From the NCBI GenBank assembly GCA_017463365.1, contig JAFTPH010000039.1, positions 1-43,777 of the forward strand: a DNA stretch of 43,777 bases. Direction: 5' to 3'. A program made the translations under genes and the position numbers. Each line of letters starts with the position of its first letter. Positions within the stretch are counted from its first letter, which is position 1. The notes under the pieces were generated by a model, which was not told the DNA's origin, searched no databases, and saw nothing but the letters and a program-made list of their open reading frames with translations. Shown in pieces: positions 1 through 43,777 of this stretch. The DNA is from Bacilli bacterium (lineage in GTDB: Bacteria > Bacillota_I > Bacilli_A > ML615J-28 > CAG-313).

Positions 1-1
1 G

Positions 2-142
2 TTATATCATGTAATCTTTGGAGATACATATCCAGTAGATCAATCACATGACTATAATGGAGACGGTAACGAAGATACTGCCGATGTAACATATTTGTTA
101 TATTACATCATGTTTGGAGAGACTAGTTACCCTCTTAATTAA
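2..142 (+). CDS. C-terminal end of a dockerin-like surface protein (partial)
   Basis: The gene enters from the left edge and only its last 46 codons are present, ending in TAA at 140-142. The visible tail contains DYNGDGNEDTADVTYLLYYI, which matches the calcium-binding loop plus helix of type I dockerin or dockerin-like repeats (D-x-N-G-D-G-x-x-D-x-x-D followed by a Leu/Tyr-rich helix). In known proteins such modules end secreted glycosidases or adhesins and bind cohesins or fold internally. The catalytic part lies outside the window, so its function cannot be stated. A strong hairpin terminator follows 32 bases after the stop, so this gene ends its transcription unit. Confidence 0.75.
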   Translation, partial: LYHVIFGDTYPVDQSHDYNGDGNEDTADVTYLLYYIMFGETSYPLN

Positions 143-173
143 CAGGTAAAAATTTCCTATTTAATAAAAAAAC

Positions 174-201
174 AAAATTCGTCCTTGTGGACGAATTTTT
201 T
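174..201 (+). terminator. Rho-independent terminator of the dockerin-like gene
   Basis: An 11-bp perfect stem (174-184 with 189-199) closes a 4-base loop and runs into a T tract. It lies just after the partial gene's stop. Confidence 0.85.
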
Positions 202-230
202 CTTTCACATATACTAAAAGTGTAGTTTAT

Positions 231-359
231 AAAAGTTTACTTTTTTAAACATATTCTATCAAGTATATTATACTTTATTTTAAAATAATTTCAATCTATA
301 TGCAATAAAAAAATATGTTTTTTTAAGCATAAAACAAGTGTTCATAAAAGTAAACTTTT
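231..359. repeat. Inverted pair of 14-bp sites in the 560-bp gap before the giant gene
   Basis: AAAAGTTTACTTTT at 231-244 is the exact reverse complement of AAAAGTAAACTTTT at 346-359. The flanking sequence is also A/T tracts with related AAACATATT-like pieces. The stretch 203-504 holds no gene. It could be bent DNA or a protein-binding region upstream of the giant gene, but A/T-rich matches arise easily by chance. Confidence 0.4.
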
Positions 360-504
360 GTGGAAAATCATGTTTTTTTAACTAAAATCAAAATAAAAAT
401 TTGTATATCAGTTGTATTTCGTTTTATAACATGATATAATATTTGACATAGAATTAAACTGTTCTATATTGGGTTAGTTAATTAAAAATTAACGTGTAGG
501 AAAG

Positions 505-539
505 TGACACTTTTTGGAAAAAGTCAAAAAATAGTGTCA
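505..539. promoter_or_regulatory. Interrupted palindrome just upstream of the giant-gene promoter
   Basis: TGACAC at 505-510 and GTGTCA at 534-539 form inverted arms, extended inward by T and A tracts, with a second small hairpin inside. The right arm ends six bases before the -35 box at 545. The position is typical of an operator or activator site. This is inferred from position and symmetry only. Confidence 0.45.
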
Positions 540-544
540 AAGGG

Positions 545-573
545 TTGATTTAATATCGACAAAGTGTTATAAT
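545..573 (+). promoter_or_regulatory. Sigma-A promoter of the giant surface-protein gene
   Basis: TTGATT at 545-550, a 17-base spacer and TATAAT at 568-573 make a near-consensus promoter. The predicted leader is about 120 bases before the ATG at 703, whose ribosome site is GGAGG at 689-693. Confidence 0.75.
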
Positions 574-702
574 AACATATACGTATTATTAGCTATTTTA
601 TGAGATTTCTAAAATACCATTTGATCATAAAATAACTATATAAAACGTATAATTATAAGACAAAAACAAAAAAACAAAATTTAAAAACGGAGGTAGAAAA
701 CA

Positions 703-3700
703 ATGAAAAGACAAAATGTTAGAATTTTTCGTTCGTTTGTCGCGTTAGTTACGCTACTGTGTGCTATCGTAGGTATGGCAAGTGTCCTTTATGTTAGTGC
801 TGACAGCAATACGCTTAACTATGTATCTCTTGGTGACTCAATGACTAATGGATTTGGTCTTGATGGCTATGATGATTTACATAAAGGTGAAGGGTACTAT
901 GAGTACACAAACGGATATAAAGATTATGGTTACGAAGCGTATCCTAATCAATTTGCGGAATATCTAGCAACTCTTGATCAAAACGGAGATGGAGAGAAAG
1001 ATATTGTAAATCACTCTCAATTAGCTATGTCCGCAATGCGTATAGAGGACTTAAACTTCTTATTACACTTTGATTATAATAATCCTGAGCAAGTTGCATT
1101 TGTTAAGGATGCTGATAAAGATAATTGGAGTAAGGGAGTTGAAGCAGAGTGGAATAAACTTTTCGCTTATGGAGATAGATGGACTTTATCTGAATTCGTA
1201 AATGATTATAGATTCCACCAATGGTATAGAGGAGAAACTGACGAAAATAGCGTAAGTTTCTTAATGGGAAAAACAGCTGCTAATTATCAAAGCTTAGCAG
1301 ATGTACAAGCAAACCCTACTCCTGCATTTGCATATGAAATGCAAGAAGCCGTTAAAGATGCAGATATTATAAGTATTGGATCTGGTAATTCAAACTTTGG
1401 GGTATTCTTACTTGGAAGAATTATGAATTGCATTGGATTCGGCGGAGGATCTATTGAGTATGATGCATGGATTGATTTTGATAGAGCGTTAGATTCTCTA
1501 AATGGGGAATATGCTAGCCATACTAAAACAATCGTTTCACAAATTCAAACTACTATTAAAGAACAATTAAATTCTTTATCTGCAGCTGGTCTTCCAACTG
1601 AAACGGTTGAAGCATTATATAATGCAATGGCTTATACAGTAGTTAGTTACTTAGTTAACTATGTACAAGCAACAGATCGTATTATGGCTTTAAAAGCATC
1701 TAACAAAGATGTAACAAAACAAGATGTTGAATTGATTTATGTTGGATTAATGAATACATTAAATGGATTCATTGTTGAGTTAAATGTTGATGGTGCTAAA
1801 AAAACAATCGATTTAGGTGTGTATATGGATAAAGCATTAACACTTGCTAATACATATATTGCATCTTATGCAACATTACAACAATTATTAGGAAACGAAT
1901 TATATGCAACTTCAACATTCTATGTTGCTGAAGCTGATGATGTTGAATGTTTAATCTCATCATTCGAAAAAGATATTACAAGTAAAGATAATGTTATTAG
2001 AGATCGATTTATTACTGAAATTGTTGGTGAAAAAGGTAATGGAATGATTTGGGGTCTTCTTGCTCCAGTAATCAATGGTTCTGGAGATGAATCAGGAATG
2101 TTTGAAAAATTGCTTGGTTCAAATGCAGATCTATTAGCATTAGAACTTGTTCCTGTTACGCTAGCTGATGTTGAAGCATACGAAAAATTTGTTGCTAGTG
2201 GTAATAATGATTATACTAAAACTGAATTGACTGGTAGTAAAATGCTTTCTTGTGCAATGTATCTTGCATTCGAAAAAGCGGTAATTGAAGGTTCTAAACA
2301 TTCTGTTATTTCATTAGATGCATTCTTAAACTTAGGTAACTTAGGTGGTGTATTTAATGGTGTTATGGGTGAACTTGGAAACTTAGATTTATCTGCCGTT
2401 GCTGATGTTAAAGATCAATTAATGACTATTTTATTTGCAGATATTTATGAAAAAGTTGTAGTTCCTAATCTTGCTGAAAATTGGAAAACTACAAATTCAC
2501 CATTAAAGGTTGAAGTTGGAGGGACTGTAGTTCCTAATATTACTATAACTTATGAAGAAGCTATTTTAGCATTTGCTGATTCATTAATTCCTGAAGGCAA
2601 AGAAAATGATGTTGATGAAAAAGCAAAAGCCTTAGCAACTGCTGAAATGTATATCGGAATTATGGCATATATTCATGAAAACATTAAAGCAATTGATTTA
2701 ACTGTAGCAGGAACTATGGAAGGTGGAAAAGCATCTCTTGATTTATCAGGTGTTTCTGATAAAATGCTTGATATTGTTCAAACAAATTTAACTCCATTAG
2801 GTGAAGATTACTTCGAAGTTATCATTACTGAAGATTTAATCTATGCATGGCGTGATCAAGTAGCTCTTGTTAATCCGGGTGATGACGAAGTTATTAAACA
2901 ACAAAAATATAAAGAATGGTTAGAAAGTAATGAAATTACAATTGATTTAAGCAAAGCTTTCTCAGCTATTACAACAACTAATGGTACTGTTGAAGGTTTA
3001 AAAGTAACATGTAGTTATGATAAACTAGAAGCTGTATTAAAGGATTTAGGAATTACAGTTGATTCATCATACAATGTTTGGCATTTAGCTTATGCTGTAA
3101 TAAAATTAGGACAAAAATTAAATGGTGATATTCCTGAAAATGTTCTAGGTGCTGAAAATGGAATTCCTATTAAAGATGCAAGTGGTAAAATTAGTTTCTC
3201 TGTTGCATTAACTGGATACAAGAATGTATGTGAAGATGGTTTATTTAATAATTACGCTAATGAAGTATTAGGTATTGAAGGTGTATATGGTACTGATTTC
3301 AATACCATGGATATCGCTAAACGTTATGTAGGTATTACATATGGTGGAAAACTTGCGATGTCTGCCATCGGTAAAAATTTAACTGATGTATTATCTGGTG
3401 CATTAACATCTGATGATACATTAATGGGATTATTACACTTATTTGGACGTTGCTTAATTGGTAATGGTTTAGGTGTTCATCCAAATGAAAATGGGCATGA
3501 TACATTATACCAAGCTATGGTAAATGCCTATGAAAACAAAATTACTGCTCAAAAATATACTATTGAAAAAGCTACAAATGTATTGTTGATAATGCAAAGT
3601 TATATTGAAGAATATGCTGATGAATTATATGAATATGGATATCAATATGCTGATTCAAAAGGATATATTGATGCAGTTAAAAACAAAGTTGCAGAATTAA

Positions 3701-6700
3701 AAGCTGTATTACAAGAAATTAAAGAATGGGTTGAAAATGCAGATATTGATGGACGTGTTAAAGATAAGATCTTAACATTAATTCAAACTGCAGAAAACGC
3801 ATTAAATAAGATTATCAATATTTTAGCTAACGATTTAGCATCAACAATTGCTGGATTAAAAGCTGAAATTAAAGGTTTATTAGAAAGTGTTGATCGTACA
3901 ATCGAAAGAATTATCGCTTTAGCTGAAAGAGTTGCTAACGATACATTTACAGCATTAACTAATAAATTAAATGAAATTAATAACAAGTTACATGATATCG
4001 TAAATAAAGTTATCGTAACAAGTAAAGAATTTGCTGAACAAGTAAAACAAATTATCTTAGCTGAATTATTAGAAGCTAAAGGTGATTTAAAAGCCGCTCT
4101 TGCTAGCGCAAAAGCTAAAGTTAAATTATTCTTAGAAGAAACTACAGAAAAATTAACTGCAGCTGCAAAAGAATTATATACAGAAATCGTTAATCAAATT
4201 CTTGCAGAAGTTGAAGCGTTAGTTGATTACGCTGAAGCTAAATTCGAAGCTTTAGAATCTAAACTTGCATACATCAAAGAACAACTTGATGCTGCAGTAG
4301 ATAAAGCAATCGAAACTGTAGAAGTTAAATATGCTGAATTAAAACAAGCATTAGTTGAAATTAAAGCTGAAATTAAAGCTGCTCTTGCAGAAGTTAAAGA
4401 ATTATCTGAACAAGCATACGCTGAAATAATGGCTGCTGCTGAAGAAGCAATCGCTAAAGCATTACTAGTTGCTGGTAAAGCTAAAGAAATTGCTGAATTC
4501 GCAAAAGAAGTTGCTGCAATTATTATTGCTGAATTAGAAGCTGCTCCTGGTAAGATTGAAGAAGCACTTGCTGCTGCAAAAGTTAAAGTTGAAGCTTACG
4601 TAAAAGAAGTAATCGCTGAAACAGATGCTGCTCTTGCTGAATTATACCAAGATGTTGCTAATTATGTATATGCTGTTTATGAAGAAGCAGTGGCATACGC
4701 AAAAGGAAAATATCAAGAAGCAAAAGATATTTTAGCATGTATTAAAGAACAAGTTAAAGATGTTGTTGCTGAAGCAGTAGCATACGCTGAACAAAAATAC
4801 ATGGATTTACAAGCTGTAGTTGAAGAAGTTAAAGCTGCAGTTAAAGCTGCAATCCAAGCTGCTGAAGATAAGATTGCAGATGCAGAAGCATTAGTTGAAC
4901 AAATTAAAGCTGAAGCAAAACAAGCATTAGCAGACGCTCTTGCTGCAATTGAAGAAAAATGGTTAGAAGCTAAATCTCAAGCTGAACAAATGAAAGCTGA
5001 ACTTGCAAAAGCATTAGCTGTCGTTAAAGCTGAATCTGTAGAATTATATAACCAATTAATGGAAAAAGTTAATGGTGTTGTTGATTTCGCAGGTCAAACT
5101 GCTGAAACTATTGAACAAATGTTTGCTTATGCAGAAGAAATCAAAGCTATTATTATTGAAGAATTAAATAATGCTAAAGGTGATTTAAAAGCTGCATTAG
5201 CAGATGCTAAAGCTAAGGTTGAAGAAATGGTTGCTGGTGCAACTGCTGAAGCTAAAGCTGTAGTTAAAGCAATCGCTGATAAAGTTATCGCTAAAGTTGA
5301 AGAAGCTGTTGCTTATGCAGAAGCTACTTATGTAGATGTTAAAGAAGCTGTAGCTTATGTTAAAGCTGAACTTGCAAAAGCAGTTGAAGAAGCAAAACAA
5401 GCTGTAAAAGAAGTTATTGCGTTCGTTCAAGAAGTAGAAGCAATCTTAGAAGAAGCTGCTGAAAAAGCACAATCTGCTAAAGAATATGCTGACCTTGTAA
5501 TCGCTAAGATTGAAGCATTAGCTCAAGAAGCGAGTGAAACTGTTAAAGCATTAGCTCAAGAAATTATCACTGAAATTAAAGAAGCTGCTGAATATGCAGA
5601 AGATGTGTATGCAGACGCTGTTGAAGCAGTTGCTTATGTTAAAGCTACTGTTAAAGCTAAGTTAGTTGAAATTAAAGCTGAAGTAGAAGCATTCGTTGAA
5701 CAAGTTGAAGCTGTAGTTACTGCTAAACTTGAATCTGCTGAAAATGCTCTTAAAGAAGCTGCAATTAACGCTAAAGCTAAATTAGAACAATTAGTGGCAG
5801 ACGCTAAAGAAGCAAAAGAACTTGTAAAAGCAATTGTAAATAAAGTTGTTGCTGCTTTAGATAAAGCTGTTGAATATGCTACAAATACTTATGAAGGCTT
5901 AAAAGAAGCAGTTGCTTATGTTGAAGCTGAAATCGCAAAAGCAATTGAAGAAGTTAAAGCTGAAGTTGCAGAATTAAAAGAATTCGCAAGTGAAGTTAAA
6001 GCAATTATCACTAAACTTGCAGATAGTACTGGTGATGCAATTGAAGCTGCAAAACAAGCTGTAGCTGAAATTAAGGAATTAGCTAAAGATGCTAATGAAT
6101 ATGCTAAATTATTAGCTGCAAAAGTTGTTGAAGAACTTGAAGCTGCTATTGAATATGCACAAAATGCATTTGAAGATGCAACTCAAGCTGCTGAATACAT
6201 TAAAGGTCTTGTTGTAAGATTAATCAACGCTGTTGATACATTAGTTGCAGAAACTGAAGAATTAATTGATCAATTAGACTCTATCTTCGGACAATTCGTA
6301 GACATTAAAGATACAATTAATAACGCATTAGAAGCTGCAAAAGCTGCAGTAGATGAATTAATTTCTGGTGCTGGTGAAGCTGCTGAAATAGCTAAATATG
6401 TTGCCGCTGTAATGTTCAAACTTGTTGAAGAAGGTGTTAAAGCACTTATCGAAACATCTACAAGTTTAACTGAAGTTTTAGAAGCGGTAGTAGAACTTGT
6501 AGAAGCTGCTGCAAAAACAGTTACTGATATCAACGATTTATTAGCTCAATTTATCAATAAATTAGATGAAATCGTTGCTGGTTTAGCAGAAGCAAGTGGA
6601 GATGTTAAAGAGGCTGTAGAACAAGCTATCGCTCAAATCGAAGCATTAATCGCTGAAGTTAAAGAAACTCTTCCAACTGCTCTTGCAGAGATTTTTGAAA

Positions 6701-9700
6701 CTCTTGCTCAAAAAGTAATTTCAATTTTAAGAGAAGCAGCAGAATCATGTGAAACAATTAAAGAAGTATTAGACTATGTTAAACCATTAGTTAAAGAAGC
6801 AATTGACAACTTAGTAGAATTCGTTAAAAATCATTATCAAGATCCAGTTGCTATTCTTGAATACGTTAGAGCAGAAGTTAAAGCTGCATTAGAAGCACTT
6901 AAACTTTTATCTGATGAGTTATACAATGAAGTTTCTTCATTAGTAGATTCTGCATTTAATGCTATTAAGAATGCTATTACTAATGCTGAAGAATTAAAAG
7001 CATTTGCTGAAAAAGTAATCGCTGTTATTCTTGAAGAATTAAGAAATGCTGGTGAAGATCTTGAAGCTGCTTGGGAATGCGCTAAAGATAAAGTATATCA
7101 ATTATTAGCTGACGCTATTAAAGGATTACCTGAAGAATTAGCTGCTCGTTACCAAGAAGTTGTTGAAGCAATCGTTAAAGCTGTTGATGACGCTGTTAAA
7201 TATGCAGATGGATTCTTAACAAGTGTTCAAACTAAAGTTAATTATATTAAAGCTGAATTAAAAGAAGCTATTAATGAAGCAATCGCATGCATTAAAGAAA
7301 AATACTTAGATGCAAAACAAACAATTTTAGATTATAAAGCACAAATCAGTGAAGCATTAGCTAAAGCTGAATTTATGACAAATGAATTATATGGTCAATT
7401 AATGGATGTTGTTGATGAAGTATTCGATAAAGCAATTGCTGGTGTTGAATCTGCCAAAGAAATCGTTAAATTCGTTGACCAAGTTAAAGATATCATTATT
7501 GCTGAATTACAAAATAATGTAACAAGCTTACAAGCTGCATTAGAAGCTGCAAAAGCTAAAGTAGAAGCATTAGTTGCTGAAGCTGGGGAATATGCAGAAA
7601 TCGTTGCAGTAATCGCTGAACAAATCATTGCTAAAGTTGAAGAAGCAGTTGCATACGCAGAAGCTCATTATGAAGATATCAAAGAAGCAGTTGCATATGT
7701 TGAGGCTAAACTTGCTGAAGCAGTTGCAGAAGCAAAAGCTGCAGTTGAAAAAGCAATGGAATTTGTTAAACAAGTAGAAGCAATCATTGATGAAATTGCT
7801 GAAAACGCTGATGATGTTCAAGCTGCAGTTGAAGAAGCAATCGCTAAGATTGAAGCATTAGTTGCTGAAGCAGGTGAATATGCAGAATTAGTTAAAGCAA
7901 TTGCTGAAAAAGTTATTGCTACATTAAAAGAAGCTGCTGAATATGCTGAAACTGCATATGCAGACGCAAAAGAAGCTGTTGCTTATATTAAAGCTACTGC
8001 TAAAGAAGCATTAGCAGAAATTAAAGCAGAAGTTGAAGCATTTGTTGAACAAGTTAAAGCTGCAATTGAATGTAAGATTGAGTGTGTTACAAATGCATTA
8101 CAAGCTGCATTACAAGAAGTTAAAGCAGAAGTTGAAGCATTAGTTGCTGAAGCTAGCCAAGCTGCTAAAGCTGTTGTAGATCAAATTATGGCGGAAGTTG
8201 AAGCTGCAATTGAATATGCAGAAGAAACATACGCTAATATCGTTGATGCTGTTGCATATGTTGAAGCTAAATTAGAAGAAATCGCTGATGAAGCACTAGT
8301 AGTTCTTGAAGAAGTTGTTAAGTTCTTAGAACAAGTAGATGTAATTTTAGCAGAAGTTGCTGAAAAAGCTGAAACAGCCAAAGAATATGTTGAACTTGCA
8401 ATTCCTCAAATCGAAGCGTTAGTTGCTAAAGCTGGTGAATATGCAGAAGTTATCGCAAAAGTTGCTGAACAAGTAATTGCTCAAATTAAAGCTGCTGCTG
8501 AATATGCAGAAACAGCATACGCAGATGCTAAAGAAGCAATCGCTTATATTAAAGCTGAAGCTGAAAAAGAATTAGCTAAACTTTCTGAAGAATTCTTAGT
8601 AGTTCTTGAAAAAGTTGTAATTGCTCTTGAACAATTCGATGTAATTATGAACGAAGTTGAAGCTAAGTTCGAAGTTGCTGAAGAAAAAGTTAAAGAATTA
8701 ATTGCTAAGGCTGAAGAATATGCTGAAATTTATGGTCCAGTTGCTGAAGAAATTATTGCTGCTGTTAAAGAAGTAATTGATTTTGCTGTTGAAGCATATG
8801 GTCCAACTAAAGAAGCTGTTGAATATATTATTTCTGTTCTTCCAGAAGTAGTTGAAGCTGTTAAAGAAACATATATTGCTGTTAAACCTGTTGTTGAACA
8901 AATTACTGAAGCTTTAAATAAAGCAATCGAAGTAATTAAAGATCATCCAGAAGAAGTTAAAGCAATTATTAATGCAGTTGCTGAAGGTGTTACTACAATT
9001 ATTGAAAATGCAGATGAAATTGTTGAGTTTATCAAACAAGTTCAAGTAATTATCGAAGAAGCGATTGAAAATGCTAAAGATCTTCCAGAAGCAATCGCTC
9101 AAGCTAAAGCTGAAGTTGAAGCATTAATCGCTCAAGCTAAGGCTGAAATTAAAGCAGAATTAGAAGCAATTGCAGAACAAATCTTTGCTAAAGTTGAAGA
9201 AGCTGTTGATTTTGTTGAAGGTGTATATGGTGATGCACTAGATGCTATTGAAAAAATCGAAGCTGAATACTTAGAATTAAAAGCAGCAATCGCTCAAACT
9301 AAAGCTGAAATCGAAGAAGCTCTTGCTGAAATTAAAGCAACTGCTAGTGATGTATACAATGAAATTATGGCAGAAGTTAATAAAGTTGTAGACTTTGTTG
9401 AACAAACTTCAGAATATGCTAAAGAAGTAATTGAATACGCTAAAGAAGTAAAAGCAATCATTATTGCTGAAATTGAAGCTGCACCTGAAAATTTAGAAAA
9501 AGCTCTAGAAGCTGCAAAAGAAAAAGTTGAAGCATTACTTGCTGAAGCTGTTGAAGGTGTAACAGAAGAAATCGCTGCACTTTATAACCAAGTGACAGAA
9601 CAAATCTTCAAACAAGTTGAAATCGCAATTCAATATGCAGAAGGTGTATATAATGACACTGTTGAAGCTGTTGAATACGTAATTAATGAAGTAGTTACTG

Positions 9701-12700
9701 CTGTTGAAGAAGTAATTGCTGAAATCGAAGCTGCATACTTAGATGTTGTAGCAAACGTTGAATACATTATTAATAATGTTGAAACAATTATTGCTGATGC
9801 ATTAGAACAAATGTATGAAAATAGAGTAGAAATTATTATCGCTGTTGATAAAGCATTATTAGAACTTGCAGAAGTTATTGATGATGTAGTTGTTGAAATT
9901 TTATCAACATACAACGATATTACAAATGGTATTAAGGAAGTTATTACTTCTCTTGAAGCACATCTTCCTGTAGAAGAAATTCTTGCTAAATTCGATGAAG
10001 TTTCTGAAATGGTTGAAGACTTTATCGTTGATTGTGGAGAAATCGCAAGTGATGCATTAAAAGAATATCAAAAGATTTCTGCCTTTGTTAAAGCAGTAAT
10101 TAAGAGAGTTCTTGCTGTTGAAACTGTTGAACATTATTCTCCAAATGCTGATTCATTCTATGTTGCATTAGGTGACTCACTTGTAAATGGAACTGGAATG
10201 GAAGCTGCTACATATTCTTACTTGTTAGCAGAAGCATTAGAACTTGATTTAAATACTCAATATGCACAATTAGGTGTAAATGGTATTAGAACAAATGATT
10301 TATACTATATCTTAAATCCTGAAGCAGTTGTTGATCAATACTACTTAGATAATGTTGAACCAATCATTGCTGAATTAGGTGGAATGGATGTAGTTCGTGC
10401 TGAAATTGTTGATGCTATTGTTAAAGCTGATTTAATTACATTACAAGTAGGTGCTAATAACTTTGGTAATTACTTAGTAAATCAATTAATGAATTATTTC
10501 TTAGGTGCTGAAACTTATGAAATGGACTGGGATGCATTCACAGGATATGATTTAACTGATCTTATGACTGTACTTAAAGCTGAATTTGCAGATGACTTAT
10601 TAGCTTATGCTGGTCTAGAAGTTTCTGAAGAAGAACAAGAAATGTTAGAAGATATCTTAGATATCGTAATCTTCTCTTACCTTGATTATGCAGTAAACTT
10701 AGAATACACAATGCAAGCAATTAGAGCTTACAATGAAGATGCTTACATCGTTCTTACTGGTACATACAATCCATTTAGAGATGTATACTATGATGATGGA
10801 ACTGGACGCGTTGAAGTTGGACAAATGATTGATCAAGTTGTTGCTACAATTGATACTTACTTAGTACAACTTGGAGCAGATGAAGAAAATTGTGTTTATG
10901 TTGAAATTCCTGAAACTCAAATGTTAATCGATGAAATGATTGAATTTGGATTCGTTTCTACTAACTTAGCAGAAGAAATGGAAATTCCTGGATATGAAGT
11001 GCCTGTTCCTCCATATTTAGTATATGCGATGATGGACTCATATGTATGGTTACATCCAAGCACATTAGGTCATGAATATATTAGAGATCAAATCTTAGGT
11101 GTAATTTCTCATGAAATTAATGAAGAAATTTGGGAAACTGATGAAAATGGTCACTGGCATGCATGTGCTGATTGTGAAGAAAAATTCGATTATGCTGATC
11201 ATACATTTGAATGGGTAATTGATTCTAATCCTACAACTACAGATTATGGATACAAACATGAAGAATGTACAGTTTGTGGATACACTAGAAATGAAAATAC
11301 TCCTTGGGGTGAATTAGTTCATGAATGTGTACCTGGAACAACTTGGACAACTGATGCAACTGGTCACTGGCATGCATGTAGCGGATGTGATGTTAAACAT
11401 GACTTCGCTAGCCATACATTCGAATGGGTAGTAGATCAAGAAGCACAAGAAGGTGTACCTGGAACTAAACATGAAGAATGTACAGTTTGTGGTTATATTC
11501 AAAATGAAGGAACTGAAATTCCAGCACTTGATCATGTTCATAAACCTGGAACAACTTGGACAACTGATGCAACTGGTCACTGGCATGCATGTAGTGGATG
11601 TTCAGAAAAACTTGACTTCGCTAGTCATACATTCGATTGGGTAGTTGATCAAGAAGCACAAGTTGGTGTACCTGGAACTAAACATGAAGAATGTACAGTT
11701 TGTGGTTATATTCAAAATGAAGGAACTGAAATTCCTGCATTACCAAATGTACATGTACATGATTTAAAATATATCCCTGCTAAACAATCAACATGTAAAG
11801 AACGTGGACATGATGCATATTACTACTGTGAAGGTTGTGATAAATACTTTGTAGATAGTACAGCTTCAGTAGAAACTACTCCAGAAAAAGAATTAAGACC
11901 TCTTGGTGGACATACTGGTGGTAAAGCTACATGTTCAGAAAAAGCAGTCTGCGTAGTTTGTGGTAGATCATATGGATTCTATGGTAAACATAACTTAGAA
12001 TACGTTGAAGAAGTTCCTGCAACTCATAAGTCTGAAGGTATCGCTTCTCACTACAAGTGTAAAGATTGTGGAAAATTATTCGGTGCTGAAGGAACAGAAT
12101 TAACTGAAAAAGACTTAGTATTAGATAAGATTCCTCATGAAGGAACAGGTGAATGGTTAAGTGATGAAACTGGTCACTGGCATAACTGTGAATGTGGTGA
12201 AAAAGTTGACTTCGCTAAGCATACATTCGAATGGGTAGTAGATAAAGAACCAACTACAACTGAAGCTGGAACTAAACATGAAGAATGTACAGTTTGTGGT
12301 TATAAGCAAAATGAAGGTACAACTATTCCTGCAACTGGTCATACTCATCAAATGACTAAAGTTCCTGCAAAACAAGCTACATGTGAAGAAGACGGTAATA
12401 ATGAATACTACTACTGTGAAGATTGTGGTAAGTACTATAAAGACGCAAATGGTGTAACTGAAACTACTCCTGATGCTGAAAAAGTTAAAGCTACTGGACA
12501 CACTTGGGGTGAATGGACTGTTGTAACTGAAGCAACATATGACGCTCCTGGTCTTGAAGAAAGAGTATGTTCATGTGGTGAAAAAGAAACTAGAGAAATT
12601 CCTCAATTAGTTAAAGAGGGACTTCCAGTATGGGCTATCATCCTAATCGTATTAGGAAGCTTAGCAGTACTTGGTGGTGCTGGTTATGCAGCATGGTTCT

Positions 12701-12777
12701 TCTATTTCAAAAATAAAAAACAAGAAAAACAAGAAGAAGCTCCTGCTGAAGAAACTAAAGAAGAAACTCAAGAATAA
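703..12777 (+). CDS. Giant (4,024 aa) secreted membrane-anchored protein with two SGNH-like regions, a helical repeat stalk and Cys-rich repeats
   Basis: Residues 1-33 are a signal peptide (hydrophobic core, VSA before the cut). The first SGNH/GDSL-hydrolase-like region has GDS with Ser46, a GSGNSNFG block near 226-233 and HPNENGH near 926-932. It is very long because about 600 mostly helical residues are inserted. Residues ~950-3145 are almost unbroken Ala/Glu/Lys/Val helix with recurring EAVAY(V/I)KA and EYAETAY motifs, nearly without Pro or Cys. A second SGNH region follows: GDS at Ser3159, GANNFG at 3250-3255, LHPSTLGH at 3450-3457. Then come Cys-rich repeats (~3480-3960), a membrane helix (~3975-4003) and a charged tail. 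It should sit outside the cell on a long stalk, held by the membrane helix; no LPXTG is seen. Esterase activity is uncertain because the usual Asp three before the catalytic His is missing in both regions. The ATG is supported by GGAGG. Confidence 0.9.
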   Translation: MKRQNVRIFRSFVALVTLLCAIVGMASVLYVSADSNTLNYVSLGDSMTNGFGLDGYDDLHKGEGYYEYTNGYKDYGYEAYPNQFAEYLATLDQNGDGEKDIVNHSQLAMSAMRIEDLNFLLHFDYNNPEQVAFVKDADKDNWSKGVEAEWNKLFAYGDRWTLSEFVNDYRFHQWYRGETDENSVSFLMGKTAANYQSLADVQANPTPAFAYEMQEAVKDADIISIGSGNSNFGVFLLGRIMNCIGFGGGSIEYDAWIDFDRALDSLNGEYASHTKTIVSQIQTTIKEQLNSLSAAGLPTETVEALYNAMAYTVVSYLVNYVQATDRIMALKASNKDVTKQDVELIYVGLMNTLNGFIVELNVDGAKKTIDLGVYMDKALTLANTYIASYATLQQLLGNELYATSTFYVAEADDVECLISSFEKDITSKDNVIRDRFITEIVGEKGNGMIWGLLAPVINGSGDESGMFEKLLGSNADLLALELVPVTLADVEAYEKFVASGNNDYTKTELTGSKMLSCAMYLAFEKAVIEGSKHSVISLDAFLNLGNLGGVFNGVMGELGNLDLSAVADVKDQLMTILFADIYEKVVVPNLAENWKTTNSPLKVEVGGTVVPNITITYEEAILAFADSLIPEGKENDVDEKAKALATAEMYIGIMAYIHENIKAIDLTVAGTMEGGKASLDLSGVSDKMLDIVQTNLTPLGEDYFEVIITEDLIYAWRDQVALVNPGDDEVIKQQKYKEWLESNEITIDLSKAFSAITTTNGTVEGLKVTCSYDKLEAVLKDLGITVDSSYNVWHLAYAVIKLGQKLNGDIPENVLGAENGIPIKDASGKISFSVALTGYKNVCEDGLFNNYANEVLGIEGVYGTDFNTMDIAKRYVGITYGGKLAMSAIGKNLTDVLSGALTSDDTLMGLLHLFGRCLIGNGLGVHPNENGHDTLYQAMVNAYENKITAQKYTIEKATNVLLIMQSYIEEYADELYEYGYQYADSKGYIDAVKNKVAELKAVLQEIKEWVENADIDGRVKDKILTLIQTAENALNKIINILANDLASTIAGLKAEIKGLLESVDRTIERIIALAERVANDTFTALTNKLNEINNKLHDIVNKVIVTSKEFAEQVKQIILAELLEAKGDLKAALASAKAKVKLFLEETTEKLTAAAKELYTEIVNQILAEVEALVDYAEAKFEALESKLAYIKEQLDAAVDKAIETVEVKYAELKQALVEIKAEIKAALAEVKELSEQAYAEIMAAAEEAIAKALLVAGKAKEIAEFAKEVAAIIIAELEAAPGKIEEALAAAKVKVEAYVKEVIAETDAALAELYQDVANYVYAVYEEAVAYAKGKYQEAKDILACIKEQVKDVVAEAVAYAEQKYMDLQAVVEEVKAAVKAAIQAAEDKIADAEALVEQIKAEAKQALADALAAIEEKWLEAKSQAEQMKAELAKALAVVKAESVELYNQLMEKVNGVVDFAGQTAETIEQMFAYAEEIKAIIIEELNNAKGDLKAALADAKAKVEEMVAGATAEAKAVVKAIADKVIAKVEEAVAYAEATYVDVKEAVAYVKAELAKAVEEAKQAVKEVIAFVQEVEAILEEAAEKAQSAKEYADLVIAKIEALAQEASETVKALAQEIITEIKEAAEYAEDVYADAVEAVAYVKATVKAKLVEIKAEVEAFVEQVEAVVTAKLESAENALKEAAINAKAKLEQLVADAKEAKELVKAIVNKVVAALDKAVEYATNTYEGLKEAVAYVEAEIAKAIEEVKAEVAELKEFASEVKAIITKLADSTGDAIEAAKQAVAEIKELAKDANEYAKLLAAKVVEELEAAIEYAQNAFEDATQAAEYIKGLVVRLINAVDTLVAETEELIDQLDSIFGQFVDIKDTINNALEAAKAAVDELISGAGEAAEIAKYVAAVMFKLVEEGVKALIETSTSLTEVLEAVVELVEAAAKTVTDINDLLAQFINKLDEIVAGLAEASGDVKEAVEQAIAQIEALIAEVKETLPTALAEIFETLAQKVISILREAAESCETIKEVLDYVKPLVKEAIDNLVEFVKNHYQDPVAILEYVRAEVKAALEALKLLSDELYNEVSSLVDSAFNAIKNAITNAEELKAFAEKVIAVILEELRNAGEDLEAAWECAKDKVYQLLADAIKGLPEELAARYQEVVEAIVKAVDDAVKYADGFLTSVQTKVNYIKAELKEAINEAIACIKEKYLDAKQTILDYKAQISEALAKAEFMTNELYGQLMDVVDEVFDKAIAGVESAKEIVKFVDQVKDIIIAELQNNVTSLQAALEAAKAKVEALVAEAGEYAEIVAVIAEQIIAKVEEAVAYAEAHYEDIKEAVAYVEAKLAEAVAEAKAAVEKAMEFVKQVEAIIDEIAENADDVQAAVEEAIAKIEALVAEAGEYAELVKAIAEKVIATLKEAAEYAETAYADAKEAVAYIKATAKEALAEIKAEVEAFVEQVKAAIECKIECVTNALQAALQEVKAEVEALVAEASQAAKAVVDQIMAEVEAAIEYAEETYANIVDAVAYVEAKLEEIADEALVVLEEVVKFLEQVDVILAEVAEKAETAKEYVELAIPQIEALVAKAGEYAEVIAKVAEQVIAQIKAAAEYAETAYADAKEAIAYIKAEAEKELAKLSEEFLVVLEKVVIALEQFDVIMNEVEAKFEVAEEKVKELIAKAEEYAEIYGPVAEEIIAAVKEVIDFAVEAYGPTKEAVEYIISVLPEVVEAVKETYIAVKPVVEQITEALNKAIEVIKDHPEEVKAIINAVAEGVTTIIENADEIVEFIKQVQVIIEEAIENAKDLPEAIAQAKAEVEALIAQAKAEIKAELEAIAEQIFAKVEEAVDFVEGVYGDALDAIEKIEAEYLELKAAIAQTKAEIEEALAEIKATASDVYNEIMAEVNKVVDFVEQTSEYAKEVIEYAKEVKAIIIAEIEAAPENLEKALEAAKEKVEALLAEAVEGVTEEIAALYNQVTEQIFKQVEIAIQYAEGVYNDTVEAVEYVINEVVTAVEEVIAEIEAAYLDVVANVEYIINNVETIIADALEQMYENRVEIIIAVDKALLELAEVIDDVVVEILSTYNDITNGIKEVITSLEAHLPVEEILAKFDEVSEMVEDFIVDCGEIASDALKEYQKISAFVKAVIKRVLAVETVEHYSPNADSFYVALGDSLVNGTGMEAATYSYLLAEALELDLNTQYAQLGVNGIRTNDLYYILNPEAVVDQYYLDNVEPIIAELGGMDVVRAEIVDAIVKADLITLQVGANNFGNYLVNQLMNYFLGAETYEMDWDAFTGYDLTDLMTVLKAEFADDLLAYAGLEVSEEEQEMLEDILDIVIFSYLDYAVNLEYTMQAIRAYNEDAYIVLTGTYNPFRDVYYDDGTGRVEVGQMIDQVVATIDTYLVQLGADEENCVYVEIPETQMLIDEMIEFGFVSTNLAEEMEIPGYEVPVPPYLVYAMMDSYVWLHPSTLGHEYIRDQILGVISHEINEEIWETDENGHWHACADCEEKFDYADHTFEWVIDSNPTTTDYGYKHEECTVCGYTRNENTPWGELVHECVPGTTWTTDATGHWHACSGCDVKHDFASHTFEWVVDQEAQEGVPGTKHEECTVCGYIQNEGTEIPALDHVHKPGTTWTTDATGHWHACSGCSEKLDFASHTFDWVVDQEAQVGVPGTKHEECTVCGYIQNEGTEIPALPNVHVHDLKYIPAKQSTCKERGHDAYYYCEGCDKYFVDSTASVETTPEKELRPLGGHTGGKATCSEKAVCVVCGRSYGFYGKHNLEYVEEVPATHKSEGIASHYKCKDCGKLFGAEGTELTEKDLVLDKIPHEGTGEWLSDETGHWHNCECGEKVDFAKHTFEWVVDKEPTTTEAGTKHEECTVCGYKQNEGTTIPATGHTHQMTKVPAKQATCEEDGNNEYYYCEDCGKYYKDANGVTETTPDAEKVKATGHTWGEWTVVTEATYDAPGLEERVCSCGEKETREIPQLVKEGLPVWAIILIVLGSLAVLGGAGYAAWFFYFKNKKQEKQEEAPAEETKEETQE
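3580..10120 (+). repeat. About 2,200-residue Ala/Glu/Lys helical repeat tract inside the giant gene
   Basis: Diverged protein-level repeats rather than identical DNA copies. Segments such as YADAKEAVAYIKA and AEVEALVAEAGEYAE recur roughly every 80-110 residues. Codon choice is narrow (GCT/GCA, GAA, AAA dominate). Amphipathic periodicity suggests a coiled coil or apolipoprotein/LEA-like long helix. The antisense strand therefore shows long low-complexity open frames that are not genes. Confidence 0.85.
11150..12500 (+). repeat. Cys-pair repeats (four of one kind, two of another) near the C-terminus of the giant protein
   Basis: Four copies of a ~55-residue unit begin with GHWH followed by CxxC or CxC (third-copy opening: GHWHACSGC) and end with KHEECTVCGY plus N-E-x-T. 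They lie near 11150-11310, 11340-11520, 11570-11745 and 12170-12335. Copies 2 and 3 are nearly identical in DNA, indicating recent duplication. Two copies of another unit (PAK-x-x-TC ... YYYCE-x-C) lie near 11770-11890 and 12360-12480. The paired CxxC motifs could bind zinc or form disulfides outside the cell. Such repeats are common in surface proteins of gut Firmicutes. Confidence 0.85.
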
Positions 12778-12799
12778 TAGTTTCTTGAAAACTAAAAAT

Positions 12800-12830
12800 A
12801 AGCAGTTCTCAAATTTTGAGAACTGCTTTT
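12800..12830 (+). terminator. Terminator of the giant gene
   Basis: A 13-bp stem (AAGCAGTTCTCAA with its complement) lies 23 bases after the stop codon and is followed by TTTTC. Confidence 0.85.
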
Positions 12831-12847
12831 CTTATATATAATTATAA

Positions 12848-12876
12848 TTGTCAAAAAATACTTTTCTTCATAATAT
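12848..12876 (+). promoter_or_regulatory. Promoter of the cysK-cysE operon
   Basis: TTGTCA at 12848-12853, a 17-base spacer and TAATAT at 12871-12876, 17 bases before the chosen ATG. The in-frame TTG at 12848 is part of this -35 box and so is not the start codon. Confidence 0.6.
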
Positions 12877-12892
12877 ATTAATAGGTGATAAA

Positions 12893-13732
12893 ATGAAAAT
12901 TAATATTGGTAATACTGATCTTATATATAAAGATGGATTATATTATAAATTAGAATATAATAATCCTACGGGATCGATAAAAGATCGTCCAGCATATAAT
13001 ATTTTATATGAGTATATTAACAAGGGAATCTTAAAAAAAGGTGATACCATAGTTGAAGCAACAAGTGGAAATATGGGGATCTCTTTAGCTTATTTTGGGG
13101 CTCATTTTGGCATCAATGTGGTAATAGTAATTCCAGATAATGTAAGTGTTGAAAGAGTGAAATTGCTTGAAAAATATGGTGCTAAGGTCATTTTAAAACA
13201 TAGTTTAATAGAATGTATTGAGGAAGTAAATTATTTAGTAAAAAAAGAAAAATATATTCCAATTAATCAGTTTGAAAATATATATAATTATCTTGCTTAT
13301 TTAAAAATGGGAAAGGAAATTTTTGAAAAACTAGAATATGTTGATTATATTATTTGTGGGATAGGAACAGCCGGAACAATTAGAGGGCTATCAGAATATA
13401 TAAAAAATAATAATTTAAAAACTAAAATTATTGGGGTTGAGCCAGATGAATCAGCAGTTATATCAAAAGGATTAACAGGAGTGCATAATATTCAAGGAAT
13501 TGGTGCGGGTTTTATTCCACCACTTTTAGATCTAAATAAAATAGATTTAATTGAAACAGTTAAAACAAGTGATGTCTTAAGTGATTTTAAAAAAAATAAT
13601 AGTTTAGGATTAGGGTTATCTGGTATAGCTTGTAAAATAGTTGGATTAAAGATTTTAGAAAAAGAAAAAGACGCCAAAATTGTTGTAATTGTTGCCGATG
13701 GAATTACAAGATATGAAAGTATGATTAAATGA
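12893..13732 (+). CDS. cysK: Cysteine synthase (O-acetylserine sulfhydrylase)
   Basis: PLP enzyme that makes cysteine from O-acetylserine and sulfide in the cytoplasm. [11 protein letters not shown] carries the PLP lysine (Lys30 of the chosen start). EATSGNMG at 55-62 is the Asn loop that binds substrate. GTAGTIRG near 164-171 is the phosphate-binding Gly/Thr loop. At 279 residues it is slightly shorter than the usual ~300-310. The ATG at 12893 is chosen because AGGTGA lies four bases upstream and the frame's upstream TTG falls in the promoter. The gene overlaps the next by four bases (ATGA), so the two are translated together. This pairing with serine acetyltransferase is the classical cysteine-synthase complex. 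The closely related beta-synthase is a less likely alternative. Confidence 0.9.
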
Positions 13733-14241
13733 AATACTTAAAGTATCTTAAAGAAATGGATCCTGCATCAAAATCAATTATCCAAATTATTTTAACTTAC
13801 CCAATTGTTAAAGTGATGTTTTGGTACCGGATTGCTCATTTCTTATATTTAAAAAAACTATATTTAATTAGTAGTATTATAATGTATCGCGTTAGAAGGA
13901 AAACTGGCATTGAAATACACCCAGGAGCCCAAATTGGTAAAAACCTTTTTATTGATCATGGTATGGGAGTAGTCATTGGTGAAACCACAATTATTGGTAA
14001 TAACTGTACAATATATCAAGGAGCAGTACTTGGAGGAACGGGCAAAGAAAAAGGAAAGCGCCATCCAACAATTAAAGATAATGTCTTAATCGGAGCAGGT
14101 GCCATAATTCTTGGTAACATAACGATTCATGATAATGTTAAGATTGGAGCTAACGCAGTAGTGTTAAGTGATGTACCAAAAAATGTTACCATTGTTGGTC
14201 CAAAAGGAACAATAATTAAAAAAACTATTTATAACCAATAA
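13729..14241 (+). CDS. cysE: Serine O-acetyltransferase
   Basis: Makes O-acetylserine from serine and acetyl-CoA, the substrate of the preceding enzyme. The C-terminal two thirds is a left-handed beta-helix of hexapeptide repeats. It carries the CysE signature [20 protein letters not shown], then VIGETTIIG and the [16 protein letters not shown] loop. The catalytic His is expected in the DHG segment and the second in KRHP. At 170 residues it is the short Gram-positive form, with a reduced N-terminal helical part (the E. coli enzyme is over 270). The start overlaps the cysK stop (ATGA). I see no T-box or other cysteine-sensing leader. Confidence 0.92.
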
Positions 14242-14286
14242 AAATAAATAATTTATTGTTATAATATATATAGGATTGTGAGTGTT

Positions 14287-15513
14287 ATGAAAAAAATTTT
14301 TATTTTTATTATGATAATATTTATGATATTTTTAAGTAGTTGTAATAATGATAATAAAGAAATTAAATATAGTTATTATGATGAATATAATATGCCACAC
14401 TTAACTGAAGAAGGTATTGAAAGAATAAAAAAAGATTATAAATCTTTTTATAAGGCTAAAGAATGTAATATATATCGTTTCTTAGGTGAGTATCATGGAA
14501 CGCTAGTTGTTCAAACCCAAAAGGGTGGATTATGTGCAGTTGAAGAAGAAAAAATTGAAGATATTACTTTTGTATATCCATATATAGGTAATAATTACCG
14601 GGTTAATATAGATGGTAAGTTTTATAGTTTAACAGAAGCGTATAATGAGAAAATAATAACTTATGACGATTTATTAGAAATAAAACGCGTAGATAATTTA
14701 GCATTTGAGTTTGAACGTGTTGATGTATGGGGTATTAATGACTTATGGTATTTAACAATTAGTGGCGAAAAGATGCTTAAAGAAGCTTATTTAGAACAAG
14801 TGCTAAAAGATGATAAATACCAACTTGATGATATATATGTTGAAAAATATGGTTGTAGTATAGCTGTTGAAACTGCTAGCGGTGGAGCAAGTGGTAAACC
14901 TGGATATGTATTCTTAATGAATTATGAAGGTAGTGGACTCATTCCATCTAAAAAACAACAAACGATTGCGGGATACACATTTGAATATATTGCTGGTGGT
15001 AGATTAATGATCTATTATGAGGGCAAAATCTATGATTTAGAAGAAATGTATAATGATGGGTTAATTAAAAAAGATCGAATTGAATTAATCAATAGTTATT
15101 TTTATCGCGCATATACTCTAGACTGGTTTTTAAAAGATCAAGAAGAAGCACTAGAAGCAATAGATGAATTAAATGTTAAAGAAGAATATATTGAGAAAGT
15201 TTTAAAAGATAAAAGTGTAAATGTAAGTGATATTGTTATTGATCAAGTTTATCCATTTGATTATAGTGATGGAATAAAATTCTTAATAAAATTTCAAAAC
15301 AATAAACAAATTATTACCCCTGATTATGAAAAAACAAGAATAAATGGTATTGAAGTAATGATTGATAAGAATAATCCTGTTTATTATATAAAAGTAGATA
15401 ATGGTAATATTGAATTTAACCCATTAGAAGAAGCTTACGATAAAGGGGAAGTAAGTAGAATGTACTTAAATGTGATTAACTATTATCAAGAAAATGTTTA
15501 TGAATTATATTAA
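14287..15513 (+). CDS. Lipoprotein with three internal EAY-type repeats
   Basis: Residues 1-18 are a lipoprotein signal; the lipobox LSSC gives lipid-modified Cys19. A short motif (Gly/Lys, Tyr-x-Leu, E-A/M-Y, a turn, then I-x-x-x-D/Y-L-x-x-I) recurs at about 110-133, 244-268 and 375-403: YSLTEAYNEKIITYDDL, YDLEEMYNDGLIKKDRI and FNPLEEAYDKGEVSRMYL. No catalytic motif is recognised, so function is unknown; an extracellular binding or envelope role is a guess. The ATG at 14287 is preferred over the GTG at 14278 because the GTG is only two bases after AGGA. TATAAT at 14260-14265 may be a promoter -10 box with a weak -35. It may also be read through from cysE, 45 bases away. Confidence 0.75.
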   Translation: MKKIFIFIMIIFMIFLSSCNNDNKEIKYSYYDEYNMPHLTEEGIERIKKDYKSFYKAKECNIYRFLGEYHGTLVVQTQKGGLCAVEEEKIEDITFVYPYIGNNYRVNIDGKFYSLTEAYNEKIITYDDLLEIKRVDNLAFEFERVDVWGINDLWYLTISGEKMLKEAYLEQVLKDDKYQLDDIYVEKYGCSIAVETASGGASGKPGYVFLMNYEGSGLIPSKKQQTIAGYTFEYIAGGRLMIYYEGKIYDLEEMYNDGLIKKDRIELINSYFYRAYTLDWFLKDQEEALEAIDELNVKEEYIEKVLKDKSVNVSDIVIDQVYPFDYSDGIKFLIKFQNNKQIITPDYEKTRINGIEVMIDKNNPVYYIKVDNGNIEFNPLEEAYDKGEVSRMYLNVINYYQENVYELY

Positions 15514-15519
15514 AAAATA

Positions 15520-15547
15520 AAAGGCTAGAAGATTTCTAGCCTTTATT
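15520..15547. terminator. Bidirectional terminator between the lipoprotein and the XRE gene
   Basis: AAAGGCTAGAA (15520-15530) pairs with TTCTAGCCTTT (15534-15544) across a 3-base loop, with A and T tracts on both sides. It overlaps the stop codon of the minus-strand gene and can serve both converging genes. Confidence 0.8.
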
Positions 15548-15907
15548 TGTTAAATTATATAGTGATTTTAAAATATTAGTTATTTCTTTCTTTTCTTCTT
15601 TGTTAGCGTTTTTAACAATCATTTGAATTGTTTCTTCTAATTCATCAGAGGAATCTTCTAGAAATTCTTCAACTACTCGTAAGAAGTCTTTTTCCGATGA
15701 AACAATTATTTCATCTTTTCCCAGCAAATAATCACATGGTATATTAAAGATTTTAGATAACTCAATTATTTGTTTAATTGATGGTTCACTTCGACCTGTT
15801 TCCCAACTAGATATAACATATTGTCTTACATTCATTTCTTTAGCTAGATCAATTTGAGAATAGTTATTTCTTATTCTTAATTTTTTTAATGTTTCACAAA
15901 AAGTCAT
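15536..15907 (-). CDS. XRE-family transcriptional regulator
   Basis: The N-terminal ~65 residues are a Cro/C1-type helix-turn-helix (KLRIRNNYSQIDLAKEMNVR, then SSWETGRSEPS and LSKIFNIPCDYLLG). The remaining ~55 residues are acidic, with EDSSDELEETIQM and a helical end, and may mediate dimerisation. The ATG at about 15907 is preferred because AGGTGA lies five bases upstream; the GTG three codons earlier lies within that ribosome site. It is divergent from the AbiE operon across a ~250-bp control region, so it may regulate itself or that operon, but AbiEi normally regulates its own operon. Coordinates of the start may be off by one. Confidence 0.8.
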   Translation of the reverse strand: MTFCETLKKLRIRNNYSQIDLAKEMNVRQYVISSWETGRSEPSIKQIIELSKIFNIPCDYLLGKDEIIVSSEKDFLRVVEEFLEDSSDELEETIQMIVKNANKEEKKEITNILKSLYNLTNKG

Positions 15908-15989
15908 AAAACTCACCTCGTTTAATATTATATCTAAAATATGTAAAAATTACAAATAAATAGATAATAAATTAAAAAATGCATAATAA

Positions 15990-16140
15990 TTGTATTTGAA
16001 ATTTTTATTTGATATAATATAACAGAAATCGTTAATTTATTTTAAAGGTTAAAAAAATACTCAAAATAGTAAAAAAAATTAATATATAGAGGAAAAAATT
16101 AACCTATTTATTTGATGTTTTCTTTTTATCTTGATATAAT
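15990..16140 (+). promoter_or_regulatory. AbiE operon control region: two promoters and an inverted repeat
   Basis: An upstream promoter (TTGTAT about 15990-15995, 17-base spacer, TATAAT about 16013-16018) and a downstream one (TTGATG 16112-16117, 17-base spacer, TATAAT 16135-16140). The downstream one would start transcription only ~10 bases before the ATG, giving an almost leaderless message. AGGTTAA (16046-16052) and TTAACCT (16099-16105) form an inverted pair between the two promoters. Known AbiEi proteins bind inverted repeats in their own promoter; assigning that role to this pair is inference. Confidence 0.5.
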
Positions 16141-16157
16141 GTTATTGGTGATAAAAA

Positions 16158-16898
16158 ATGAAATATTTGAGTGAATTAAATAAATTAAAGATTTTTAAGT
16201 TTAATGATTTTATAAATATAGTTGGTGATAGCAATTTAGCAAATGTAACATTACAAAATTATCTTAAAAGAGGATATATAAAAAGAATAAAATATAATTT
16301 ATATGGTACAGTCAGCTTTGAAACAAATGAATGCATTGTGGATAAATTTGTAATCGGATCAAATATTACGGATACATCATTTATATCTCATCATTCTGCA
16401 TTTGAATTTTATGGATATTACAATCAAATGTATAACGTAGTAAATGTTTCTTCAACTACAAAATTTAATTCTTTTGAATTTGAGAATAATAAGTATTCAT
16501 TGATAACTACATCTTTAACTTCTTTTGTTGATGAAATACGAGGAGTAAAAGTATCTTCAATTGAAAGAACAATTGTTGATTCTATAAAAGATTCGGGGAA
16601 ATATTCAGATCTCGAAGAAATTTTAAATTGTATTAAATTAATCCCCTACATTTCTATAAAAGAAATTTTAAAGTATTTAGAACAGATTAATTCTAAAATG
16701 CTTTATAAGAAAGTTGGAGTAATATTATCATTATTTAAAAAACATTTTAATATTCCAGAATCTTTTTTTATAAAATGCCATGAAGTATCCGATTCGGTAA
16801 AAGGATATTTTGATAATAACAAAGATGCACATGTTTATAATTCGGAATGGAAAATTTTTATCTATAAAGACTTACTTAATTATATCAATAAGGAGTGA
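16158..16898 (+). CDS. abiEi: AbiEi-type antitoxin and repressor
   Basis: First gene of a type IV toxin-antitoxin pair. The N-terminal ~60 residues look like the winged helix-turn-helix of this family (FKFNDFINIVGDSNLANVTL, then YLKRGYIKRIKYNLYG). The pattern SFISHHSAFEFYGYYNQ and the later SSIERTIVDSI match the conserved AbiEi/DUF4095-like core. In the family the protein represses its own operon and antagonises the toxin without stable binding. GGTGATAAAAA supplies the ribosome site. It overlaps the next gene by four bases (ATGA), the usual coupling for AbiE. The ~250-residue length is ordinary. Confidence 0.85.
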   Translation: MKYLSELNKLKIFKFNDFINIVGDSNLANVTLQNYLKRGYIKRIKYNLYGTVSFETNECIVDKFVIGSNITDTSFISHHSAFEFYGYYNQMYNVVNVSSTTKFNSFEFENNKYSLITTSLTSFVDEIRGVKVSSIERTIVDSIKDSGKYSDLEEILNCIKLIPYISIKEILKYLEQINSKMLYKKVGVILSLFKKHFNIPESFFIKCHEVSDSVKGYFDNNKDAHVYNSEWKIFIYKDLLNYINKE

Positions 16899-17863
16899 AA
16901 TGTATATTTAACTACAATAAACAAGAAATTATTTCTTTAGCAACAGAAAAAGGCTTTAGAAATGAAACGTTGGAAAAAGTATTAAGATTAATAGATGTAT
17001 TAAAATTTTTAAATACAACAGATGAAATAAGTTCATACTTAGTTCTTAAAGGAGGGACAGCGATAAACTTAACTATATTTGAGCTGCCTAGACTTAGTGT
17101 TGATATAGATTTGGACTTTTCTTTTAATGGTTCAAAAGACGAAATGATTAACAAAAGAAAAGAAATAACAGCAATTTTAAAAAGATATATGGAAATAAAT
17201 AATTATATGTTTAATGATGAGACAAAAAATAGATATGCTTTAGATTCTTTCGTTTTCAGTTATATTAATAATTTTGGAAATAAAGATAATTTGAAAATTG
17301 AAATAAACTATATGAATAGAAGTCATATTTATGATCCAATAATTAAAGATATTTCGTTATCATTTTTAAATTCTTTTAAAATTTTGACATTAAATAGGTA
17401 TGAATTATATGGATCTAAGATAAAAGCTCTCTTGGAAAGATGTACAATTAGAGATGTATATGATGTATATCATATGATAAAAGAAAATATATTCAATAAT
17501 AATGAGTATGGTCTTATAAAAAAATGTATTATTTTCTACATGGCAATTGGAAAAACAACAGAAAGAACTTTTCAAGAGGTAATAAATGATTTTGGAAAAA
17601 GAATTAGTATATTTGAAAAAGATAAAATTCCACAATATCTTTCGGCCACTCTAAGAAAAGATGAAAAATTTAGTATGAAAGAAGCTGTCTTGACTGTTAA
17701 AAGTTTTATTAATGACATTATGAATTTATCGGAAAATGAAATTAAGTTTTTATATGAATTTGATAATGGAAGTTATTGTCCTGAATTACTTTTTAGTGAA
17801 AAAGACGTTATAAATAGAATTATTAAACATCCAATGGCATTATGGAAAACTACCAATAAATAA
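16895..17863 (+). CDS. abiEii: AbiEii-type nucleotidyltransferase toxin
   Basis: A DNA polymerase beta-fold nucleotidyltransferase. KGGTAINL (about residues 51-58) and RLSVDIDLDF (about 67-76) give the G-G-T...D-x-D core that binds nucleotide and metal. The later KIEINY strand and ELYGSKIKALLERCTIRDVYD helix are also typical; the R-x-x-x-D-x-Y-D signature is strong. In studied systems this toxin adds nucleotides to RNA acceptors such as tRNA and causes abortive infection. The substrate here is unknown. It is translated with abiEi and closed by a perfect 16-bp hairpin terminator. Confidence 0.9.
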   Translation: MKCIFNYNKQEIISLATEKGFRNETLEKVLRLIDVLKFLNTTDEISSYLVLKGGTAINLTIFELPRLSVDIDLDFSFNGSKDEMINKRKEITAILKRYMEINNYMFNDETKNRYALDSFVFSYINNFGNKDNLKIEINYMNRSHIYDPIIKDISLSFLNSFKILTLNRYELYGSKIKALLERCTIRDVYDVYHMIKENIFNNNEYGLIKKCIIFYMAIGKTTERTFQEVINDFGKRISIFEKDKIPQYLSATLRKDEKFSMKEAVLTVKSFINDIMNLSENEIKFLYEFDNGSYCPELLFSEKDVINRIIKHPMALWKTTNK

Positions 17864-17873
17864 AGTGATTATT

Positions 17874-17905
17874 AAAAAAGAAATACATATATGTATTTCT
17901 TTTTT
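17874..17905. terminator. Terminator of the AbiE operon (perfect palindrome)
   Basis: A 32-base perfect inverted repeat starts 11 bases after the abiEii stop, with A6 on the left and T6 on the right. It can act in both directions. Confidence 0.85.
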
Positions 17906-17908
17906 AAC

Positions 17909-18097
17909 ATGTATGTCCACCAAAAATCAGATATTGAACTAATTGCTGATTTAGTTAAAACAAGTTCTAAAGTAACCCTTAAAGATATGGCAAACGCTAT
18001 AGGTAAAACGGTAAAGACAGTTCAAAGAATTATTAAAAGATCTAATAAAATAAAATATGTTGGTTCTAGTAAAACTGGTCATTGGGAAATAATATAA
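17909..18097 (+). pseudogene. Remnant of a winged-helix C-terminal domain (AlbA_2/Schlafen-type regulator)
   Basis: A 62-codon frame reads like the last domain of ATP-binding AlbA_2/Schlafen-type proteins. KVTLKDMANAIGKTVKTVQR is a helix-turn-helix, and IKYVGSSKTGHWEII is the typical closing strand of that family. The large N-terminal part is absent; the AbiE terminator lies directly upstream. The earlier in-frame ATG at 17891 is inside that hairpin, so it is not a credible start. No ribosome site precedes 17909. The best reading is a leftover from a deletion or insertion of the AbiE cassette. A functional 62-residue DNA-binding protein is possible but unlikely. Confidence 0.6.
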
Positions 18098-18104
18098 CAA
18101 ATAT

Positions 18105-18134
18105 TTGTCAAATAAGATCTGATTATGTTATAAT
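18105..18134 (+). promoter_or_regulatory. Promoter of the glycan-processing operon
   Basis: TTGTCA (18105-18110), an 18-base spacer and TATAAT (18129-18134), 22 bases before the chosen ATG at 18157. Confidence 0.7.
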
Positions 18135-18156
18135 AAAGTGTATTATGGAGGACTTT

Positions 18157-19233
18157 ATGAACGCAAAATTAGGACTAGATAAACTTATACAAAACTTTAT
18201 TGATGATGGTGCTTTCCCTGGCGCTAACTATGTTTTAGTAATTAAAGATAAAACTTATTTTGGATCTTTTGGGAATAAAGCATTATATCCGGAAGTTGAA
18301 AAAAATAATATTGATACTTTATATGATATGGCATCAGTATCTAAGGTAGTATCAACAACAACATGTATATTAAAACTAATGGAAGAAGGGAGTCTTCGCT
18401 TATATTCAAAAGTATCTTCATACTTACCACGTTTTAAACATGATCAAATTACCGTATTCAATTTGCTTACTCATACTTCAGGTATGCAGGAGGGGATTAG
18501 TAATTGTACAACAGCGAAGAGTAAAGAAGAAGTACTTGACCGCTTGTATAGCTATGATTTAAAATATGAAGTTGGACGTCAAATAATTTATTCTGATTTA
18601 AATTATATTATGCTGGGGGAAATTGTGGAAACAATTACTGGTAAAAAGCTAAATGAATTCGCACAAGAAATTCTATTTAAACCTTTAGGTATGGTTGATA
18701 CGGGATATAAACCTGTTGATAAGATGCGTTGTGCTCCGACTGAAAATAGAGATGATGCGACATATAGAGGAATTGTGCGAGGCGATGTTCACGATGAAAC
18801 AGCATATGCATGTGGTGGAGTTGCTGGACACGCAGGGGTGTTTTCAACAGTTAAAGATATGGAACATTTTATTAGAATGATTTTAAATAAAGGGACGTAT
18901 AATGGTCAAAAGATTTTAGCGAGCACAACTATTGATCGATTATTTATTCCTCAAGTATCAGAAAATCATGATTTAGTTGGACATTATAACCGTCGTGGAC
19001 TTGGATGGATTGTAAATAGTCAATGTTCATCAGCTGGAGATTTCACAAGTTATGATGATACAATTTTACATACTGGTTTTACAGGTACTAATATTTGGGT
19101 AGATCGTAAAAATCAAGTTGGCTTTAGTTTATTAACAAATAGAGTTCATCCAACAAGAAAAAATGTTAAGATAATCGATGCTCGTCCCAAAATAGCCAAT
19201 TATATTATGGCTCATTTAGATGAATTTGAATAG
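18157..19233 (+). CDS. Serine hydrolase of the class C beta-lactamase family
   Basis: The SxxK motif is ASVSK (Ser60, Lys63). The tyrosine motif is YSD (Tyr145-Asp147) instead of the beta-lactamase YxN. The third motif is HTG (305-307) in place of KTG. GDVHDETA with GGVAGHAGVFS is typical of esterase/amidase-type members such as those in MurNAc-peptide recycling loci. No signal peptide, so it should act in the cytoplasm. The substrate is unknown; a cell-wall or amino-sugar derivative is inferred from the LmbE, glycosidase and SIS neighbours. The ATG at 18157 follows GGAGG by five bases and lies just downstream of the promoter; upstream in-frame codons are before the transcription start. The next gene begins 9 bases after its stop. 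Confidence 0.88.
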   Translation: MNAKLGLDKLIQNFIDDGAFPGANYVLVIKDKTYFGSFGNKALYPEVEKNNIDTLYDMASVSKVVSTTTCILKLMEEGSLRLYSKVSSYLPRFKHDQITVFNLLTHTSGMQEGISNCTTAKSKEEVLDRLYSYDLKYEVGRQIIYSDLNYIMLGEIVETITGKKLNEFAQEILFKPLGMVDTGYKPVDKMRCAPTENRDDATYRGIVRGDVHDETAYACGGVAGHAGVFSTVKDMEHFIRMILNKGTYNGQKILASTTIDRLFIPQVSENHDLVGHYNRRGLGWIVNSQCSSAGDFTSYDDTILHTGFTGTNIWVDRKNQVGFSLLTNRVHPTRKNVKIIDARPKIANYIMAHLDEFE

Positions 19234-19242
19234 GAGGATTTT

Positions 19243-19935
19243 ATGGCAAAAACAATACTAGCAATTGGTGGACATATTGGAGATGCGGAATTAACTGCTG
19301 GGGGAGTAATGGCAGCTAATGCGGTTGAAGGAGGAAAGAACTATACTTTAGCTTTAACTGCAGGAGAACGTGGTAATCCACCACATTTAACGGTTGCTGA
19401 ATACCGAGAACAAAAGATAAGTGAGGCTAAAGCTTTTGCAGAAATGGTAAATGGGGAAGCATTTGTTTTAAAATACCAAGATGGAGAACTTCCTAATAAT
19501 GAAGAAGTTCGTTATCAAGTTGCTTCAATTATTCGTAAAGTAAAACCAGATGTGATTATTACTCACTGGCATTCAACGATGCATAAAGATCATAATAATA
19601 CTCACCAAATTGTTCCAGATGCACAGTTTTTAGCAAGCGTTGTGGAAAGTGAAAGAATTGAAGGACCACGTCATTACGCTCCAGTATATTTTGCGGAAAA
19701 CTGGGAAGATGATTTAGATTTTAGACCTGCGTTTTATGTCGATATTACAAAAGGTTATGAACTTTGGTGTGAAGCATTAAAAACACAATGGTTTGTTATG
19801 AATAGTAAAGATTTTAAATATTATGATTACTATACTTCACTTGCTAGATGCAGAGGATGTTTAAATAAAACAATGTATGCGGAAGCATTTACAGTGTTTG
19901 ATCGTAATCGTATTATGAGAAAGGATTCGTTTTAA
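19243..19935 (+). CDS. LmbE/PIG-L family N-acetylsugar deacetylase
   Basis: A zinc-dependent deacetylase fold. GGHIGDAEL near the N-terminus is the variant of the family's H-x-D-D-x-E metal/catalytic motif. THWHSTMHKDHNNTH (about 106-120) carries the second metal-binding histidine. The first Asp of the HPDD pair is replaced by Gly (HIGD), which may change metal binding, although His and the second Asp are kept. Family members remove acetyl groups from GlcNAc-type sugars. It is cytoplasmic and tightly packed in the operon (GGAGG before the ATG, one base before the next gene). The substrate is not known. Confidence 0.85.
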   Translation: MAKTILAIGGHIGDAELTAGGVMAANAVEGGKNYTLALTAGERGNPPHLTVAEYREQKISEAKAFAEMVNGEAFVLKYQDGELPNNEEVRYQVASIIRKVKPDVIITHWHSTMHKDHNNTHQIVPDAQFLASVVESERIEGPRHYAPVYFAENWEDDLDFRPAFYVDITKGYELWCEALKTQWFVMNSKDFKYYDYYTSLARCRGCLNKTMYAEAFTVFDRNRIMRKDSF

Positions 19936-19936
19936 A

Positions 19937-22273
19937 ATGAAATTGTGTAAAAAGATATTATTTAGTCTTTTGATTTGTTGTTTAATGATAACTAGTTTAT
20001 CAGTTTTTGCTGAAGAGGATGAAGAAGTAATTGAACTTGATTACACTTATTATGGAACTACAACAAAAGTTACGATACCTAAGAATTATATAGAACCCGA
20101 AGCAGAAATGCGTGGTGCTTGGGTCGCAACGGTTTATAATTTAGATTTTCCAAAACAAGTTGGAACAAGTAGTGATGCGATAAAAGCATATAAAGAAAAC
20201 TTCTTAAATGTTCTTGATACTTTAGAAGAATATAATATGAACACGATCTTTTTCCAAGTTCGTCCATGTAATGATGCTTTCTATAAATCAGAAATTAACC
20301 CATGGAGCCAGTTTTTAGTAGGAGCTGGAGTTGATCCGGGATGGGATCCTTTAGAATGGATGGTCGAAGAAACGCACAAACGAGGAATGGAATTCCAATG
20401 TTGGATGAATGCCTTTAGAACAACAGCCGGATCAATTCTACCAAATGGAGCTATTGCTAGACAATATTCGACAAGTGAACTTCTCGCTTATAAAAAATCA
20501 GCGATTAAAACGATGGGTGATAATAGTTATGCTAAGCTTCATCCAGAATCAGTATTAATGGGTTCAGAAGATTGTATGTTAATTTTAAATCCTGGTGATT
20601 TAGGAGTACAAAAACATTTAGTGGACACATTGCAAGAAATTATCGAAAACTATGATGTTGACGGGTTACACTTTGATGATTATTTTTACTTAAACGCAAG
20701 TGCCCATTCAGAAACAGTTAATCGAAATTTTGCAGGAGGAGAAGAATACGATAAATCTTTAACGGGGGAAAATACATTAAATGATTTACCAACCTACGAA
20801 GATTATAAAGCAAATCCTGAAAAATATAATATGGAAGAAGGTCTTTCTTTAGGTGATTTTAGACGTGAAAGTATTAATAACTTAATGAGAAGCATTCGTA
20901 AAATGATTGATGAACATAATGCTAAGTATGGAAAACATGTTGAATATGGTTCTAAACCAGCTGCTGTTTGGCAATCAAGTGCAGAATCTTGTCCAGATGG
21001 AGCAGAAAATGCATCAACTGAAGGCTCAAACAATACATGTCATGCTTATCAATCAAATTGGAATTTATATGCGGATACTAAAAAGTGGGTTGAAGAAGGT
21101 TTAGTTGACTGGGTTGCACCACAAGTATATTATGATTTTGAAAATCGTGAAGTGCCTTATGCGGATATCGTTACTTGGTGGGCAAATGTTGTAACTAAAA
21201 CTAATGAAAAAAGAAAAGCGGAAGGCTTAAAACCACTTAAAATGTATGTTGCTCACGGTATCTATTTATTTGATGAATCAAATGAGCGATACACTAATCA
21301 AAATGAAGTAGCTAGACAACTTAAGTTTAATCAAATGTTTGATTGTATAAAAGGTTCAGCAGTATATGATTATACAACGCTAGTTAAACAAAATAAACCA
21401 ATTACTAAAGCGGGTATGAAAATTTTCAAAAATACTTGGGATACTAAAGTATTTGGACTTCCACGAGGAGAAAATAATATTGGTTCTACAAAAATCTCGG
21501 AAACATCATTAATTAAGAGCAGTAATGGTGAGGTAAGAGTAAGTTTTGAAAAGTTAGAAAACGTAAAAGGTTACGCTTTATATAAGATTGCTAAAGGTGA
21601 AGAACTTTCTTTTGATGTTAAAAATAGAGTAGATATTCTATATGACTCATACGATGAAGGTGGTAAAACAACATTTAAACTTCAAGACTATGATGAAAAC
21701 TTTGATTATTATTTAAGAGCAGTTTCTGTAACTAATCACTTATCAACAGAGGCAACAAAAATTTCTACTAATGTTGTGGAAAATAGTGCTCCAAATAATG
21801 TTGAAGTAAACTTTAATGATGATCAAGATGCCTTACTTTATAGTGTTGTTAAAGGATTTGTCCCATATAGTAGTGACGTCGAAGGTGATGAATTAACATA
21901 TGTTGTTAAAATCTCGGTTACAGGTATCGATGGTCGTTACTATGATGTTGATACAGTTTCTTATACAGATAAAGGAATTGAAGTTACTTGGGAATCATAT
22001 TTAGAAGGCGAAGATTGCGTTTTAAAAGTAGTTATCTCTGATGGTGATAAAGAAATAACTTGTTACTCTAATTCAATTAAGATTTTAGAAGAACTTGTTG
22101 ATGAACCTGATGAACCAGTAGAACCTGAAAAACCTACTGAACCTGATAGTCCAGTAGAACCAACTCCGTCAACAGAAGAAAACTCTGGTTGTAAAAAAGA
22201 AGTTCTTATCAAAGTAATAATTAGTATTATATCTTTAACAACAGGTATTGTATTAATTAGAAAACGTAAATAA
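19937..22273 (+). CDS. Membrane-anchored GHL10/DUF187-type glycoside hydrolase-like protein
   Basis: Residues 1-25 are a signal peptide (FA before the cut). Residues ~53-430 are the TIM-barrel of the GHL10 (DUF187/YngK-like) family: EMRGAWVATVYNLDFP, FFQVRPCNDAFYKS, the DGLHFDDYFY strand and VAPQVYYDFENR. After the barrel come beta-rich segments (~500-720) resembling fibronectin type III or similar surface modules. A Pro/Glu linker (~725-755), a membrane helix and an RKRK tail complete the chain, so the enzyme is held outside the membrane. Related proteins act on peptidoglycan or related glycans. The ATG is one base after the LmbE stop, with AAGGA in the end of that gene. Confidence 0.85.
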   Translation: MKLCKKILFSLLICCLMITSLSVFAEEDEEVIELDYTYYGTTTKVTIPKNYIEPEAEMRGAWVATVYNLDFPKQVGTSSDAIKAYKENFLNVLDTLEEYNMNTIFFQVRPCNDAFYKSEINPWSQFLVGAGVDPGWDPLEWMVEETHKRGMEFQCWMNAFRTTAGSILPNGAIARQYSTSELLAYKKSAIKTMGDNSYAKLHPESVLMGSEDCMLILNPGDLGVQKHLVDTLQEIIENYDVDGLHFDDYFYLNASAHSETVNRNFAGGEEYDKSLTGENTLNDLPTYEDYKANPEKYNMEEGLSLGDFRRESINNLMRSIRKMIDEHNAKYGKHVEYGSKPAAVWQSSAESCPDGAENASTEGSNNTCHAYQSNWNLYADTKKWVEEGLVDWVAPQVYYDFENREVPYADIVTWWANVVTKTNEKRKAEGLKPLKMYVAHGIYLFDESNERYTNQNEVARQLKFNQMFDCIKGSAVYDYTTLVKQNKPITKAGMKIFKNTWDTKVFGLPRGENNIGSTKISETSLIKSSNGEVRVSFEKLENVKGYALYKIAKGEELSFDVKNRVDILYDSYDEGGKTTFKLQDYDENFDYYLRAVSVTNHLSTEATKISTNVVENSAPNNVEVNFNDDQDALLYSVVKGFVPYSSDVEGDELTYVVKISVTGIDGRYYDVDTVSYTDKGIEVTWESYLEGEDCVLKVVISDGDKEITCYSNSIKILEELVDEPDEPVEPEKPTEPDSPVEPTPSTEENSGCKKEVLIKVIISIISLTTGIVLIRKRK

Positions 22274-22355
22274 AATAATATTAGTCAGTAAACATATATA
22301 ATAATTATGTAAATACTATTGTATGCATTTTTGATTACATTTTAAAATGCTATCA

Positions 22356-22384
22356 TTGACATTTGTAAACATTTATGTTAAAAT
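22356..22384 (+). promoter_or_regulatory. Strong sigma-A promoter of a small RNA
   Basis: TTGACA (22356-22361), exactly 17 bases, then TAAAAT (22379-22384). No gene starts within 200 bases, so the promoter appears to drive the structured transcript that follows. Confidence 0.75.
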
Positions 22385-22390
22385 AATAGT

Positions 22391-22512
22391 ATATTACAAG
22401 GCTATCTATTTTTATTAATAGATCGTGGAGGTTTCAAAAGAAGTGCTTTATATGAGGCACTTCTTTTGCTTTATCACTAAAACCTTCTAGAACGACTTAG
22501 AAGGTATTTTTT
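22391..22512 (+). ncRNA. Candidate structured small RNA or attenuator (~120 nt)
   Basis: Three hairpins lie between a near-consensus promoter and a T6 tract: 22404-22423 (7 bp), 22436-22467 (11 perfect bp) and 22482-22505 (7 bp followed by ATTTTTT, a terminator). GGAGGUUU at 22427-22434 can pair along its full length with AAACCUUC at 22480-22487, using one G-U. That pairing would break the terminator stem, so the RNA could switch between two folds. A GTG/ATG-started leader peptide of 12-15 codons rich in Phe (22443 or 22452 to about 22490) overlaps the middle hairpin; it lacks a well-spaced ribosome site. I do not recognise a named RNA family. The next gene has its own promoter. Confidence 0.55.
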
Positions 22513-22532
22513 AGTTATCATATAATAATCTC

Positions 22533-22561
22533 TGGCAATAAATTATTATTTAGTGTATAAT
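22533..22561 (+). promoter_or_regulatory. Promoter of the SGNH-SIS pair
   Basis: TGGCAA (22533-22538), a 17-base spacer and TATAAT (22556-22561), 35 bases before the ATG. Confidence 0.6.
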
Positions 22562-22595
22562 ATAAGGGTAAATAAATATAATTAACAGGTGAATT

Positions 22596-23699
22596 ATGAG
22601 TAAAACAATAGATATTAAAAAAGTAGATAGTAATTTTATAAACGAAGAAGCAAAAGAAGATATACTTTATATTGATCCTAAAAATAGTGATTTAGTAAAA
22701 ATATATGGTTTAAATTGGTTTAATGAAGATAAGAGATATCATCGCTTATCTAAAAGTCTTGATGAAGTATTACCAGAGTTAGAAGGAAGTGTTGATGTCC
22801 TAGCTGGAAACAGTACAGGTGGGATGATTGCTTTTTATTCTAATACCAATGTTTTAAAAATAAAAGTAAAGCTTAGCTTTAAGTTTCATATGGGACATAT
22901 GCCTTATACTGGTCAAGCAGGCTTTGATTTATATATTGGTAAAACCTACCAAGATATGAAATTTTATCGAACAAGTAATTTTGACTTTAGCAAAATGGAA
23001 TATGAGTTTACTTATTTTAATCATGATAAATTATTTGATGAAAACAAATTGTTTGTTTTGAATTTTCCATTATACGCTACAGTTGAAGAAGTGTTGGTTG
23101 GTATTAATCCAATAAGTAATATTACTCCTTGTATAGATTTGTTTAATAACAATGATAAAATTGTTTTTTATGGAACATCAATAACTCAAGGTGGTTGTGC
23201 AAGTAGACCTGGTATGAGTTATACACAAATATTATCGAGAATGTTAGGAATCGAATGTTTAAATTATGGTTTTTCTGGTAATGGAAAAGGACATATAGAG
23301 ATTGCGGAAGCATTAAGTAGTATAAAAGATGTTAAAATGTTTGTTTTAGATTATGAAGCAAATGCGACTTTTGATCGACTAAAAGCAACTCTTGATAATT
23401 TTGTAAAATGTTTAAGAAAAAGTTATCCAAATGTTCCAATTGTTATTATAAGCAAAATCCCAATGTATTTAGAATTTCATGATGATGCTTATAAAGCAAA
23501 TGAAAAGAAGGTTAGAAGTTATCAAAAGAACTATGTGAAAAATGCAAATGATGCAAATTTATATTATATCGATGGAGCAAAAGTATTAGGTAAGACAAAT
23601 GTATCAGAAAAAACAGTTGATGGTTGTCACCCTACTGATTATGGTTTCATATCAATGGCAGAATACTTATATCCAATTATTAAAAAAATATTAGGATAA
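22596..23699 (+). CDS. SGNH-type esterase with N-terminal GxDLY domain
   Basis: Residues ~1-175 form a beta-rich N-terminal domain with GFDLYIG (109-115), the hallmark of the GxDLY domain that precedes SGNH esterases. The hydrolase begins at FYGTSITQGG with nucleophile Ser195. It continues with NYGFSGNGKG (block II) and LDYEAN (block III), and ends with DGCHPTDYGF, giving the catalytic pair Asp342-His345. All SGNH blocks are intact. Relatives remove acetyl or other acyl groups from carbohydrates. No signal peptide is seen, so it is probably cytoplasmic. The ribosome site is CAGGTGA. It is 18 bases from the SIS gene and is likely co-transcribed, which points to sugar use. Confidence 0.88.
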   Translation: MSKTIDIKKVDSNFINEEAKEDILYIDPKNSDLVKIYGLNWFNEDKRYHRLSKSLDEVLPELEGSVDVLAGNSTGGMIAFYSNTNVLKIKVKLSFKFHMGHMPYTGQAGFDLYIGKTYQDMKFYRTSNFDFSKMEYEFTYFNHDKLFDENKLFVLNFPLYATVEEVLVGINPISNITPCIDLFNNNDKIVFYGTSITQGGCASRPGMSYTQILSRMLGIECLNYGFSGNGKGHIEIAEALSSIKDVKMFVLDYEANATFDRLKATLDNFVKCLRKSYPNVPIVIISKIPMYLEFHDDAYKANEKKVRSYQKNYVKNANDANLYYIDGAKVLGKTNVSEKTVDGCHPTDYGFISMAEYLYPIIKKILG

Positions 23700-23717
23700 T
23701 TAGAAAAGGATTTTATT

Positions 23718-24443
23718 ATGGATAAATTTACTGGAAAAATTAAAGAAATAATTGATATTGTTTATCAAGAAGAAAAAGAAAAAATTAAAGAAGCAGCTAT
23801 GGTAATCTTTGAATCAATCAAAGATGGAGGTATCTTACATGTTTTCGCAACAGGACACTCACATATGTTAGCAGAAGAAATGTTTTACCGAGCAGGTGGG
23901 CTTGTAGCGATAGACCCAGTTCTTAGACCATTTTTAATGCAGCACGAAGGGGCTATTAGTAGTACAAAGTTTGAAAGACTACCAGGAATTGCTAAAATCG
24001 TGTTTGACGGATTAGATAAAAATGTAAATGATCCATTTATTGTTGTATCTAATTCGGGAATTAATGCAGTACCGGTTGAATTTGCGGAAATCGCAAGAGA
24101 AAATAACCATAAAGTAATTGCAATAACTAGTGTTTCATCATCTAAGAACTTAAAACCTAGAACGTTAAATAATAAACATTTATATGAATGTGGAGATATC
24201 GTTATTGATAACCATGTGCCTCATGGTGATGGGGTAATTGAAACAAAGTATGGCAATGTAGGAGCTGTATCATCAATTGTTTGTAGTTATATTGCTCAAA
24301 GTTTAGTACTAGAAATAATTAATTTATTCATCGAAAATGATATTACTCCACCAATTTATATGAGTGCAAATCTAGAAGGTGGAGATGAACATAATAAAAA
24401 AATATATGAAGAATATAAATCAAGAGTTAAAAGTTTATATTAA
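23718..24443 (+). CDS. SIS-domain sugar-phosphate-binding protein (UPF0309 type)
   Basis: A single SIS domain. The phosphate-binding segments are HVFATGHSHMLAEEMFYRAG (about 45-64) and FIVVSNSGINAVPVE (about 107-121). DNHVPHGDGVIE and the C-terminal MSANLEGGDEHN match the UPF0309 family. The overall length of 241 is normal for it. SIS proteins isomerise, hydrolyse or sense phosphorylated amino sugars; the exact reaction is not known here. The family often lies near PIG-L deacetylases and glycosidases, as it does here. AAAGGA precedes the ATG. The operon probably ends here. Confidence 0.85.
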   Translation: MDKFTGKIKEIIDIVYQEEKEKIKEAAMVIFESIKDGGILHVFATGHSHMLAEEMFYRAGGLVAIDPVLRPFLMQHEGAISSTKFERLPGIAKIVFDGLDKNVNDPFIVVSNSGINAVPVEFAEIARENNHKVIAITSVSSSKNLKPRTLNNKHLYECGDIVIDNHVPHGDGVIETKYGNVGAVSSIVCSYIAQSLVLEIINLFIENDITPPIYMSANLEGGDEHNKKIYEEYKSRVKSLY

Positions 24444-24447
24444 GTAA

Positions 24448-24534
24448 GAATTTGAAACATTGTTAGAAAGAAGATTTGATAAAGAAAAACTTAAAAAAGT
24501 AATCAAAAAATATATTGTGGACAATAAATCCTAA
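24448..24534 (+). pseudogene. Possible 3' remnant of an unknown gene
   Basis: After the SIS gene a 28-codon start-less frame ends in TAA (24532-24534): it begins EFETLLERRFDKEK and has a Lys-rich amphipathic end. It has no ribosome site or start codon and I cannot name a family. It may be only chance. Confidence 0.25.
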
Positions 24535-24638
24535 AATGAGTTTGTATGAAAAATAATCAATATATGATATTGTCTTACTTAGGTAATCCATAGTCATGAG
24601 TAATTGCATAATTACAAATGACACATTTTTTGAAATCT

Positions 24639-24669
24639 ATTAGTCTTCTGAATATGAAGGCTAATTTTT
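24639..24669 (+). terminator. First of two tandem hairpins after the SIS gene
   Basis: ATTAGTCTTC (24639-24648) pairs with GAAGGCTAAT (24656-24665) using one G-U pair, followed by TTTT. Confidence 0.6.
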
Positions 24670-24673
24670 ATAG

Positions 24674-24714
24674 GGTATTTTAGCCAAATATGGTTAGAAT
24701 ATCCTCTTTTTTTA
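24674..24714 (+). terminator. Second tandem terminator hairpin
   Basis: GGTATTTTAGCC pairs with GGTTAGAATATCC through an AAATAT loop, with G-U pairs, and runs into T7. Confidence 0.75.
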
Positions 24715-24868
24715 TACTTTTATGAAACATTTAGATTTAAAGACTATAGGAGACTTACCAAGGACTCGAACCTATAAGAGATAATGATGGAATTTTAGTA
24801 ATTATTTTATAAAAATACCCAATGAAAATAACTTAAAATGCACTTTATAGGTGAAAGGTGGTGAAATA

Positions 24869-26416
24869 ATGGATGTAAATATATTAGAGCTATATATTGA
24901 AAGAATATATGGGTATGCATTAAATAATACTTATTCAACTGATGAAGCACAAGACTTATCTCAAGAAATTCTTTTAACTGCAGTAAAGGAATTGCCTTAT
25001 TTAAGAGATGAAAGTAGATTTGAACCCTGGTTATTTGGTATTGCTAGAAACGTAACAAAAGTATTTAGAAGAAAGAAAGCAAAAGAAAAAACCTTATACC
25101 ATTATGATGTATTAGATGAATACCCAGATAATAATGACACTGATTATGAAAAAATCGAATTGTACAATAGATTAAGAAAACATATTGCAATGTTATCATC
25201 AATATATAGAGAAACTATAATATTACACTATTATGATAATCTTTCGATAAAACAAATTTCAGAAAAACTTAACATCCCTGAAGGAACAATTTCGTGGAGA
25301 TTAAAAGTAGCTAGAAGTAAAATAAAAGAGGAGATTGAAAATATGGAAGAAAGTGCATTAAAACCAATTAAAATGAAAATTAATATTTATGGTAATGGAA
25401 ACTTTGATGGAGAAAATATCCCGTTTCCAGTTGCTTATATTAGTGATGCTTTGTCACAAAACATTTTATTTAATTGTTATGAAGAACCAAAGACAATTGA
25501 AGAGTTAGCTAAAATATGTGGAGTACATGCATACTATATTGAAGATAGTGTTAATAACTTATTAAAGAGGCAAGCGTTAGTTGAAGAAAAGAAAGGAAAA
25601 TATAGAACAGATTTTATTATATGGTTTGATAAATATGATAAGTTCTATGATGAAAACTTCCTTACTTATGTTAAACCTGTTAAAGATAGAATTTATAATG
25701 CTTTTAGAAATATTTGGAATGAAGCTAAAGATTTAAGTATTTATAAAGGTACTATGAAAGAAGAAAACCTATTCCATTTATATACAATGCTTTCAATATG
25801 CTATGTAAACAACAAATATAATAGAATGCCTTGGAGACCATTAAAAATCAAATATAATGGGTTTGATTGGAATTATATAGCATCATATACAACAGGCAAA
25901 TATTCAAATCATATGTATGGCTTTGTAAGAACAGGAAATGTAAATGATGGCGGTAATACTATCATAGAACGAATTACTGGAATAGATGGTATTAGTAAAA
26001 GAGAATCTATTAAAGATATTGCTGTTAGTGCTTGTATGGATATTATTAATGGTGTAGAACCAATTGATAAAGAAATTGTTGCTGACTTAATAATGAAAGG
26101 TTTTGTTATTAAAGATGAAACTGGTAAACTAGTTTTAACAGTTCCTTACATTTCAAAAGAAAATGAAAATAAACTATATGAAATAGTTGAAAAATATTTA
26201 GCACCATTAATGGATGAGTATTTAGAGATTGTAAAGAAATTTGCAAGTGAATATATTAAATTATTCCCTAAGCATCTTGAAGATGAAGCAATAAGATGGT
26301 CTAGAAATGCATTTCTTGGTCTATTTAACAAAATTCATAATTATGGACAAAACAATAGTTTCATCGAAAAAGCTATAGAAAATAGTTATTTAGAGGTAAT
26401 GTTAAATTATAAATAA
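24869..26416 (+). CDS. ECF-like sigma factor with a ~350-residue C-terminal extension
   Basis: Residues ~1-80 match sigma-70 region 2 (DEAQDLSQEILLTAVKELP and SRFEPWLFGIARN). Residues ~105-160 match region 4 (YRETIILHYYDNLSIKQISE, then GTISWRLKVARSKI). A usual ECF factor ends near residue 180. Here ~350 more residues follow: a winged-helix-like stretch (EEPKTIEELAKICGVHAYYI, then LLKRQALVEEKKGKYRT) and a long uncharacterised domain with IWFDKYDKFYDENF and WRPLKIKYNGFDWNYI. The extension may sense a ligand and replace a separate anti-sigma factor; none is encoded beside it. The ATG at 24869 follows AGGTGGTGA; the upstream in-frame GTG lies before that site. Target genes are unknown. Confidence 0.85.
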   Translation: MDVNILELYIERIYGYALNNTYSTDEAQDLSQEILLTAVKELPYLRDESRFEPWLFGIARNVTKVFRRKKAKEKTLYHYDVLDEYPDNNDTDYEKIELYNRLRKHIAMLSSIYRETIILHYYDNLSIKQISEKLNIPEGTISWRLKVARSKIKEEIENMEESALKPIKMKINIYGNGNFDGENIPFPVAYISDALSQNILFNCYEEPKTIEELAKICGVHAYYIEDSVNNLLKRQALVEEKKGKYRTDFIIWFDKYDKFYDENFLTYVKPVKDRIYNAFRNIWNEAKDLSIYKGTMKEENLFHLYTMLSICYVNNKYNRMPWRPLKIKYNGFDWNYIASYTTGKYSNHMYGFVRTGNVNDGGNTIIERITGIDGISKRESIKDIAVSACMDIINGVEPIDKEIVADLIMKGFVIKDETGKLVLTVPYISKENENKLYEIVEKYLAPLMDEYLEIVKKFASEYIKLFPKHLEDEAIRWSRNAFLGLFNKIHNYGQNNSFIEKAIENSYLEVMLNYK

Positions 26417-26441
26417 ATTATAATAAATATTTTCTAAATCA

Positions 26442-26470
26442 TTGATTTCTACTTCGAAGTATGTTATAAT
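26442..26470 (+). promoter_or_regulatory. Promoter of the upstream abiF-type RNA
   Basis: TTGATT (26442-26447), a 17-base spacer and TATAAT (26465-26470). Predicted transcription starts at about 26477, four bases before the structured RNA. Confidence 0.75.
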
Positions 26471-26480
26471 ACAAGTAATA

Positions 26481-26526
26481 GATCCCACCGCGCCTCTGAT
26501 TCAAGCGTACCATGGTGGGCCTTTTT
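26481..26526 (+). ncRNA. Structured RNA upstream of the AbiF-like gene (copy 1)
   Basis: CCCACC (26484-26489) pairs with GGTGGG (26514-26519), and an inner GCGC/GCGT stem encloses a CTCTGATTCAA loop. T5 follows. A second copy lies just after the gene, and the two differ by paired (compensatory) changes. A conserved RNA called the abiF motif is known beside AbiF genes, and recent work describes such RNAs as antitoxins of AbiF. Assigning this RNA to that class is inference from position and structure. The hairpin plus T tract may also terminate some transcripts before the gene. Confidence 0.75.
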
Positions 26527-26548
26527 ATTTATATGGGGGTATGAAACA

Positions 26549-27424
26549 ATGAAAGATCCAAAAACCATTGAACAACAAGTTCAAATTTTAATAGATAGGG
26601 GATTAATTGTTAGAGATATTGAATTTGCAAAAGAATTTTTAAATCAAGTAAATTATTATAGATTTAGTGGATATTTAAAACTATTTTCTGTTAATGATAA
26701 GTTCAATGTGAACACAACTTTTGAAAAAATTGTAGAAGTTTATAATTTTGATTGTGAGTTAAGAAAATTACTTTATATTTATTTAGGATACATAGAAGTT
26801 TTAATTAAAACGCAACTTGCACTTAATTTATCTTTAAACATTAATGCAATATTCTATTTAGACAAAAACAATTTTTTAGATGAAGATAGATTTAATAGTC
26901 TTCAAAATGATATAAATGATAGTATTACAAGAAAATATTCAAAAGAACCATTTATTAAACATTTTCAAGGTGATTATTTACCTATATGGGTTTTAGTTGA
27001 AATAATGTCATTTGGAAATATTTCTATGATGTATGCTAACTTAATTGATAGTAATAAAGATTTGCTTTGTAATGGTTACTTAAATATTAATAAAGAATAC
27101 TTAAAGAATTATTTATACGTTTTATCAAATTTAAGAAATGCATGTGCTCATCAAGGACGAATTTATGGAAAAGAATTTGAACTTGCTCCTAAAATTTCTA
27201 AAAAAGATAAAAAAACGTTAATAGCTAATAATATTAGCGTATCTAATAGTAATCACAAATTATTTATTTATATTTTTATAATGATTAAATTAATTAAAAA
27301 TAATAATCAAAAAGATATGATGATAAACGAATTAAAATTATTATTTAATAGGTATTCAGATATTGAAATAGAAAAAATCGGATTTGTTAATAATTGGAAA
27401 AGTATATTAAATAGTATTAAATAG
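26549..27424 (+). CDS. AbiF/AbiD-family HEPN protein (Abi_2)
   Basis: It matches the Abi_2 family from end to end: KTIEQQVQILIDRGLIV, NQVNYYRFSGYLKLF, then the HEPN RNase-like active site R-N-A-C-A-H (LRNACAHQGRIYGKEF, about 205-220). HEPN proteins with R-x(4-6)-H cleave RNA, and AbiF members give abortive phage defence. The start follows GGGGGT by nine bases and is 23 bases after the upstream structured RNA. The gene is flanked by two copies of that RNA. Length (291) is typical for the family. The toxic activity and its control by the RNA are inferred from the family. Confidence 0.88.
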   Translation: MKDPKTIEQQVQILIDRGLIVRDIEFAKEFLNQVNYYRFSGYLKLFSVNDKFNVNTTFEKIVEVYNFDCELRKLLYIYLGYIEVLIKTQLALNLSLNINAIFYLDKNNFLDEDRFNSLQNDINDSITRKYSKEPFIKHFQGDYLPIWVLVEIMSFGNISMMYANLIDSNKDLLCNGYLNINKEYLKNYLYVLSNLRNACAHQGRIYGKEFELAPKISKKDKKTLIANNISVSNSNHKLFIYIFIMIKLIKNNNQKDMMINELKLLFNRYSDIEIEKIGFVNNWKSILNSIK

Positions 27425-27452
27425 TTGTTTTGGATCATAATATATATTGACA

Positions 27453-27499
27453 GATCCCATCACGCCTCTGATTTAAGCGTACCATGATGGGCCTGTTTT
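27453..27499 (+). ncRNA. Structured RNA downstream of the AbiF-like gene (copy 2)
   Basis: CCCATC (27456-27461) pairs with GATGGG (27486-27491), and the inner stem is ACGC/GCGT. Relative to copy 1, the outer stem has C-G changed to T-A and the inner stem G-T changed to A-T, so pairing is kept at both places. The loop CTCTGATTTAA and the ACCAT bulge are conserved. No good separate promoter is visible, so it is probably transcribed with the gene or is a retained duplicate. Confidence 0.7.
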
Positions 27500-27565
27500 A
27501 TTTTTTTATGAAGCATGTATTAGCGTAAAACTCAAATATAAACATTAAGTAGTGAAAATGCTTAA

Positions 27566-27781
27566 AATGAAACATTTGGTAGTAATGGCACATGTGTTGA
27601 CTACGAAGTTGATGTCCTTAATTTAGATGAAAATAATATAAAAATAGGCAGTTTAGTGTATAAATATAGATATTTAGCTTATGTAGTATGTCCAAATGGA
27701 TATAGATATAGAGAGTGGAGAGAAAGAACTAATATAGTCTTAAGTATTAACCTCTGCACTACTAAAAGTTGGAATTTATGA
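27566..27781 (+). pseudogene. Decayed copy 1 of an unknown repeated gene
   Basis: A 71-codon frame without a start codon (preceded by TAA) ends in TGA at 27779. It reads TCVDYEVDVLNLDENNIKIG, then YKYRYLAYVVCPNGYRYREW and ISIN-like VLSINLCTTKSWNL. A second copy at 29491-29751 shares C-x-x-Y-x-V, EN-x-IKIG, K-x-RY, G-Y-R-x-R-x-W and S-(I/L)-NL at the same spacing. I do not recognise the family. Both look like the 3' end of a lost gene, perhaps from a mobile element. Confidence 0.6.
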
Positions 27782-27993
27782 AAAATGAATGTGATTTAGT
27801 ACTTTAAAGTTTTTTGAACGTTTAAAAAAGTATTATAGAAAAAAAAGGTAAATAAAATTATTTATCGATTCAGTTAATACCAACTTTCATTACTAACTCA
27901 TATAATAATAAATTTGGTGATAAAATATAAAATATATATTTAAAAAATATGTGTTTTAATAAGGTTGAAAAATGCATAAAACCATATTTATTT

Positions 27994-28043
27994 TAGTTGT
28001 AAAAATGCAATTTATGTGGTATAATATAGTTGTAAAAATGCAA
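27994..28043 (+). promoter_or_regulatory. Promoter of the ATPase gene with duplicated operator-like sites
   Basis: TTGTAA (27997-28002), a 17-base spacer and TATAAT (28020-28025). TAGTTGTAAAAATGCAA occurs exactly at 27994-28010, covering the -35 box, and again at 28027-28043, covering the transcription start up to the ribosome site. A partial third copy (GGTTGAAAAATGCA) is at 27963. The core TTG...CAA is partly symmetric. The layout suits a repressor that binds both sides of the -10 box. Confidence 0.65.
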
Positions 28044-28054
28044 GAGGTGATAAC

Positions 28055-29410
28055 ATGTTATTCAGAAAAGCGTATAAAGACATAAAAAAATGGTTTGATT
28101 CTACTAATAAAAATGCTTTATTAATTGATGGAGCAAGACAAATTGGAAAAACTTATCTTATTAGAGAATTTTTAAAAAATAATGCTCAGTCGTATATTGA
28201 ATTTAATTTATATGAAAATGATTTAGCTAAGCAAGCATTTGAAACAATTAATAATGCTAAAGAATTATTAATTAAAATTAGCGCTCTTGCTACAAGTCCT
28301 TTAATAAAAGGAGAAACTATTATCTTCATAGATGAAGTGCAAGCTGCAAGCGATGTTGTTACAAAAGTAAAATTTCTAATTGAAGAAGGTTCATATAGAT
28401 ATATTTTTAGTGGATCACTACTTGGAATTAGTTATAAAAATATTGATTCTTTACCTGTTGGTTATCTAGATATATTAGAAATGTATCCTCTAGATTTTGA
28501 AGAATTTTGTATTGCAAATGGTGTTTCAAATGATACTATTAATTATTTAGAAAAACAATTTAAAGATTTAATTCCAATTGATGATATAGTGCATAAGCAA
28601 ATGATTAACTTATTTAATTTATATACCATTGTTGGCGGATTTCCAGAAGTGGTAGCTAAGTTTATAGAAACTTTTAATTTACAAGATGTTTATTATTTAC
28701 ATGAATCAATTGATAAATTATATAAACTTGATATTTCTAAATATACCCAAGAAAAAACTTTATTAGTAAAAGATATTTATTCTTTAATTCCTAGTGAATT
28801 AAATAATCCTAATAAAAGATTTATATTAAAAAACTTAAATGAAAAAGGCAGATTTTATCAATATGAAGATTCTTTTGTGTGGTTATTAAATAGTAATATA
28901 GGTTTATTTACATATAATGTGGATAATCCTATTTATCCATTACTTGCTAGTAAAGAAAGAACATTATTTAAATTATTTTTATGTGATACTGGACTGCTAT
29001 GTCATTATCTATATAGTGATAATGTGGTTAGAATCTTAAATAATGATATAAATGTTAATTATGGATCAATATATGAAAATGTAGTGGCACAAGAGCTCAA
29101 ATCTCATAATTATAATTTATTTTATTATAATAGTAAAAAAAATGGCGAAGTAGATTTTATAATTGAAAATGGTACAGAAGTTCTACCTATTGAGGTAAAG
29201 TCTGGTAAAGATTATAAGAGACATGTAGCATTAGAAAATTTATTAAATAATGACTCTTACAATATAAATAAAGCATATACATTGTGCCAAGGTAACATAG
29301 AATCTATTAATAATAGAATATATTTACCAATTTATATGATTATGTTTTTTAATAGTAAAAAAGATGTAGATAGTCAAATTGTAAACATTGATATTAGTGC
29401 TTTAAAATAA
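28055..29410 (+). CDS. AAA_14/DUF4143 ATPase
   Basis: Walker A is GARQIGKT (26-33) and Walker B is TIIFIDEVQ (88-96). GSLLGI follows as sensor, and YPLDFEEF and GGFPEVV are typical of AAA_14 proteins. The C-terminal half is the DUF4143 domain, with GEVDFII (about 371) and PIEVKSGK (about 383-390), the D...E-x-K arrangement of PD-(D/E)xK nucleases. These proteins are widespread in anaerobes and of uncertain role; some are suspected to be selfish or defence-linked. The start is supported by GAGGTGA. It is flanked by two decayed copies of an unknown gene, suggesting insertion or shuffling. Its own terminator follows. Confidence 0.88.
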   Translation: MLFRKAYKDIKKWFDSTNKNALLIDGARQIGKTYLIREFLKNNAQSYIEFNLYENDLAKQAFETINNAKELLIKISALATSPLIKGETIIFIDEVQAASDVVTKVKFLIEEGSYRYIFSGSLLGISYKNIDSLPVGYLDILEMYPLDFEEFCIANGVSNDTINYLEKQFKDLIPIDDIVHKQMINLFNLYTIVGGFPEVVAKFIETFNLQDVYYLHESIDKLYKLDISKYTQEKTLLVKDIYSLIPSELNNPNKRFILKNLNEKGRFYQYEDSFVWLLNSNIGLFTYNVDNPIYPLLASKERTLFKLFLCDTGLLCHYLYSDNVVRILNNDINVNYGSIYENVVAQELKSHNYNLFYYNSKKNGEVDFIIENGTEVLPIEVKSGKDYKRHVALENLLNNDSYNINKAYTLCQGNIESINNRIYLPIYMIMFFNSKKDVDSQIVNIDISALK

Positions 29411-29419
29411 GGAGTAAAG

Positions 29420-29455
29420 ATGGACTTAAATATGTATTTTTAGGTCCATTTTTTC
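29420..29455 (+). terminator. Terminator of the ATPase gene
   Basis: ATGGAC near 29420 pairs with GTCCAT near 29443-29448 across a T-rich loop and is followed by T6. Confidence 0.65.
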
Positions 29456-29490
29456 TTAAAGTAATATTATTAAATTAAGTGATCAAATGA

Positions 29491-29751
29491 AAACTAATAA
29501 CTTATTGTCAACTCCATAGTGTACAGGTACTACAAAACTTACAATCGCATAGTCCACACATATGTGAGGAGTATGTAACTTACATACCAAAAATAGAGGA
29601 AAACACCATAAAAATAGGTCATTTTAGGCATAAATGCAGGTATTCTACCTTTGTAATCACAGAAGATGGTTATAGACATAGGGTATGGAAAGACAGTGTA
29701 AAGGTCATAATTAGTCTTAACCTCAGTGCGTCGAACATAAAAACTTTATAA
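29491..29751 (+). pseudogene. Decayed copy 2 of the unknown repeated gene
   Basis: An 86-codon frame opens after a TGA (29488-29490) and ends in TAA at 29749, with no start codon or ribosome site. It contains CEEYVTYIPKIEENTIKIG, then KCRYSTFVITEDGYRHRVW and VIISLNLSASNIKTL. It aligns without gaps to the copy at 27566-27781 over about 65 residues. A proper terminator still follows at 29764, which supports its being the true 3' end of a former gene. Confidence 0.6.
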
Positions 29752-29763
29752 AAATAAACTAAG

Positions 29764-29800
29764 TAAGAAGAGATATTTGGTAAGTCTCTTCTTATTTTTT
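29764..29800 (+). terminator. Terminator after decayed copy 2
   Basis: TAAGAAGAGA (29764-29773) pairs with TCTCTTCTTA (29785-29794), followed by T6. Confidence 0.8.
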
Positions 29801-29822
29801 GATGGAATAACATTTTTGTTTA

Positions 29823-29831
29823 TGATATAAT
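29823..29831 (+). promoter_or_regulatory. Extended -10 promoter of the protease-HTH pair
   Basis: TGATATAAT fits the extended -10 pattern TG-n-TATAAT; no good -35 box is visible. Confidence 0.45.
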
Positions 29832-29864
29832 GGCTTTATAAAATATTAAATGAAGGAAGTAATA

Positions 29865-30335
29865 ATGATAGATATAAAACACAAATTAATAAAATTATCA
29901 GAAGAAGTAGCAGACTACTTAGGTATTGATTTAATACCAATAGAATACGAAAATTTAGAAATAGATGATAGTAGATTAATACTAAAACCTATTCCTAAAA
30001 TTGTAATAAATATTAAATATGAAAATAACTTTATTGAATCAGCTAAATGCATTACTCATGAAATGAGGCACATATTTCAAATATACTACGTTAATCTAAT
30101 GAATGATAAACTTGCTAGAATATGGAAAGAAGAACTAGCACAAGCTAAATCTTCGGCTAATATTGATGTAAATTCAAATGAATATAATGATTATTCATTA
30201 CAAGCAATTGAACTTGACGCTTTTGCTTTTAGTCAGTTTTATTTAAGAAGATATAATATATTTTTCAAGTATGAAAATATAGAATTTCAAAGACTTGTGG
30301 AAGAGTATATAAAAAAATATTTGTATGAAAATTAA
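29865..30335 (+). CDS. HExxH metalloprotease-like protein (possibly ImmA/IrrE-like)
   Basis: The zinc motif HEMRH is at 65-69 (THEMRHIFQIYY) and a downstream IELDAFAF at 115-122 could give the third ligand Glu. The protein is 156 residues with no signal peptide or membrane helix, so it is cytoplasmic. A small protease overlapping a Cro/C1-type regulator recalls ImmA/ImmR of ICEBs1 and phages, in which the protease cleaves the repressor; here the order is protease first. The ATG at 29865 is preferred to the one at 29850 because AAGGAAG lies five bases before it. The next gene overlaps its end by 11 bases. Confidence 0.65.
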   Translation: MIDIKHKLIKLSEEVADYLGIDLIPIEYENLEIDDSRLILKPIPKIVINIKYENNFIESAKCITHEMRHIFQIYYVNLMNDKLARIWKEELAQAKSSANIDVNSNEYNDYSLQAIELDAFAFSQFYLRRYNIFFKYENIEFQRLVEEYIKKYLYEN

Positions 30336-30522
30336 TTTTAGTTCTAATTTAGAAACAATTAGAAAAAGTAAAAAAATTAGTCAAGAAGAATTAGCTGAGT
30401 TAATAGGAGTTAGTAGACAAACTATATATAAGTGGGAAGCTGATATATGTTTACCAAATTTAAATAAAATAGAAAAATTATTAGAAGTATTAAATGTTTC
30501 TATTGAAAAACTATTATTATGA
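30325..30522 (+). CDS. Small XRE-family regulator
   Basis: Just 65 residues, essentially a single Cro/C1 helix-turn-helix: NLETIRKSKKISQEELAELI, GVSRQTIYKWEADICLPNLN, then LLEVLNVSIEKLL. No extra domain is present. It overlaps the metalloprotease gene by 11 bases and so is probably translated with it. The protease may cleave or control it (inference). A palindrome at 30573-30590 shortly downstream is a candidate binding site. Confidence 0.85.
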   Translation: MKINFSSNLETIRKSKKISQEELAELIGVSRQTIYKWEADICLPNLNKIEKLLEVLNVSIEKLLL

Positions 30523-30538
30523 AATTTATGTATTTATA

Positions 30539-30590
30539 TTTAAAAAAAATACAAAATATGATATAATTATAATGCATAAGACATTATGCA
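30539..30590 (+). promoter_or_regulatory. Promoter and palindromic operator of the small-peptide gene
   Basis: TTTAAA (30539-30544), a 17-base spacer and TATAAT (30562-30567), with a second TATAAT directly after it. TGCATAA (30573-30579) and TTATGCA (30584-30590) form a perfect 7-bp inverted repeat over the start point, a classic repressor position. The adjacent XRE gene is the obvious candidate. Confidence 0.5.
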
Positions 30591-30612
30591 ATGTTAAAAG
30601 GAGGTGGTTCAT

Positions 30613-30789
30613 ATGAAAGCAATAGTTAAAATAATAACTGAAGCTTTAATGCTGATGAGCATAGGAGAATTCTCTTATATGAATAGTATGGCTCCCGGTC
30701 TGGATCATGTTCCGCAGGCACCTTCTTTTTGCTTTAAAGTTATAACTTGTAATAAAATTACAAAAATAACAATACTTGAAAAAAAATAA
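30613..30789 (+). CDS. Small peptide of unknown function (58 aa)
   Basis: AAAGGAGGTGG immediately before the ATG is the strongest ribosome site in the window, so the gene is probably expressed well. The first ~22 residues are amphipathic and hydrophobic (MKAIVKIITEALMLMSIGEF). The middle has SMAPGLDHVPQAPSFCF, and the end is Lys-rich with two Cys in total. No family is recognised. It lies between an XRE gene and an ABC-3C system and has its own operator-like palindrome. A small toxin, a signal peptide or a regulatory leader are all possible. The promoter of the next operon begins inside its last codons. Confidence 0.55.
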   Translation: MKAIVKIITEALMLMSIGEFSYMNSMAPGLDHVPQAPSFCFKVITCNKITKITILEKK

Positions 30790-30803
30790 TCTTGTGTTAT
30801 AAT
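30776..30803 (+). promoter_or_regulatory. Promoter of the ABC-3C/deaminase operon
   Basis: TTGAAA (30776-30781), a 16-base spacer and TATAAT (30798-30803), 26 bases before the ATG at 30829. Confidence 0.65.
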
Positions 30804-30828
30804 ATTACTAATTATAAAAGGAGTATAT

Positions 30829-31800
30829 ATGAATAGAGAGAGATATTTCAATTACGTTAAAAGAAAATTAATTTATTTGTCCGAAAATATTAAAGTTTCT
30901 GGAAAATTAAATCTCTTATCACAAAATATTTATTGTGAAACATTTTATTGTGATTTGTTAAATATAGTTTTTGATTGGAAACTAAAAAATCTAAATACAA
31001 ATATTAACAATTATGCTGCAATTGATTTAATAGATCATGAAAATAATATTGTAGCACAAGTATCTTCGCAAAGCAATAAACAAAAAATTGAAGACTCTCT
31101 ATCTAAAGATATTATAAAAAAATATAATTCTTATACATATTATTTTATATGTATTGTAACTGCTAATAAAAAAATATCAACTCAAGATATAAAAAATCCG
31201 CATAAAATTAAATTTGATATCGATAGTAATTATATTGATGTTAATAAGCTATTAAGCATAATATGTAAACTTGATATTGATCATTTAAAAAATGTTTATG
31301 ATTTAGTAACGAAAGAATTAGGTAATATAGATTATAAAAAAATTAGTTCTGATTTGGCAGAGATAGTTTCTATGATAGATGTTAATATAGAAAATTCACC
31401 TACTGATTTAAGTATTTTAAATGAATATCAAATTGATAAAAAGATTGTACATAATTCTTTGAATGATATGAAAGAATTTATTCATGAAAAAGCAGAATTT
31501 TATGGTTATTTAAATACAATATATCGTACATATTTTGAACAAGGAAAAAATAAAGAAAGAATAGTATTATCTAAAGTGTCATCTATTTACATTAAAGAAA
31601 AACAAAAATTTAATTCTTCAATTGATCTGTATTTTAAAATTTTCAATGAAGTAGAAGAATATATAAAGAATAGTTTAAATTATAATAGTGAAATTACTGA
31701 AGATAATTTAGAACTTTGTATTCATATAATTTTAGTTGATGCTTTTATTAAATGTAAAATTTTTGAGAGTCCGGAGGATTATTATTATGTTAATGCCTAA
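30829..31800 (+). CDS. ABC-3C system protein with N-terminal SMEK domain
   Basis: Residues ~1-95 match the SMEK domain. The segments are YFNYVKRKLIYLSENIKVSG, CDLLNIVFDWKLKNLNT, then AAIDLIDHENNIVAQVSSQS with KQKIEDSL. In the known family this is followed by helical and C-terminal segments that associate with a small middle component and an ABC ATPase. That is exactly the order of the next two genes. ABC-3C systems were proposed from genome analysis as biological-conflict systems in which the ATPase senses an invader and licenses an effector. The effector activity of SMEK proteins is unproven. The ribosome site is AAAAGGAG. The end overlaps the next gene by 14 bases. Confidence 0.75.
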   Translation: MNRERYFNYVKRKLIYLSENIKVSGKLNLLSQNIYCETFYCDLLNIVFDWKLKNLNTNINNYAAIDLIDHENNIVAQVSSQSNKQKIEDSLSKDIIKKYNSYTYYFICIVTANKKISTQDIKNPHKIKFDIDSNYIDVNKLLSIICKLDIDHLKNVYDLVTKELGNIDYKKISSDLAEIVSMIDVNIENSPTDLSILNEYQIDKKIVHNSLNDMKEFIHEKAEFYGYLNTIYRTYFEQGKNKERIVLSKVSSIYIKEKQKFNSSIDLYFKIFNEVEEYIKNSLNYNSEITEDNLELCIHIILVDAFIKCKIFESPEDYYYVNA

Positions 31801-32014
31801 TAATATAAAACCCGAACTGTCTATTTATTATAATGGTTATTTAGTTTTAAAATACTTGAAAGAAATCAAAAAAATTAAAATCAGTGACTTATACATTATG
31901 ATGTTTCAATTGTATAAAATGTCTTATAAGGTTTTGGTTTTTACATTGGATTGGTTGTATTTGATTGATGCTATAGATTTTTGTGATAGTGAGGAAATTA
32001 CTTTATGTATATAA
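31787..32014 (+). CDS. ABC-3C middle component
   Basis: A 75-residue protein between the SMEK gene and the DUF2326 ATPase. That is the position and size of the small middle components of ABC-3C systems. Its pattern is one helix pair with KISDLYIMMFQLYKMSY followed by LDWLYLIDAIDF, like the MC6-type segment. No catalytic residues are seen; a bridging role between the ATPase and the effector is inferred from the family. The ATG at 31787 follows GGAGGA by eight bases; a longer frame starting at 31736 lies inside the preceding gene. It overlaps the ATPase gene by 10 bases. Confidence 0.7.
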   Translation: MLMPNNIKPELSIYYNGYLVLKYLKEIKKIKISDLYIMMFQLYKMSYKVLVFTLDWLYLIDAIDFCDSEEITLCI

Positions 32015-33726
32015 AAAAATTAATAATTAAAAACGATGAAGGAATAATTAGAGAATTAAACTTTTCAAGTGGCTTAAATTTCATTGTTGATAATACACCT
32101 TTTGATGAAAAAGGGACGGCAACTGGGAATAATATAGGAAAGACTACTGTTCTTCGATTAATTAATTATTGTTTTGGTAGTGATGGAAAAGATATATATT
32201 CTGATAGCGATTCTGGTGGTGATGTCTATGCAGAAATTAAAGATTTTTTAATTAACACAAATGTATTTGTTGAATTAACTTTAGTTGATAGTCTTGATAA
32301 ACCAGATAAGGTTGTCACAATTGAAAGAAATTTTTTATTACGTAATAAAGCGGTTATTAATATTAATGGTACGCCATGTGAAAAAGTTCTTTTTGAAGCA
32401 AAATTAAAATCACTACTTTTTCCTGATTTAGAAGATGAACGACCTACATTAAAACAGTTAGTAGCTCATAATATAAGATATAAGGATGAGGCTATAAATA
32501 ATATAATTAAGCATATTAATAAATATACTACAAATTTAGAATATGAAACTTTATTTTTGTATATGTTTAATTGTAAAATTGATAGTGCAAAAAAAAGAGA
32601 AGATGCGTCTGAGAAGTTGAAACAAGAAATTAATTTTAAGAAAAAATTGGAGCATAATGAAACTTTAAGTGGATATGAAGCAAAATTGTCATCAATAAAA
32701 ACTGAAATAATTAAACTAGAAGAAATTAAAAATAATCTAAATATCAATGAGAATTTTTCAGAAGATGTTAATAATCTAAATAAAGTTAAATATGATATTA
32801 GCAAATTAACAAATGAAATTTCTAATTTAAATATTAGGAAAAATTTGATTAACGAGTCTATTGATTTATTGGAAAAAGATAAAAGTGATATAGATTTAGA
32901 TGAAATTAAAAGTTTATATTCTGAAGTTTGTACATTAAATATTAATATTAATATTAATAAAACATTTGAAGCATTAGTGAATTTTCATAATAGAATGGTT
33001 GAGAATAAAAAAGATTTTATTAATGGTGATTTACCAATGATAGAAAATTTATTAAAAGAAAAAAATGTTTTATTATCTGAGTTGTTATTAGTAGAAAAAG
33101 AACTAACTTTAAAAATTTCAAAAAGTGATTCCTTTGAGACTTTAAATTCTATAATTAGTAAATTAAATTATCAATATGAAGAGAAAGGAAAATGTGAAAA
33201 TATTATTTCTCAAATTATTGAATCAAATAATCAAATTAATTTATATGCTACTGAAGTTGAAAGCTATGAAAAAGATATGTATTCTGATGAATCCTATAAT
33301 AATATTAAAAATTATATTAATAAATTTAATGAATGTTTTGCAAAGATTTCTGAATATTTGTATTCAGAAAAATATTTATTAAAAGTTGATATGGATTATG
33401 ATAAAAAGGCAAATAAAAAATTTTATAAATTTTCAACATTTAATGCGAATATAGGTTCTGGAAAAAAACAAGGTGAAATATTAGCTTTTGATTTAGCTTA
33501 TATAGAATTTGCAGATAAGTATAATGTTAATTGTATGCACTTTTTATTAAATGATAAGAAAGAATTAATGCATAGCAATCAACTAATAAAACTAAGCCAA
33601 TATTTAATTGATAAAAAAACACAAGTTATAATTCCTATTTTAAAAGACAAATTACCTGAGTGTTTAAAAAAGCAACAATACTATTTAATAGAACTTAACC
33701 AAGATTCAAAATTATTTAAAATTTAA
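32005..33726 (+). CDS. ABC-3C ATPase with DUF2326 domain (SbcC/SMC-like)
   Basis: The N-terminus is an SMC/RecN-like head, LNFIVDNTPFDEKGTATGNN leading into Walker A GNNIGKTT (41-48) and NYCFGSDGKD. Residues ~190-460 are a long coiled coil rich in Lys, Glu and Asn. The C-terminal DUF2326 part has GSGKKQGEILAFDLAYIEFA and HFLLNDKKELMHSNQL, the signature and Walker B-like head. ATPases of this kind bind DNA or nucleoprotein and drive the ABC-3C complex. The gene overlaps the middle component by 10 bases. The next gene starts 13 bases after its stop, with the ribosome site AAGAGG beginning in the stop codon, so the deaminase is in the same operon. Confidence 0.82.
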   Translation: MYIKKLIIKNDEGIIRELNFSSGLNFIVDNTPFDEKGTATGNNIGKTTVLRLINYCFGSDGKDIYSDSDSGGDVYAEIKDFLINTNVFVELTLVDSLDKPDKVVTIERNFLLRNKAVININGTPCEKVLFEAKLKSLLFPDLEDERPTLKQLVAHNIRYKDEAINNIIKHINKYTTNLEYETLFLYMFNCKIDSAKKREDASEKLKQEINFKKKLEHNETLSGYEAKLSSIKTEIIKLEEIKNNLNINENFSEDVNNLNKVKYDISKLTNEISNLNIRKNLINESIDLLEKDKSDIDLDEIKSLYSEVCTLNINININKTFEALVNFHNRMVENKKDFINGDLPMIENLLKEKNVLLSELLLVEKELTLKISKSDSFETLNSIISKLNYQYEEKGKCENIISQIIESNNQINLYATEVESYEKDMYSDESYNNIKNYINKFNECFAKISEYLYSEKYLLKVDMDYDKKANKKFYKFSTFNANIGSGKKQGEILAFDLAYIEFADKYNVNCMHFLLNDKKELMHSNQLIKLSQYLIDKKTQVIIPILKDKLPECLKKQQYYLIELNQDSKLFKI

Positions 33727-33739
33727 AGAGGTATATATA

Positions 33740-36052
33740 ATGATTAAATGTTATGATGATTGTATAAAAAATATATATAGTAATAAAAAAATAGTTATTG
33801 GCTTAACTGGTAAAACTGGATCAGGATGCTCGACAGTTGCAAAGCTACTTAGCTACAATGACTTTAAGAAATTTAAATTTAAAAAGATTAATCAGTATGG
33901 TTTTTCTTTAGAAGAAGAAAAAAAACACAAAATTATTTTAGATTATTTATCAAAGGATTCTATATGGAAAGGATTTAGAATAATAAAAGTAAGTAATTTA
34001 ATTATAGATTTTATAATATCAAAGGATTCAGCAGAATTTGAAAAGTATGTAAAAAATTGTTTGAAACAGAATAAAACGAATGAATCTGATTATATCTCAA
34101 TATCTGATTATGAGTCGTTCATATCAAATATAAAAAAAATTATTGATGAAGGACATATAATCTATAATCATTATCATGATGATTCAGGAATGATTATAAA
34201 AGATTTAAGTGATGAGTATTATTTTGATAAACTACAAGAAATTTCTGAAAAAAGTAAATCTGAACTTGTTAAATATAATATTACAGTGCGTGTTGAAGGT
34301 AAAAATGTCAAATCAAATTGTTATTATTACTTATTACAAAAAATTGGGAATAATATTAGGGCATCAGGTGAACCATATAGTAATATATTTAGTGGTAACC
34401 ATTTCTCAATAATAGCATCTAAAATTAAGGAAATTATTGATAATTATCAAGATGATTCAGCTAGATTTTGTATTGATGCAATAAGAAATCAGTTTGAAGC
34501 AACGTATTTGAAGGAACATTGTAGTAACTTTTATTTAGTATCTGTTAATACAGAAGAGAAAAGTAGAAGAGAGAGATTACAATCCTTAATGACTTTAGAA
34601 ATGTATGACAGTTTAAATTATATAGAATATCCAAAGAAGAAAAATTCTATCGAAGAAACATTTTATCATCAAAATATTCAAAAGTGTTTAGAAATCACAG
34701 ATATTCATTTATATAATGGAAATGACAATGTTAGAGAATTGCATAATTTAACTATTCAAATATTGAAGTATATTGGATTAATATTACACCCTGGACTTAT
34801 TACACCAAATAAAATAGAAAGATGTATGCAAATAGCTTATGAGGCTAGAATTAATTCAGGATGTTTATCTAGAAAAGTTGGAGCTGTAATAACTGATGAA
34901 AACTATATGGTCAAATCTATTGGTTGGAATGAAGTGCCTAGTTGCCAAATGCCGTGTAATCTTCGTACATTTAATGATTTGATTAGTTCGGATAAAAATT
35001 GCTTTAGCGAATTTGAATTACAAGATGAAAAATTTAGAGAATTATGCAAAAGTATTAATGATATGATACCTCATGATAAACTAATTGGTTTACCTTATTC
35101 ATATTGTTTTAAAGATATTTTCAATTATTTAAATAAATCAAATAATCAAGTTCATACAAGGGCATTACATGCAGAAGAAAATGCTTTTTTAAACATTTCT
35201 AAATATGGAGGTATTGGTTTAAAGGGAGGAAATTTGTTTGTTACTGCTAGTCCCTGTGAGTTATGTGCAAAAAAATCATACCAATTTGGTATTAAAAATA
35301 TCTATTATATAGATCCGTACCCTGGAATTTCAAAGAATCATATTCTTAAATTTAATGAGGAGCATGATCCACAAATGATTTTATATTCTGGTGCAATAGG
35401 TTCAGCTTATCTAAATTTGTATATGCCTAAGATATCAATGAAGGATGAATTAGAGCTAATTACCGGGATTAATCATAAAAATATAAAATTTCCAATAACT
35501 GATTCATTTGATATTGAATGTGAAGAAGTAAGATTAATTATTAAAAACGATGCATATGTATATCAACGTATAATAGAAGGAATTGTAACATCTCAAACAT
35601 TAAAAAAAATTGATAGACAGATTTTATTTATCAACGCAAAAACAAAGAATTGGAAAAGATTAAAAGGCGAAGGGTACAATGAATGTGAATTTAAGTTTAT
35701 TGATATGGGATTAGAGTCTATACAGAGATTTGTTTTTTCTAATAAACTTCGTGTCGGAGAGACGTTTAAAATTGGTTTAGAAGTTGAAATAACTGATGCG
35801 TTTTCAATGGATAAATTTTTACTAAATAAAATAATTAACAAGACAAATAAATTAATTTTAAAAATAATTAACCAAAGAGACAGTGAATTAATCGCTGTAT
35901 CTTCAAAGATATTTAATGATGAAAAAAGAGTGAATAAAGTAATTGATATACCAGTAGCATGTGAAAAAAATCCTAGTAATAATATTACTGAATATTATTC
36001 TGAATTTAATTACCCAAGTAAAGACTATTTTTATGAAATCGACTGGGAATAA
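33740..36052 (+). CDS. AvcD-like antiphage deoxycytidylate deaminase with P-loop domain
   Basis: Residues ~15-330 are a P-loop NTPase-like domain with GLTGKTGSGCST (21-32); the Walker A lysine position is Cys30. Residues ~360-580 are a zinc nucleotide deaminase: HAE at 477-479 supplies the zinc His and catalytic Glu, and PCELC at 505-509 gives two zinc Cys. This two-domain layout is that of AvcD/dCTP-deaminase defence proteins, which drain dCTP/dCMP during phage attack. A further ~190 C-terminal residues, without a recognised family, make the protein longer (770) than the usual ~530-residue AvcD. It shares the ABC-3C operon. AvcD is normally held by an RNA antitoxin; a short transcript starts just downstream. 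Confidence 0.85.
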   Translation: MIKCYDDCIKNIYSNKKIVIGLTGKTGSGCSTVAKLLSYNDFKKFKFKKINQYGFSLEEEKKHKIILDYLSKDSIWKGFRIIKVSNLIIDFIISKDSAEFEKYVKNCLKQNKTNESDYISISDYESFISNIKKIIDEGHIIYNHYHDDSGMIIKDLSDEYYFDKLQEISEKSKSELVKYNITVRVEGKNVKSNCYYYLLQKIGNNIRASGEPYSNIFSGNHFSIIASKIKEIIDNYQDDSARFCIDAIRNQFEATYLKEHCSNFYLVSVNTEEKSRRERLQSLMTLEMYDSLNYIEYPKKKNSIEETFYHQNIQKCLEITDIHLYNGNDNVRELHNLTIQILKYIGLILHPGLITPNKIERCMQIAYEARINSGCLSRKVGAVITDENYMVKSIGWNEVPSCQMPCNLRTFNDLISSDKNCFSEFELQDEKFRELCKSINDMIPHDKLIGLPYSYCFKDIFNYLNKSNNQVHTRALHAEENAFLNISKYGGIGLKGGNLFVTASPCELCAKKSYQFGIKNIYYIDPYPGISKNHILKFNEEHDPQMILYSGAIGSAYLNLYMPKISMKDELELITGINHKNIKFPITDSFDIECEEVRLIIKNDAYVYQRIIEGIVTSQTLKKIDRQILFINAKTKNWKRLKGEGYNECEFKFIDMGLESIQRFVFSNKLRVGETFKIGLEVEITDAFSMDKFLLNKIINKTNKLILKIINQRDSELIAVSSKIFNDEKRVNKVIDIPVACEKNPSNNITEYYSEFNYPSKDYFYEIDWE

Positions 36053-36067
36053 AAAAGAATAAATTTA

Positions 36068-36096
36068 TTGAAAAAATAAGTTAAGTGTGATATAAT
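36068..36096 (+). promoter_or_regulatory. Strong promoter behind the deaminase gene
   Basis: TTGAAA (36068-36073), exactly 17 bases, TATAAT (36091-36096). It begins 16 bases after the deaminase stop and drives a short transcript with no normal gene. Confidence 0.75.
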
Positions 36097-36102
36097 AATA
36101 AT

Positions 36103-36252
36103 GAAATAAATATGGAGTGTGTGGTTATGATAGTTTGTTAGGTTTAAATAATAAAGTAAAGAATGATACTATTGTGTTAAATAGTAATAGTAAAAAAAAG
36201 AAAAAATGAAGAAAACTGCGTTGCAAATCTAGAATATGTAACGCAGTTTTAA
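36103..36252 (+). ncRNA. Candidate ~150-nt transcript between the deaminase and GP88-like genes
   Basis: It is bounded by a near-consensus promoter and a hairpin (AAAACTGCGTT, 36212-36222, with AACGCAGTTTT, 36240-36250). Inside, GGAG precedes ATG at 36127, but that frame stops after four codons. The neighbouring frame reads DSLLGLNNKVKNDTIVLNSN and a run of Lys before TGA at about 36206-36208. A single base missing after the ATG would explain this, so it may be a small broken gene. Alternatively it is a non-coding RNA; AvcD proteins are known to be paired with a small RNA antitoxin. Position rather than sequence supports that idea. Confidence 0.45.
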
Positions 36253-36364
36253 ATTTAGTAAATAAGAAAAAACTAAATTCTATGCAAAAAATAATTTATA
36301 TGATATAATATTAATGGAAAATTTAATTTATTTGTTTGAGATTATGTATAAGGAGTGTGTTATC

Positions 36365-37129
36365 ATGCTATATAAACGACCATTTGTTACTGAAGAAAAA
36401 AGAGTAAACAGAAAAAAAATTATGAATGACAGATGCAGAAATAATGATTTTGAGTATAACCGTGATTATATGAGTGATATTCCAAATGGACTAGAATCCG
36501 GAAATAAAAAAACACTAGATTCAGGAACTAATTATGATAAAATATTTATTTGGAATATGCCTTATGTAAGTACGTGTCCCGGAATGACAAAATGGTGCAT
36601 TAATAATTGCTATAATGCTGATAATAGAGAAGATGTTTACCCTATTAAACAATGGATTAGAAATTTGCATGATTTTTTATATCAAAAAGAGAAATTGTAT
36701 GAAGTTATTTGCAATCAAATTTCATTATTTAAAGGGCAAAAAGTAGCAATTAGATTTCACTCTTCAGGGGACTTTTTTTCTGTTGAATACATTGATTTTT
36801 GGATTAAAATAGCAAAAAGATTTCCAAGTGTCCATTTTTGGGGATATACAAGATCGTGGAGCGTTAGCAGTTTAAGAGAAAAAATTATTGAGTTAAACTC
36901 ATTGGGAAATGTTACATTGTTTGCATCGGTCGATGATTTTTCACAAATAGACAAATTTGAACAGCTAAATAAAAGCTTTGTTTTAGAAAAGGAAAATTTT
37001 GAAAAAATTATTAATAATTCTAACTATTTTATTTGCCCAGAACAAATAAGACTAACGAATGGATGTGCTGATTGTGGAAATTGCATAACTAATAAAGCAA
37101 AGAAAGATATAGTTTTTATAGTGCATTAA
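36365..37129 (+). CDS. GP88-like Cys-motif protein
   Basis: STCPGMTKWCINNCYNAD (about 69-86) gives C-x6-C-x3-C. The middle has VAIRFHSSGDFFSVEYIDFW with FWGYTRSW, and the C-terminus CPEQIRLTNGCADCGNC has four more Cys. These are the features of the phage/plasmid gene-product-88 family. The Cys arrangement suggests an iron-sulfur or radical-SAM-like enzyme, but that is inference; the reaction is not known. The ATG at 36365 follows AAGGAG by nine bases; an upstream in-frame ATG at 36314 is at the predicted transcription start (TATAAT 36304-36309). First gene of a four-gene operon (next start 15 bases after its stop). Confidence 0.7.
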   Translation: MLYKRPFVTEEKRVNRKKIMNDRCRNNDFEYNRDYMSDIPNGLESGNKKTLDSGTNYDKIFIWNMPYVSTCPGMTKWCINNCYNADNREDVYPIKQWIRNLHDFLYQKEKLYEVICNQISLFKGQKVAIRFHSSGDFFSVEYIDFWIKIAKRFPSVHFWGYTRSWSVSSLREKIIELNSLGNVTLFASVDDFSQIDKFEQLNKSFVLEKENFEKIINNSNYFICPEQIRLTNGCADCGNCITNKAKKDIVFIVH

Positions 37130-37143
37130 TCAAAGGAGGAAAA

Positions 37144-38388
37144 ATGAATAAAGGATATTTAATTTTAGTCGGTGGAAGTAGCGGTTCAGGAAAAACATTG
37201 CTCATAAATCATATAATAGAAAATTATAATAACTATGTGCGACCTATTTCTTATACTACTAGAGAAAAAAGAAAAGATGAAAATAATAACGAATATGTGT
37301 TTATAAGTAAGGAACAATTTTCAATATTTAAAGAATTAAATTATCTTTATAACATTGATTTTGTGTATGAAAATTATTATGCTATGGATAAAAATTCAAT
37401 TGATTATTATATAAATAGAGGATATAATGTTATAAAAGAGATTCACCCAGAAAATCAAAAAAAAATAAAAAATGAGGGTACATATAATTGCATAAGAATT
37501 TTAATAGAATCAAATATAACAACAAAAGCAGAGAGAAAAGAAGACATTGAATATTATAAGGTTTTATCAAAAAATGAATTTGATATTATTGTTAATAATT
37601 GTAATTCTGAAAATATTTCCACTATTGCTAAATATGTCATACATAAAATAGAAAATGTTTTAAAATATTATGATGTTTTTCCATCGGGCGGAGAGATTGA
37701 TGTCGTAAATAATAATGGGTATAATAAAATAGCTAAATATTTTGATGATGAGAAACGTATTACAACTAAAAATTTTCATGATATGTCATATTCTTTCTTT
37801 AAGAATATAATTGAATCTAATCTTTTGAATAATAAGAGTGTACTAGAGATCGGATCCGGCAGGGGATGGTTGAGAAATAATTTTACTTGGAATAAGACTA
37901 CTAGTTATACTTCTGTTGATATATCAGAAGAGATGAACAATATGATACCAGTGGAAAAAACTACTACAAAAAGTGCAAGAAATCTCCCTTTTAGCTGTGA
38001 ATCTTTCGATGCTGTTATATGCTCTTTAGCTGATCCATTTTTTTACCCAGAAGCTATTTCAGAAATCTTTAGAGTTTTAAAACAAAAAGGTTTACTGATT
38101 TTTAGTATACCTACAAAAGAATGGTCTTCTTCTATTAGGATGGATGATATATATACTTATTTCTTATTACCAGATGGTCAACTTGCTAAGGTTTACTCAT
38201 TTACATTTTTTGAAAATGAATTAAAATCAATACTTAAGAGTGTAGGATTTGAAATTGAATTATTTTTAAAAATTGGAATAAATAACTTAATTTCAAAGGA
38301 TATTTCACCTGTGATTAAAGATGCGATTAATAATACAATGAATAACGAACTGCCAATTATATTTTGTGTTAAATGTTATAAGGAGTAG
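37144..38388 (+). CDS. Fusion of guanylate-kinase-like domain and SAM-dependent methyltransferase
   Basis: Residues ~1-170 resemble guanylate kinase: P-loop GGSSGSGKT (10-18), then the GMP-binding block RPISYTTREKRKDE (33-46) and EYVFIS. Residues ~190-410 are a class I methyltransferase: motif I VLEIGSGRGW (233-242), VDISEEM, the SFDAVICSLADPFFYPEA segment and FRVLKQKGLLIFSIP, as in small-molecule methyltransferases. Family facts do not say what is modified; a nucleotide or its derivative is a natural guess, because the kinase half should bind a nucleoside monophosphate. The later conserved Arg and Asp of the kinase lid are not obvious, so it may bind rather than phosphorylate. AAAGGAGG precedes the ATG. 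The next gene follows after two bases. Confidence 0.82.
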   Translation: MNKGYLILVGGSSGSGKTLLINHIIENYNNYVRPISYTTREKRKDENNNEYVFISKEQFSIFKELNYLYNIDFVYENYYAMDKNSIDYYINRGYNVIKEIHPENQKKIKNEGTYNCIRILIESNITTKAERKEDIEYYKVLSKNEFDIIVNNCNSENISTIAKYVIHKIENVLKYYDVFPSGGEIDVVNNNGYNKIAKYFDDEKRITTKNFHDMSYSFFKNIIESNLLNNKSVLEIGSGRGWLRNNFTWNKTTSYTSVDISEEMNNMIPVEKTTTKSARNLPFSCESFDAVICSLADPFFYPEAISEIFRVLKQKGLLIFSIPTKEWSSSIRMDDIYTYFLLPDGQLAKVYSFTFFENELKSILKSVGFEIELFLKIGINNLISKDISPVIKDAINNTMNNELPIIFCVKCYKE

Positions 38389-38390
38389 CT

Positions 38391-39137
38391 ATGGAAAAAA
38401 AAATAATCCTAAAAAAAGTATACAAGATAATGGATTTATATAAAAAAGGATTACTAGGCGGAGATATTATGCCAGAAGATAAGAATCCCCATCTAAATAA
38501 TGATTATGAAATGAATCTGATTTATTTTACACTACCAATGGCTTTAAATTATCAAAGAAATTCATATAAACTGTGGGAAGCAGCTCTATCGTCGTATAAT
38601 GACGAGTATATAAAAGATATTTTCGATTTAAATAAAGTTGTAAGTATGGACAATAGTTTATTGAAGCAAAAACTATTGAAATACAAATTAGCGCTTCAAC
38701 CTAATAAACACACTGAAATATGGAAAAAACTTTGTTGTACTTTTTTTGAAAGATTTAATGGTAAAATTTCTAATTTCTTAACTGAATTTGACTATGATAT
38801 TGAACAAATAAAAACATTTATACAAAAAAATAAAAAAATGTTCCCATATTTATCAGGAAAAAAAATATGTAATTATTGGCTTTATGTTTTGGAGCAATAT
38901 GTCTCAATAAAGTTTAAAAATAGAAAATTTATAAATGTTGCCCCTGATACACATATTATTCAATCAAGTTTGAAATTAGGATTAATATCGAAAGAAGAGT
39001 TTCAGAGTAATAATGTCGCAGATATTGTAATTGAGCGATGGCAAGAACTTTTAATTGATGAAGATATAGAACCGATTGATGTGCATACACCTTTATGGTT
39101 GTGGAGTAGGGGAGGATTTCAAATCGATGTACAATAA
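38391..39137 (+). CDS. HhH-GPD (DNA N-glycosylase)-like protein
   Basis: FPYLSGKKICNYWLYVLEQY (151-170) resembles the helix-hairpin-helix of the glycosylase superfamily. APDTHIIQSSLKLGLI (184-199) places Asp186 where EndoIII/MutY-type enzymes have their catalytic Asp (V-D-T-H). LPMALNYQRNSYKLWEAAL and KLALQPNKHTEIW are strongly patterned, as in a conserved family, but I cannot name it. No Cys4 iron-sulfur cluster is present at the end. It may recognise or act on a modified base; that is inference. Its ribosome site AAGGAG lies in the preceding stop region. It overlaps the next gene by 11 bases. Confidence 0.6.
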   Translation: MEKKIILKKVYKIMDLYKKGLLGGDIMPEDKNPHLNNDYEMNLIYFTLPMALNYQRNSYKLWEAALSSYNDEYIKDIFDLNKVVSMDNSLLKQKLLKYKLALQPNKHTEIWKKLCCTFFERFNGKISNFLTEFDYDIEQIKTFIQKNKKMFPYLSGKKICNYWLYVLEQYVSIKFKNRKFINVAPDTHIIQSSLKLGLISKEEFQSNNVADIVIERWQELLIDEDIEPIDVHTPLWLWSRGGFQIDVQ

Positions 39138-40179
39138 ATTTAAAATTGGTTTTATATTCAATGATGAATATATTAACTTTATTGAAAAAATTAATAACAG
39201 TAGTGTTCATAAAATAGTAGAAGTTTATGGTTCGATTAGAGAACTCAGCTATCTATCTGCTAGACCTAAAGACAGAGTTCCGGACATTTCTCGAGACGAG
39301 TTTAAGAAATATTTAAATAAGTTAAAAGATATATCAGTTGATTTTAATTATACTTTAAACTCAACTGATATTGGAAGTAAAGAAGATATATTTAAAAATA
39401 CCGAGGAAATTAAAGAATTTATAAAGTTTTTAATTGATGCTGGTGTTAAAATTTTTACTATATCATTGCCTATATTGGCTAAGTTTATAAGGGAAATTAG
39501 CTCTAGCGTTCAAATTGAATTAAGTACAATAATTAAACTTGAATCTGTTTCACAAATAACTATATGGAAAAAAATTTTTAACATTTCTAGAGTTTGTATG
39601 AATATTTCTAAGAATAGAGAAATTCTTTTTTTAGAAAGAGCTATGGATTATTGCAAAAAAGAAGATATTGATGTTAACTTAATAGTGAATGAATTCTGTG
39701 GTAATGGGGTTGATAATATATGTACAACATCAGGGTGTATATATAGAGATCATTGTTATTCACTGCACTCAAAAGATTATACATCAAATGATAGTGATAA
39801 TTTAGATGGTTATCCTTTTAGTTATTGCTCTAAACTTAGAAATGATGAATTAATATGGCTAAAACTAAATTTTATTAGGCCTGAGGATTTAAAAATGTAT
39901 AATAAAATAGGAATAAACTTTTTTAAGATTACAGGTAGAACTGGTACCATTCAATATATGGAAAAAATAGTAAATGCTTATATGACTCAAAGATGGGATG
40001 GAACTTTACAGGAATTATGGTTTAATCAAATATATAATTCTAAAAAAATTAATATAAAAAATTCAAATTTAGAGGGATTTATAAACTATTGGTTTGAGAA
40101 TAAAAATCATTTGTGTTCTAATAATGTCTGTGGTGTAACATGTAAGTACTGTAATTCTTTTTTTGAAAAAATCATTTAA
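39127..40179 (+). CDS. Peptidase U32-family (iron-sulfur hydroxylase-like) protein
   Basis: The U32 signature appears as FFKITGRTG (266-273; family consensus L-K-I-E-G-R). Before it lies a Cys-rich block at 191, 199, 204, 210 and 234, in the place where UbiU/UbiV, RlhA and TrhP bind a 4Fe-4S cluster. The N-terminal ~190 residues fit the TIM-barrel (TISLPILAKFI, IELSTIIKLES). A second Cys cluster (C-x4-C-x3-C-x2-C) closes the protein. Studied U32 proteins hydroxylate RNA bases or ubiquinone using prephenate and oxygen or other routes, not peptides. The ATG at 39127 follows GGGGAGG by 11 bases; frames before it lie within the previous gene. Last gene of the operon. Confidence 0.72.
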   Translation: MYNKFKIGFIFNDEYINFIEKINNSSVHKIVEVYGSIRELSYLSARPKDRVPDISRDEFKKYLNKLKDISVDFNYTLNSTDIGSKEDIFKNTEEIKEFIKFLIDAGVKIFTISLPILAKFIREISSSVQIELSTIIKLESVSQITIWKKIFNISRVCMNISKNREILFLERAMDYCKKEDIDVNLIVNEFCGNGVDNICTTSGCIYRDHCYSLHSKDYTSNDSDNLDGYPFSYCSKLRNDELIWLKLNFIRPEDLKMYNKIGINFFKITGRTGTIQYMEKIVNAYMTQRWDGTLQELWFNQIYNSKKINIKNSNLEGFINYWFENKNHLCSNNVCGVTCKYCNSFFEKII

Positions 40180-40206
40180 AAGATACTAATGAGCTGAGAT
40201 TATTTG

Positions 40207-40242
40207 GTTATAACTAATTATAAATTAGTTATAACTTTTTTT
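40207..40242 (+). terminator. Terminator of the four-gene operon
   Basis: GTTATAACTAAT (40207-40218) pairs with ATTAGTTATAAC (40224-40235), then T7. Confidence 0.85.
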
Positions 40243-40815
40243 ATTCTTCAAAATGATTTGATGTTTTTGGTTGACTTTTATATTAATTACAAAAGGGTAG
40301 TATTTTAATTGCAAAACTTAGGATAGGTAACCATAAAGTAAAGCGGTTTTACTAAAAAACAATAAAATTTTTACTAATTTTTTTTAAAAAACTATAACGT
40401 ATAAATTTATAATAATCATGCTTCTTGATTTATATTGTAATTTAATTACTTTCTATATTTATGTGAGTATTATTCTCTAGTTAAAAGCATAGCGGATAGA
40501 TTAAACTAGTATTCAAATAAATTACTGAGAGACCGCTATGAATGTTTTAAATCTAAAAATAAAATGTAAGATATTAGTTGCCTTTTAGTAATAGATATAA
40601 CAAAACATACAAAATTATGTTAGTTATATTTGACAAAACAATTATTATATTGTATAACGTCATTAAAAGTTTGAAAAATATAGGTAACAAAGTTTTTAAA
40701 TTTTTATTAAATATAATATTACTATCTTCTTTTCCATTATGTTTTATTATTGATTAAATGTAATAACTATGATAAAATGTTGATGTAGAAAATTTTATAA
40801 TAGAGGTATTTAAAT
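40243..40815. other. Gene-poor region with promoters and a stem-loop
   Basis: No credible gene in 570 bases. CATAGCGG (40488-40495) and CCGCTATG (40533-40540) can form an 8-bp stem round a 37-base loop that contains part of another inverted pair (CTAGTT/AACTAG). Two promoter-like pairs follow: TTGACA-N17-TATAAC (40630-40658) and TTGATT-N17-TAAAAT (40750-40778). The second is well placed for the small gene at 40816. The first has no gene of its own. Confidence 0.45.
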
Positions 40816-40992
40816 ATGTTTAATATAAATTTATCAATATATAAAGAAAGCAAGCAATATTTTCAATTAAATGATGATTTTTATGTTTGTGAAGTCAATT
40901 CAAATGCATATGTTACTGGTTTTGAGAAATATACTAGAATTAAAATTGCAAAACATTATGTGAAATATATATTAAGTGAAATTTATGGATAA
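40816..40992 (+). CDS. Small 58-aa protein copying the N-terminus of the downstream regulator
   Basis: MFNINLSIYKESKQYFQ matches MFKINLSIYKESKQYFQ, the first 17 residues of the regulator at 42244, with one change. The DNA match covers about 50 bases. The remaining 41 residues (LNDDFYVCEVNSNAYVTGFE, TRIKIAKHYVKYILSE) are unrelated to it. The promoter TTGATT-N17-TAAAAT at 40750-40778 and AGAGG nine bases before the ATG support expression. It is either a truncated and re-fused copy, left by recombination, or a small protein that competes with the regulator. No function is known. Confidence 0.5.
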   Translation: MFNINLSIYKESKQYFQLNDDFYVCEVNSNAYVTGFEKYTRIKIAKHYVKYILSEIYG

Positions 40993-41117
40993 AACTATTA
41001 TTTTCAAATTATTTTACGATTGTTAATATATTTTAGAATGTTTCAGTATAATCTTCATATCTATAGTAAAAGAAAATGGTAATTTAAAACAGCAATAATT
41101 TAAATACTCAAAATTTT

Positions 41118-41147
41118 AACGTAGTCATTGAATTGACTACGTTTTAT
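41118..41147 (+). terminator. Terminator after the small 58-aa gene
   Basis: AACGTAGTCA pairs with TGACTACGTT through a six-base loop, followed by TTATT. Confidence 0.75.
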
Positions 41148-41220
41148 TATGTTTTAATTATTAAAAAAATTATAATGATTATTTATCTATTTTAAAAAAA
41201 ATAAAATAATATTAATATGT

Positions 41221-41237
41221 TTCTCAAAAAATGAGAA
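41221..41237. promoter_or_regulatory. Operator-like palindrome upstream of the XRE gene
   Basis: TTCTCA, five A, TGAGAA: a perfect 6-bp inverted repeat about 45 bases before the -10 box TATAAT (41282-41287). A likely self-control site; inferred only. Confidence 0.4.
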
Positions 41238-41321
41238 TAATTATCTCGTTATGTGGTGTTTTTTTAAAAAATAATTTATGGTATAATTATGATTGAAAAA
41301 ATATAATATAAGGAGTTGAAC

Positions 41322-42077
41322 ATGTATTTAAGTAAGAATATTAAAGAATTTAGAGTTTCAAATAATATGACACAGGAATATTTAGCTAAATTATTGAATA
41401 CTACTTCAAAATCAATTTCTAGATGGGAACTAGGTATAACATTTCCTGAAATACCTAATTTAATTAAACTTTCAAATATTTTTGAAGTTTCTGTTGATGA
41501 TTTATTAGGTGTATCTGAAATTAGAATTGATAATTATTTGAAAGACTTAGAAAAAAAAGAATTAGAATTTGTTAAAAATCATGAATTAAATAAAATTCTT
41601 GAACTTTATCAAAAAGCATATATAGATTATCCTAATAATATTGAAATCATTAATTCATTAGTAAATATAATGACAAAAATATGTATAGATACAAAAGATA
41701 GTAAATATGTAAAAAATATAGTAGAGTTATCAGAAAAAATATTATTAGAATCTAAAAACGATATTATAACAACCAATGCAAAAAAAAATTTGGTATTAGT
41801 ATATAAATTAATTAATAATATAGAATTATCGAAAATTTATTGTAATGAATTATCTTGTGATTTGTTGACAAACGGAGATATCTTAAAGACTAGATATTTA
41901 AATGATGAAGAATTACAATATGCAGTTTATAATAATTTAAATAACTTGATAGATGAATTAATATTAGAATATGAATTTCTGAAAAATTATAATATTTTAG
42001 TTACATATGATGCCAAAAAGATTGTTTTAGATAAAATAAATCGATTATATAATATGATAAATAGTGGAGAAGTTTAA
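41322..42077 (+). CDS. XRE regulator with helical (TPR-like) C-terminal domain
   Basis: Residues ~1-65 are a Cro/C1 helix-turn-helix (FRVSNNMTQEYLAKLLNTTS, SISRWELGITFPEI, VDDLLG). Residues ~75-250 are helical with Tyr/Leu/Asn-rich pairs, resembling degenerate TPR units and perhaps ligand binding. AAGGAG lies six bases before the ATG at 41322; an in-frame TTG at 41316 directly follows that site and is not credible. It lies upstream of, and in the same direction as, a second regulator and a repeat-peptide gene, so it may belong to the same signalling locus. Function is unproven. Confidence 0.82.
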   Translation: MYLSKNIKEFRVSNNMTQEYLAKLLNTTSKSISRWELGITFPEIPNLIKLSNIFEVSVDDLLGVSEIRIDNYLKDLEKKELEFVKNHELNKILELYQKAYIDYPNNIEIINSLVNIMTKICIDTKDSKYVKNIVELSEKILLESKNDIITTNAKKNLVLVYKLINNIELSKIYCNELSCDLLTNGDILKTRYLNDEELQYAVYNNLNNLIDELILEYEFLKNYNILVTYDAKKIVLDKINRLYNMINSGEV

Positions 42078-42183
42078 TTATCATTTATATTAATTTAAAT
42101 AACTTCGAAAATATTTAAATTAATTTTTATACTTAAAAAGGTATGCTTTATGTGTTGTTATTGAAAACTTTTATGTTTTATTC

Positions 42184-42212
42184 TTGAAAAAAGAGTATCG
42201 ATATGTTAAAAT
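42184..42212 (+). promoter_or_regulatory. Promoter of the RRNPP-like regulator gene
   Basis: TTGAAA (42184-42189), a 17-base spacer and TAAAAT (42207-42212), 31 bases before the ATG. Confidence 0.6.
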
Positions 42213-42243
42213 TATGCTATATTAATATTTAGTAGGAGTTAAA

Positions 42244-43362
42244 ATGTTTAAAATTAATCTATCCATATATAAAGAAAGCAAACAATATTTTCAAATATTT
42301 GATATTTTATTAAAAGACTTAAATATAAATAAGGAAGCATTCTTAAAAGATGTAGGTATTTCTCCAAGTTCATATAGAAAAGCAAGAACTATTGAACAAA
42401 ACATTGGTGATAAGATTATAGATCAATTATGTAATGCGTTGGGATATAAAAAAGCATCAACTATATTTATTACCGAAGTGGAAGAATTATTTAACAGAAT
42501 ATATTTTAATATGTACTATAAAATTTTCAAGCATTTTGATAAAGATTTAGAAACAATTAATAATTTAATTGAACAAAACTATATAATTAAACCTATATTA
42601 ATATTATTAAAACTATTCTTGTTAGCAAATGCAAAAATTGATACGTGGGAATATAAAGAAAAAAACTTAAATTTATATAACGAAATAAAAAAATATCTAA
42701 TATTTTTTAATGAGGATTTATTAGAAATCGTGGATATTTTAGCGCTTACATTTGAATCAAGTATTCCAGAAGAAATCATGATGAAGACATATAAAAATAG
42801 TTTAGCTTATTATTCTTTATCATCTAGGTTATGCAATGATGAACGTTATGTTGAAAGTCTATTTATTGCAAAAAAAGCAGAAGATGTTTTAGTTAGAGAA
42901 AAAAATTATAAAAGGTTGTTATATTTAAATGTAAAAATGATGCATTGTCTTAATTCTATTCATAGTTACCAAGAATGTTTTGATTTGGCTTCTATGCAAT
43001 TATTAACATTACAATCTTTTGTAGAGACAGAATATGAATATAATCATACTATCAAAAATTTAGCAATATGTTGTTTGCCGTTAGGTAAATATAAATATAT
43101 ATCTGATTTGATTCTAGAACAGCAAAATATTTCATTGACTGAATTATGTTGTTTACTCGTTGCAAAGTATAAAGTAGATACTGTTGAATATGAAAAATTA
43201 TACAAATCATATTATGAAATGATGACAAATTCAGGAAAAAGCAATCTAGAAGTAATTAATAATTTCTTGAAAAATGATGAAAGAAAGATATTAAATAAGC
43301 TTGATATCGGAATTTTGACTGAAATTGTTGTTTCAGCATTAAAAAGAACGCAAATAAGTTGA
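42244..43362 (+). CDS. RRNPP-like regulator (N-terminal HTH, C-terminal TPR-like domain)
   Basis: Residues ~22-70 look like a Cro/C1-type helix-turn-helix (INKEAFLKDVGISPSSYRKA, then IIDQLCNALGYKKAS). Residues ~80-372 are an all-helical array with TPR-like pairs (YVESLFIAKKAEDVLVREKN, YLNVKMMHCLNSIHSYQECF, HTIKNLAICCLPLGKYKYI). Overall length and plan are those of Rgg, AimR, PlcR and related peptide-controlled regulators. Such regulators normally have a small secreted peptide encoded right after them; here a signal-peptide gene with repeats begins 175 bases downstream. The first 17 codons recur in the small gene at 40816. The ribosome site is AGGAG (42233-42237). The family is inferred from architecture. 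Confidence 0.68.
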   Translation: MFKINLSIYKESKQYFQIFDILLKDLNINKEAFLKDVGISPSSYRKARTIEQNIGDKIIDQLCNALGYKKASTIFITEVEELFNRIYFNMYYKIFKHFDKDLETINNLIEQNYIIKPILILLKLFLLANAKIDTWEYKEKNLNLYNEIKKYLIFFNEDLLEIVDILALTFESSIPEEIMMKTYKNSLAYYSLSSRLCNDERYVESLFIAKKAEDVLVREKNYKRLLYLNVKMMHCLNSIHSYQECFDLASMQLLTLQSFVETEYEYNHTIKNLAICCLPLGKYKYISDLILEQQNISLTELCCLLVAKYKVDTVEYEKLYKSYYEMMTNSGKSNLEVINNFLKNDERKILNKLDIGILTEIVVSALKRTQIS

Positions 43363-43382
43363 TTTCCTTATTTAATAACATT

Positions 43383-43422
43383 CCGCCACTTTAAAGTGGC
43401 GGTCTTTTTTTTTTTTTTTTTT
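43383..43422 (+). terminator. Terminator of the RRNPP-like regulator gene
   Basis: CCGCCACT and AGTGGCGG form an 8-bp G/C-rich stem, followed by T, C and 18 consecutive T. The long T run may vary in length between cells. Confidence 0.9.
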
Positions 43423-43448
43423 GCAGACCATATTTCCGCCACACTTTT

Positions 43449-43491
43449 TCGACGAAGTCGATTTGACACTATATTTTTAAATTAGTATAAT
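43449..43491 (+). promoter_or_regulatory. Operator-like palindrome plus perfect sigma-A promoter of the repeat-peptide gene
   Basis: TTGACA (43463-43468), exactly 17 bases, TATAAT (43486-43491): a fully consensus promoter, the best in the window. The palindrome TCGACGAAGTCGA (43449-43461) ends two bases before the -35 box, where an activator or repressor could bind. The adjacent RRNPP-like regulator is the natural candidate (inference). Confidence 0.8.
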
Positions 43492-43536
43492 GTTGGTGTA
43501 TATGAAATACGATATACAAAAAGAAAGGAAAAAATT

Positions 43537-43777
43537 ATGAAAAGAAAAGTATTTATTAGTTTAGTGATGTTATTAATGTTTGTATGTTGTTTGTGCTTTA
43601 ATAGTAATCTAACTGTAAGCGCAGCTTCAGGATTGGATAATCTTCCAGTATTTAATGGCGAAGATGGTTCACAAGGGAATACAACTTTAGGAGTTGGTGA
43701 TGAAAATGATGAAGGAGAAACTTGTAGCACTAATAATCTTCCAGTATTTAATGGCGAAGATGGTTCACAAGGGAATA
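43537..43777 (+). CDS. Secreted repeat-peptide precursor (partial, cut by the window end)
   Basis: A signal peptide (MKRKVFISLVMLLMFVCCLC, then ...LTVSAAS) with a cut after VSA or SAA. The mature part starts GLDNLPVFNGEDGSQGN. A 14-residue segment NLPVFNGEDGSQGN recurs exactly after a 32-residue period (35-48 and 67-80), with TTLGVGDENDEGETC in the linker. The gene is open at the window edge, so more copies may follow. AAAGGA lies eight bases before the ATG. A multi-copy secreted precursor directly behind an RRNPP-like regulator suggests a peptide signal (compare PapR or AimP), but a repetitive surface protein is also possible. The mature product is unknown. Confidence 0.7.
   Translation, partial: MKRKVFISLVMLLMFVCCLCFNSNLTVSAASGLDNLPVFNGEDGSQGNTTLGVGDENDEGETCSTNNLPVFNGEDGSQGN
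43637..43777 (+). repeat. Exact 45-bp tandem repeat (96-bp period) in the peptide gene
   Basis: Bases 43637-43681 and 43733-43777 are identical, 96 bases apart (32 codons). The identity includes third codon positions, so the duplication is recent or kept uniform by recombination. The second copy runs to the last base of the window. Confidence 0.9.

Follow-up and report, generated by a model that had tools for sequence, protein, structure and literature searches.

The U32 family includes established pyrimidine hydroxylases. RlhA and TrhP make ho5C and ho5U, and the action of a U32 protein followed by SAM-dependent methylation yields mo5U (PMC6599085). Two Cys residues are essential in these hydroxylases, C169 and C176 in RlhA (PMC6599085). 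A related phage protein (RB69p050, phrog_5757) sits in a 5-hydroxy-dC locus (PMC8056088, PMC13390438), and the RB69-like phages that carry this U32 clade have arabinosyl-5-hydroxycytosine in their DNA. In Mosigvirus, however, the enzyme held responsible for 5-hydroxy-dCMP is a relative of thymidylate synthase and not the U32 protein (PMC13390438). We found no assignment of RB69p050 to a step of arabinosyl-hydroxycytosine synthesis in the accessible literature; its family, labelled 'peptidase', was present in 218 phage records.

We analysed a 43,777-nucleotide stretch of DNA from a Bacilli bacterium (contig JAFTPH010000039.1; hereafter the window), in which a four-gene operon encoding a U32 protein lies downstream of defence genes. 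The relevant features are as follows.

26549-27424: AbiD-like gene, defence neighbour
28055-29410: PDC-S01, defence neighbour
30829-33726, + strand: ABC-three-component defence genes (SMEK-CTD10, DUF2326/LmuB-like ATPase), outside the operon
33740-36052, + strand: anti-phage dCTP deaminase with an N-terminal kinase domain, outside the operon
36212-36250, + strand: terminator-like hairpin between the dCTP deaminase gene and the operon (z -5.7)
36365-37129, + strand: GP88-family protein (PF17338), 254 aa, ATG start, AAGGAG just upstream
37144-38388, + strand: fusion of a guanylate-kinase-like domain and a class I SAM methyltransferase, 414 aa
38391-39137, + strand: HhH-glycosylase-like protein by predicted fold and catalytic residues, 248 aa
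39127-40179, + strand: U32-family protein, 350 aa, ATG start
40206-40243, + strand: intrinsic terminator of the operon, 14-pair stem and U run (MFE -13.2, z -5.2)

The spacings between the four genes (36365-40179) were +14, +2 and -11, so that the tight packing and single terminator described in the sequence-only reading matched the coordinates and hairpin exactly. The upstream hairpin at 36212-36250 marks the operon as a separate transcription unit.

The sequence-only reading would have been refuted had the four families not co-occurred elsewhere, and it was not. We found the full set in two other phyla: in Phocaeicola faecalis, a member of the Bacteroidota, and in a MAG of candidate division BRC1. 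Gene order and strand were the same in both, at 38-51% protein identity. When the operon copies were compared, conservation in all four genes was highest at codon position 2 and lowest at position 3. This pattern, together with the identical gene order in two further phyla, indicates that the gene set is not a product of chance. All four window proteins were nearer to their counterparts at locus L023 than to those at L024, the pattern expected of a co-inherited cassette. The operon is a cassette, conserved yet rare and mobile. Among 392 genomes of the phylum to which the window belongs, matches to the HhH protein were short fragments interrupted by stops, and we discarded them. A literature search found no description or test of this four-gene set, in agreement with the sequence-only reading, which knew of no such system.

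We interpret the operon as a nucleotide-level pathway that joins C5 hydroxylation, O-methylation and phosphorylation to a glycosidase, carried as a mobile modification cassette, and assign this reading a probability of about 0.42; its chemistry we infer. The original proposal, that these genes make or handle a modified base or nucleotide, is well supported in its direction by the co-occurring set, the U32 clade, the kinase residues and the HhH residues; the chemistry and the product are putative.

The U32 protein matched PF01136 (9e-10, 38.6 bits against a cut-off of 22.4) and phrog_5757 (3e-86), and was 37-39% identical to phage U32 proteins over its full length (38% over 99% by tblastn). In a tree it formed a clade with the RB69-type phage U32 proteins (support 98/97), and RlhA, TrhP and the remaining cellular U32 proteins fell outside it. 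It has an Fe-S type Cys set, with C191 and C210 aligned to RlhA C169 and C176, and the K-x-x-G-R motif is present, with K267, G270 and R271 aligned in the comparison with RlhA and TrhP. The site of the essential Glu (RlhA E161, TrhP E162) fell in an alignment gap, and the residue varied among the operon U32 copies. A thymidylate-synthase relative lay near the U32 gene in all five T4-like (strabovirus) genomes checked, and no 5-ho-dCMP synthase of this type was found among the operon genes or the scanned neighbours. We had considered the U32 protein as the phage 5-ho-dCMP synthase itself, and dropped this candidate in view of the credit given to the thymidylate-synthase relative (PMC13390438). 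For the same reason we keep the U32 protein as an enzyme that co-occurs with the phage 5-hydroxy-dC locus, and its hydroxylation step is putative. A small kinase-like gene also occurs near phage U32 genes: it is the next gene in Thanatos-2, lies nearby in a gut phage (L021) and bears the annotation 'thymidylate kinase' in several Klebsiella phages, with Pfam scores that are weak and below the cut-off. In the first step of the proposed pathway, the Fe-S U32 enzyme would hydroxylate a pyrimidine mononucleotide at C5, most likely a cytosine (deoxy)nucleotide. The host has a chorismate mutase domain that is a possible source of prephenate, which is merely permissive for prephenate-dependent hydroxylation.

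The GP88 protein perhaps aids this step by supplying electrons or a radical step to the U32 enzyme. It matched PF17338 (3e-24, 86.5 bits against a cut-off of 24.4), and seven Cys residues, C71-x6-C78-x3-C82 and C224...C234-x2-C237-x2-C240, were invariant across the three operon copies and three Streptomyces phage homologues, making it a probable Fe-S enzyme as judged from its residues. Its AF2 model was weak (pLDDT 62) and the fold search uninformative. Assignment to the radical SAM enzymes is doubtful, given this weak model and a C-x6-C-x3-C spacing as against the canonical C-x3-C-x2-C.

The fusion protein was kept in all three operons. It comprises a guanylate-kinase-like P-loop domain (residues ~1-180) and a class I SAM methyltransferase domain (~225-330), with matches to TIGR03263 (2e-18), PF00625 (6.5e-12) and Methyltransf_11 PF08241 (3e-12). 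Alignment with E. coli Gmk showed that the kinase domain retains the phosphate-binding residues (P-loop G-K-T, S36, R40, R43 and Y79), whereas the Glu that we take to act in the guanine pocket is replaced by N/T/T, an Asp is replaced by His and the lid is shortened. The domain has lost guanine recognition while keeping residues for phosphate binding. The host genome has its own guanylate kinase and other U32 proteins. In the proposed pathway the methyltransferase half would turn the new hydroxyl into a methoxy group, as in the conversion of tRNA ho5U to mo5U, and the kinase half would phosphorylate the abnormal NMP into the NTP or dNTP pool.

The third protein had no significant family match and did not reach the Pfam HhH profiles; a relative at L044 matched the AGOG profile at 0.0014, below the cut-off. 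Its AF2 model (pLDDT 79.5) matched QNG1/DUF2419 best by Foldseek (7e-4), followed by EndoIII (8e-3), with MutY and AGOG also matched. QNG1, a queuosine-5'-monophosphate N-ribohydrolase, shares the HhH-glycosylase-type architecture with this protein, but the likeness is structural only: identity is ~10%, and no profile or PDB sequence match placed the protein in the QNG1/DUF2419 family. K158 and D186 were invariant and aligned with K120 and D138 of E. coli Nth, the GxK...D catalytic pair common to the EndoIII, MutY and AGOG HhH DNA glycosylases; unlike Nth, the protein has no C-terminal Fe-S Cys motif. The sequence-only reading had called it a base-recognising HhH-type protein. The Lys/Asp pair and the closest fold, that of QNG1, make it look more like an enzyme than like a protein that merely recognises bases. 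In the fourth step it would cleave the base off the modified nucleotide, or off DNA containing it, for sanitation, self-protection or release of the free base. That QNG1 acts on a 5'-mononucleotide favours a nucleotide-level pathway, as does a lone HhH relative encoded next to a PnuC-like transporter and a dUTPase. Against it count a methyltransferase that might act on any substrate, a GP88 protein without assigned chemistry, the unclear conservation of the essential Glu, the lack of a thymidylate-synthase relative in the operon, a Phocaeicola copy without obvious defence neighbours, and a U32 protein of the same clade at L022, which adjoins an HD-CE protein and occurs without the other three genes.

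The same fold also fits an antimetabolite or salvage route, which we consider unlikely. Here a nucleotide would be modified by the U32 protein, methyltransferase and kinase; the HhH protein, in a role likened to that of QNG1 or of the CMP hydrolases of nucleoside antibiotics, would free the modified base or consume a scavenged nucleotide, giving a small base rather than an NTP. The match to a queuosine-5'-monophosphate glycosidase and a lone Clostridia HhH relative that adjoins genes for a PnuC-like transporter, a dUTPase and an ECF transporter suit this account. However, an NMP kinase domain favours di- or triphosphates, the operon has no transporter or exporter, and two of the three copies lie in defence islands.

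The phage affinity of the U32 protein raises the further idea that a mobile element or prophage builds a modified dNTP into its own DNA against restriction, the glycosylase removing the modified dNTP or the normal base elsewhere. Its closest relatives outside the operon come from phages with hypermodified cytosine, and the BRC1 copy is surrounded by conjugation, primase, RadC and recombinase-like genes. On the other hand, the surroundings of the operon lack genes for a polymerase, a dCTPase or a glycosyltransferase, and structural genes as well. In viral contigs the U32 alignment gave a match whereas the single U32 protein gave none; neither the HhH protein, searched singly and with two HhH alignments, nor the fusion protein found a match, so nothing pointed to the complete cassette as a phage locus. 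Plasmid searches gave no U32 or fusion match and only distant haloarchaeal relatives of the HhH protein. We found no close viral copies of the HhH or fusion proteins. We regard DNA hypermodification as decidedly improbable.

The defence-rich setting claimed in the sequence-only reading was confirmed by the AbiD-like, PDC-S01, ABC-three-component and dCTP deaminase genes upstream, the last matching PADLOC dCTPase (4e-111) and NF041025 (2e-101, 340 bits against a cut-off of 400). Among the PADLOC 2023 models none matched an operon protein specifically, and generic matches were confined to the methyltransferase and P-loop part. CBASS lies 5 kb from the BRC1 copy, so that two of the three copies (window and BRC1) are in defence islands; the Phocaeicola copy had no obvious defence neighbours within the 17 kb examined. 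The operon would probably act in defence, and the product of the nucleotide-level pathway would most likely poison phage replication or transcription. It is doubtful, though conceivable, that this represents a new type of bacterial defence, in which the antiviral poison is a pyrimidine nucleotide oxygenated at C5 (5-methoxy, for example), made with a U32 enzyme of the phage 5-hydroxycytosine-locus clade, and the operon's own glycosidase is the antidote or repair enzyme. Very unlikely, in our judgement, is an HhH DNA glycosylase that attacks modified phage bases, with a co-factor, mark or trigger supplied by the remaining three proteins. The HhH fold, the EndoIII Lys/Asp pair and the defence neighbours in the window and BRC1 agree with such an effector, and DNA glycosylases with a role in antiviral defence have been described (PMC11078745), but the HhH protein is also found on its own in a metabolic context and three biosynthetic-looking genes would be superfluous. 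Least probable is tRNA or rRNA modification, with the U32 protein hydroxylating an RNA pyrimidine, the methyltransferase capping it and the kinase and HhH domains binding RNA or regulating: the characterised nucleic-acid U32 enzymes do work on RNA, and B. subtilis makes mo5U34 in this way (PMC6599085), yet the operon U32 falls outside the RlhA/TrhP branch, further U32 genes are already present in the host, and the account gives no reason for an NMP kinase or for a glycosylase whose catalytic residues are intact.

If the nucleotide-level pathway is correct, the operon would be a portable bacterial route, linked to a glycosidase and sited among anti-phage genes, to a type of nucleotide hitherto known as 5-oxygenated cytosine in phage DNA or as mo5U in tRNA. 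The operon would then also hint at the function of the RB69p050 'peptidase' family.

Bacimethrin/mildiomycin type pathways likewise unite a base-modified nucleotide, a glycosidase and a methyltransferase in one cluster, with different enzyme families for the compared steps. Prokaryotic viperins with nucleotide kinases pair an Fe-S enzyme with a nucleotide kinase to make an antiviral nucleotide. The operon's product would resemble viperin nucleotides in this logic and not in its enzymes: the viperin-type radical-SAM protein is missing from the four genes, which led us to reject viperin membership, and the proposed chemistry differs. The B. subtilis TrhP system runs from a U32 protein to SAM-dependent methylation of the hydroxyl, as we propose for the operon; unlike the operon, it acts on tRNA, belongs to another U32 branch and has no kinase or glycosylase, and its methyltransferase is presumably of a different family. 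The RB69-like Straboviridae locus shares with the operon the U32 clade, a small kinase-like gene nearby and, as proposed here, C5-oxygenated cytosine at the nucleotide level. It also encodes a 5-ho-dCMP synthase of the thymidylate-synthase type and carries sugar genes, both absent from the operon, which has in their place the methyltransferase, the HhH protein and GP88.

The four genes of the operon lie head to tail, with spacings of 14, 2 and -11 bases, and a hairpin is found on either side of them:

36212-36250, terminator-like hairpin between the upstream dCTP deaminase gene and the operon (z -5.7)
36365-37129, + strand, GP88 gene, first of four
37144-38388, + strand, kinase-methyltransferase fusion gene, second of four
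38391-39137, + strand, HhH-like gene, third of four
39127-40179, + strand, U32 gene, fourth of four
40206-40243, terminator-like hairpin 3' of the operon (z -5.2)

The sequence-only reading had described tight packing, a terminator after the four genes and a defence-rich region. The coordinates and the 3' hairpin agree with this, as do the surrounding AbiD-like, PDC-S01, ABC-three-component and anti-phage dCTP deaminase genes. The most likely start of the U32 gene is ATG 39127 rather than the mechanically listed TTG, because homologues in phages and operons begin there. The ABC-three-component genes (30829-33726) are a defence pair, encoding a SMEK-CTD10 protein and then a DUF2326/LmuB-like ATPase, and adjoin the dCTP deaminase gene. 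The start of an HTH-type gene at 42244-43362 (MFKINLSIYKESKQYFQ) recurs as a truncated copy at 40817-40990, a remnant of duplication or recombination. One open frame (703-12777) encodes 4024 aa, the first 999 of which matched no Pfam family.

Searching bacterial and archaeal species genomes with a U32 alignment gave 11 loci, a lower bound because the search requires exact short peptide matches. The four families were found together elsewhere, with gene order and strand kept, in two of these, in Phocaeicola faecalis (L023) and a candidate division BRC1 MAG (L024). Identities to the window proteins were 41 and 38% for GP88, 42 and 38% for the fusion, 51 and 46% for the HhH protein and 44 and 39% for U32, respectively. 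In L024, the ORFs around the cassette read as conjugation-like, primase, RadC and recombinase-like genes, and a CBASS set with a SAVED-HNH effector, a cyclase and an E2 lies about 5 kb downstream of it. Apart from the window's own genome, none of the 392 genomes sampled from its phylum had a full-length HhH homologue; among 393 Bacteroidales and 399 Bacteroidaceae genomes the known Phocaeicola alone had one, as did 1 of 391 Clostridia genomes. The cassette is therefore rare and patchy. It is real, conserved and mobile, with a function not yet described: a full-text literature search of partial coverage found no description of a U32, guanylate kinase, methyltransferase and glycosylase set.

The proposal that these genes make or handle a modified nucleotide is favoured by the observed conservation, families, residues, clade and setting. 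The cassette is most likely a nucleotide modification pathway, for which we infer every catalytic step, the substrate and any defence role.

The N-terminal part of the fusion resembles guanylate kinase (2e-18); its P-loop and phosphate-binding residues are intact and its lid is short. The guanine-recognition Glu aligns with N/T/T in the three operon copies, and an Asp of guanylate kinase is His in all three. From these residues we infer a probable NMP kinase acting on a base other than guanine. Phages with a related U32 also carry a small kinase-like gene near it (Pfam scores under cut-off), adjoining U32 in Thanatos-2 and one gene away in a gut phage fragment (L021). The methyltransferase half has a domain of the generic class I type, and its partnership with U32 is the basis for suggesting O-methylation.

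Operon and phage GP88 members share seven invariant Cys (3 + 4) and an invariant R-x-H...GD motif, which suggests one open and one complete putative Fe-S site. Neither its motif nor its structure model establishes GP88 as a radical SAM enzyme.

The HhH assignment of the third protein is upheld by predicted fold and residues, but not by a family profile, as none was reached. Its AF2 model (pLDDT 79.5, built with three sequences) is nearest in fold to QNG1, the queuosine-5'-monophosphate glycosidase, followed by EndoIII, MutY, MagIII and AGOG. In all five family members, K158 and D186 align with the catalytic residues of E. coli Nth, K120 and D138. The protein may be a nucleotide N-glycosidase or a DNA glycosylase. 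In a Clostridia genome, a lone relative neighbours PnuC-like, dUTPase and ECF transporter genes, and another lies on a Halalkalicoccus plasmid. A remnant of the HhH gene in one Clostridia genome (L045:1727-1974) carries an internal deletion fusing residues 17-57 to 205-248.

The window U32 matched phrog_5757, the phage family of RB69-type U32, at 3e-86. It also matched, across its whole length and at about 38% identity, proteins in 218 phage records; those sampled were RB69-like and related T4-type phages (Mosigvirus, Thanatos, Serratia LC53, Proteus PM2 and others). A tree of 20 rows placed U32 of the operons, of L022 and of the phages in one clade (support 98/97), separate from other cellular U32, RlhA and TrhP. 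Two Cys needed by RlhA and the K-x-x-G-R motif are aligned, and alignment at the essential RlhA/TrhP Glu is uncertain. In a Lachnospiraceae MAG (L022:7022-11080), the window's closest U32 relative is preceded by an HD-CE protein of 981 aa in place of the other three cassette genes, a second setting for this clade. In L021 (5969-9074), the clade U32 accompanies a thymidylate-kinase-like gene, a dUTPase-2/MazG-like gene and a 329-aa protein of unknown family.

C5 hydroxylation is a known activity of RNA-acting U32 enzymes (PMC6599085), and some of the U32-bearing phages are reported to have arabinosyl-hydroxycytosine or pentosyl-cytosine DNA (PMC13390438, PMC12838424). The tie between the operon U32 and C5-oxygenated cytosine is contextual, because 5-hydroxy-dCMP synthesis is credited to a thymidylate-synthase relative (PMC13390438) absent from both the operon and the 49 kb U32-bearing gut-phage fragment. 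The strabovirus U32 locus differs from the operon in having this relative, which lies close to U32 in five of five strabovirus genomes.
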